From Tubiluchus corallicola (lineage: Eukaryota; Priapulida; Priapulimorpha; Priapulimorphida; Tubiluchidae), in assembly GCA_030141605.1 (NCBI GenBank), contig JAQGDQ010000160.1, positions 62,001 through 126,000 on the forward strand: 64,000 nucleotides of DNA. Direction: 5' to 3'. Positions 1 through 64,000 of this stretch are shown here, piece by piece. Made by a program: the position numbers and the translations under genes. How positions within the stretch are numbered: position 1 is the stretch's first letter; every line of letters starts with the position of its first letter. The notes beneath the pieces are model-generated. The model searched no databases. It was not told the DNA's origin and saw nothing but the letters and a program-made list of their open reading frames with translations.

Positions 1-1553
1 CTGCCCTTAACTCAACAACTTTTGAAGCATTTCTTTTCAGTTTTTCGTGTTGATGCTATATCATACACGAAATCATGCAAAATAATGATGTAAGAATTTC
101 CAAAAATGTCAAGTGAGCCCAACATGAATAATGCACATATGAATTTGATTTTAGTGCTAGATTTTGCTATTTTTCAATAAGTTATCAGACTAGTCACTTT
201 TCCAACTGGTGTCTTCCCTTAATATGAAACAAATCACTTAACTTGGGATTGAAAAAGTCTTGCTGATATGCAATGACACTGCAAGTAAGTTTTACTTTGA
301 TTTGTGCTGTGTTTAATGCACCATGCTGTCTTTACAGAACAATAGTCTCACTTCCAAACTTTTATGTTACATAATACTTATCGCTTAATCCACTATTTTC
401 TAGAGGTAGGCACTCTGTCTAACACAGAAGATGAATAAAACCCACAGTAACACTTCACTTTTTAACCTTTGCAACGTATCATTCAATATAGGTTCTTATA
501 TCTGTGATACCCAACGGGTCAGGACCCAAACTTGGATAATGATCTACCTACGCTTTATGCATTCATAATGAAGTTGGCACTTGTTACTCAAATGGTTGGA
601 ACTGTTCCGAATTACCAATCTGCATTAAATGCTGTCAAATTAATTCTCTACATTTAAGATGAATAGTTACTGAAATTTTTATTAAAATGTGAGCTATGAT
701 GTCTTATTAATCAGTCACAATTTTTACAATCTTATCTCATTCTCGATATACAAAAATTAAAGAAATAAAGCGTAAGTAATAATTTGAATTAGCCTAAAAC
801 TTGCAAGCTTCATCAAGTTTTAAGAGAAGCAAATCAAATAAAGAACATGAATCTTTTTCTTGTAATTTTTATTCATTTTGCTGAAAAATCATGATAAAAA
901 GAAATAAAAAATGCTGAAACATTACAATAAAATTTCGCTAAATCAAAAAGATTACCTCACTCGACGCTAGCAAATAAAATACCTTGTCAAATTCATTGAA
1001 AATCTGGTGCATAGAATCACTGGTACGCATTACTTATTAACTTTCGCTATTTTTATGTGAAAAATGTACACAGCATAATTAAGTTTTTCTAAGCTACTTA
1101 TATCCAAGTTTTACACTACAGCCAATCATTCTTGTAGCTCTTTCATCTAACTTTGACAGGGAGTTATAAACTGCTGATTCTACTTAGTTCAGTAAGCTAT
1201 AAACAACAGACAAAAGCTAAATGAAACCCATGAAGATCTCTAAAATTTGCAGTTGCCGTAATTAGTGTTCTAACCCACCACCAAGGCTATCCTGCAATTT
1301 AATTAAATATATGAATTCATTACAGACACTAGAATAACTAACCCGGTGCTTAACAACCTTATTAAAGAAAGCCCTTTATGTACCTTCATTTCATACAAGA
1401 TTATATAAAAAAAACTACTGGACCATTACGTCAGTGCTTACATAAAAAAATCACAAAGTGCAACAAAAACCCAACAAAATATGTTTCTGCTTTTACAAGA
1501 TAAACAAGCAGAAATTAACAGGCCAGCAGTAAAAGTATCCAACACAACCTTGC
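1..1553. other. DBNL 3'UTR and downstream flank, no other gene seen
   Basis: AT-rich sequence without convincing coding potential. Minus-strand AATAAA signals lie at 868-873 and 678-683, about 680 and 870 nt beyond the DBNL stop codon. Either could end the transcript. Below about 670 I see nothing interpretable. Confidence 0.4.
868..873 (-). terminator. Candidate polyadenylation signal of DBNL
   Basis: AATAAA on the minus strand (TTTATT on the plus strand) about 680 nt past the DBNL stop. It is the first canonical hexamer I noticed downstream. In a sequence this AT-rich such hexamers occur by chance, so the call is tentative. Confidence 0.3.
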
Positions 1554-4500
1554 TTATTCCACAAGCTCTACATAGTTAGCAGGAAATAGTCCATAGTCTC
1601 CACTTGGACCAAATCCGCGCCACCATCCTGGATCTATCTGATCTACATGAGTGATAATGTCGTCTGGATCAAATGTTATCTCTGTTTCATCAGCTAGAAA
1701 ATTATAAAAAAGAGTAAACTTTATGTAAATAGTAATATATTCACAACCATTTCAGTTTTTTACAGGCAATAAAAAAGATCAGTCTCAAGGCACCTATTTT
1801 GTTTCAATCAATGGCAAATAAGTGACAGTCTTTTAGCTGCATAAAATAAATGAGAAAAAGAAGAAACATAAATGGCCATAGAACAGTGCTCCTCATCATA
1901 AATTTAATGGCACATGTAAACAAATTATTGTTACTGCACAGTACAAGCAATACTGCAAAAGAACAGATAATTTTGTTGGCTTTTTTTTCAAACGACGCAT
2001 GCTTCTTTGACTAAGAAATACTGCAGGAACAATTGTTACCACTATCATTATCAGTACAGAGTGGCAGATGTAAGTAAAAAAGTCCAGTTAGTATAGAGTT
2101 ATTCACCTTGTAAAATCACTGCCATTTTTAGAAAGCGAGTAATTTTTTTTATACACAATATTACATTTTGTACGTAAACTCAGCGTCCAGTCGTTCAAAT
2201 CTTTCCATTTTCAATGGTGTCAGAAATCATATTATACCAATGTAGTTATTGACATACATCATCTGAGTAATGCAAAAGCTCATTTTCAGTTATTAAAATT
2301 TTAACGCATTACAGGTAATTGTCTTTTATGCAGATTTTACGAAGTCTTTTAATTGGGTGAAAATGTACTAGTACCACAAAGACAGATAAGTCGCTTAAGA
2401 TACAACTTCGATGAGCCAAAATGCACACACCTATCAAGAGTGGTCTGTTAAATGGCAAACGACTAGTGTTGGGGATAAACTGATACTGTAAAGTGCTGCC
2501 ACCTTTTAGGCCTTTAGGACTTGAATGAATTTCTTTCTTTAAATTTGTTAGCCTGTACTTATATTCTCAGGTGATTCAATCTGGTTTTATGCAGATATCA
2601 GTAAGACAGTAGACTGTTACACTGTCTAGGTGTTTGCTATCTGTTTATACTTAATTTAGCCAAATTCAATGATTTGATAAATGCTTGTGACCTGTTTCTG
2701 CAGTTTTCTGATGCCTTTAAGTTTAAATGCCAGGGCTGGCCAATATACATAAGTTAGATATGATTATTATTAATTTTTTTTTGGATTACTTAATCTCTTT
2801 GAACTTCTATTTCATGTAGCAGTTTACTACTTTACAATTGTTGTAATTTGTAAAAATTGTGTAATTCACACCTAAATGATTTAATATTTTATAATAATCT
2901 TGTATAATCACCTGAATTTGCAAAATGCTTTTATTTTATTTTCTCAGAATAAATAACCATTAGCAAGCCAAAGCGGAATTTGGAGTTTTGTTTTGGGACA
3001 TTCCGTCAGCTACAACTAGGTCACTAAGCACTTAACAGTGAAAAAGGTGCATACATCTTTATGGCTGGTAGGTAAGCATGCTCATAATCTTAGTAATGCT
3101 CACTGTAATTCTCTGTTATCGCATCAGAGCTCACAGAACAGCAAGTGCCACAGATCGTAAACAGGACATGCATGCTCATAAAAGTGTATGTTCACTGTTC
3201 ATAAAATACTGAAAGGTACTTTACAAGGAAATAAAGTTTATGTCTCTTGCATTTTATTATATTAGTTTGCACGCATGCAATAAAGTACATATACAAACAA
3301 CATGTCTTTTTTCCCTAGTGCTCAGTCAGCGATATTCTACTGAAACTAATTCCATAAACAATTTAGTTTACTAAAAGAAGTTCTCTTTGCATTGGGGAAC
3401 GTTTTGTGTACATATGCTACATAATGCAAGCGGCTCACCAGCTTGATAGTCATACAGTGCTCGAGCACTGACATTTGTGTATGGAATGTCATACTCTTCT
3501 TCCTCCTCAGCCTCGGGTGGCTCCTCTAAGACAGCCTCGTAACCAGGATGTTCTTGTTCTGATCCATTAATCTAGTAGTAAATAATTAAAAATTGCAAAC
3601 TGTGAATGCACATATTAATATGCATTGTAATAAAACTTAATAAGAAATCTATTTTATTGACCTAATGATTAAAATCATTTTGATAATAAAATATTCGGAT
3701 GCAATAAACATTATTATGAGAAAAATTTAGAAATATAAGTTCCACTTATTACTGTGATTGTAAAACAAACTAAAACACATTAACCAATGATGCAAAAAAT
3801 TAACCACGCAACTGTGAGGTTTCAAATAAGCAATGAATGACAAAAACACGATGAATAACTACAAGGTGGAACCCTGTTACATAGGTACAATTTTTGTGGA
3901 AGTGCAACTTGTTTGTAGTAGAATATGTTTAGTAAAGTAACAGAAAAAATTTAAAAATATTCTTACAAATGAACCATTAAAGGCACTTTAGTACCTGTTC
4001 TGATGCAAAAACTTCTTGTTCGAGTTCATGATGATGCTCTTCCTCACCAATAGATGTTCGCAGTGCTTCCTCGATCAAATGTTTTTCTTTTTCCTCAGTT
4101 ACTACCGGTCCCTCTTCCAAAGGAGGGGCTACAAACAAGAAAAGTCCACATCGGTTAAACCACAACTGCTTGCAAAAGGTGTGGCTTTGTGATAAATCAT
4201 GCACCTGTGTAAATGAAACTGCTTAGCTCAACTTCATTCCATCTATTACAAAATACATTACTTCAGAGAAAATTTGAATTTAAGTCACCCATCCAGGGTC
4301 ATTCATTACCCCTCTGAGAAAATCCACTGTAGATTCAGTAAGTCAAAATTCAAGGATCCATCACTTGAAAATCAGCTTGAAAAGTTTTTACCAGCCAGTA
4401 ATATCAATCAAACAAACAAGTTAGTCTACACTATTCTCAAAGGCACTCATGCGTTGTAAATATGAATTATGCTGCAATGTTTAAATAGTTCAAAAAAATT

Positions 4501-7500
4501 ATACCTTCCCAGTCTTGTTCCTCTTCTTCCTCTGGACTTTCTACACGCAGTGGGAGGCCTTCTGTTAGCAAATTCCTGGCATGTGGTTCTGTTGTAGGCT
4601 CAGCTGTACTCTTAGGTGGGCTAGCTACCCGATGAGGTGATGTTTCTCCTCTTGTAGGACTTGGTTCTCTTCTTGGTGGGCTCGGTTCTCTTATTGGCGG
4701 ACTTGGTTCCTTTCTTGGTGGACTTGGTTCTCTTAGTCCTATTAGCTGTTTTGAAGATTCTATAGGAGAAACTGGTTGTTTTGGAGAGATCTGTTCTGCA
4801 GATGGGTGAGAAGTTCTTTCTTTTACTTTTGGAGGCTCTTTCTATATAAATTGGAAAGTACTTTCAAAATTCTATTACAAATTAAACATTTTAAGATCAA
4901 GTTTAAAATGTAGTGAAAAGCAAGGTAAAAAGGAATTTAATTATTTGACCTTCAAATACTTCAAGTTTTAATTCGAGAGCATTATTTCACTAAATCTTAC
5001 AAAATAAGTCATGTTTTTACAACATAAAACAGAGTGAAGTGCTAAAATATTTTTGAACATACCAAATGCTATTCTTTATAAATAGAAAACAAAAAGTGTA
5101 AATTGGTGTGTGTGTTTACTGTTTAGTACGAAAAATACAATAAAAAGTATTTTGGAAATTTCTGTGTATTTTTCAAATATTTGCAAAACATAAAGCTTTT
5201 CTTGAAGCAATCATTAAATGGCGTTATTCAAAACGTGAGCAAGTGAAACCGTAACAGGTCATGATGTATGCTTGACTTAAGTGTTAAGCAATGGCAAAAT
5301 AATTGCCTAGGCATTTAAAAGATTATATCCAAGCATCTATTAATGGAATGGAGATTTGGGCAAGCAACAAGAAAAGTCAAGGAGTGTGCATGGCTACAAG
5401 TTAAGCAATACCAAGTGGGTTAGTAAATGCATGGATTATACCTTCCAAGTCTATCTTTACCTATTTCTCTTGTTGAGAGAGGTCAGGCATATAAGTTGCT
5501 AGGATACGAGTGCAGTGTCTCATTTTAGAACACAAATAGTAAAAAAAACAGTGGTTAAAAATGACTTAAAAAAATTGGTGACAAACAGAAAAAATGGCTA
5601 GCTGTTAAATTGAAGTGAAACTATAAGATAACATGCAGAAAACAGAATCCATTGTGAATAAGGGAATAAGGATAAGTGATCCTGGAAAATGACAAAAAAT
5701 TGCAGATTCAGCAAAATGATTGCACATTTTCACCCATGTTCTCCAGTGATATTATAATATTATATTATCAAGCCATACAAGACAGTGTGTACGCACTTCT
5801 ACTTCATGCTCATGTCGAGCCTGCCAATCTCGCAGCACCTTCTCTTCAGAGGGTTTGCGCTGTCTCTGAGCAGCTGGGGTGATATGCCTTTCAAATACAG
5901 CACGAGGATCATTCTCCCGTTGCTGCACCAACTCCTGTGCTTCCTGTATAAAAAAAGCTTTATGTATAATAATTTAGTTACATTCTAATTCTTAAGCAGT
6001 TATCAAAATGTAAAATGATGTAGTTACCTGAAATCTCTTTTTGACATACACAATAAATTTGCCTGAACCAAAAACAGATAACATTAAATGCAATAACAAG
6101 TAATAAAATTTGAATTGAACAGCTACAAACTGCATATCCCTTATAAGACAATATCTAAAACAACATTAAAGGTCCCATGACAATTCAAATTCGTAACTAT
6201 TTAAAAATTTTCAATCTTTAAGGCTAATTCAAAGTTGTAATTACATATTATGTTTCCTTTCTCAACTTTCAGTTTTATTGCTCTTATACCATTGCTATTA
6301 TTACATTATTTACTTCATCATTATTTACATTATTAAGTTATCTACAGAAGCATGCATAATTATAATCATTATTTTTAATTAAGTGAGTGTGTTAATGACC
6401 GTATGGCCACACTACTCAAATTATTTTATTTTAAATTTATTGATGTGTTTGATATTGATTTTTTTGTTGTGTGAAATAAAAATTCATAGTTCATAGTTCA
6501 TAACACTATTTTGTATGCATTTTCTCTTAAGGATTGACAGTATGACATATTTCTTAGCTTTTAAAACAGTTCTGATGCATACTTTTATGTGCTATAGTAA
6601 CTTAAATTGCACGTCATTAGTACTACAGCAAATACGACAGCCCTCCATGACACTGAATACTACTACGTCACATAAAGCAGAGATTATTAGTAGAACTACA
6701 ATAAGCAGCCAGTGAGCAGAGCAGAACGGTCAGTTAATGGTATTTACCATTTACCAGATATCCAGACAGGCTCACTCCTTATTTGAGTGAATCCCATCTT
6801 ACTGGCAGCACATTTCACTGAGTGCTATAAACACTGGAAACATCAATTTCATCAGCAATACTTTCAAGTATTGTAGAAAAATCGAGCTTGACTGCTAAAG
6901 TTGATTGGAAATTGGTAATATTGCAAACTGGTTCTGGAGATTAATAATGTTGAAAGTTAAGACAATTAATCTCGGTTATCATCATTTAAAGTAAACGGTA
7001 GGACGCATTACAACAATTCTAAATTAATTACCTGCAGCCGGTGTTTACGTTGTGCATCTGCTCGTTTCCTCTCTCTTTCATATTGCTTCTCTGCCTCTTT
7101 TTGAGCTTGCTCCTGCATATTGCATTTTGGATATGTAAGAAATATTTACAAGATATGCTTCTTTCAAAAATATTATTTTTAGTCACAGTGTAGAAACAAT
7201 GTATAAAGCATAAGACATTCTTGTAGGAGAACATGATGATTTTTCACACTTTATACCACTTTGAAATGCGGTAAAAAGTATGCATTTTAACACGTATAAT
7301 AATGCCAAAGCATTTCTGATAATTAAATAATAAGTTAAAAACTTAATAAATGGGAAGTGAAACCCAGCTAATGATGACATCACAAATGTAAATAATTTTC
7401 AACAGCATAAATAACAGTACAACATACAGTGTGATATACTAAAACTCAGCACATTTTAAGTTTAAAATTCAAATTCCAAGTTTACTGCTGTGCTCATGCG

Positions 7501-10500
7501 TGAGCTTCCAAACACCTCTGAACTAAAGAGTGCAGCACATGTTTTTTGTGCGATACATTTCAGAGATGTAGGCGCTAGTTTCTGTCTAACTAGTGAATGG
7601 TGAAATTCATGTAACAGCGAAGAACTAGCTGTGTGATCGCAAAAGTATATCTCTGTGGTAATAATTCTTTTGAGTAAGTCATACTTGAAAAACTAGTACG
7701 TTCTCTTGCAATATTTTATAGAGTAGATTGTTCTGAGTTATAGTTTGAAAATGGTTTTCCTTAAGGTCATAGCACTCTAATTTGAATGAAGAATTGAAGT
7801 TTAAGTACCAAACAAACGAAAAACCATCAAACATTCAAACAATATTTTTATTCTTAGGAAGCGTAAAGACCAAATTTCTTATAAAGGGTCACAATACTTA
7901 CATATTTTTCCTTCTCTTTGTGGGACAAGTCATGACTTGCTTGTTTCTCAGCTTCTCGAAGAGCCCTAATCGACTCTGCACGTTCTCTTGTTCTTTTCTC
8001 ACGCTCATTGGCTTCCTTTTCCTAAGCGAAAAGATTCAGTAAATTGTTTCTTTTAATAATATGATTTCACAAAATGGTTTACCTCTGAATTTCTATATAA
8101 AAAAATTACTTTCAAAATAAAGTGTGGCAAGACATGATTTAGAAGCTGCAGAATAATTAGTTCGATAAAACATAATATTGATTTTCTTTGAATGAAATGA
8201 TACATTTTAAAAAACCACTTCAAAAATATGATTGATTTACATTTGACTCAAAACTGATTGATTTTGCTATTTTTAAACACTTTGTTGACAGATATAAGGA
8301 ATAACGAATAAACTTGCAAAAACTTCTTTTCTTGACAACTGACGATAGCTTTCGATTACAACACTGTGATAGTTATAATTGTCAGAATTAAAACTAACAA
8401 GCATCATATTATAGTATCTTTAAGAACAAGGACTAATAGGAATAGTAAAAAACAAATATTATATAACCATATTTAAAAGATAAATAAATTGCTCAAATAC
8501 AATTAATAACACTAATGTGCTCTGTGTACTAATAACATAATACATTATAAAGTTGAATATCCTATAAAATGTTTTCATACCTCCCTTGCTAGACGATCTT
8601 TTTCAAATTTTTCACTTTGTTCTTGTGCCCGCTTCTTCTCTTCTTCTCTTCTTTTCCTTTCTTCTGCCTGCAAAAAAGAATAACATATGACGAATTTCAA
8701 AAACCTTATGACCACGTAAGAGACAAAAAAGGCAAATGGGTGAGGAGAAAGGTAAGCTATAAGGAACAGAAAAACACCTTTACATAGAGTGGTCAAATGC
8801 TAATACTCAAAGCAGACCCTTAAAATATAGCTAATGCGTGAAACATGAAAATAACATAAAACTGCCTTGAAACTTGCATCATCTCTGGCACACAGAAATT
8901 AATGGCTATCAGCAGAAATACATCTTTATAGTATTATAGTATTGTACAAAAGACTCTTGATGCTGCCTCCATAAAATCAAACAAATTCTTGAAATTTTCG
9001 AAATTCACCTCTGTCTTCTCCCAAAATTCATCTCTGGCCTTGACGTCTATGTCCTTTTCAGCCTTGATTCGTTTATACACCGATCCCTACAATACAAAAC
9101 AAAATACTAAACATGTAACACTGCCTCCTGGATTCATTAACACACCATATAATAGTTAAGGCAGGTACTAACACTTTTTTGGTGAAGAACTTGCAATAGC
9201 TACAGATTCTAAATATCAGAAGCATAAATGCCATGACACTGCAGAAACAGATGACTATTACAAGAATGTTTTGACTGTGCTACAGCAAAGCAGCTCATAT
9301 TTGTTAAAATAACAATTTGCACCAACTACACAAGTCACAAAAATAATCACATTCAAAAACTTCACTAGCTAGCATCTGTGATTAATCTTCCAACATTCAT
9401 GAATCATGACTAGAAGCTGTAGCTTTGCATAAATCCATGATGCCAAAAATACTTACAACTGGCTTCGTCTGCAGTGGTGGTTTTGGCTTTTCCCGGAAGT
9501 TAAATGAGGAAACAGTAGATTTTGAGACTTTATCTAATATGCTGGCAATATCGATGTCATCTTCTGTTCGTGCATTCATTGTGACATGGGCACCCTAATA
9601 AAAATTCTTTTTAAAATAAATATGAAGAAAATTTCAAGTTATAATAACATAATTTCTATAAATGTTTGAAACTATAAAATAGATTTTGCTAAACATGTCA
9701 TATATGATGTATGTATTTCCAATTAATATCAGTTTGTTTCAGTTTCTAAAAAACGCACTTAAACCCAACTGCCAACTGCACTCACTTACTGTTTTGATAG
9801 GCATGTGAATAAACAACATAATTATCAACGTGTTTGCAAAATGTTGCAAAAGCACCGGAACATTTACACAAAGCCCTTATTACAATACAGTCTGGATAAA
9901 CTAAATATTAAATAAGGAGAAAAATCAATTGGAAAAATTTTGATACTCACCCGAAAGAAATTGGTAATGTCTCGGACATGATTCGCACAGATACCCTTCC
10001 TCGACATAGGAGCGCCTTCCCCTTGCTACATGTGATAAATAAAATATTTCTTTATTTTTTTATATATTTTGTCAAGAACATACAATAGCAGCAACTTCCA
10101 AAACTTATTACTACTACTTGTCACGACCACAAGTAGAAGCCATTAATTAATCCCACATACTTTAAAACTTGTTACAGCTATGAGTGACGACCAACACAAC
10201 AGACTATTTATACGTGCAAATATGATTGCAAAGTTACAACTTTAGACAGGTACACTTGAGGAATATGTAAACTTCTTATCTGGTAATTGTACAAACAACA
10301 GAAGAAACTGATCAGTCTTGTTCACATTGCAAATCTCTTTGTAGCTTCTTACTATTCTACTGCTATACTTAATTTACAATGAATGCTTAAATAATTCCAA
10401 TTTAGTTATCAATGTTCAATCAGCTACAGAGGAAAACTACTAAAAGGACCATGAATCTATTATATATTATTACCACTATACGAAATTCTTTATATCAAGA

Positions 10501-12167
10501 ATTAACTGATTTTTACCTAAAATCCAACATTATTTATAAAAATTTTTATATTAAATGAGAACACTCCAAGAACACGTTGCAGAATCGTTTACAATTTTTT
10601 TATAAATAATATTGTGGAATTTTACATAAAAATTCTTATCCCGCTTTGTTAATGACACATTTGTGCACCAAAATCATTTTTTTCTAAACATTTCACTAAA
10701 ACAGTAGTTGTACTAGCATTTTCATAATGTTAGCGGTGAAGTCAGTATACTGGTCTGCAATTTTATAAATTGGTATGGCATAAAATTATAAAAAATTAGA
10801 ATATTTTCAGGAATTTCCTAAATAGTCTAAAAGGAATAGAACTTCTACCAGGGCTGGATTAATTCGTAAGCAGACTCAGCATGTGCTTAGGGTACCAAGG
10901 CTCAGGGGGCACCAAGCTGGCAAAAAAATTGAAAACAGATAAATGTCAATAAAGTATGTTAGACACCATAAAAGTCTATCACCATTTAAAATGTGACGAA
11001 AAGAGTTACATGGGAATGAGGCACTTTGGCTGGGTTGTTTTTCGTATCATTACGTAGCGCAATAGTAGGGTCTTCACCTTTATCACCATGTTTTCAATAA
11101 TTACCATGGCAAGTTAACAACCACAACATCTACAACAGCCATTAACTAAGATTCTGGAGCAGGAAGTTTGGTGAACAATGGCTCATGCAGTGGGGTCATT
11201 TTAATGTCCTCTTTAATACCATTCTTAGATTTTTGCTGTTGAGATCATACCTTCTTTTTTTGTAGCTGATTTATTTAATAAACCCTTTGTTTTGAAGTCA
11301 GTAAAGAATTTAGGTAGTATAATGCAGAGCAATGGAATTTGTTTTATATGTTACATAATTAGTATGGTTTGTTAGTTAGTTTGAGTTTTAGTTATGATTA
11401 GTTAGATTTTAGCTGTGAAGGGAGCCAGGGAACCAGGTGCTGGCTGTGCTTAGGGCACCAAAACACCTTAATCTGGCCCTGACCTACACATAGTAACAAG
11501 AAATCTTGTTGCAATTAAACAGGCTTTCTTTTATTAGATGACTCCAGTCTTTTCTAACTAGTGTAGTTATTCATAGTTCTGCTGATCAGGTACAGTGCAC
11601 ATTTTATGCACAATACTTATCTGAAAACTGATTATTACTACTCATCTAAGTGAGACAGCTATAGCATACATTAATTTGCTACCGTAGCAGCAAAGCAAGT
11701 GTGTCAATTCAGTTTATTTGGACTTTATTTACCAGTTCCACCAGAAAAAGACAAAAGCTAATCTAATCTTACCAAATCTCTGATCTTACAGCCATTGCAA
11801 ATCAGATGCCACAGAAAATTAAATAAAATCAGGCTTCCAAATTAATAAATCTTTACTGTAAAGCATTCTTAAAGAAACAATATTTACACTTAACGCATTT
11901 TAAACTGAAACTTTTTATTATTTTGAGCTGAGTATCATTATTAAAAACAGTGTAGCTTATACATAATTTAAGATAGGCTAAACACTCACCCAATTAATTA
12001 GTACAAACTTATTTAATGTTGTTTTAGGATCTTCAACACGGCAGAATGCATACATAATCTTTGCACTGTTAAGTTCGTCCACCATTTCCTCCAATTCTCC
12101 ATCTGTAAATAATTGATCAAATTTAGTGAAAAGTATACTTACTGCATAGCTTTTCTATGTGAAATAA

Positions 12168-12217
<50 letters not shown>

Positions 12218-15200
12218 CAAATATATATATATATACAACCTGCTATTAACTTCAAAATATGCTATCATTAATTGCGTAAAAATGACCACATGAGTACACT
12301 CAAAATACGCAAATCACACGCGCACACTACAGTTTCATGGAATAAGGAAACAATCTCATAATTGATTTCACAAGTCTCATGTAGAAATATGTCGATCATT
12401 TTTTAATCAACAAAGTGGATAAAACTGTAAAGTGCAAACTATGCAGAAGATGCTACAAATTTATGGAATAGAACAGTATAAATTTCCAATTGTTATTGCT
12501 CATGGGAGATAACGTTTCAAAATACATGTATTATGAACCGGGAAGTTTTGATACAGTTTTCTGTAGTTTACAAGTTTAGCAATAAAGCTAAACCTCAAAA
12601 TGATTTCATTCTTTTGAACTATGTAGATTTGTGATAGGGAATGTTCACTGAATTCACTGAACATTACATTAGCGTAGCACTTCGGCAGTTAAAGTCCTAC
12701 TAAGAAGTTCATTTTAACGATGCTAAACATATGACACTTCTTCTTACTTAACGACGCATGTTTCATTTTAACGCGAATTTTTTACTTTGCTCAAAGCCAT
12801 TTTTTAATTTATCAACAACATTTTTTACTAATTTGAAGCATTAAAACAGCACATATTGCATTATTTTGTTCTAAAAATGCTCTAGTAACCTAAAGCAGTA
12901 TAATTATTATTTATGCTTTTGCTTCCCGACTGGCTGCTACATGCTAACCATTTGCATACTGCGAGATCCATTTGTAATTTATAAACCCAGGGCTTGGTTT
13001 TTACTAGCTCAGTTCTTTATTTTCTATTGAAGTCTTATTTCCATTTAACAATCTTTCGCTAAATGTCATTTAACACATTAGCCTTGTTAAGCAAGTACTT
13101 ACTGCATGTCTATTAGTCAGACGTAACATTTTGTTGAAAACGATATGCTACCAAAATCCAAACATTAATTTGTAATCGACAAATCAAAATCTTGCAAATA
13201 AAAATACAGCATTTTTCAGTAAACAGCCCAACTTCCAACTTACTAATTTATCCTGAAATAAACTGATTTATTTGTTTAAATCATTTTGCGTCACTTTACA
13301 TCTGAAATTATAGATTAGCATCAACTGGCAGAAAAGACATTTTACTGCTAGTAATGAGTGACTTGTTGTTAACGTAATTTGTAATACTTTCAGAAAACAT
13401 GAAAGTAAGAACAGTAAGCACTTTATCTATCAGTAAAAGACCTATAAAAATCTTGAATATAGGATGGTTTGATACTACATTAATATTATAATTTATTAGG
13501 CACTAATATCAGAGGGAAAATTAATAAATTAATTTAAAGACCACAAAGATAACATGTACGCTAGAAAATGAAACCGTATCAAATCAATTTCTTTTATCAT
13601 TTATCAAAATCGCTTTGTAAAATGCTTATCAGAATTAAAAACTTATCAAAACCATAGCACATTTTTTTATCAATTGCTTGTCAAAATCCAGATTGTATTG
13701 AAGCTCCTTGTCTATCGAAATTGTATCGAATTTTTTTGTATCGTTTCCAATCACTAACTAGAACATACCTCCTTTTTCTACAACTTTTAGTGCATTCGAG
13801 TTGGGTTCATAACCGTACACCACCCTAGAAGAAAAAAATCAAAAATCATGTGGCTGTTTATTGTTACTCCTAATCTTAACAGCATTGTCAATGTTACTTT
13901 TGTCAATTTAACACATAAAATACAGGCATCTAAGAAAAGGCAGTTAATGATAGTAAGCATGATAATACTGCCAGGGGTGTAGCAGGGGGTGCAAGCACAC
14001 AAAAAAGGCACCATAACACATACCAAACAATTTTTAACATATACTAATACATTTTAATTTTGTGTTTAAAATCAAAACACAAAGAACATGCGATTTTCAA
14101 GGAAGTACATAACTGTTATTTTGCATTTAAAATTAAAACACATTAAAAAGTTTTTCTCAATGACATTCTTATCAGAAAAAAATCACGATAATATAATTGT
14201 TTTTCTAAATAATCTTAACAACAGACATGATAGAACACCCTCATCATAAAACCTAAAGACAATGAAACTTGTCTTTGCAATATATAATTATCAGTAGGCC
14301 TACCACTAAGCAGTCATGTCTAGACAATCGTGTGACAAGAATATATTATAATAATTAGATGTCGGGCAATTTGACCAACCGGTCTCCAATGTTTTTGACA
14401 TGAGTGTGCATTTACATAACTCATTTGTCAAGGTTGACTGACTGACACTTGGTCTGATATTTGATCCTTGCTTTCAATCAATCAGCCTTGACAAATGAGT
14501 TGCACAAATGCACACTCATTTCAAAAACATTGAAGACATGTTGGTCAAATAAAGTAATGACTCCATTGTTTACCAAAAGCCACTAAGTATGCATAATGAG
14601 CAAAAATTCTGCTGCTTCCATGTAGCGACCTGCAAAATAAATTCACGATTCGTACGAATGTATCCAATAATAAGTAACACCTGCATGAGTGTAACACATT
14701 GCAGATACCTTAACAGATAACAGAAATCAAGATCTACTGTCACAAATCTGTTGAGGTGTTTGAACGATTGGACAAAGGCATTTGACTATCCTTGTCTTCT
14801 AGGAAATGACAAAATGTACACCGACTTCACCCGTGCAGTTGATTCAGTTCCATTCAATCAGTTGTTGCTTAAGCTGGTGTACACTGGTGTTAGAGGTCGG
14901 CTTTTAAGATGGTGTAAGAACTTCTTGTGTTACCATAGCCAGAGAGTTGTGTTAGCTGGAAATTCATTCGGATGGACACGTGTAGAAAGTGGTATCCCAC
15001 AAGGAACTCTTTCGGAACCTTACTGTTTCTTAATCTATGTTGATGACCTCCTCAGATGTCTTAATGGAAAGCCAGTATTGTGTGTAGATGATGTAAAAAT
15101 CTACAAAGTAATACACGCATACCGAGACAGCACCGATCTACAAAACATTGCATTCCAGGTAGAAAGATGGCATGATTTGTACCTATTAACCCCTAAACTG

Positions 15201-16135
15201 GCTAAGTGTTCTGTGCTTCGTGTCAGACCCAAGCATAATTTCAGATACAAACTTTGTGGGTCCGAAATTAATCAGCCAACTGAAGTGAAAGATTTAGGCG
15301 TATGGATTTCGAAGGACTTAAAATGGAATAAGCATATAACTAGGATTGAGAAATCAGTAAATGGAGTCATAGGTTTAATCAAATGGGCTGTTCTGTCACT
15401 GTCATTTAAAGTTATAGTCCATCTTTATAAAACATTGACCAAAGCTTGAGTATGCAGCAGTTGTCTGGTCACCGCAGTACACCACCATAGTTAACCAGCT
15501 TCAACAGATTCAGAGACATTGCCTTCGAATTATGACTGATGGACAAGCTGAAGACATTAAACGTGTGTATCAGAGACGCAAAACTATAGATCTCGTCCAT
15601 TGCTTCAAAATTTTGAACGAGTTGACCATTTTTAGTAAAGATGACTTCTTCGTCCCGACTCATCGCCACTATGATCTACGTGAACATTCGATGAAACTGT
15701 TCCAATCCCTGCTGGAATGCCTTGCCAGATGATGTGATTAGTGCCCCAAATGCTTTCAAAAGCAAATTGAGGGCTTAGCGTCAATGTCATGTGACCAGTT
15801 GAGTTATTAAGATTGAAAGGTAAATTTAACTTAAAACTAAAAGTAAACTAAGAATAAGATAAATTTGAAATTACACATAAGGAGAAAATTACTGATCTCA
15901 AACGTGAAAAGTTGTTTGTCTAATAGTTAGTCGTTTCGGTAATTCCATTTGGTAGTTTTTCTTTAGTATAAATAATAATGCTGTAATAATTATATCAGTC
16001 ACAACAGCGAATCATTACTCTACCGTTGACAAACGAAGCGATATGGGCTTACCAATTTGCCGGCTTATTATCACTAACAACGTCCTGCCACGCAGCAAGA
16101 AGTGAAGCTTTGTTTTTCTTTAAATCCACCGACAT
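1554..16135 (-). CDS. DBNL: Drebrin-like protein (DBNL/ABP1/HIP-55), 573 aa, 14 coding exons
   Basis: Actin-binding adaptor that links F-actin to endocytosis through an SH3 domain. Coding exons, 5' to 3': 16053-16135, 13769-13824, 11990-12102, 9951-10025, 9457-9594, 9009-9086, 8581-8667, 7902-8021, 7032-7112, 5797-5943, 4505-4841, 3995-4128, 3439-3571, 1554-1693; 1722 nt, all phases consistent. Residues 1-~130 form an ADF-H domain ([27 protein letters not shown]). Residues ~160-285 are a charged coiled coil rich in E, K, R and Q. Residues 327-438 are Pro/Ser-rich with imperfect REPSPPR repeats. An acidic stretch follows with a YDIP motif near residue 510. The C-terminal SH3 (518-573) shows ALYDY, GWWRG and [10 protein letters not shown]. 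Human DBNL has about 430 aa; the extra length is in the coiled-coil and proline regions. Exon 10 has two in-frame donors 6 nt apart; I chose GTGCGT. Family assignment is very secure; the start rests on homology to the ADF-H N terminus. Confidence 0.95.
6400..6504 (+). repeat. Possible LINE 3' tail with short tandem units
   Basis: An AT-rich stretch with AATAAA-like sequence ends in two to three copies of a 7-bp unit (CATAGTT) at about 6484-6503. Short tandem tails of this sort terminate several LINE families. No reverse transcriptase is visible upstream, so this may be a strongly 5'-truncated copy. It lies in DBNL intron 9. Confidence 0.25.
7215..7770 (+). repeat. Dispersed repeat, uninterrupted copy (DBNL intron 8)
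   Basis: About 550 bp that align, with many substitutions and small indels, to 39465-42020. Shared anchors include GATGATTTTTCA near the start, TTTAAGTTTAAAATTCAAAT, ACACCTCTGAACT, and CTGTGGTAATAATTCTTT followed by TAAGTCAT. The other copy is split by an inserted transposon between the last two anchors, while this copy reads straight through. No terminal inverted repeats or coding potential were recognised, so the repeat class is unknown. Confidence 0.7.
10849..11481. mobile_element. hAT-type nonautonomous element (MITE), 633 bp, in DBNL intron 3
   Basis: The ends form imperfect terminal inverted repeats: CAGGGCTGGATTAA on the left, CAGGGCCAGATTAA when the right end is read inward. The flanking 8-mers, ACTTCTAC at 10841-10848 and ACCTACAC at 11482-11489, match at 5 of 8 positions, as expected of an old 8-bp target duplication. 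CAGGG termini and 8-bp duplications are typical of hAT elements. There is no transposase reading frame. Both ends also carry a direct motif, GTGCTTAGGG(T/C)ACCAA. Confidence 0.65.
12172..12234. repeat. (TA)n microsatellite
   Basis: Pure alternating TA from about 12172 to 12215, a GCAAA-type interruption, then a second short TA run. It lies in DBNL intron 2 just upstream (minus strand) of the exon at 11990-12102. Confidence 0.95.
14369..14550. repeat. Near-perfect 70-bp inverted repeat (hairpin, MITE-like)
   Basis: Arms at 14369-14438 and 14482-14550 are inverted copies with only a few mismatches around a ~43-bp loop. The outer ends read ATTTGACCAAC and its complement, with no clear target duplication. 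It could be a foldback MITE. It lies in DBNL intron 1, about 200 bp upstream of a LINE fragment in the opposite orientation to DBNL. Confidence 0.8.
14751..15780 (+). pseudogene. Decayed LINE reverse transcriptase fragment (Jockey/CR1 group)
   Basis: Translation from 14751 to 15449 shows fingers/palm landmarks of a non-LTR reverse transcriptase: [18 protein letters not shown], a SGIPQGT block, a LIYVDDL segment and CVDDVKIY where the catalytic xADD motif belongs. [14 protein letters not shown] and the thumb follow. The frame breaks near 15449 and again near 15715, where [15 protein letters not shown] (normal C-terminal sequence) appears in another frame. Endonuclease and 5' parts are missing. 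It lies antisense in DBNL intron 1 and is dead. Exact clade is uncertain. Confidence 0.85.
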
Positions 16136-16152
16136 TCTGAAGTAAGTAAATC
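16136..16152 (-). promoter_or_regulatory. Possible 5'UTR splice acceptor just before the DBNL start codon
   Basis: Reading the minus strand, a branch-point-like GCTAAC is followed by a pyrimidine-rich stretch ending in TTCAG one base before the DBNL ATG. This is what a 3' splice site looks like, so the transcript may begin in an unseen noncoding exon further upstream (above 16.15 kb). Inference only; I did not find the matching donor with confidence. Confidence 0.35.
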
Positions 16153-18780
16153 GTTAGCACGGGTATCAACTTTTCATAATAAAGCGTGAAGCACATACAA
16201 AATTTTGACAACTTTTTATAGGTCAGTGAGTCAGCGCGCTAGCAATATACGCTATCGTACCATAAAAACAAATGTGTCAATTTAGTTTATTCGCATTTAT
16301 TTACCACTTCAGCCCGAGAAAGCCAACGCCAATTTATCCAAAGAATGTAATATTCGTATTATCTGCCGTGCCTAAACCCAATCTCTGATCTTACAGCTAT
16401 TGCTCAAGCATTTGTACATCAGCACAGATGCGACGGGAAGAGTAGACCAGAGCAGTAGCCAAACTAGCCATGTGTTAAACTATGTAGAGTGAACTTGCTG
16501 TGACCAGAAGTTGTAATTGCAAATTACAGAAGATTGCAGTTCTTGTTTCTTTTACAATCACACTACCCTGCTGTGATTGTGTTGACAGAAAATTTGCCAG
16601 TGATCAAGTTCACATTTACAGTTTTTGTTCATAGCTCACTATTACTAATTATAATTATAACTATTATAAAACAAACATAAAGAATGATATGAAAAAATGT
16701 CTGTCTATTTTTCTTTGCAACTAAGTCAACGTCGCAAGTAAAGGAAAACGAGTGATTGTCAAGGTCTGTCTATCCCATCATGATCATAGGGATTTTGTTG
16801 CTCAGGGTTTGAGACTAATATACAGTGGCGGCTCGCAGCTAAAATTAGTGGGGGTGCTGCTTCAGAAAATTTTTAGCCATTGTTTTAATACTGATTAAAA
16901 CGTAACAAACTTATGTAATTTTAATGATCTAGTTATATTTGAAGATCAGGTGTCAAACGGCGTCTTTTCTTAACTGCAACTTTCGCGTGGAGATACAATT
17001 GTGACAAATTAAGCTGTTGTAGTTCACTTACAGTCACAGAACTTATTTCTTGGGGATGCAAGGTGTCCATTATTAAATGATTTAAGCGCACACGCTAAGT
17101 TTGCATTTTATTGCATCCAAGAATATGACGGTACATGGCAATTGTTACTGTGTTCGAGACAGTACTTTTCTGCCTAGCAAACGTTGTTCCTTATGAGTAG
17201 AGCCTAATATATACTTTAACAATTATTTTACGAGCATTACTAATCACGTACAACACTGATACAATGGAATTCAACTGCATCAAAACTGCTTTTGGGGTAA
17301 TTGTAGTTCAAGTTTGGCAGACTAAATTTAACAGGATTGTAATTTATATTATCTGCAATTTGTCACTACTGTTCTAGTTTAATTGTAAATATAACAGTTA
17401 TAACACAATATAAAATCATCATAGTTAAAGTTTCTTTAATATACCAAAAATGTTGGATCACAAGCATAATTATTTACACACCAGCAAAAATAATAATTTA
17501 TCTAGGCCCTTACATTAATCAATGACATTGCATAGGCAAAAACTGGGATCAGATACAAAAAAGTAGAAAATTATAACTTATCGTCAAGATCAGAAGGGCT
17601 ATGTAATAACACTCAAACTGGAGATAATCTGTAGGTGTAATAATAATAAGTATTATAACATAGGCCACAGGTTCACAATTACCAGAAAAAACTAAAATCT
17701 TAAAAATAAAACCAATTTGTGAAGTCATTTATTACTGCAAATAACAAATGACAGCAACTGACTACTAATTTTAAAATACAATAATAATATTTTGAATCAG
17801 AAGATATAAAGTATGACTAAATTGTGACTCTCCAAAATTAGATTATTGATAATTATCATTTAATTTTAAAACCATATGAGCTCTTATTGTATTGTACACA
17901 TATGTGTTTTCGTTTTTTACTGCAGTAATTACAGCATTGCCACTCCATGACAAAAGCACAATCCAAATTTGCACGCCCTTTTAGCAAATATGGAATATCT
18001 TTTTGATGAAACATCTTTAAAGATTTCAGAACTCCTAAGTGAAGATCAATTTTAAAGAAACTGCACAAATAACTAGGAAAACAATCAGCAATCGGACAGA
18101 ACATAAACAAAAGTAAATGACGAAAATATCATTACAGGAATGCTACTGCTATAGTCCAATTTAAAAACAAATGCGTAGTTCAACTTATCTGTAAACTTGG
18201 CAGACGTATAATTCTTTCACATATAGATTTTGCAATTCATTTTTACAAGCCAAAAAGCAAAGCATACACAGTACACTGCAATCAGCTATAAAAATGCTAC
18301 CAAATTTCAGAAAGTAAATAAAATAATAAGCCATCAAGCAGTAATAGCCTAGGGAAAATGTAATCATCCTTAGACAGACATCAAATATTTCACAATAGGC
18401 CATAATGATTAAAGTAAAACAAACATTCCACAAAAAAAGATTCCAACAGATATGTTTTTACAAGCTATTGCAGTTGAAAAAAGGAAATGACAGTCACAAA
18501 AATAGTTGATCAAGTAAGACCCTAATCGATAATCATGCAAAGTAAATTTCTTGAGTAGATATACAGATGTACCATAAGCACGGAATGCTGCCAAATCAAA
18601 AGTAACTATCTAGACATACGAAATGCTGATAAACTTGTCAATGTTATCAAAATCAGAGCATTATAAAACCTTAAAAAGAAATCTCTTTCTAAGTGCAAAA
18701 AAGCAATGATGTTCAACCTGATCTTCCCTTCTATAAATAGCTTCACTGACGAATGTTCCTTTTCCACCACACCTGATGTA
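16153..18780. other. Intergenic region: DBNL 5' flank and UBFD1 3'UTR
   Basis: No convincing exon on either strand. Short open frames at 17.9-18.6 kb lack family similarity. Minus-strand AATAAA at 17728-17733 could end UBFD1, about 1 kb past its stop. A motif resembling a transposon end, CAGTGGCGGCTCG, sits at about 16825, but I found no matching opposite terminus. Confidence 0.4.
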
Positions 18781-21700
18781 TCAAAAATATTGCCACTTGC
18801 CCATAATAGTGTCTTTTACTGCTTCTGCGTACTGTGATGGAAACCAGTAGATCCAATACCGCGAAGCTTCTGTGGGCCCAAGCTGGATACCCTGCACAAA
18901 ATAATGATAATTTTGTCCAAACATGATCATGATAATAGTTATAATACACTCCTTTTAACCTAGTATACTGTTAAAAGTCGATAATGTTAAAAAAATGGAT
19001 CTGAAATGAAATTTATTAACAGCAATTTTGTTAAACATGCAAAAACACTGCTATCTGTTTCCTCATTATGGTACAAAAAGAATGTACCTGTAAAAAATAG
19101 CATTGAAATTTAAAAGAATAAAGTTTATCGTGTGTATTTGCATTTAACTCGAACTTTACAAAAAAAATAATTTCACACAGTGGAAACTGTTGATACCTGC
19201 ATGAATTTTTAGTCAAGGCGCAAAAAAACTCAAACTGAAATATTTTTAAGATACATTTTAAATGCATTTCATAAATATTGAGAACTAACTATTAAGATTA
19301 ATGTCGACAAAGAGGAATTACAAAAAAATCAAAATATAAATACATGTGAATTCCATCGAAAACATTGCATTTTACACAATGTGTATAGAACTGTAATGTT
19401 GTTAGAAATTTGTAGGATCAGCACTTTACCTACCAAAATTTGATATTCTTCATGACCTTCTATAGGCTCACTAACTACCTGTTTTATTGAATTCATTGGT
19501 ACTTTTTCAGTTCGCTCTGAAACAGAAAAACCATACCATCAAAGTCTATCTCATTGCAAGCAAAAGCACAAGACTATGAAGCAAAAGATGCGCTAATTCT
19601 TGATAGTACTGTATTAACTTTTGTAGAAAGTAATTTAAATAGCACATTAAATAATATTCACCAGTATATTATACACTCAACATTACAAAAGAACCAAAAC
19701 ATTGGTACCACTTTAAAAAGAATAACTGGCTTTTTACCATGCATTTTACTAGCTTGAAAATTTGTGGTTTGTTAAATGAATCGCACAGTTTCACATCCCA
19801 GTAGACTGTGTAGGAATTCACTACAATGACTCAAAAAATAAGAAAGAAAGTCTGACAGTCACATTCATATACACGTAAATTACACATAAGTATGTTTGCT
19901 GCATGTTTCATTATCAAAGATAGTCACTCATTATCAAGTCAACTAAAGCTTTAAACTTGTAAGTTTCACAGATAGAAGCTAATGTACTGTAACATTACCA
20001 CACTGCTAAATTTCAATTTTGTAGGACACTTACTTAACATTATTGTAGTTTAATTTTTTTCTGCACCACCCAATCTATACAAAGAGTTGGTACACTCAAA
20101 ACAATATCACTTAAATATTTGACCCAGAACAACTATAAGAAAATTTACTCTAAAAAGTATTTTTTATATGATGACATGTAAAAGTAAAATGTCAGAATGG
20201 ATTTCTGTTAAGACAGTAATGCTAATAAAATGTGCGCTGTGTGTCTCTGTACCTTTTGTTCCAATCCATAACTGATCTGTTTCTAATTTGAAAGTTAGTC
20301 GCACTTTACCTCCTGTTTTGTTCACTCCATACACTGGCACTGGTGGGAGACTTTCCTATTTAAAAGAGCAATATGAATAATGTGATAAAGTTAACAAACA
20401 ACAAGAATAAGCAACATGGCTAATGCCTGCTCATATGCAATGACAACCATTTAAGTTTACATGGCAGTCTAGCTAAGCAATTTACTTATCTGGTTGTAAA
20501 AGGTGCTGTCTTGAATAAGCATTACACCTTCAAAAACTGCTAGTAAAATTGTGACATAATCACCTCAGTTAGTTAAGAAAGTTCTTGTAAAGACACTACA
20601 AGTCAAATTCAATAAATAAAAACAAATAATCCAAAAGTATTACCCATAGTGGGGAGATCTTGCGAACGTATTTTTAATGGTCATGTGTCATGACAAAACC
20701 GTGATGCAAACTCTACCTTCAGTTTATACCTTAAAATTTGGATTTCATGAGCTAACGCATGCATTACAAATAGTTCCTACTTTCTATTTTTTCAAATTTT
20801 TCAAGTTTCACTTTAAGTTTGGTAGGCTTATCACTGTATAAAATGAAATAATCAGTAACACTTTAATAATTATTAATAGTACATTTAATAGACTGTATTA
20901 ATGAAGAGAATTTCTAAAATGAATAATATGTAAATGTTGTAATGAAACTAGTTAAGTATTTTCTTTATCTGTGACCATTTTTTGTTATTTTTCTGTTATT
21001 TTCTGCTCATGGCAAGTCTGTTTTGAAAAATTTAATGTCACTGGCTAATTTTTTTAACTGAAGCTTCTCACAATTTTAAATTTTATTTGGAAAAAAATTA
21101 GCGCAAGACATACTGTATGAAAACTCACAGAAGCCCAAGCTTAAGACTGACCAGGGCCAGGATGATAGTACTGTTAAAGTGTCCACACACATCATTTGTT
21201 AAATATACTGGCAGATTGGAAGTATATTTTCATGCATTTCAGCACACTTTACTAACAGAACTGAATAAGAACTGAATATAAACTTAAACTCAAACAACAC
21301 ACATTCTTATGAAAAACATATCAGAAAATATTGTGCAAACAAAAATATTAAAATTAGTTAACTGATTAGTTGTTATTACCTTACAATTCTTAATTCCAAC
21401 CATTAAATCATCTGGTTTTCCTTTGTCTAAGACTTTTTTATGTATTTTTTGATTACATAATAATTCCTTTTTAGATGACTCTGAAAAATGAAAATATACA
21501 CATGCAAATTATTATAGCTGTACAAATTTACAAGTATATTATTTACTGAAAGACTGATTTTTAGATCTCCCAAACACTCACTTTGCAATTAGCATATCTG
21601 ACACCGTAATATTGTCAGCTAGCCGCACAACACAACTAAACAGATCTTAACAGAGCAACAACATTCTATTATGGCTGATTTTTCTCCCAAAAAATTTCAA

Positions 21701-24700
21701 ATGTGACATTCACCCACATCAGGTCATGTCACTATTTTGGCAACAGGTAAAACGTAAAATCAATACCAGAACAACAGCAAATCAGTATAGAATATAAGAA
21801 GTTTATTTTACAATATACATAACCAATACAACAATACATTAATAATAATAATAATAATACAATAATTATTCATGCATCAAGAATAATATTATGATGGCTA
21901 ATAAAAACCTATTTTCAACATATATAAAAAGGAACATTGGATGGTTTTTTTCCTGCTTTTGTGTGTTTTTGTAAACACCATCATAAATGCAGTGTGGCAA
22001 ACTTCAAACCATTACTAGTAGGGGCAGGACCAAGATCTAGTTCTTTAGCAAGTGTAAAAATCTGGGAAATATTGCTGGCAAATACCCACGCTTGTATCAT
22101 TGTAAAAAGCATACATTCTCCCTGTAAAGTAAAAAGAAGCAGCTAGGCAGTATGGCGAACAAAACATATTTTCGGGCAGTCCCTCACTATTTATTAGCCA
22201 GGCCCAATATTGTGTGTGCGTGCATGTGTGTGTGGCACATATTAAAAACATATTTATTTTCTTGGAGGACTTCAGCTGGACCTCCTTAAATATATCAAAA
22301 ATTTTCATGACAGTTTTTCCAATGTTTACTCTATCAAATTTACTCTAACTCATTATTACTCTATGCCCTTAATTTGGCATTGTTGGCAATGTTGGCATTG
22401 ACTCCAATTGAAACTGAGTTATTTTATTTTTTTCAACTTGTATATTAGCATCTAACAGAAAGTTCTTAAGATACAAATGAGGTGCACAACACAGAGTTTA
22501 TGTACATATCAGCAATGCTTTTAAAGAAATATAATCAGAGTTACAATTACAGATTTCAAATATGAGTGTTTTTAACATAAACAACTTAATTTGTAATAAC
22601 TATGAACTGTTTCAAACAGAGTATTAACTATGTTAACAGTTATTGGAGATAATTAACAACACAAAGATAGGCACCATAATCCAGTAGAGCAAAATCTATT
22701 ATCAAAGAAAAAATGCTGGTAAAAAATGCAAAGAATTTGCATTATAATTGCAAAATAGCTAAAATTCCTAGACTTTAGTTCAAGGCTTTTTAGCAGCAAA
22801 GTCAGGCAGTGAAACCAAAACTGCTGAAAATATTGTAAGAGTATAGCAAATAAACTTCAAGTACTTATAATACAAAACAGTGTACAGATTTCAAAGTCGC
22901 TGGTAAATTACATCTCAAAAATAGCAATGAGTTCGACCCAAACTTGGGTAGCTTATAATACCAGACTGCCAAATTTTAGCAAAACAGTTGAGTTGATAAT
23001 TTTGATTGGGTTGTTCAGGGTCAAAGATCAATTTCAACTCAAAATGTAAGGAGTTGGGCAATCAAACTCATGCAACTTCAGGAAACAAATATCAGTGGAA
23101 GAGTCATTAATCTCGAATGGGTGCTTGAAGGTCAAGGTGAAAAACTGTGAGCTGAGCTACCAATTTTTTGTAAGTTACATTACCAGACAGAACATACTAA
23201 TGAGGTATTTTGTGATGCTAAATGATTGACTTGAATTAGCTAGAGAAAAACACAAGCCAAGTCAGTGAAGACATAACTGTAAGTCCAAAAAACAAGATAA
23301 AGAATGAATGCAGGCATAATCTGATCAGACAACACTAAAGTGTAGGTACACTGTGATTTATAACAACCTTGATTTTGCAACTGAAAAATTCCTAAATAAT
23401 AGTTGACTTTAGTTTGTATAATCACAGACTGCAAAAAGTTTAGATCTGGTGATGCTTATAAATTTTAAGCAAATTTTAATAAACTTTTAGGCCAGCACAT
23501 TTCTTTGCATGGCAAAACCCTTTGTCTAGACCAGTCTAGTACCTAGATGAAAAATAACTAACGTGATTGACTGCTTTGACTGAGTGTATTAGCACAAGGA
23601 ATTACAAAAAATTGGACAAATAATTTGCTTAAGTTATAAAGTAACTACTTATTTATAATTTGACAGCTAATTGTACAGCTAATTAATAATCTAGCATATC
23701 AAAAATAATAGACAAACTACATGAAGAATACAAATGCACTGAAACCTTGAGCTTAAACATGCACTAGTTTTTGAAAGCCCTAAATTGTCAGAAAAATTTT
23801 CTTTAATTAGTATTAAACTGTTGTACATGTCTTTTCATATCATTAACAGTTCTATTTATGTTTCTTTGACTTCTAAACATGTTTTATGTAAAAGCATTAA
23901 TCCACCTATTATCATTTCAGTAATTACATATACAAACACGACAAAATTACAAAAAATACTCAAAAAAGCTGTCAAAATTTAATGTACTTAGTATCTTAAT
24001 ACATTAGTAGTAAACCAAAATAATATAACAATAACTTATACAGCAAAACAATATTAATACAAATATTATTAACAATTAATTAAAAACAAAGAAATGCCTG
24101 AGGTTTTAAAAGTAATAGTGAACAAATTAAAAAGATACTGGAATTGAGTTTGCAAAAGTTAAATTACTATACTGCAACTTCATATCCTCACTTGATATAC
24201 CCTACAGGAGAATGCCTAGTAACCATTTTAGCCATAATAACCACCTCTAGCATAACCAGGGTCATAATTAACGAAACCTCCCGGGAAATCACTTCCAGGA
24301 TAAGAAGGAAAGCCTCTGCCATACCCACAGTAGCCTCCAACACCAGTGTAGCTTTTCCAACCATAAATGCTTCCATAACGACCATAGCATCCATGGCCCA
24401 AACCTCCATAAGGCGTTCCACCATAACCAACAGCACTCCAGTACACATCCACATAAGGACGACTACCAATGTTAGATGCATAACGGTTAACATTCCAAGA
24501 CTGAGATAAACTCAATATCTACAAGTAAAAAATACCAATAATTACAATAATGGCACTTTTTATATTATCTGGTAAGAGTGTGTAAAATACCATATAGAGT
24601 TACATGTATGAAACAGTGCATGCTGCTGAAAAGTGCCACGAAATTCAGCAAGCCGACTCTAGCTTGATTATAAATATAGTATGCCAACTGATGGTTTTTT

Positions 24701-27700
24701 TATTTCTGTAAGTTTTGACTTATAAATCATTTCTGACCTCAACAGAATTAGTACTATATCATCTCATCATGTACTTTAGTATATTTTGAATTAGAGCAAA
24801 TTATTTGCATTGTACATGTATTTGTTTTTAACCCTCTGCTAATACACTGTGAACAATAATAACAATAAAAATGCATGCTACTGAAAAAAGAAGCATGCTA
24901 TAGCAAAATGTAGATCATCTGAGACAATAAATAAATTACCATTAGTTTGATCTTTGATGCATGGGATGTAGTCCAGAGAAATTTTCAGATTACATTTAAG
25001 CATATTGCTAAACTTATCCTATCCAAAGATCATGAATATGCTCAAGAAATAAATCAATAAGGAATAATTAACAGACATAATCACTAGATCCGTATTTAAT
25101 AAGAGCCACAAATTTTTCTTGAGATTTATACCATATTCACACAGACATGTTAAGAGGAATACCTCACCTAGCCAAACAAGTGGATACAAAGTATAAAGAC
25201 GTGATTTATTAAAAAACATTGAGCACCCAGGACATAAATTATACTTTTACATCTCCATGAAACTTAATAATTTGCATTTATTTCATGCTCTTGAGGAAAA
25301 CATACTTACCGAAATTAGAAGCAAAAATACAAAATGAAGATTAGGAGCCATCATGAATTGAAAGACCTGCAAAAATGAAAATACTTTAAACATGTATATA
25401 TGTAATGATTTAGAATTTGGTATGATACAATAAAAACATGCAATTACGACGAAACATCGTTTCTAGCATATAAATGTAGGCCCTAGCTATTTTACAATGG
25501 AAACATTTATGATTTGGTTTTCTTGGAAAAAAGAACCTACATAAAGCTAAAAATTAAATAGCAGACATTTTATAAAAAATATAAATGGATGCTCAGCATA
25601 AAAATTTATTGCGCGGGTTTCCAATACGTATAGCTTAGCTAAGTATTTATGATTTTATGACACAAAATAAACAAATAAACATAAAATTCTTACCTGCACT
25701 GAACTCGTCAACCACAAATATCAAACAACTGTTTTCTGTGACAAAACTAGCTTATAAAACTCTCAGATAGAAAGGAAGACACTTATTAATTAAAGGAGTT
25801 GAAGCATGACGTACATCAGGTGTTGTCCTGAATTTCAATTGATCAAATCTTTATTGCATTCAAGGTCTTTGATCAAATGACAAAAATGTTGGAGCTGTTT
25901 ACTAGTTTACCTTGACCAATATTTTAACTTGAAAGTTTTGAAACGGTCACACAGAATGCTGTCAGCAATAAAATAATGAAACATGTAACTGTACTTTTAT
26001 GCGACGACTGCTAACAGCATACCAGTGAAAGGAAATTCAGGGAACAAATTTCCGCACCAATCATAAACAACAAACAAAAAGGCTGATTAACTCAGAAGAA
26101 GGCTTTTATTATTAATCTCTACATTTTGGTTTATAATGATGCCTCGAATAGTATCTTTACAACACATCAACAATATATCACCATTTTGTGACATGAATTA
26201 TAAGTAAGTCGATTCACATTGTACCTTCTTTGGTACTGATTGATAGGACTAACGGCTAATTAACCTTGACTTCAAGGTTGTCTTGCACACTTGCTTCACT
26301 TTCTATACACAAGAAAAGTATTTTACAATTTAACTTGCTGTTTGCATTATTTACGAGATTGTTCTGGTTTGTTCTATTTTCATTTTTCTGGTAAAAACTG
26401 ATTACATAATTAGCAGCTGGAGTGTAAGAGCAATGTAATCATCATTAACTTGGATAAGATCTTAAAAATTTAGGATCGTCCAAGCCAAATGCAAAAATGG
26501 CACGTATAACCCAAATATAGATACGTACTTTATCAGTTAAGCTTTACTCGGTGAAGAGTGGCCGGAATACAGTGGTTAACACAAAGCTGATGACATAGTT
26601 GATATAATGGTAACATCTTTTACAAAGAACTTATAAGAGCTAGCAGAATATATGAAGGGTAGTTATTTGGTAATTTTTTTTGAAATTTTCATTTAATTTA
26701 GACCTTGAAATTTCTACGGCATCATATTTTTTATAGACTATTTACTATAACTTATAGTATTTAACTTATACGCTTTTTAACTATAGTGCAAATACTGAAT
26801 TACTCAACTATTCTCTAATTGTATAACTAATTAATACAAACTTTATGAAACAAGCCTTGGCAACAAGTTTCATTATCCTTGACTAAGAAATTCTAATTGC
26901 TTCACAGGTGATTTAGCATAAGATGGAAACAACAGAAACAAAAATTAAAGCCTAACAATAATCAATAAGTAGAAACAGATGTCTTAGTCAGAATTTTATC
27001 TATAGATTCTGGTTTTCTATTCGTCCAATAAAAATATTATCGAGTTTAAAAGTTAATTAAACCTGCAAGTAGATTTCTAAATTCTACACACAGCATCATC
27101 ACAGTTACTATAATTTAATTGTCTAGGTGTGGGGTTGCATAAGAAAATGCGGTAAAAACAGCTAAAAAAGCAGTAAGGAGGAGCTACACAGCTAACAAAA
27201 CTAAACAGCCTCCGATGTATCTTTCAGAAAAATAAAGCAGGAATAAAGAACAGCACATATCCGTTATAATGAACCATTGAGAGTTATCTTTCTATTCAAC
27301 TAAATGCTAGCATCTCTATAAAAACATATTTACAGTGCATTTGCAGTTGAAATATGCTATACTACACATTTAACTGATCAGATTTCATGGGTGCATTGTT
27401 TTCTATGCATAGATTATAGCATGATTAAAAGTAGAAGTGGTGCTTCTTGTGAATGACTGTCACCTCTACACTCTACTACATTTATCAGGTAACATTTGTT
27501 TCACTATGAAACCTTGAATGCAAATGATCTGCACACTAGTAGTGTGCAAATTGTGCCTGCAACTACCGAATTTTGACAAAATTAACAAAATATCAAAACA
27601 ATCTACAGCATTGTAAACCAATGAGTAATACAGTGCCAAATTTTGGTTATTAATGCAAATAACAAGATTTATCTTGTAAAAGATGAAATAAATGTACCAC

Positions 27701-30700
27701 ACAGCAAGTTCCTCCCTTAACAAAAACCACCATACATTTTAAAATTAAAAATTTTTCCACACTTAAACCAGGAGAAAAAACAGTAACACTTGAAGCAAAA
27801 CTGTAGAGGTGTGTGTGTGTGTGTGTCAATGTGCTTGCAAGCGTGCGTGCGTGCATGCATGCTTGCATGTGAGAGAGAGCGAGAGAGCAAGAGGCATCAG
27901 GAATGTTATCCATGTTAATTGTAAAAAAACACAAAAATAAAACAAAACAAAGAACCTCAGGTCAAGTTCAAGAAGTGAACTCACTAATGTTGACTGTAAA
28001 GATGATTAAAACAGTACAATGAAGGCTCGTGTTAAGTTCATCAACAGTGCAACAAAGACAGAAAAAGCTGGAAAATTGAATTTTGTTAAACTAGCTATGA
28101 CTACAAAATCACCATACTTGCACTTCAATGCAAACTGTTGCAGCTACTGCAATAACATAGCAATAGTTATTTTTTACATTTAGCTGTTAATAAACAAATG
28201 ATTTATAAGTGTAAGCAATAAATCTCATGAAACATTTAAGTAATTTTAGCTAAGCATTACGTGACTTTTACTTTGGACTCATAAGCATACATTCACAGCC
28301 ATTTCTACTGATGCATATAACCACGTCTTTATTTAAGGATGACTGATTTAACATTGTATCTTACCGTAACTTATTAGCATCAATAAACAAAGATTTTGTG
28401 CCACTTTTGGTCTTGCACAACAAGAAGCATGATGCTTGTTTCATCTTCATTTCAGCTCTCCAAAAAAATTAAAATGCAGAAACATGCAAAATTTAGCCAT
28501 TAAAGACATTTCCAGATCTTATTTGGGAAGCTTGTGGTATCAATTACATTTAATATTAATAGACTTGATAATGGACTTAACAGACTTGACCATAAAATAG
28601 TAAAGAGTTACTGTAGAGCACAGATGCCTGCATTTATTTATTTTTAATACAGCACTTTTAAGTTTGCAACTGAAAAAGGATTGTTAACGCAAATATGAGT
28701 TGGGTGACAATGGGTTACTGGAGTTAACAGGCAATGAGTATACCACACGATAAAACACAAGAAAGGGCTTACTTATGAACATTTAGCCATAATAGCTACC
28801 GCCATAACCAGAGGAATAACTAGTACCATATCCTCTGCCACCTAATCCGCCATAACTGCCATACGATCCCAAACCGCCTAACCCCCCAGTACCTCCAAGT
28901 CCATATCCACTGCTGTAATAGCCTCCACCTAAACCGCCAGATCCACCATATCCGCCAAGACCACCAAATCCACTACGGAAATTTCCAAATCCTCCTCCAA
29001 GTCCACCATAGCTACTATAGCCTCCTATTCCACCACCAAGACCCCCATATCCTGTACTGTAGCTCCTACCAAATCCACCAAGCCCACCAAGGCCTCCATA
29101 TCCGGTACTGTAGCTGGTACCAATTCCACCAAGGCCTCCATATCCACCACTACGGAAATTTCCAAATCCTCCTCCAAGTCCACCATAGCTGCTATAACCT
29201 CCTATTCCTCCACCCAGGCCCCCATATCCTGTACTGTAGCTCCTGCCGAATCCGCCAAGCCCACCAAGGCCTCCATATCCAGTACCATAGCTTCTACCAA
29301 ATCCACCAAGCCCACCAAGGCCTCCATATCCAGTACTATAGCTGCTACCAAATCCACCAAGCCCACCAAGGCCTCCATATCCACCACTACGGAAATTTCC
29401 AAATCCGCCTCCAAGTCCACCATAGCCACTACTACGGAAATTTCCAAATCCTCCTCCAAGTCCACCATAGCCACTATAACCTCCTATTCCTCCACCCAGG
29501 CCCCCATATCCACCACTACGGAAATTTCCCAATCCTCCTCCAAGTCCACCATAGCTACTATAACCACCTATTCCACCACCCATACCCCCATATCCTGTGC
29601 TGTAGCTCCTACCAAATCCACCTAGCCCACCAAGGCCTCCATAACCACTACTGTAGCTGCTACCAAAACCACCGAGTCCACCACCATATCCACCGCGGTT
29701 ATATACTCCACTACCCAGACCACCATAACCAGTGCTATAAGTTCTGCCATATCCACCAAGACCACCATAGCCAGTGCCATAGCTTCTGCCATATCCACCA
29801 AGCCCACCAAGACCAGTAGTATAAGTTGCACCATATCGGTTACCACCAAGCCCACCAAGACCAGTAGTATAAGTTGCACCATACCGGTTACCACCAAGTC
29901 CACCATATCCAGTATTATAAGTTGTACCATACCCACGATTGCCAAGGCCACCTAAGCCAGTTGTAGTGGTATATGTTGTGCGAGTGCCGGTAGTAGGCAC
30001 ACTATAACGAGTGCTAGTAGTTGATAAGGATGATGAAGGCTGCACATACTGACTGCCTAAACCAGTAGAACTAGTATATGTGGTGCGAGAACTGGTAGAA
30101 GGTGCAACATAACTGGCGCTACTACTGATTCCAGTGCCTGTGCCTGTGCTGGACAAGGAGTTCGTGTTGCTTTGCCATCCAGCAAAAGATGAAACAATCA
30201 ACTGGAACAAAAATGTTCTAAATCACTTCTTTCTACAATGCAAACACACCTCAACCATCATAATTAATAATATTTGTATCCATATCAAAAAGATATGCAC
30301 AGCACTGAACATGATGTGATGCTTAAAACTGTCTAATGGTATTTAAAGCATTTTACAAACAAATAAGCGTGTCACTTACAAAAAAAAACATATTTCAAAT
30401 TGTAGATCTTTGTCTCCTCAAGTACAAAGAGGTTAACATGCCAATAGTTCTACTAATTTAGTTACAAGGGTTCCTCCAATCTAACTTAAGTTGCAAGTTG
30501 AAGAAAATTATAAATCATAGAGATGTCTGATTTGTCAAATATCGGAAAATAAGATTAAATTGTGCTACAATCCAGCGAGCAAGAAGTAATTATGACTATT
30601 GAATTTGAAAGCTCTTCAACGACTTGATTTACGCTTTGCACACTCTCAGAATCCAGTAAAGTTGAAAACAGCGGGAAGATATCAAATATATAGAAAGAGG

Positions 30701-33700
30701 TGGGTGGCTAATGGAATTAATACAAATTAACGGAGGTCAATAAAATAGAAAAACCATGGTGCTTGGAAAAAACTATAAGTCTTCCATAAAGAGAATTGTA
30801 ATATATAATTTGTACTTACACCCAGCAGAACAATGAGTCTTAAATTCTGCTTCATCTTCACTTATCTAAAAATAAAATTTAAATCAACAGTGGTATAAAA
30901 CCTACAATGGTACAGAAACAGAAAATTGATACTTTTCAGCAAGTTTTAATTTAAGTAATTTACCCATTCATTAACTTTTTGTAAGTGAAGGCCTGAAAAC
31001 GTTGTTTGGGTTACAAAAAACAAAGGTGTCATATTAATTCCTTCAAGTAAAATTTCTACATCTACACTAATTTGTCAAGCTAGTCTGAAATAATCATAGA
31101 AAATAGGGAGTTTGAAAACAAATGTCTCTACTTGGAAAGCACAAAAAAAGTTCTCCAAACTTCAGTTTCAATCTTACTTCTAACAGCACTAAAAAGCAAG
31201 TAATCATTGCAATGGGAATGTTTAACACTTGATTTTTAGCTTGTTAATATAAAATATATTAAAAAATATTAAAGATCCAGTAAAATTTTGGACATACCAA
31301 TGTTATAAAACATGACTGATTATTTACAAATTTCAGTTCTTTTCTGTAAACGCCGAATTACTTAGATTCCAAACATTATACCTAAATCAAAATGTACAAA
31401 AAAAAATTCATACCTTGTAATTTGCCTCCTGAAGGGACGTGGTCAGGCTCACAGCAGAAGCAGAACGGTCAACCAATAAAATCAATGACCAAATCGCTCT
31501 TTTAAACTGATGTTATACATGGGTGATGCACATACAAGGTTAAACAACATTAAAAATTTCTTCTAGGCAGTAATAGCACCATGGGTTAAATGCAAGGTGA
31601 TACGGAAAACATCAAATGACAATTGCCTGCAGGCAAACCACTACAGATACCAGAGGACTAGAGACTAACAACAGGGAAAATGGCTGCATAAGTTCTATGT
31701 CTGAAAAACATACCAACTCAATCACTGACTGACTAATCAACTGAGTAATTGAAACACTGACTGACTAACTGAATGATTCCCTATATATAATAGTTCACTG
31801 GTTTACTAACTGGATGAGTGATGAATCAATTGATCACTAGCTAATTGGCTAAACTGAAGACTGACAAACTGATCACATACTAACTGAATGCCTGGCAGGC
31901 TGAGTATGGTGCAGTGATTGCTGGACGATTGACTGTTTGACTGACTGAGTGCCTGATAAGCTTACTTTCTAGCTGCTCAACTGCCAGACTAACTGTATTC
32001 TCAATGGAGAGTTACAGTGCTCACTTTACTGGTTGGTAACTGACTGAGTAAGTGATGATTGTCTACTGAATAAGTGACTGACTGACTGACTAACTAACTA
32101 ACTTAATGACTGACTTTCTACATTATTGATTCAGAAAGTGATTTATGACTAATGATTGACTGGTTTGTTGTATGATTGACTTATATGTTCGTTTGTGGTG
32201 AATGGCTGAAGAACCTGACTAAATCACTGACTGTGTGTTAGTTTGTTGAGAAAGTAAATGACAGTGATCGGTTTCTTGGCTTTGTGCCCCATTGGTTCGT
32301 TCTTCTGGCTAGCTAGCTGATTTACTAAATTTTTCTTGTTTGTTTAAATTGAAAGTCTGACAGTTGCTTGATTTATCGATTAGTGGCTTTCTCCCTGACA
32401 ACACCGATCATGTTCTATTTTTTGCTCTTAATAATATTTTATGTATTCAGATAAAATATAATCTTTATTTAGCTTATAAATCCTCTACCTTGGTATCGAA
32501 TTATGACCACACATTACCGCAAACTAGTGTCCAATTTACTTACGAAGTTCAATGACAAAGCAAAGAAGCAACATCACCGTCCACACAAGAATTTAATGAA
32601 ATTATTGTCGTCAATTCAAAAGTGAACAAAAAAACAAATTGCCTTGATGAGGAAAAAGCTTTGCACATATAAAATAAACTAAAGAACCACACAGATACGT
32701 TTGATTCTCTGGTTTACCTTGGTAATGTGGTAATTATGAAAAAAAATATAAAAAAAATTATGAAGATAGGCGAAAAAACTCAATTGAATAATAATATAAA
32801 CATGGTCACTTGATTTTTTTAAATGAATATCTAACACAAGTTCCAAAAACATCAACATTAAAACAGATTATTTTATTCAGCAATCTAAATTGAAACTCTT
32901 AACTAGGTAAGACAGGCAAACGGCGATCTCTAACATTTTACATTACAATGTAGTAATTATGTCAGCGAAAGTGCACAGGTTGAAAGCAAATTAACCCTGA
33001 ACAATAACATTCAGAATTCTGACAGCTATCGCAATGACCGATCTGCACTCATAATTCAAAAAGAACTACTAATTCGCCGTCGACGAATCTATATTACGTG
33101 CCTAGAATTTAAATGCACCACCATCTAGTCTGAAAGTTTCCTTTTCAGTATACAAGTGCACAACAAAGGTAATTATGATGATAAATAAATAACCTTGAAA
33201 AACATAACAGTATTCACAGATGCTTACGTACACAGCCTTGACAGATGAATGACAATTTATTTTGTTTAATTTCAGCACAGCTTTCACTTCTTTCTTCTCT
33301 GTACATCGTGGCTTGGAGTATACAAACTGAATTTCTCAAACAGCGTATTTTATTTGTTTTATTACAGTTTACAGTATGGATAGGGGTTAAGCATAAATGA
33401 CCGCTTTACCCCCCCCCCCCCCGATCTTCTCTGGATGCTTGAATCATTTTGAATTTTCTAGTAGGTGGTGGCGCTAACGATACAATCCGGGGAACACAAT
33501 ATTAGTGTGTTCTTCTTTGTACAACGAATAGTGTCAGGTTCTCTCAAAAATCCAATCTCACTACGTGCTTACCGTTATGATAAGTGGTAAGCATATTTAA
33601 GTCAAGAAAAACCGAGGTATGCAAAACACATTTTATTAGTCATACAGGGAATATAGGCTACTTCAACGACTTCTCATCTTTCATCAGCTCGTCTCTATAT

Positions 33701-36700
33701 TAATTTCATTATTCTATACAGAGATAATGTTTAATGACAATAACAAACCCAATTATTAAAAAATCCAACAATAAAGAAAAAAAAGTACGCGCCTAAGACC
33801 CTTTCTTTTCTTTGTTGGATTTACTAAACAGCATTAGATAAGCAAATGTACTTAGCGTAAACTAAATGAATGTATTGTGTGATACTCCAATTCTAACTTT
33901 TCAGCGTTCAGGTGTGTCTTTTGATTAGTATGCAAAGTCAGCTATATCGCTAGCCTTGAATTACTGATTCCGGTAGTAACGCAAGAAACCATAAAATAGT
34001 TTAAACATCTGTATTGAGAAAATTCATGCAAGCAGAACAAGAAACGCCCATTGCCGGTGGTAAACCACTTTTATGTACTTTGTGATCAAGCTCATTGCAG
34101 GACCGCTACGTTTTCAAGCGAAATAATAATAACGCAACAACCGAACTAGAAAATCCTGTGAACAGCACACAAAGCGGAATTTGGAATATCAGTTAACACT
34201 TACTCCCCCATTTAGTAAACTGACAGTGTAAGTCAAGGTCGGCTGTCTAGGAAAACTTACTTCCGAGAAAAATGCTATTAAAACACATCAAATTTAAATC
34301 AGTCAAAATGTCTAAGCGTTGATCAGATCAGAGCTCATGAGCGCTGGAACTCAATAGTGGAAGTCCACCTAACCGGAACTCATTAAGACAGCCGTGTCCA
34401 GATGCGAGCTTACTAGTGCTGGAGCTGACTAACAGCAACTCACCAGGCAGGAGCTTACTAGAGTTGGAGCTCACTAACAGCAACTCACCAGGCAGGAGCT
34501 TACTAGAGTTGGAGCTCACTAACAGCAACTCACCAGGCTGGAGCTTACTAGAGTTGGAGCTCACTAACAGCAACTCACCAGACAGGAGCTTACTAGAGTT
34601 GGAGCTCACTAACAGCAACTCACCAGGCAGGAGCTTACTAGAGTTGGAGCTCACTAACAGCAACTCACCAGACAGGAGCTTACTAGAGTTGGAGCTCACT
34701 AACAGCAACTCACCAGGCAGGAGCTTACTAGAGTTGGAGCTCACTAACAGCAACTCACCAGGCAGGAGCTTACTAGAGTTGGAGCTCACTAACAGCAACT
34801 CACCAGGCAGGAGCTTACTAGAGTTGGAGCTCACTAACAGCAACTCACCAGGCAGGAGCTTACTAGAGTTGGAGCTCACTAACAGCAACTCACCAGGCAG
34901 GAGCTTACTAGAGTTGGAGCTCACTAACAGCAACTCACCACGCAGGAGCTTACTAGAGTTGGAGCTCACTAACAGCAACTCACCAGGCAGGAGCTTACTA
35001 GAGTTGGAGCTCACTAACAGCAACTCACCAGGCTAGAGCTTACTAGAGTTGGAGCTCACTAACAGCAACTCACCAGGCAGGAGCTTACTAGAGTTGGAGC
35101 TCACAAACAGCAGCTCACCAGACAGGAGCTTAATAAGACTACAGCTCACGAGCCAACACTACCAACAACCCACCTATTTAGTTACAAACCAGGCTTAGCA
35201 TTTACTTAACTTTGGTCGCTAAGCACGCACAGTGTCCACTCAGTTATTCACTTATGAAGAGAAATAACAAATTTATTTGTGTTCCAGACAGTCTCACTGT
35301 GTTATTATGCCATTTCCACTGCACATTTTTACTCCATTTTTCTTACATAAGTTATAAGAAAGTTTATTATAGTTAAAATAATTGTGGCATGAATGGCCAA
35401 CTGCCTATTCGCACATCGTTACAAGAAAACACTAGCAGTCACAAAACACGACTGTAGGTATTATTGTTATTATTATTATTATTGTTGTTGTTGTTATAAC
35501 TAATGACTATAGGTAGTCATTAACAGACATGTTAGCATAACAAGCTCTGCTTGAAATTCTATTTACAGAAAGCTCATTCACAGCCTCTGCAGATGGGAAT
35601 AGATCCAGCACATTATTAACAAAAATAAATCATTAACTGAATGAAGGGTTGGAAAAATTGCGAGTCAACCAGGACTTGAACCCAGAATCTTGTGCTTTCC
35701 AGCACTTGTTCTACCATCTGAGTTACAAGATTAAGTGTGACAGGGCATTGAACGTTGGCTCACATAAGGTACAGCCCAGTGAGTTCTAGTCAACACACAG
35801 TAAGTTGTTAACAAACTGCTGGTTAAAAAAAGAGTGCATTATATTTAGGTCTAGCATCAAAAGACCAGAAAAAAATCGCGGAAAAATGTACGTACAACCA
35901 TATTCAAAGTTTCATTTGTATCTTGTAAACAGTTTATTTTCGGAAGTCCGTCTTATTCTGGACTCCTGAAAATGAACTGTGCAAATATAATGTCCAGCAC
36001 AGCTCAATAGCAATTTTTTGTATATCTGAGCACGATAAACAAACACTTATTTGATGCAAACGAATACATTCGAAACATATAATCATAAACCTTTTCTGTT
36101 CAATAGAAGATCAAATCAAGATCAGTGTCCCTATGAAGACCCTGAGTATTGTTTAGAAGAACTACTGTAAGTCTACATGTCAATACAAGTGCTTATTTTT
36201 CTAGTTTACAGACATTTGTTCTGTATTCTTTTAATCAATTGCTTGCAATGCATTAAAGAAGCTTTATTACTAATTTTATTTATGTATATTTGTAAGTTAT
36301 TGGAATTGTGTAAATTTTTTTTAACTTTATCATGCTTTGCATAACAAATAAAGCATAAAAACCTAAGACAGTTATACAGTTGCTTAACTGTTTCTTTGTT
36401 ACTTTTGTAACTTAGTCAACTAAATGTCGGCGATAAAATTACAACTTTTTACAAAACAAACAATAATTTTTTCTTAGCATAGTGATGCTGATAAATATAC
36501 ACATTCTGCCAGCTAAATTTGAAAATATCATAACATATCAATACCATCTTATTTGAAAAACTCAGTTTACCATGACTTATGACCATAACATTTTAAAAAT
36601 TGAGCTGAATTTTCGTGTATGAAAAATGAAAACTTCGTGGCAAGGTGCTCAACAGCTTTTTTAATCCAGTTCAACCAAAATCCAGCATTCAAAGGCATAT

Positions 36701-39700
36701 TAAAAATGTTTGTGGAGTGACTGGAATCTAACTCGTTATCATGAATACCTTTAAAAATGAGCCACTCATTGAACTCAATCTCACGAGATATTTACTCGCA
36801 TGTATCCACTCTCTCATGATATCACCCAGCTAGAAGCAGTTTAAAGATAAACTAACTTCTGTTAGTTCAAACATACATTATAATACCAACGTTCCAAATA
36901 ATGGTAGTAATACTATATTACGCACAATGTTATAACATGCATTGACTAGAAAAAGAATGTGTTATAAGCTGGTGCAATTTAGCACAGTAGATCAAATCCA
37001 TTAATCCCACAACTTCAATACTAAATTAGAAAATTTGAAAAATTTTGCAAATGAGTCGTTCTTACTTTTACGGCACTGTAAAAGCAGTGTCAATGCAGTG
37101 CACAGTTTGTGTGAATAGTTCAATCACTTATGTTTCTACTAATTAGCTTTTTTAGATACAGGTAAAATAACTTATTTACATTTATTCTAGTTAAAACTAC
37201 TTTCACTGATTTACAACTAAAAAATTTATTATAATTTTCAAGAACTTATTAGATGAATTTGCTGAAAAATGTGCACTGGCTGCATAACACTAATGAGAGA
37301 AGATCACTTCAATGTATATTTTTGAATGCTCACTACTTGCTAACCAAACTGGTGGCTGTCGTTATAAGTTTTTTCTAACAATTGCATTAAATTTTTTACA
37401 CATAATACAAATAATTATATAAGTGAATGTTATAAGAAAGTGCACCACTAAATATAAAATTTTGAAGAAAAGCCCATAAGGATCAAAAGTAATTTCCAAC
37501 AATTTGTGTTATGGAAAAACCTAAACGTACAAGAATTTTGAGGACTGAAAATTACAAAGAAGCTGCCAGTAAAAAAAAAATTGCTATAACAAATTTACAG
37601 ACAATTTCTGATATGTGCTCAGAATAATAATTCTGATCAATTAACTGATAAATAATACAATACTATACACAAAAAATAAAATGTGCAAGCCACAAAACAT
37701 TTATGTAAGCAACAAAGCGAGAAATGCGTTCCTACCTTGCGCTTTATCTTCCGCACGGATTTTTTCAGGATTTGCACTGCTAATGGCTGCAACGTCATTG
37801 AGGAGCGATCCCACTAACATTAGTTTGGCACCTTTCGAAACTTTTAACTCACGTAACGTTTGACTGTCTTTCGCTAAACCTTTGAACATCAACTTTTGCA
37901 TGGTTGGAGTAACACCTAATAAATAAAATACATTTTCGTGTGGAACACTTTAGTACATCATTCCACAAGATCAAAAAATGTTAACGCTCTATATAATACA
38001 TAAACACATCTACTGTAAATGTAAAACATCATTTACAAAGGAACAATAATTTTAGTATATCTAAGCCCACAAATTTATAGCTTTGTTTAAGGGCAAATGT
38101 ATTTATTAGTTTACTTTGTTACTGCAACAAGCAAAGAAAAAACACGTACAAAGATATGAATAATAGCACATTTAATAGCATGCTGAACACCACTGTAACA
38201 TTTCGACAAGAACATACCTGATTTTCACAGATTCTGAGAATTGTAAATTGAAACATATTTGTAATAAAAAAAAACAGAACTGCCAGTGAAAAATCAGCAA
38301 CATAACAGGCAGTTATCACCAATGAACAATGATATGTGTTAACACTTCCTGACAGATAACTCATTTAACTATGTATGGATTACAGACTTTAGAGAACGTA
38401 ATATCATGAACAGCCAACAAAAATAAATCCCATAATCGGGGACGGACACAGCAGTAAAAAAAATCAAAGAAAAATTCCCATAATTGACTAATTTGAACCA
38501 ATTCATGCTAAGGCTTGTTCTTCGTATATGTATAATCTATGTACTGCATCTAAATTAAACTGTTTATATATTAGCACTTTTGCATAAGGCTTTAATTTTT
38601 GCATATATTATTTATACCTGACTGACGCTGCTGTAATAGGAAAAGTGAGCATTTTCATTGTTTTATTTAATTGGCTGTGACAACATTATAAGAGCAAAAC
38701 CAAGTTAGAATGGCATTACTACTGAAAGTGAAAATGTACTTAAGTATAATATATTTTTACCTGTTAATGTGTGTACGTGGTTTTTTAACTGTGAAACAGT
38801 ATCGTCTAAAGGAAATATCACATCATATTTTTTCTTGTTAAATACAACTTTGAAGTCAACAGTCTCTTTGGGCAATGAGCTTCCTTCACCCTGGCTTACA
38901 TCAGTACTGCTACCTGGACAGTGGAAACAAAAAAATTTATTTGCTGGCTGTAATGAGTTTTACACAATTTGGCATTGTATCCAGATTGAACTAAAAAAGT
39001 GCTAATTTAATAAGCAAAATACAATTATGCCAACTGTAAGATTGCTAAAAGAAGATTAACATATTATATTAACAATGTAACAATGCAGATATTATAAATG
39101 GAACTTTAAAATTTGTCTAACATTGATAGCATTCTTTGTTGAAACTGAAACCATCGCCTACACCACTAATGAAGTATGCTGACTTCTTAAACAGTACTTT
39201 TTTCAGAACTAGAAGTGAGAATTATTTAGACACGTAAGTTGAGTCATGTATTTCTTAAGCAATGATTGATTATGCTTCTTAAAAAATCAAGAAGATGCAA
39301 AGCAAAAGATAAGTAGTGTAGCAAAAGATAAGTAGTTGCAACAATACAAATAGCATTATATCATTTTTGAGTGTCTACTACAAATCTAGTGCCTAAACAA
39401 GGAACAGGCAATGTTAATGAACAACCTAAAACTCTTGTAATAAACAGACAGAAAGTGATTGTTAAAAGCTTAATAGGAACACAGGATGATTTTTCATATC
39501 CTACACCATTTTAAAGTACAGTAAAAAGTATACGACGCCTATAATAATGTCAAATAATAATTCTCATAATTAAGTAAGAGATTAAAAGCTTACTTAACAG
39601 CTGAAAAGTGCAATTAATGATGGTATCACAAATGAACAATAGCGCAAATATTTGACAAGCGTCTTTATGAAAGAGAAAACGGAAATACAGTGCTATTGTA

Positions 39701-42700
39701 CAAGATTCTCTGCGACATAAAAAAACCTGGCAAATTTTTAAGTTTAAAATTCAAATTTATGCTCACACATGAGATCTCTAACATGTGCACTATGTCACAA
39801 CCGAACACCTCTGAACTGAGAGATACATACAGTACCCCATTTTTGTGCAGGTGCCGATGCCCATCTCACTAGCAAACAGCGAAAAAAACTATGACATGCG
39901 AAAATTACATTTCTGTGGTAATAATTCTTTCACCTAAGTCAGGGGTGTGCAAATGATCTCACTCCGCCTCATTAAAGTTTCCCGCAATTCCTGCGGGCCA
40001 CAGGCAGTTTGATGAAGGAGCTAAGTACAGTAGGACCTAATAACGATTTTTTTGCATCTGGTCTGAGCACATCATTACTACTACACTCAAGAAACTATAT
40101 TAGAAGTTATTAAAATTTATATCAAAAACCATATATTTCTACTTTCATGACAGATAGTGGTAATTTCATTACAATGCATATTAGTAATGTGTATCACACA
40201 GTCTGTGTAGTACAGTGCATATTAACCTGCCTTGACTCGATGTTCTTCTTCAATCTTCCTCTTTTTTCTTATCCATGTTTCTGATCTATAAGAACACTAC
40301 ACCTGATGAAACGATGAAACAGCCACTGATCCAGGCGTGTACTACTGAGCCTAATCAGAAACTAAAATCTGGGAATCCCCCTATATCAGGTGTGACCACA
40401 CCTTTTCAGCTTGCTGGCTACTTACAAATTGAACTGCCCAGTCGTCTTCTTGGTCATAGTAGGTGGATCATTTTGACTTGGTAATTTAATATTTTTTTTA
40501 TAATTTATTTATACAGTAGTCACCGCTTAATAGACTCATAGTTAATAGACTCAATTGCTTAATTGACTCAAAAACGCCTGGAAAGGGCCGCTTCTATTCA
40601 AATATACATAACAACTATCGGTAATTGACTCAAATAACTTCTCTTAATTGACTCAATATTTTTCCTTCACGTACTTAAAATAAGATATTTGTATGTGCCC
40701 AAAGAGCCTTTCCTAGTTTATGTCATCTTTACTTCCTTTTTGTGCATTATATATGTAGAAACAATCATGTTAAGTACTGTTTTGTTTGTAAACAGGTACG
40801 TTTATCAATCCGTGCGCTAGCGTAGCGGTTTTGCTTTGAATCTGTTACACACTCGCCCACTGCAATTAATCTCGTTACTCAAAGAATTTCTGGAAGCTAA
40901 ACATTTAATCACTTGCCTAGCTGTTTCCTTTTGATGCTCTAGTTGCAAATCACGCTTTCAGAGTTAATAGTCAAAGCTCCAGGTACAGTATAATCAGCTG
41001 GTATTCCTTGTGACTTACAAGAGTAAACATCGTACAGCAAATAAGAGCAATGTAAGTGAGCGATTCAGAACTGTCTTAGTCGCACACAAAAACAGATTTT
41101 CAACGTTTTTATAATTACTAGAATTTTGTGGGCCAACTTCTTCGCAGGAAAATGAAGCAGCAAATAAACAGACTTAGAAAAGTCTGTGATTTAGAAAAGT
41201 ATACTTTTTAACTTATTGTTAATTCACTTATAAATATAAATTGATATTTTAAAATGTTTTTTCTAATTTTTAACTGCTCAGAATTTAGGCATTACTTCGT
41301 TTCTAAAATTGATTAAAAGCCCTTGCATTGCATAGTAAGCTGATGACTCATACTTCTATACCAGTAATACTACACCCGTCGGTTAATTGGGTCAAAACAC
41401 GTCGGTCCTAACGTGAGTCTATTGAGCGGCGACTACTGTATATAATTTATTTTGTAAAATAACTAAGTCAAAATGATCTACCTGCTGAAGGCGACTAAGA
41501 AGACGACTGGGCAGATCAACAGCCCCGATAATAAAAGCCTAGAGATTGGCTGATTGGTCTTCATACCAGCCAATCAGATTGCTTCTCGAGTTTCTTGCAC
41601 ATTTGAACGTTTCAATGGCGGCTTCTGTGATAGTTTGATGTGTTCTGTGATTACATCGCTTTTTTGTGTTCCAAGTGAGTAACATGTAATTCGTCATGTC
41701 CGATAGTGACATTGAGTGACAACCGTCTTGTAAGGGTTAATGCCATCTGATCTAGTGGAAAAAACTACCTGCACTATCTTTGGGATCGTAGTGCAGACTT
41801 CAGCTGGATACACTCAATTCACTGCCGGGCCATGCTTTCATTAGGTTGACAAATCTCTTCGCAGGCCGCACAAAATCTCTCGGCGGGCCGCACTTTGCAC
41901 ACCCCTGATCTAAGTCATTCTTGAAAAAATAGGGCGTTCCCTTTTTTCAATATTTAATAGGAATGATTATTTTGAGCTACAATTTAAGATTGGGTCCAGT
42001 TTTCCTTTAATGTAGGATGAAAATGGATAGCAACCGTCTGGTAATGATAAATGTTTAGAAACAACTAGTTAATCGAAAACTACATGATTACAACGAATGT
42101 GACTACAACAATAATATGAAGTTAAAAGCTTACTTTCTTCCCCAGACATCTGTTTCTCAGACAGCCTAACATCTCCCACACATTCAGGCTGATTTTTTAT
42201 ATCTTCTCCATCACAGACCTCACCTTGAATTTCTTCACTTTCTGCTTTGGTATCATCACACTTCACGTCAATCTCTGGAAGTTTTTGTAAAAAAGAACAA
42301 TTTGACTAAATTTTGAAGGTTTAATGCAAAAAAATTAAAACCGAAACATTTTTTAAATTACCAAAAAATGTCTAACTATCCAAGTATATGCTTGTATTTT
42401 TTTCTGTTGTTTCATGAGAGAAAACATAGCCATTATTCACATGAAACTACATTTTGTTACCTGTGTTTCAGTGGCATACAGAAAGATCTTTTAGTGAGAC
42501 CTACATCTCCCCATGTGAATTATTTTGCGATGGTACAACTATTTAAAGGCATGAATGATGCTCAAGACTATATTAAGCTGCAAATGGCATTAACCAGCTG
42601 AACACATGGTGTAAACTTTAATAAGGACTGGACTTTAATAAGAGAACTCTAGCACTCTTCTTCAAAAGCACCCAAGTTCAAAGCTTTTAGACTTCTAGAA

Positions 42701-43624
42701 ATATCTCGTGGTGAGAAGGTTTCTGGGTACAGTTTTTTTTTATTTATTATTATTATGACATTCAGTACAATATACTGACATTAAGCACACAGTGACATCA
42801 AAATTATTGCATCTACTGTATTAAATTGTTATGTTTCATATACTATCGTTACCATAAAAGAATAATTGTACTGCAGTGGTGTAGAGAAGCAAAGGCTTGT
42901 ATAAGTCCACTGTCATGTGAATCCGATAAAAAAAGAATGGATGAGTGAACAAAAAAAGAACTGGGAGAAAGGTTAGATCACACAGGAAGGGTAGAAGGAT
43001 GTGTTAGTGGAAATGGTAGGAAGAAAGATAATAGATTGCGCTATGTTGACATCAGCTCTAAAGATTTATCAATGATGCCTTGTTTTGCATAATCTGTACC
43101 AGGATTGTGGTATGACAGGTGGATAAAGGTTTATCATTCTTGCTCCACATTGAAGAACAAGTGGCAAAAGCAAACATACTTCATGAGAGTGCATACATTT
43201 TTAGATGCTAACGGTATAAAGCGTGTGTTTAATGCTTTGCTTAGACCTCACCTTGAGCATGTCCTATACAGTATACACTTTGTATATGGAGACCGTATGG
43301 TACAAGAATGGTCTAGAGAAAAACCTATGGTCTAGAGAAAAACCACTAGAGATGATAAAGTTTTAGATATCTGGCCTGTAATGTACATATCTAAATCACA
43401 CTTGGACTTGCTAAAAGTCATGAAACTATAACATTTTGTTGGAGATATGGTCATGGATGAATTTCCTGCAAATCAGAGGGCGCCACGTGAGCATTATTAT
43501 GAAAATGTCGACAAGTAACTTTGAGTTAATAGTGTAACCTATGATAATAACATTATTGATTATTAATAATATAAATTGCAAACTTATGTTGGACTGTCAG
43601 CCACATTATACCTTCTGTCGCCAT
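18781..43624 (-). CDS. UBFD1: Ubiquitin domain-containing protein UBFD1, 294 aa, 8 coding exons
   Basis: Conserved protein with a ubiquitin-like (UBL) domain; linked to NF-kB signalling in mammals, biochemical role poorly defined. Coding exons 5' to 3': 43612-43624, 42134-42274, 38761-38913, 37736-37915, 21380-21480, 20253-20355, 19434-19516, 18781-18891 (885 nt, phases consistent). Residues 5-67 are acidic and low complexity. The UBL spans ~70-139 (DFKVVFNKKKYDV, FPLDDT, MQKLMFKGL, GAKLMLVGS). The conserved C-terminal domain shows HKKVLDKGKPDD, GGKVRLTFKLE, LWIGTK, VVSEPIEGHEEY, QLGPTEAS and ends GKWQYF, as in human UBFD1 (~309 aa). The 13-nt first exon (MATE plus one base) is the least certain; I chose it because its phase, donor and start context fit. 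Intron 4 (21481-37735) contains two other genes and a minisatellite. Confidence 0.93.
21838..21860. repeat. (TAA)n microsatellite
   Basis: Seven to eight AAT/TAA units in UBFD1 intron 4. It has no other visible role. Confidence 0.85.
24228..25354 (-). CDS. Secreted Gly/Tyr-rich protein, 111 aa, nested in a UBFD1 intron
   Basis: I do not recognise a named family. Two coding exons: 25310-25354 (start codon and first half of the signal peptide) and 24228-24518, joined by a phase-0 intron. A further 5'UTR exon is suggested by the acceptor at 25367 and the donor after 25694. The N terminus, MMAPNLHFVFLLLIS plus ILSLSQS, is a typical signal peptide with cleavage expected near QS-W. The mature part (~90 aa) is rich in Gly and Tyr, with YGG and GYG steps, four Trp and two Cys, and ends GGYYG. 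A second ATG directly follows the first. Compared with the larger neighbour gene it is less repetitive and contains Asp, Lys, His and Cys. The role is probably structural or extracellular; that is inference from composition only. Confidence 0.8.
25751..25760 (-). promoter_or_regulatory. TATA-like box of the 111-aa Gly-rich gene
   Basis: Minus-strand GTTTTATAAG lies about 60 nt upstream of the donor of the presumed 5'UTR exon (donor after 25694). A TATA box here would place the transcription start near 25725 and give a noncoding first exon of ~30 nt. Position fits; the motif alone is weak evidence in AT-rich DNA. Confidence 0.4.
27810..27890. repeat. Compound GT / GTGC / GA simple repeat
   Basis: A (GT)n run is followed by alternating GCGTGC and GCATGC steps and then a GA-rich run. 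Alternating purine-pyrimidine sequence of this kind can adopt Z-DNA; no functional evidence here. It lies in UBFD1 intron 4, between the two nested genes. Confidence 0.85.
28783..30855 (-). CDS. Secreted highly repetitive Gly/Tyr-rich structural protein, 484 aa, nested in a UBFD1 intron
   Basis: No named family recognised; it resembles silk-, cuticle- and shell-matrix-like structural proteins in composition. Coding exons 30820-30855 (MKQNLRLIVLLG) and 28783-30201, joined by a phase-0 intron inside the signal peptide; cleavage expected near SSFA-G. A noncoding first exon ends at the donor after 31414. Residues ~20-95 are Ser/Thr-rich with three TTYTxxTGLG-type units. Residues ~95-484 are Gly/Tyr repeats: NRYGATYTTGLGGLGG twice, then modules of FGRSYSTGYGGLGG and GGFGNFRSGGYGGLGG, ending GGSYYG. 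After the first exon I see no Asp, Glu, Lys, His or Cys; Arg is the only charged residue, so the protein is acid-free and basic. The apparent open frame extends a few codons upstream of the splice acceptor, but the spliced signal peptide is far more convincing. Confidence 0.88.
31414..31480 (-). other. Presumed noncoding first exon of the 484-aa Gly-rich gene
   Basis: The minus strand has a donor (CAAG|GTATGA) after 31414. The coding exon has a good acceptor (TTTTTAG) at 30866. A TTTAAAAG motif at 31499-31506 may serve as a TATA-like element and would put the start near 31475. Inferred from splice signals and from the matching plan of the neighbouring nested gene. Confidence 0.4.
31700..32335. 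repeat. Degenerate ACTG-type tetranucleotide repeat tract
   Basis: About 600 bp saturated with ACTGACTGA, AACTGAATG, TGACTGGTT and similar variants. It looks like an old (ACTG)n array eroded by substitutions. It is noncoding and sits upstream of the 484-aa nested gene within UBFD1 intron 4. Confidence 0.7.
33409..33422 (+). repeat. Poly-C tract, 14 bp
   Basis: An uninterrupted run of 14 cytosines, unusual in this AT-rich window. Run length is prone to sequencing error and population variation. Confidence 0.9.
34406..35125. repeat. 45-bp minisatellite, 16 units
   Basis: Sixteen tandem 45-bp units beginning GAGCTTACTAGAG and containing GGAGCTCACTAACAGC and CAACTCACCAGGCAG. Internal units differ mostly at the last four bases of the unit (GGCAG, GGCTG, GACAG, CGCAG, GGCTA). 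Each unit carries a SacI-type GAGCTC hexamer. Degenerate partial units flank it (about 34330-34405 and 35126-35157). The period is a multiple of three and stop-free, so both strands hold long open frames with 15-residue repeats; I regard these as by-products. It lies in UBFD1 intron 4. Confidence 0.97.
35459..35496 (+). repeat. (TTA)n(TTG)n trinucleotide repeat
   Basis: A run of ATT/TTA units passes directly into TTG units. Simple sequence in UBFD1 intron 4, not coding. Confidence 0.9.
35620..35740 (-). mobile_element. tRNA-derived SINE head
   Basis: The minus strand has a pol III A box (TAACTCAGATGG, 35714-35725) and a B box (GGGTTCAAGTCC, 35672-35683), 30 nt apart, the spacing of a tRNA promoter. 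The presumed acceptor ends do not pair, so it is not a working tRNA gene. Its downstream sequence differs from the SINEs at 48.1 and 53.2 kb, so it is probably a separate family. Confidence 0.55.
35745..37735. other. UBFD1 intron 4, proximal part, nothing recognised
   Basis: AT-rich intronic DNA between the SINE and the UBFD1 exon at 37736-37915. No exon, RNA gene or element with ends could be supported. Confidence 0.5.
39465..39939 (+). repeat. Dispersed repeat, left part (UBFD1 intron 2)
   Basis: Homologous along its length to 7215-7690. Alignment continues up to CTGTGGTAATAATTCTTT, then stops at the hAT terminus at 39940 and resumes at 41908-42020. Confidence 0.7.
40434..41514. repeat. 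Inverted repeat flanking the nested MITE
   Basis: Arms 40434-40511 and 41441-41514, just outside the pogo-like element, are inverted copies: CTGCCCAGTCGTCTTCTT on the left and its complement on the right, continuing through GATCATTTTGACTT. The MITE therefore sits in the centre of an older palindrome in the hAT element, or the arms belong to a larger element. Confidence 0.7.
40514..41438. mobile_element. pogo/Tigger-like MITE nested in the hAT element
   Basis: Terminal inverted repeats begin CAGTAGTCACCGCTTAAT and end with the near-complement, with the TA dinucleotide duplicated on each side (40512-40513, 41439-41440). TA target duplication and CAGT ends are typical of pogo/Tigger-type Tc1-mariner elements. 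The left subterminal zone has several TTAAT(A/T)GACTCA repeats. No transposase was recognised. Class assignment from ends only. Confidence 0.75.
41916..42020 (+). repeat. Dispersed repeat, right part (UBFD1 intron 2)
   Basis: Continues the repeat interrupted by the hAT insertion; CATTCTTGAAAAAATAG corresponds to CATACTTGAAAAACTAG at about 7680. Homology fades near 42020. Confidence 0.65.
42515..43420 (+). pseudogene. Decayed LINE reverse transcriptase, C-terminal part (CR1/L2-like)
   Basis: Scattered translation matches in changing frames: QLFKGMNDAQDYIKLQMALTS follows the usual ADDTKLFR position, with a THGVNFNKDWT-type segment after a stop. Further on, KRVFNALLRPHLEHVL corresponds to the conserved thumb motif of CR1/L2 elements. 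Several stops and frameshifts show it is dead. It fills most of UBFD1 intron 1, antisense to the gene. Confidence 0.55.
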
Positions 43625-44160
43625 ACTCGAAACGCTTTTTTTTCGAATAACTTCAGTTTATTTTATTACGCAAGTATTACATGACTATGTAAAACTTTTT
43701 CAATTTGATCATTATTTTACAAAGCGAATTTTTAATACAACATCACGTTATAACCACACAACCGTCAGCAGTAATCACCCAGTGGCATTAGTTTGTAGTG
43801 CAAAATCAGCTTTTGATTGGACTTTCGAATACGGAAAAATAAGTGCTTCATTCGTTTTCATTTCACAGCAAAATATTTTTTGTTTTACCGTATAATAGAA
43901 ACGTTTGAGCTGCAAAAAATAAACAATTACACCCGAAAGCCATCTAGCGTAACACTTAGCATTTTTGTTAGCGGAATGATAAGAATTCAGGGAAATTAGC
44001 AAAATGAATGTGGTAAACAAATTCGGAGAAAAAAAAGTTAACGGGCACGACTGAAAAACGAAGCTGAAACGCACAAATGACGCAAACAGAATAACGCAGT
44101 GAAAGCGCATTTTTCGTTTATTATTTTTATACATTTACGGTTATTACCAATTTATTTCGA
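43625..44160. promoter_or_regulatory. Divergent promoter region between UBFD1 and BUD31
   Basis: Only 536 bp separate the two start codons, which face away from each other, so both promoters must lie here. I see no clear TATA box for either gene, as is common for housekeeping genes. An open frame at 43775-44134 on the minus strand has no family signature and is probably chance. Confidence 0.55.
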
Positions 44161-46438
44161 ATGCCAAAAGTAAGAAGAAGTCGAAAACCTCCACCGGAGG
44201 GGTGGGAACTCATTGAACCAACATTGGACGAATTGGAAAGGAAAATGAGAGAGGGTAGGTCTGGTGCCATACACAAGTCATTGTACTGTACTCTGTAGTT
44301 AGCTTTAGTGTATATCATGCTTATATAATAAATTAATCCTTACTGCTTTATAGTAAAAGGGAAATACACACTCATAAATACATTGACTGCATAAACTCGA
44401 CTTATAATAGGACCACAGTAGCTCGATTATTGGTTTTAGATAACTGAAAGTGGGCTTCTTAGTAACTGTACATATAATACATAGCGTTTACAGTGCTTTA
44501 AGTGAAATTACAAGGTCTTCTGTATAATTTACGGTTCCCTTATTGTTTTCGCTTATCGTTCCCTTATTGTACGATAAACCATTACTTCTGCCAAGGCGTA
44601 TCAATTATCGATTAAGTAGACAAATACGAAAAGGTGACTGACTGTATATTTAGGATCACTGTTACTATGTGTTGTAAAAAATGTAAAATTTTTTATCATT
44701 TATGCACTTATTATCATATCTTAACCAGTAAAGAAGGTTTTTTCTTGTTTCGTGTATCTTCTGTGCAGTATCGTGTATTATCATCAGCTGGACCCGTATT
44801 ATAAACAACTGTATAAACATTTATAATTAAATTATGTAGTCATTTAGGTATGGATTTAATATTATATAGGTCCTTATAGATTAATCCATACAAACAATGA
44901 GTCTTGTGTGAATTTGTTTCTTTAGTTGTGCTTCCTCACAGATCTTAATATTTATTAAGCCAGGCTGACAATTTGACTGAGAAGGCCTTATTGGGTTAAA
45001 CTGTACACATTAATATTTTAATTTATTATTTATCCCAATTGTCGTAAATAAAGCATTAAAAAAGACATGACAATGAGAAGCATATGGAATATTTGGGTAA
45101 TACTATTATTTAGGTGTTACGTGTAGTGATAGTGACACCACATTAATCCTCTTTGTTAAAACCAAAACTGAGTGAAGCTTTTGCATGAGCTAGTCTTTTT
45201 ATTTTGTCGGTTAGTAAATGTTGCGATTCATTATTAATGTTATATTAATTTTTGTTATTTCAGTGGAGACTGAGCCACATGAAGGGAAGCGCAAAGTGGA
45301 AGGACTGTGGCCAATATTTAAACTACATCATCAGCGATCTCGATATGTATATGATCTTTTCTACAAACGCAAAGCGATAACTAGAGGTTTGTGCTTTATC
45401 TATTTTTACAGTTTCCAGATACACACATAAATTATAGTAATAAGTATTTCAAGAGTAAAATGTAATGTTAAGTTACAAGCAGGCCATGTGTGACAGCTAT
45501 GAAAACACTCAAAATAAGTTGCTTTCTGATGACTGACACGCCCTTGTTTCACTTCTTAAAATGATTCTTAATTACTAGTTAATTTAAATTGAAGTCTGTG
45601 ATTCTTGTAACCTTGTAACACAGAGGAAAAGACTTGACAAAACATAACAAGGACAGATTTTTATTCGAGTATGATATGGTACTGTAGGCCCACATAGAGA
45701 AAATTTGCAAAAAACATGATGTAGTAATTTATTCTGATTGCCCTTGTATCATGTTTTTTAATTTCCTCAATTTTCTTGATATTTTGAACAATTACTATGT
45801 TTGAATAATTTATGCCAATTTGGTTGCCCGACTCATATACATGCATCCATAAAAAACTATTATTAATTAGCTATTTTTGGTTATTTAGAATTGTACGAGT
45901 ATTGTCTCAAAGAAGGCATAGCAGATAAAAACTTGATAGCTAAATGGAAGAAGCAAGGTTATGAAAATCTGTGCTGTTTACGATGTATACAAACACGCGA
46001 TACAAACTATGGGGCCAATTGCATTTGCAGGGTACCAAAGAGCAAACTAGAGGAGGTAAGATATTTACCTGTGGTGTTCACCACTCATTACAAGATCTAC
46101 TGCTAATGTTGACTGGTTGTGGTAGAACAGGAACGTAATCTATAATCAAAAATAGTCCTGTAAGACACCTAACTGTTGATGTATCCTATAATCTTAGCTA
46201 TGTTCGGATGCATATACACCTTCACTAGCCAGATTCGTCTCTTAACTGTCGCAGTCAAAATCTTCTTAACTGTCACAGTCAAGCGTTGATAATTTAGCTG
46301 TTGCCCCTATTAATGTGCTTCGCTTATACAATATAAATAATGGTAAAACAATCAATTTGTTTGATTTGACTTTTTCGTTTGTTGTAGGGACGGATTGTAG
46401 AATGCGTGCACTGTGGTTGTAGAGGATGCTCTGGTTGA
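44161..46438 (+). CDS. BUD31: BUD31 homologue (G10 protein), spliceosome component, 144 aa, 4 exons
   Basis: Nuclear pre-mRNA splicing factor of the activated spliceosome (U5/NTC-associated). Exons 44161-44254, 45264-45386, 45889-46055, 46388-46438; 435 nt, phases consistent. It starts [16 protein letters not shown] and continues [40 protein letters not shown], then [17 protein letters not shown]. It ends with the Cys-rich zinc-binding tail [12 protein letters not shown]. Length equals the human protein (144 aa). The Cys pairs CCLRC, CIC and CxxCGC are all present. Start is fixed by the invariant N terminus. It is convergent with the TPM-domain gene. Confidence 0.97.
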
Positions 46439-47375
46439 AACATAGTTGTGGTGCAAAACCAGTTTCCAAAGCTCTCCAGCCAAGGAAGCCTTCAATTTTA
46501 GTTTTGTAAATAATGAATATGCTTAGTATGATCATTATCATCAGCTTGTCTTCAAGGTTTGCATGCTATTGCTATACCCGATTGTATTAATCACTTTCAA
46601 CTTTGGCTTCGTTTTCTTATTTAACCAGTAGGTGACTTTACTATGCAGCCATTTTGTACATATATTACTACATATTACATAAAAGTTATTACATAATGTT
46701 TTAAAAAGTACTGGACCAGCTGTACTGAAAAATGTGACAAACTTTTGTGATTGTTAAATTCAATATAAAATTTCATAGAGCTGGACTCTGAATAGGCACA
46801 TGCACTTATCCATTAGAAATTTTTTTTCTTTTGCGGCAAAATACTTTAATAGTTTAGTATCTTAAAACACTGCAGTGATGTCAGGTTATGCTGATTTTCT
46901 TCTTTTATTAAAAGTGCTCTGTTGTTTGGGGAACTCCAGAGCGATTCTTTGGTGTATAGCTTGTGTGACTACACTGCTGTTGTAGTTGACTCTGCAAGAA
47001 TTTATGTTATTTTAACAAATGAAATAAATATGTAAATATTTTCTAAGTCAATTTATCTATTTGTGCCTATATAAAATTCAATTTTGCAAGTAGCATATTG
47101 TTGTTTAACGCTATTTTAAACTCAGTTCAGTTAAAAGCTTTAACATTATCCACTTTATTTTCCAACTTTACTGCAGTTTTACAGAAGACAGTAAAGTCAA
47201 ACCTCCATTTCAAACCATTAGAGTTTGAAAAAGTGGTACAAATAGGATTTGGGTGTTAAAAAAACAAGTTAATATCAAAGTCTACTGTGGATTTTGCTTC
47301 CTGAGAAACTTGGCTTTTGAACCGTGAGCTGTGTGAACACAGTTAACAAGTTTTTATTCCAGTTTTACATATCTA
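46439..47375. other. Convergent 3' region between BUD31 and the TPM-domain gene
   Basis: AATAAA on the plus strand at 47023-47028 may end BUD31, ~585 nt after its stop. AATAAA on the minus strand at 47353-47358, only ~18 nt past the TPM gene stop, may end that gene. No other gene seen. Confidence 0.4.
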
Positions 47376-50300
47376 TTAATCAAACCCAGAGTGCCACTTT
47401 GCAGCTGGAGTGCTCACAGCTTGTATTCTAATGTCAGAATTTGACACATTTTCCTGAGAGCGGCGCTGTCCACCTCCATGCCGGGTTGAGGAAGTCGCAC
47501 TTCGTCGTCTTCGCAGCATCACACAGCGGACAAGAAACAATCCGACAAGTGCAATCCCTAAAGCAATCACAGACACAATGGCAATTAAGACACCAATATT
47601 GTTTTGCCAGTTATTCTGGGCTGTTTGGTTTTGTTCAAGTAAAGCACTTTTGAAGTCTTTGAGAGTTGACACCAGATTACCATAGTAGTCCCGTTGATGC
47701 AATAGTGATGAATGTCGTTGTAATATCTCATCAACAACTTGCTGGCTTAAATACTCATGTACTGTTCTTCCTGCACTTATTTGCAACTAAATTTAAATAA
47801 AAATATGAAATTAATTATTAATGTTGGGCAAGATCTTCATTGAACATAACTTGCCTTAATGTGGAATGTATGATTTGATAATGATTAACAGAAAGTCAAA
47901 AAAACTATAACATGGACAGACTTCAAACTCTTTTTCAGATAACTTTAATATTACAATTACAAATAATTAGTTACCCATTTAGGGAAACTTAAGCTCAAAA
48001 TTTATTAAAATAAAATTTATTTAATTAGTTAAAATCACTCTAATGTTAGATTTAACATTGGAAATGCCCTCACTAGCTGATCAGCTGTAAGGAATGAACA
48101 TCGGTTTGTCGTGATTGCTGTGGAACATAGTTGGGTTGTTACTTGTAAATAGAAAGTCCCTGGTTCAAGTCTAAACTGCATTCCAACTTTTTCACGTTTC
48201 CTATTTTTCAGTTCAATCAGTTGTGGGTTTATACCATCATTAAGATAGTAGGTTCTTGATTGTGGGTGTAAATTTTAAGTGTCTATTTACATGGTACTAT
48301 GTGTATTGGTTTAAATCTAAAATAATGTGAATATATTCAAGCTTTCTATGCAGGCTGTATAACTGCACATTTTTCTCGTGGTGGAACTACTTATTTTCAA
48401 ATAGAATGTGCAATAATAGAACCACCAAGTGCAAAACTGTAACAAAAATCTTTGACCTCCAAAACCTTGGGTAGGCTTTTTATTTTCTGAAACTTACTTG
48501 AAACTCTGCTTACTTGCTTGAAGCCTGCATAAAAACTTACTTTTTGATGTTCCAAATTCAAGAACACAAGAACTTCTTCACCACAGCTAGCGAGGTTCCA
48601 TTTTTCTCGTAACCTGTCTGCAAATTTTTGCGTTGCCTGCTTCCCACTAGACAATGCAGAAAAACTTATGTAAACACCAATAAATTATATGTGTAGCACA
48701 TGTAAGTTGTGTAGGTTTAATGGTATTTGTGGTAGTTTTACAAACTATGTTGTTTATCTTATTCAGAAATGTTACTATTCATTCTCAATCTTAAAAAAAT
48801 CTGACATGCAGGTCTTCATTCTGCAAACACAAAATTTCAGGTCTGCAATTAGTTTCTACAAAACAATTTTATTTTATCATCCTGTCAATGTCATGCTACT
48901 CTTCTCTATTTTGTGAAATTAAACTATCAAATTAAAATTTGGAAAAAATTAAATCCTAATAACACGGAACTTTAGGTCAAATGCTAACTGTTAAAATTCT
49001 ATATTTTGTGAAACTGATCTACCCAAGCAAGTAGGTTAATAAAATCTTTGCAAAACAGATCATTATAGCTCTGTTCTTACTATTTGCTCATTGAATACTG
49101 TTGCATACACATATATATATCTCCAAACATTATGACACTTATTTAAAAAAAACACCAGGCTTCTTTTCATCCTGCTACCATTTATCAACACAGCTTTTTT
49201 TAGCCAAAGTGGTACAATAAATTCCTGTGTAACAGCTGTACCACAGAAGTAAGCTTATTCTTAATCACAAGCGCTGAGCTACTTGCTTTCCGCTATTCTG
49301 TCTTTCAGCCAAGTGCTTCAAATTTTTCTCATGGTTTTAAACAGTTTGAAGTTAAATTGCATTTCTGTTGCTTTCTAATTAACACGTCGACACATTCAGC
49401 TAAAAAAGCCTGTGAGTCAGTCATGATACATGTGCATCTAACGACTTTAGTTGTCGAACTACATGTACATGACAAACGCAAGTCATTTTCTGCACTACCT
49501 GAAATTTTTATCTAGAGCTACAGAATTTTAATTTGCATTTTGCCGACGGATTCAAGTGTTGGATTATTTGTAGTTATCAACTTATCACGATTTATTGCAA
49601 ATGTAATCCAGTCATTATCATACTCTATTACCTTGAAATTCTTTTTGCAATGGCTATTGTAAAGGCGTATCCTGTAGATGAATCTCTGCAATCGCATGGG
49701 CACCCGGTGCTATTTGCTATGTCTCTGATAATGTGCTCCAACGCATCAACTGGAAAAACATAATCAGAAACGTTTAATTTGTTTTGAAGTGTATGTTTGT
49801 CGTTTCCATCTTGAATTCAGTCTAAGTAATTATTGTGCTTGATTATTAGTATTTATTACTAAAAACCGACTATCAACTATGAATAGATTCAAAGCCAGTA
49901 CAATTTTGTCTACGTGTGTGGTCTATAAAGGTTTGAGTAGATAATACACTTTTATTGACGTAATTTAACCAGCAATAAAAAAACGTGTCAAGTATTCTGT
50001 GATAGTCTGGTTTTACATCCATATGCAATCGGGGTCAAGAAAGCGCTTATGATTTTTGAAAGTAATACTGAATAACTTTTTGAGCTATGTTAATAAGTTG
50101 CTGAAATAAATTACTATGCATATGATTTTATTTCGATGGGTAAATTTTAACAGTGACGCAGGCACGCTGCTAATAATCAGTTATCGAACTTCGTCGTGTA
50201 CTTTTCTAAGTTACAACAACTTAATATTTTCTTATCAGGGCTCAAACAGGACAAGCTTTTTCCAACTACTCCAATCTGGTAAGGAGGGAAGCCATGTATT

Positions 50301-50737
50301 GCGCAAGGCGCTGCAGGGCGATCGACGGACAGAAAAGAGACAGACCGACTCTCAGTCTCTGATCCTTGAAGTTCTTTCTGCGCCTATATATAAGATACAA
50401 ACTTATAGCATGTGCATGACCACATGTTCTGCTTTTTATGACTGCACCAGACCGATAACCGCGCTGAATACATCGCACCATTGATTCAGAAATTTACGTA
50501 CAACAAATTGATAAATCACGCGTTATAGTATATTCTTAACTGACACGTGGCACAATTCAAATTCTTGATCATACCTTCGGTTTTTGACAGCACCATGTCA
50601 GGATCTGAAATCGACCAGCCCTCCTCCCATAATGGTTCTGGAAAGTCCTCAACTTTCCAGCGCAGTTTACTAGCAGTTATTAAGCGCAAATGCATCAGAA
50701 ACGCCACAAATATTAGTAAGCGTTGCAACAAATCCAT
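47376..50737 (-). CDS. Type I membrane protein with TPM (TLP18.3/Psb32/MOLO-1) domain, 265 aa
   Basis: Four exons: 50575-50737, 49632-49749, 48541-48646, 47376-47786 (798 nt, phases consistent). Residues 1-~23 (MDLLQRLLIFVAFLMH onward) are a signal peptide. Residues ~27-185 form a TPM domain: WKVEDFPEP, an ISDPDMVLS entry motif, FADRLREKWNL, EVLVFLNLEHQK and LQISAGRTVHEYL, which follow the usual W-to-GVLL-to-I-x-TGR order. A GCPCDC cysteine cluster lies near residue 75. Residues ~193-218 are one hydrophobic transmembrane span followed by RRRR, then a ~45-residue cytosolic tail. In C. elegans the founding animal member, MOLO-1, is an auxiliary subunit of levamisole-sensitive acetylcholine receptors; whether this protein does the same is not shown. 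Orthology to MOLO-1 itself is unproven. Confidence 0.85.
48095..48245 (+). mobile_element. tRNA-derived SINE, diverged copy
   Basis: A B-box-like GGTTCAAGTCT at 48162-48172 is preceded by TTGTAAATAGAAAGTCCC. The tail runs TTCACGTTTCCTATTTTTCA and ends CCATCATTAA. Both head and tail align with 53170-53321, so the two are copies of one family. The A box is degraded. It lies in the TPM-gene intron between the exons at 47376-47786 and 48541-48646. Confidence 0.6.
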
Positions 50738-53160
50738 TTTCCATTAGAGTGTTGATGTTACCACAGCATGCTCTTCTTCACTTCTCGTTTTTATGATAGG
50801 TTTAAGTTTGCAGGTATCATCATGACCTTGCAGGCCCAATTAAGCTAGATGTGAACGAAAAAAACCCAAAAATTTTGAATTGTTAACCATTTCATAGCTT
50901 TTTTGTGAATTTAAGTCCTTGTGCACAAACATAACCACATCATTTACACATTTTCTTCAGCTGTTGCGATGAGCGAAAGTTGAATGTATGTTGTATATAC
51001 ATTATGGGTCGACCTAGCGCGTGACGTGAGAAGCCGGAGCTAAGGATCATGAAACGCTAATTTTAGGGCAGCAAAACTGAAGTTAGCAATTCAGCAACAA
51101 TCGCATAACTGTGGCCAAACGTTAGCTACTGGGCGCCAGGGGCCTTAAAAATATTATTGGCCTAGCGTCACATAACAGTACTTAATGTTCAGGCTTTTCT
51201 CCCACATGCTTAAGTGCTGCATCAAATTTTATCACACTGGCTAACAACTTTTTTATATATTTTGAAATTATTTAGACTCTTACATATGTGGCCAACCAAA
51301 GTTATCATTTATAGTCATATCATTTACGAAAAAAAATAATCCAGCTAATCACTATTGGTAAGTGTCTGTTTGAAAGGACAAAAATGAACGAACAAACATG
51401 TATTTTGCTTAAATAAGTTTCATTAATGAAATTTTGCTAAAACAAGAATTATTGCAGTGGTTTGCATGTACTACGCTTTAAAAGAACAAAAGACGCGTAC
51501 AAAAAGTGTCAACTAGATAACAAAGGATTCGAAGCCAAGTCCCAAGATCTTGTGCCGATAAGGCTACAGCATGTACGTGGTCACCCATCTAATACATTTT
51601 TTCACGACGTCACGCGCGTCGTATATCAACATGTAAACCATGAAGCGCTGCCAAACCGTTACTGGTATAAAATGCTGTGAGTCTGCCCCAAACTAATGCG
51701 AAGAAAAACTGGAATCGTTTAGCAAGACATCAACCAACATTATTAGCGGGCGTAAGGTAACACCAGTCTTGTTCAAAATCTAAACTGAAACCAGACGCTG
51801 CACTGATTTACATCCCAGCGTTAGGACAAAACAATGCTTAACAAAAAACAAACACATTAAATCATAGAGCAACATCACACTTACTTATATTATAATTTTT
51901 TATATAACGTTTTTCAATATAAATGTATCGCAATATTTCATACAGTAAAGTGGAGAATCGTATTAATTCATGCTGATGAACTTAAAACGGATGGGCAGCT
52001 AGTTGAAGGAAAGTGTCGTTGCAGTCATGCAGAGTGTACGGATAGCTTACTAGGATATATGTTGCTAGCCATAGTCCTCTACTGAGAAAATAGAATTCTG
52101 GAAAGTTAATATAAATCTGATAACTTGTCTGTCTGTCTATTCTTCTTCTACTTTATGGCAATAAACTTAAGCTATCAGTGTTTCGAAATAGAGTTAAATA
52201 AAAAATCAAATCTCTCAACTGCTTTGCCACACGTACAGCAGGTTTTCTTATAATACTCGCTCATTTAGACGCTGCTCTTAGAATGCCCCTAGTCCTACTC
52301 GTGTTTTCTAACCTAACACTAAACGCGCCCGGGAATATACCCTGGAGATAACGTTTAGCTTGCACTTGTTTGCTTTTCACTTTAGCTGCCGCAATCCGTG
52401 AAATTTTTCAGCTATTTTCAGTTTGTTATTCCGCAAGAAACCGATACATAAGTGGTAAAACGGATAACTGGAATTAACTGTTTTACTAGTTTTTCTGCAG
52501 TTAGAGCATAGCGCGAATGCTGAAATCTCCGATGACTGTTACAATAATTCCACAATACAGCCATTTCGAAAACTGTGGGCTAACCAACTAGTGCGCATCC
52601 AGGAACGTTATTAAACAAAGAAACAAAAAAAACAAATAAAAAATACGCAATATGTTTATCTCGTAACTTTACTGTAAGTTTTATAAATAATTTTGTACTA
52701 AAATTATTGTTTAACAATTAACAGTGAGCACAAAGCACAATCGCCCAAATATCACATTCACATATACTTGAACTTTACGTTTTTAATGTAAGTTATTACA
52801 AAATTATAGCTATGTGATTTCAAGGGATATTTATGTAACACAAAATGTTTTAACAGTCTTGTTTGTGAAATTAGATTTAACATAATTATTATCAATTGTA
52901 AATTTGACCAAATTATCATATTAATGATGGTAATGTTACAATTATTGATGGTTATATTTGAATATATTTCTGATTAAATTAAAATGAAGAAAAATTGAAA
53001 CATTACAAAATACAGCTCAACAGTTTTCTGCAGCGTTCAACAAGCACAAGCGTCTAAAATAAAAAATAGTAATGGAATAAACCCACAATTAACCAAATTT
53101 TGATACCAAAACTGAAAAACAAAAGAATATGAAAAGACTTGGGACCCAACCTGTATTTGG
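50738..53160. other. 5' flank of the TPM-domain gene; no gene recognised
   Basis: About 2.4 kb without supported coding exons. Minus strand 51525-51566 has an A-box-like TAGCCTTATCGG and a GGCTTCGAATCC B-box-like motif only 18 nt apart, which may be a shortened tRNA-type SINE remnant. The rest is AT-rich with nothing interpretable. Confidence 0.4.
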
Positions 53161-53169
53161 ACAAGGGCT

Positions 53170-53325
53170 CTTCTGGTGACCTAGTGGTCTACGGCACTTG
53201 CCTTGTAAACAGAAGGTCCCAGGTTCAAATCCAGGTTGTACTCCAACAGCTTCACATTTCCTGTCTTTCAAGTTTAGTTATCAAAATTTAATTTAATTAA
53301 TGGAGTCTGTTCCATCATTAATAAT
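53170..53325 (+). mobile_element. tRNA-derived SINE
   Basis: Pol III A box TGACCTAGTGG (53177-53187) and B box GGTTCAAATCC (53222-53232) are 34 nt apart, as in tRNA genes. A tail follows with TTCACATTTCCTGTCTTTCA and the end TCCATCATTAA. The tail matches 48095-48245 beyond the tRNA-like head, which marks a SINE family rather than a tRNA gene. Confidence 0.75.
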
Positions 53326-53646
53326 AATCTTGACATTAAGATTATAATAACTAGAAAAACAGTTTTGGGATAGATAAAAAATAAACAACATGCTGTAAAA
53401 GAAAATTATCATTAAGTGTAAGTGTTTATTTCTGATATGTTTTTTAGTTTGGCATATATTTTCTTTTTTGAATACAACTTGATAAATGTACTTCAGTGTT
53501 ATTAGTTTTATTCTCTACATGTCAAAATACACTGGATCACCTTGGAAAACTTGATTGCTTTAATTTTTATGTTTATTTAAATTAAAGTCCTTATATAACA
53601 GTCATGTATGTCACACTTAACATTTACAAGGTTTATGATATAAGAT

Positions 53647-53705
53647 GTATATATATATATATATATGATATATATGACACATATATAATATAGATATGAG
53701 AATGA
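53647..53705. repeat. (TA)n microsatellite, imperfect
   Basis: A TATATA run of about 25 bp followed by interrupted ATATATGACA-type units. Simple sequence with no further meaning seen. Confidence 0.85.
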
Positions 53706-53709
53706 CATT

Positions 53710-55264
53710 ACCAATAACAATGATATCATTAGACGGTATGATAATCAATAAAAAACCAGATTTTATCAACAAGGTACAATAGTGGCACAGCACATTATAC
53801 AGAAAGGGCAGTTCAGAATGCACTTTTCTCAATCAGACTATGTAGATTATAACAATTAACAAACATTTCAGCATGTACACTATAGTATGGTATATACAGT
53901 AAGTGCCATGCCTTATGATGCAACACAGAAGGGCATACTACACTACACAATAAAATTTTCAATTTTTTGAAGGTAATCATTTGCACAAGCAAGCAAAATC
54001 ATTTAAATAATAACAATTCTCAATATAACCAGAAAATGCAAACTCATGTTAACAGTAATAAACGAATTTAATGTAGTTGGTGTTACTTTTAGACACTGAC
54101 AGCGGTAAATGCTTCCCACCAAAATGTCTGAACTGCAAAAGGATGTTCAGTTTTACCATTTTTGGCCTAATGGTAGAGAGCAATGATCAGAACTACATTT
54201 CTTACCAATCAGTCTGCTGGTGAGATGGCAATAATCTCACAATCTCTTAATATTGCAACCAAGTGATGAATAAGTAATAAAAACATGCAAAATTTTCCAA
54301 TGAAAATGGACAGGAGCTCAGTTTTAATAGCAATGACGTAGCATCATCATCATCACCAGTAAAAAAATTTTCCAGAGGCTGCGTGTACAAAATTTTGAAA
54401 AATTCTGGTCAGTCTTTTTGTCCTCTACAACACCAGGAACCTCTCAGACAACCAGAACATGCCTGTAACACCCTCCTAAATGCCTAAGCAATTGCAAAAA
54501 ACTGCTTTTATGGAGGCATAATTCCTACATTTCGAAGCGTTCTGTATTTGCAAAAAGCACCAATATTAATAGTTTTTGACTTTTCACTTCCAAAGTTCAA
54601 ATCAAAAAACAAAAGATGAATGAAATGACACCAGACTGAGAACTTTAACCTGAAATAAATGGGTTAACTTTAACTAGGTAACTTAGGAAACTAGGTAGAA
54701 AGTCATTCATCCATAAAGAAATCCAGACATGTACTATGATATAGATATTGCACAGATATAGTGAATGAGTTAGCAATGTGTGCTACTAATGAATATTTGT
54801 AAAAACCTGCCACACCCAGCTGCATTTATTATTGTAATAAGCCTTTTCAGTATTCCAAAAATTGATAAAAGGTCCATTGTTAGCAACAGGATTTGTGTAC
54901 ATGGCCAGATTTTTCCAGTTGTAGTGGTTGGACGTTTACTTACACGACTACCTCTGCTGTTCTATTATGTTATTTTGGGTAAGAGGAACATGTTAGATTT
55001 ACATGAGTATCAGTCAAACAATTTAGCTTGGCTAAAAGCTTCTCTATTACAGACGTTTATTAAATTTTGCATTACATATTATACTTCTAATAGTATGGTA
55101 TTAGTATCGATCTAATACCCTTCGACCTTACGGGTACAGTAAAAAATAACCTAAATAAAAACCAACAATTTTCATTGCTGCTCAGTAACAATTTTTTTGG
55201 AAAACTGATTTGTTTTACTAAGTACTATTAGATAAATAAAAAAGGAATGTAAATATTGTGAATG
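53710..55264. other. 3' flank of the copper ATPase gene
   Basis: Minus-strand AATAAA at 55066-55071, about 195 nt past the ATPase stop, is the best polyadenylation candidate; another is at 54825-54830. An open frame at 54780-55115 (plus) has no family signature. Nothing else recognised. Confidence 0.4.
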
Positions 55265-58200
55265 CTACATATATGTAGTAATTGTGTTTTCGTCATCACT
55301 GCTTGTACTCAATAGACCTTTATATGGAGTATCCACTGCCTCAACAAACTTATTCCTCTGCAAACCACTGCTAACTTGACTCAGCTTTTCCAGAATGCTG
55401 CTCTTTAGACTGCGGCGCCCTCTGTCTTCTGAAATTGAAATTGAAAATATTTAATTCATCTGTCCAAACATCAATTTTTCCTAGAATTTGGAAGAAGGCC
55501 AATGTTTGTCCAATTTTTAAAAAAGATAATCGTCAACTAAAAAACAATTATAGGCCTGTGTCATTTCTACCTTGTTTGTCAAAGATCTTGGAAAGAATCG
55601 TTTATAAATATCTGTTTAATTACCTTATTGTGGATAATTATTTATTACCATTTGGAAACTCTGGGCTCAAACCAAACGATGGTACGATTTATCAGCTACT
55701 TCACATAGTGCACAATATTTATCAGGCACTTGATGCGGAATTTGATGTAAGGGCTGTCTTCCTGGACATCTCTAAAGCATTTGATAAGGTTTGGTATTGG
55801 GGTCTGCTGTTTAAACTCAAACAAGTCGGTATAACAGGGAATTTGCTAAATTGGTTTGAGTCCTATTTATCTAACCGTTGTCAGCGTGTTGTATTAAATG
55901 GTAAATACTCTGACTATGGCTTCACACATGCTTGTGTGGCCTTATTTGCTCCAAAGCAATGAAAGGCTCCAATACAGCAAACTTATTATATGATAGTGGC
56001 TTTGACCTGCTATGTAACAGAAGACTTTTTCACAAACTCTGTGTATTCTATAAAATTGTCGATAGATTGTGTCTACCTTTTCTATATGAATTACTGCCCC
56101 CTACTAATACTGAATTAACTGCTCATTTATTAAGAAATCGTAATAACTTATCTTTATTCTGTACTCGTTGTGAATACTTTCATAATTCTTTCTTTCCTTC
56201 AGCTGTGTCCATTTGGAGTAAGCTTCCTTCTTATATACAATTATCAACCTCGATCAGTAGCTTCAAACGTTATTTAAAGAATTACATCGGTTTCATAAAC
56301 AGACCCAAATATTTAACTCAAGGTAAAATTCCGTACTGTATACACCATACTCACTTAAGAATAGGTTTTTCTCAGCTTAATCATCATTTAAACATGCATG
56401 GTTGTAAAAATTCTGTGGTAATATTGTTGGTAAAAATATTCTTGTGGTTATTATATTGAATCTATTACCCATTATTTGCTTGAACGCCCTCTATATGCTG
56501 TAAGTAGAGAGCAACTCATGCACAAGTTATCCGATTTGTAATTAAATAACATTATTCCATTTGACATTATTCTTTTGGATACTGAATCTCTAATTAGTAT
56601 ACTCTTAAACGGTAGTACCTTCTAAACAATGAACAAAATATAGTTATATTTGATATTGTTCAAACATATATAAAAAATACTCGATGATTCGCCTATTAAT
56701 GTGGTTCATTTTATGCCTTTAGCTTTTTAATACACAGCATTGTATTTCATTGTACATTAATCTATTTCTATCATTTTATCTGTTACACCACCTGTATACC
56801 ATTTCGTCTTCCTGAGGCCTCTCTATCAGTGGCAACTGTCGCCCAAAGGTTTATTTTTGTCTGCCCATTTGTAAAAATACGGTTATAAAAAAATTGATCA
56901 ACAAAAAAAGTTTCTTAATGGGTTGATAAAAGGAAACATGTAAAAACCACAATGTTAAAGGGCACTACATTTTATACATAAGTAAAAGCATTGATGGCGC
57001 TGGCAAACTTTACAATAAATATGCTACCCAGATTCCCACCTTGCCAGATTCCAAGATACAATAAATGAATAGATGTGAACTAATACAATTATGATTAAAA
57101 TTCTAGTCAACATCAAAAAAGAAGGAATTGACTGTACTTCTTATACATTTTGGCAAGCTGCAAGCCAGAATCTAGCACTCAAAGGCAGAATCTACTCAAG
57201 GAAGATGCCTTGCCACAAAGGAACTACCAATTGTTAGTATCTTTGCCTTATAAAACAAAACCCAGAGGACAAAAGTTTTTGCACCTTGCCTGTCCAAGCA
57301 TGTTTTGGAGCATGGCTGGTACATCACTATTAAGTGTTAAACTTTTACATTCAATTTTTTTCTTGTAAAAATGAATATTCAAACTTATCATTACACTGGA
57401 AAGTAAAATGGTTACTAATTAATACTAATTAAGCTTACCAGGTAAAAAGTCTTCTAATCCTCTATGTGCTGATATGCTATCAGAAGAGCCCTTCCTGCTT
57501 AGACGTTCTGCTTCTGCACGCAGGTAATCTAAATATGCTTCGGTCTCCAGAGTATCACGAGTTGGTTTTTTGTACCTGATATAGAAAGAGTTTAATACCA
57601 TCCCCATCACAACTGTTTGCAATATAAATGAAATACAATTTTTTGCAATGTTTAAATAAGAGGAAGTGCACTTATAGACATGTACAACCAGTTTTTCTGT
57701 CAAAACAGATAGTGAAATCGTATCTTTAATTTTGCAATATTAGCCAACTTTGATATAGCTTCTTTCTTGCAAAACTGGCTTCTTTACTTCCACAGAAGCC
57801 TGTATCTAAGCAGTCCATATTTAACATGCTATAAACTTTATAGGTTTCATTTGTATTATGTTTGATAACATTAAGAGTGGCAACTTTGCCTAATAAAGTG
57901 TAACTGGGCTTTCTACACTATCTGCAACATCTGCCAACAAGTCTTTACACAATAATTTTCAAACTAGACGCATCAACATGCCCTGTGCTTTTGCAACAAA
58001 AAACGTGGCGATCATAAGACATAAATGTAAACTGAAAAGCAATCTTTCTTTTATAATGCATATTTCATGTTCCAGTGCTCTTACTTGCAGAAAAGAGCAG
58101 CAATATAACCGTATCACGTTAACACATCTCTCATTATGTTTTACTTACATTTATAACAAACTAATTTTACTGCTTACATTTTCAGAAACAATGAAGAACC

Positions 58201-61200
58201 AAGCACTGAAACACTAGATGCTGCCATTGCTGCTGCAGCCATCCACGGCTGTAGACTGAAACCAATCGGTTTTAGGATACCTAAAGTTAGCACACGCAAT
58301 GTAAACACACAAACCAAAAATTAACAATTAATATAAACACACACAAATCTAGACAATGCAGAACAAAGCAAGAGTGAGTAGAGAAATAAAGGGAATAGAT
58401 AGTGGGTTTTCCTACCAAATGACACACTTGTGTTACCCTCTTGACTATGAAAGTATTGTTTACGTTTACAAGAGTGTAATGTTGTGATGCATGTATTGCT
58501 CTACTGAAAATAGCTGCATGGTTTGTTTAAGATTATTGCTTAATGCTCATTCTAGAATTTTAGTTGTTCTTACAAATAAGAATATATACAAACATTATAA
58601 TCCTAGCATGCCCACTCTAAAAATTGACATTTACTGCAAAACATTGAATAATTTACATTACTGCTTATAAAAAGAAGAATGCTTGGGCACTATGGTCTGT
58701 ATAAACATGCATTCTCAACAAGCCACCTATGAGTGGGGAAAAACTAAAAAAGATATAAATGGACAGACACCATATATAACAGTTCATACTGACGATAAAA
58801 AATATTTTAAACATACCGATTCACATTCACACACTTTCATTAGGACACACAATAATAAATATTGCATATTAATTTGTTACACAATTGAAAGAAAATAAGC
58901 AAATAATAGAGGTTTTTGAGAGTGCCCAAATTGCTAACGGTGTCATTCGTTGCAAACTCAGAAAATATTCATATTCAAAAAACGCAGCTAGTATGAGTAG
59001 TTTCACTAACTGTTGCTGTCAACACTGTCACTCAATTAACAATTACTGCTGATAGAAATTTATGAAAATCAGGAAGTGATTCTTGGTCAATTCTATTATT
59101 TCAGGGCAAACAGCCATTTAGCCAGTAGTCACATTGAATTTACATGAGAATGTTAACAGTCTTCTACATTTCATGCAGCAGTAAAATAAAATAAACGAAT
59201 GATCTAGATAATTTAATACCTGCAGCTATAGGAATGCCAAAAAGATTGTACACACTTGCAAAAAAGAAATTGAGACGAATGCGTTTAACAGTACGGTGTG
59301 AAAGGTCCAAAGCAGCTACCACATCCAATAAATCATTCTAAAGTAAACAATAAAAAACATTAGTTTCACATAATAAAAAAATGATGATCCGTTTTTTGAT
59401 ATGAAACAGAGAAACCAATGTAATTTGAAACATGCAACTACACATCTATGGTTTATCAAAATGCAGGAATGCGTTTTCACCAAAAACGTTACCAATGGTT
59501 CATCCCTCAGTGAACACTTGATATTTAATGTGTAATGTACTGTCGATTGCCCAATTTACAAGTGATCAACATTTCAAATCACTTTGTTTTACTCATACTT
59601 ACTAAACTCAATCAAACATTTTGACTATGTGACATAATAAAAACATTAACTTCTTTATTCAAGTCACAAAATTTAAAATTCTTCCAATAAAGTCAACAGT
59701 ATAAAAAACACTTACTCGTATTAAAACAACATCGGCAGCCTCCACTGCAACATCAGTACCACTTGCTATTGCTATGCCAACATCAGCTTGCGCTAATGCA
59801 GGCGAATCGTTTACTCCATCACCTACCATGGCAACCCTAATCCCAGTTTCTTGCAGCTGCTGAATCTTGTGCACTTTATGAGAAGGCAGCACCTCTGCAA
59901 ATACCTTCTTAATTCCAACCTATCACAGGAAAATACAAACAAATAAAATGTGAATAAATTTTACATTTATGTGTATTTATTTCTTTATCCATTTAGAATA
60001 AATTGTCGATAAATTGGTATAATATACACAATAAAAAGGTGAAGAACTTTAATTACTTTTTCTAATGTCAGTGCTTGGCAAGCAGATGGTTTGCTAAACT
60101 AACACAGTTGCCTTTTCGAGCTAACTATATGAAGGTCGTCCATTTTATAACATTTTATAATTGCATGTACATTCTACTTATGCGTATTTAAAAAAACAGC
60201 TGACGAGATCTCCTGCTGGCTTAGGCAGGGTAAACTTTTCCGCCGTAAACCCAGTATACTATGTAAGACCGTTTGGAACTACATTAAAAACTATAAGCAT
60301 TTCTTGTAAACATTTAGCAATTTACAGTAAAGCTGGTATTAGCACCTTAACCTACTCAGCCGTACTTGCAATCCTGAAATAAAGCTTGGCTAACATAGCT
60401 GTTTAATGGTGCTAAAGACCCGAGTACACATAGAAGCAGAAGTTCTGTTACCAACTTCATTTTCGTGTACCATAAGTATCCCGTATATTGCATCAATCAG
60501 AAAAAACTGGCATTCCTGTATAGTTCCTTAAGTCCAGAAAAACATTTCCCCAAACTAGCGTGTAGCCCTTCAACCAAGGAGAAGCATTTGTAAAAGTTGT
60601 ACCAAATGCGCATTTTCGTCAACCAAACCGAAGCTGATTTTTTATGCTTGTGGTGTGCCACCGAACCAAAGTTTAATCGAATGATCGGCTGTGCTGCCGA
60701 ACCAAATTTAGAATAAAATATCTATAAAATAGAATAAGTTAAATTGGAATACCAGACCGAAGCCAAACCAAATTTTTTTACCAAAACTGAACTAAATTTT
60801 CTTTCTAGTTCAAAATTATAAACTCTATGTTTTATGTTTTAAGTTGATGGTGACTGGTGAACAGTGTAAAATTGTTCTGATTACTAAATCTGTGTTTGTA
60901 TTTAATAATTAAAGTTAATTGGTAATAAAGTATTAAGTATTTTAAAAGCAGCCCCAATTCTATCAAAAGCTGTTCAAACTATTTTGTATAATCAATAAAA
61001 TAATATTTAAGCAAAACTGAATAGTATAACTGTTTACTAGTTCGAGTTCTCATTGATTTATTTCGTCGTGTATAAGCCATAGTATAAGCGAATACAGCAC
61101 CACCATGCTGCACTGATACGATTTGTGTATCGACGGTGCACCACATTCTTTGAGTTATCATACAGAAACAGAAATTAAATGACGGCTGTTGTGCCATGTT

Positions 61201-64000
61201 CTCTGCTATGGCATATGAAATATAATTTTCACCCGTGTCAATTATTAAAGAAGTATCTTCAGGTATACGGAAGGTTCGCCAAACCTTTAGGGGTTACAAC
61301 CAAAGTTTACCGGAGCAGATTTTTTGCTGATATTCGGGGAAAACATTTTGTGGTCTGAATATGTGGTGCATCCCTATGTAAAAGAAACCAAAGTTAGTGT
61401 GTAGCCCTGTCATCCTCTTTCCAAAGAACCATAAATTTGCACATACTAGAACTATGCTCTTGATAACTTTTAGCTCTTTACCACCCTTTCGCCAATCAGT
61501 TTACCATCATATTTCAGATATACTAATCATCATAATAATTTTGCTACATTGTATCATATCATTGTTGTATTGTTTTTTTTCTGTAAAAAGGTGATAAATA
61601 AATATACTTCTAACTTACTTATTTACTATGCTCCGAAATTTATTTCCTTGAATAAGAATATCTGAATGCGAGTTAATTGTAAATAAATTTGGCATACTCT
61701 CTTACACCCCTGTTATGCAAACTTTCTCAGATTACCTGTCGAGCTATAGCCTTTGCAGTTTTAACGTTGTCTCCTGTAAGAAGAATGATGTCTAGACCAA
61801 GATGGCGCAGCGAATGAACAGCTAGATGTGCCTCTGATTTAACTGAGTCTGCTACAGCTATCATGGATATCAAAACTCCTAAAATTACGATAAAAATTTT
61901 ATTACAATCACAATTTACACAACTTGACAAAATAAATATCTTAAATGTCTCTGTAATTTTGAGCTTACCATCAATAGCAACCAACACGGCAGTTTGCCCT
62001 TGTTTCTCTTGCTCCATCATTTTACTATCTATATCGTCAGAAACACTTAGACCATTTCTGTTCATCCATTCCCTGTTCCCGATCAGCACGACAAAGCTCT
62101 TACTGTTTGGTTCCGGTGTAACTAAAAAATATGAAAGGCAGCATCTTTTAACTATTTTAAAACTAAAGGTAAAGCAAGACTATCAGTAGCACTAACAACC
62201 AAATCACCAGTAAGTTAGCATTTTCCTTACAAAAAGTCTATCCTTTGCAGATAACAAACGGTCTCAAGAAAATAGCCTACAGTAATGAGAAAAAAGTATT
62301 GGGAATTATGGCAACACACTTACGCTATCCGCAAGACGAGCTAAAATGTTCTCACAAATCTTGTGATTCACATGAATGAAAAAGAACATTTTCCAAATTA
62401 TTTGTGCATCAAATGTGCATCAAAATTTGTCTTCTACCTCATAGAGGAAGGAAAGCGACATTTTCGCTTAAAAATGCTGCATTCATAAAAACCAAATGTG
62501 CACTAAGAAAGAAGAGAGCAACTATTAACGTGGTAATCAGTGCATTGTAATTAAGTGTATGTGGTTCATTAAAAGAAAGAAAAACTTAAAAAACGAAGGC
62601 ATTATTATATTTGCACATTTTATTGTATCAGGATGTTACCAACTCATAATTTAGGCATACCAGATTATACACTGCTATTAATTTAAGAGATTAATTAATG
62701 TATGGTATAACATTTACATCAAGAAAATCGGCATGACAATTATACAACTAACATTTACCACTTTAAAATGTGGGGAGGCAAATTATTAAAGTCACTGCAC
62801 ACTAAGCAATGAGCACAAGGTCTTACTGTCTGCTTGGTGGTAACACAGCATCTGCCGGGCATCACTACACGGTGATTATTGTTAAAAGCATTGCAAGAAT
62901 AACTTAAACTGGAAAATAAAAGAACTGGTTCGTGGACAAATCCATGACAGGTTACTGCCTGATACAGGATCAGGAAGCAGCAGTTCAAAGGTTAGCATGT
63001 TAGATGATTCATGATAATTGATCTATTTTTTCAATAACGACTTTCTGCAATATATGACACATACTCAATTACTAAGCTTAAAGCTAAAGGTCAGATTACT
63101 AAGTTCAAAGCCAAGGTGTGAAAATCTTATGGCATAAGTTTATTCCCTGGTTGTCGCATAAGCAAGAATAACCTATTTTGGGCATTTTGTCGAAAGTTTT
63201 CAAAACAAATGGAAAACTTTCAATTTAGTAATATTAACAAAAACACGTTGTGATCAGTTTTTTGTATGTGTTTAGGCACAAACTATAGGTAAAATCTGTA
63301 AACCAAATAGAAACTGTTCAAAATTGAAAGCAAAGATACACATACATTGCATTTTTGAAGAAGTAGAAGACACAGAAAGCTGCTGCAACGAATGTTGATC
63401 AATAATCACACCATCTATCTGTACAGAAAATGGAGCACCAGTGCTATTCACCACATTTCTGAGCACTGTGTGTGCATCAGCAGACAACATTGGTTCTATA
63501 TTACTCACAACACATTTTAATCCACAACCAGGCACTGACTGAAAGTCTTTGCATGTTCCTATGTTTTCAGTATTCAATACCTGGAAAGTTAATCACAGTT
63601 AGTTTCACTTTATGTAGAGCTTCACAGTATCTCCCCATAGTTAAAAATATTTATTAGTTTTAAAAATGCAATACTTCTTGCACCTAAAAATATGTTGTTG
63701 ATTAAAAATTGGTAAATGTTAATGGAATTCTCAACAACAATTATGTTGCTGGTAAAACTGTGATGTGCTGAATACACAACTGCTGCAGAAAAATAAATTA
63801 CTCCACAAATAAAATAACGGAGCATACAATAGTGCACACTAGCACTAAAGAAAATGTTACCTCTTTTACGTAGCTGGTTATGGCTGAAGCAATAGGATGT
63901 TCGGAGTTAGCCTCTGCGGTACCCACAATGGCAAGAAGTTTAGTAATACTGCAGACTTGCTCTTGTACAAAGAGAGCTACCCGAGTTACTTTCGGAGCAC
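55265..64000 (-). CDS. ATP7: ATP7-type copper-transporting P-type ATPase, C-terminal 464 aa (5' end outside window)
   Basis: P1B-type ATPase that pumps Cu(I) across Golgi or plasma membranes. Visible exons: 63861-64000 (cut by the window edge), 63346-63580, 61969-62121, 61736-61878, 59716-59919, 59220-59337, 58178-58280, 57439-57575, 55265-55428; phases consistent. The window opens just after the expected DKTG site, with APKVTRV. Next come the nucleotide-binding ANSEHPIA motif, [41 protein letters not shown] and the hinge [12 protein letters not shown]. Metal-site motifs YN (VYNLFGIP) and MAASS lie in the last two transmembrane segments. The cytosolic tail ends [16 protein letters not shown]. 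Copper specificity is inferred from SEHP, YN and MxxSS; the CPC and metal-binding repeats lie outside. ATP7A versus ATP7B cannot be assigned. Confidence 0.95.
55430..56890 (+). pseudogene. Decayed LINE with internal deletion, antisense in the last ATP7 intron
   Basis: 55435-55950 encodes fingers/palm motifs of a CR1/L2-type reverse transcriptase: [33 protein letters not shown] and [13 protein letters not shown]. The sequence then jumps to C-terminal RT sequence at 55975-56310 ([15 protein letters not shown], then [12 protein letters not shown]), losing the segment with the catalytic YxDD. The 3' end near 56880 has CGCCCAAAGGTTTATTT followed by an A-rich end. Endonuclease and ORF1 are absent. 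It cannot be active. Confidence 0.82.
56900..57438. other. Remainder of the last ATP7 intron
   Basis: Sequence between the LINE 3' end and the ATP7 exon at 57439-57575. A plus-strand open frame at 57150-57368 has no recognised similarity. Nothing else supported. Confidence 0.4.
60590..61374. mobile_element. Possible hAT-like remnant in an ATP7 intron
   Basis: The right end reads TGGTGCATCCCTA (61364-61376), the complement of TAGGGATGCACCA, a common hAT-type terminus. Internally, ACCGAA(C/G)C and CCGAACCAAA motifs recur near 60620-60790. The matching left terminus was not found, so boundaries are uncertain. It lies between the exons 59716-59919 and 61736-61878. Confidence 0.3.

Follow-up and report, generated by a model that had tools for sequence, protein, structure and literature searches.

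An intron of UBFD1 that appears to house two same-strand genes for putative secreted, glycine-rich structural proteins

Does one intron of the conserved gene UBFD1 hold two complete genes for secreted structural proteins on the host's own strand, or are the apparent guests exons of UBFD1, decayed copies, or the product of a wrong join in the assembly? The locus lies in a window of 64,000 bases, the whole stretch that we analysed (contig C1022, bases 62001–126000; genome 343.5 Mb in 2344 contigs). Transcripts apart, the arrangement described by the original prediction was confirmed at the level of the DNA. We consider it very probable that the locus is a case of same-strand nesting, in which UBFD1 hosts two independent, tandemly related guests (here g1 and g2) with their own promoters and secreted products. 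The features are collected in Table 1. Splice sites were scored with a hand-entered generic consensus matrix, whose training was not on this species.

Table 1. Features of the UBFD1 locus and its two guests, in window positions; a slash marks a splice junction.
Feature	Position	Strand	Remark
UBFD1 host gene	18781–44163	-	seven coding exons placed within 18781–42274
UBFD1 coding exon, acidic N-terminal part	42134–42274	-	open, in phase with next exon
UBFD1 coding exon, ubiquitin-like domain, first part	38761–38913	-	
UBFD1 coding exon, ubiquitin-like domain, second part	37736–37915	-	upstream of nesting intron; donor AAG/GTAGGA
UBFD1 nesting intron, 16,255 bases	21481–37735	-	GT-AG, phase 1
g2 TATA-like box, TTTAAAA	31500–31506	-	sequence; function inferred
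g2 exon 1, non-coding	31414–31475	-	donor AAG/GTATGA; 5' end inferred about 30 bases past the TATA-like box
g2 exon 2, 46 nt	30820–30865	-	ATG 30855; first 12 codons, putative signal peptide start
g2 exon 3, 1419 nt	28783–30201	-	remainder of Gly/Tyr-rich protein and stop; open frame, pN/pS
g2 likely poly(A) signal, AATAAA	28637–28642	-	about 140 bases past stop; function inferred
g1 TATA-like box, TTATAA	25752–25757	-	function inferred
g1 exon 1, non-coding	25694–25727	-	donor CAG/GTAAGA, top-scoring donor of the locus; 5' end inferred
g1 exon 2, 57 nt	25310–25366	-	ATG 25354, second ATG 25351; first part of putative signal peptide
g1 exon 3, 291 nt	24228–24518	-	remainder of Gly/Tyr-rich protein and stop
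UBFD1 coding exon	21380–21480	-	downstream of nesting intron; acceptor TTTTTCAG/AGTCAT
UBFD1 coding exon, C-terminal PH-like domain	20253–20355	-	
UBFD1 coding exon, C-terminal PH-like domain	19434–19516	-	
UBFD1 last coding exon and stop	18781–18891	-	ends ...DTIMGKWQYF, stop

The identity of the host as UBFD1 was borne out. On translation, the seven exons formed one stop-free frame running to ...EGHEEYQILGIQLGPTEASRYWIYWFPSQYAEAVKDTIMGKWQYF and a stop codon, with every junction GT-AG and in phase. A Pfam search found the domains in the proper order, the ubiquitin-like PF00240 (E 1.1e-14) followed by PF25343, PH_UBFD1_C (E 2e-51). The protein also matched 1v86 (9e-25), which we take to be the ubiquitin-like domain of mouse UBFD1. 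The gene was single-copy: all strong genome-wide matches were these same exons, and one weak match lay elsewhere (E 0.001, 26% identity). The first host exon of the original prediction fared less well. Upstream of 42274 we found no convincing ATG exon, that is, no candidate combining a good donor with a plausible sequence, and it was on that upstream exon that the numbering of the exons around the intron as 4 and 5 was based. The 5' exon of UBFD1 should lie between 42274 and the start of BUD31 at 44164. This splicing-factor gene (44164–46103, plus strand) stands head to head with UBFD1, and the two may have a promoter region in common. Another UBFD1 intron carries an inverted-repeat element of about 1 kb (40458–41519), whose arms of 27–30 bases are 87–93% complementary.

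The nesting intron had exactly the predicted bounds, and its flanking exons joined in phase through a split glutamate codon (G/AG), to which exon 37736–37915 supplies one base and which exon 21380–21480 completes. Both guests lay wholly inside it, on the minus strand like the host. The sense strand of the intron contained 77 donor-like and 50 acceptor-like sites scoring at least 6 on the generic matrix, and AATAAA occurred 26 times against 14 expected. YAGGTRAG sites, as used in recursive splicing, numbered only two, one of them the donor of g1 exon 1. A mobile-element insertion was rejected as the origin of the nesting, the intron outside the guests being unique except for a single copy of a dispersed repeat that lies upstream of g2. 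A genome search likewise found no copies of the guest flanks elsewhere, this short repeat excepted. The repeat copy itself (33362–33555) includes a C run and has at least 39 further matches across the genome, which are 72–83% identical to it. The intron also holds a minisatellite (34406–35132) with 16 copies of a 45-base unit that are 97% alike. Because the unit length is divisible by three, the array stays open on both strands, in frames of 231 and 234 amino acids that are probably not genes.

On its open frame and its substitution pattern, g2 is clearly a coding sequence. The predicted protein has 484 amino acids (41% Gly, 13% Ser, 12% Tyr). The last exon of g2 has an uninterrupted frame of 473 codons, whereas the maximum in 300 composition-matched first-order simulations was 188. 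When 42-base stretches of this exon were matched with one another, each of the 1404 pairs was offset by a multiple of three (1404:0:0). Single changes between the repeat copies comprised 203 synonymous and 61 non-synonymous ones, giving a pN/pS of 0.11 in the coding frame against values of 2.7 and 1.7 for the two remaining sense frames; we treat this comparison as a strong pattern carrying no p-value, because the compared pairs are overlapping and non-independent. One antisense frame reached 0.18; the coding sense frame was the lowest, and it is the frame with a start codon, a putative signal peptide and splice sites. The acceptor of g2 exon 2 scored poorly, at 1.1 bits on the generic matrix.

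For g1, which has no repeats and hence leaves the substitution test to g2, the case for coding is made by architecture and composition. The predicted protein has 111 amino acids (22% Gly, 14% Tyr), and on the generic matrix its donors scored 11.5 and 9.2 and its acceptors 12.0 and 5.9. The two guests are laid out alike: each has a non-coding exon 1, an ATG 10–12 bases past the exon 2 acceptor, a phase-0 intron within the putative signal peptide, and a single long last exon. Both proteins end in YYG, and the ends of the two coding sequences were 77% identical in DNA over 44 bases (E 3e-5). Similarity over the whole proteins was weak (E 0.15). These likenesses suggest that g1 and g2 are probably an old tandem pair that arose by duplication. 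Genome searches found no further copies of the guests elsewhere; relatives were absent from Pfam for both guests and, for g1, from PDB as well. Both proteins are of low complexity. The genome gave no match to the domains of arthropod cuticle (PF00379), molluscan haemocyanin (PF14830), trematode eggshell (PF08034) or annelid linker (PF16915) proteins, negatives that carry little weight since no control gave a signal, and none to mitochondrial COX1.

Silk-like structural proteins have been defined by a signal peptide, the lack of a transmembrane segment and at least 25% glycine within 80 residues (PMC4944945). Glycine per 80 residues was 30% in g1 and 55% in g2. The N-termini were hydrophobic, with 11-residue Kyte-Doolittle maxima of 3.04 and 2.86, and plausible cleavage sites were judged by eye. 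Judged by hydropathy, the mature proteins have no transmembrane segment (19-residue maxima of 0.23 for g1 and 0.35 for g2). By this definition both guests would count as silk-like structural proteins, their signal peptides being putative and read by eye, and both products are predicted to be secreted. Like the known members of the class, which include the glycine-rich proteins of shell, byssus, eggshell and tube (PMC4944945), the guests are glycine-rich, repetitive and lineage-specific; they differ in that we found no primary-sequence relative for them. Membership of the class is a matter of composition and not of descent, and such proteins have evolved on many occasions; therefore, the label says 'secreted structural protein' and nothing further.

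How, then, could UBFD1 be expressed across this intron? We propose that transcription of the host would run through the 16.3 kb, which would house two separate transcription units. On the motifs present, each guest would have its own TATA-type promoter, three exons to be spliced and its own poly(A) signal, and would encode a secreted Gly/Tyr-rich, silk-like structural protein. Most likely, UBFD1 is expressed broadly, whereas the guests serve a single secretory tissue or stage. Exon structure, phases, orientation, the single copy and the coding character of g2 can be read directly from the sequence; independent promoters and poly(A) use are what we infer for the guests. Their promoters, 5' ends and poly(A) sites were read from motifs of a kind that is common in the AT-rich DNA here (GC content about 33%).

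The guests are unusable as host exons because inclusion of either exon 2, or splicing of exon 37736–37915 to either exon 3, brings stop codons into the host frame. It follows that the host must skip exon 2 of both guests, a burden of the kind that the original prediction had described for internal splice and poly(A) sites. The burden is real because g1 exon 2 makes a well-formed cassette exon: its acceptor (12.0) and its donor (9.2) both outscore the host acceptor at 21480 (7.5 on the same matrix), and its inclusion would lead to a host-frame stop nine codons on. It is not special, however, in an intron with as many donor-like, acceptor-like and AATAAA sites as counted above. Long introns routinely tolerate decoy splice and poly(A) sites. 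The host pre-mRNA would thus splice over the whole region, the splice and poly(A) sites of the guests being ignored like the intron's other decoys.

The same strong sites raise the question of whether the guest exons could instead be alternative or regulatory exons of UBFD1, with an exon 2 as poison cassette or an exon 3 as alternative last exon. The early stop that inclusion of g1 exon 2 would bring does resemble that of a poison exon, and the high scores of its splice sites also favour this reading. The guests, however, have in-frame starts and putative signal peptides of their own, and the host phase would destroy their proteins. Moreover, the signature of selection on the g2 repeat array lies in the guest frame and not in the host frame, and each guest begins with an upstream exon that has no usable acceptor role and is accompanied by a TATA-like box. 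We therefore regard this explanation as very unlikely. We give just as little credence to a functional coupling of the guest exons to their host, in which guest transcription or inclusion of the strong g1 exon 2 in UBFD1 pre-mRNA would, in the secretory tissue, switch UBFD1 off through a premature stop or early polyadenylation. If true, such a coupling would make the nesting a regulatory device instead of a passive address.

Decay or a lack of coding function in one guest or in both, with g1 in particular as a relic of duplication, would fit the shortness and uniqueness of g1, its lack of relatives in Pfam or PDB, and the fact that ATTAAA is the only poly(A)-type motif downstream of it. Against this stand the intact frame of g1, its good splice sites and an architecture that matches g2, which itself is clearly coding; decay seems quite improbable. 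Extremely unlikely, in our judgement, is a wrong join of the UBFD1 halves or of the guest block. The contigs of this assembly are moderate in size, and we found no support for such an artefact: the window contains no N and the contig is gap-free, the UBFD1 exons occur once each in the right order, orientation and phase, and the intron flanks have no match elsewhere apart from the short repeat. In particular, the genome search returned these UBFD1 exons and one weak match, which makes a chimera of two loci improbable and speaks against the misassembly that the original prediction had named as a refutation. Its claim of two complete guests on the host strand stands, in the form of gene models with splice sites, TATA-like motifs and signal-peptide-like starts.

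Nesting of independent guests has known counterparts. In Drosophila, a pupal cuticle protein gene with its own intron lies within an intron of the broadly used gene Gart. The UBFD1 locus resembles that pair in having structural-protein genes with introns inside an intron of a broad gene; it differs in having two guests and in their strand, the Drosophila guest being on the opposite strand and encoding a different protein. Among protein-coding genes of human and mouse, 4.3–4.4% are in nested structures, and the partners are on the same strand in 76 of 296 simple nested pairs in human and 55 of 248 in mouse, or 22–26% (PMC8467205). Internal genes tend to be more tissue-specific and external genes broader (PMC8467205). 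The present case is like the same-strand pairs of human, mouse and Drosophila in that the internal genes lie within one intron of the external gene, but unlike the simple pairs, with their single internal gene, it has two internal genes, apparently tandem relatives and both intron-bearing (Assis 2021, PMC8467205). Same-strand nesting and the combination of a broad host with a specialised guest are both documented (PMC8467205), and we therefore read the locus as ordinary nesting of a well-known type; the arrangement holds, and the surprise first attached to it was overstated. A literature search on UBFD1 as a nesting host returned nothing relevant. Nested genes are known to disturb their hosts by causing introns to be retained, exonization and cryptic polyadenylation (PMC3192792).

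The general view of nested genes is unchanged by this locus, to which the presence of two related guests in one intron lends some added interest. It offers a clean case of two genes for putative secreted proteins, probably derived in tandem, on the same strand within one intron of a conserved gene. As such it bears on two questions: how transcripts with long introns pass over whole genes inside them, and how broadly expressed genes come to host new genes for structural proteins. The strong, frame-breaking exon 2 of g1 would provide a direct readout of interference between host and guest.

Elsewhere in the window, the minus strand carries membrane-protein exons at 47379–50743, which match MOLO1 weakly (E 0.009), and P-type ATPase exons at 59662–63600, with hydrolase domain matches and, by eye, of the copper-transporting type. 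Two fragments of LINE-like reverse transcriptase (RVT_1), at 14721–15729 and 55375–56456, are interrupted by frameshifts or stop codons.
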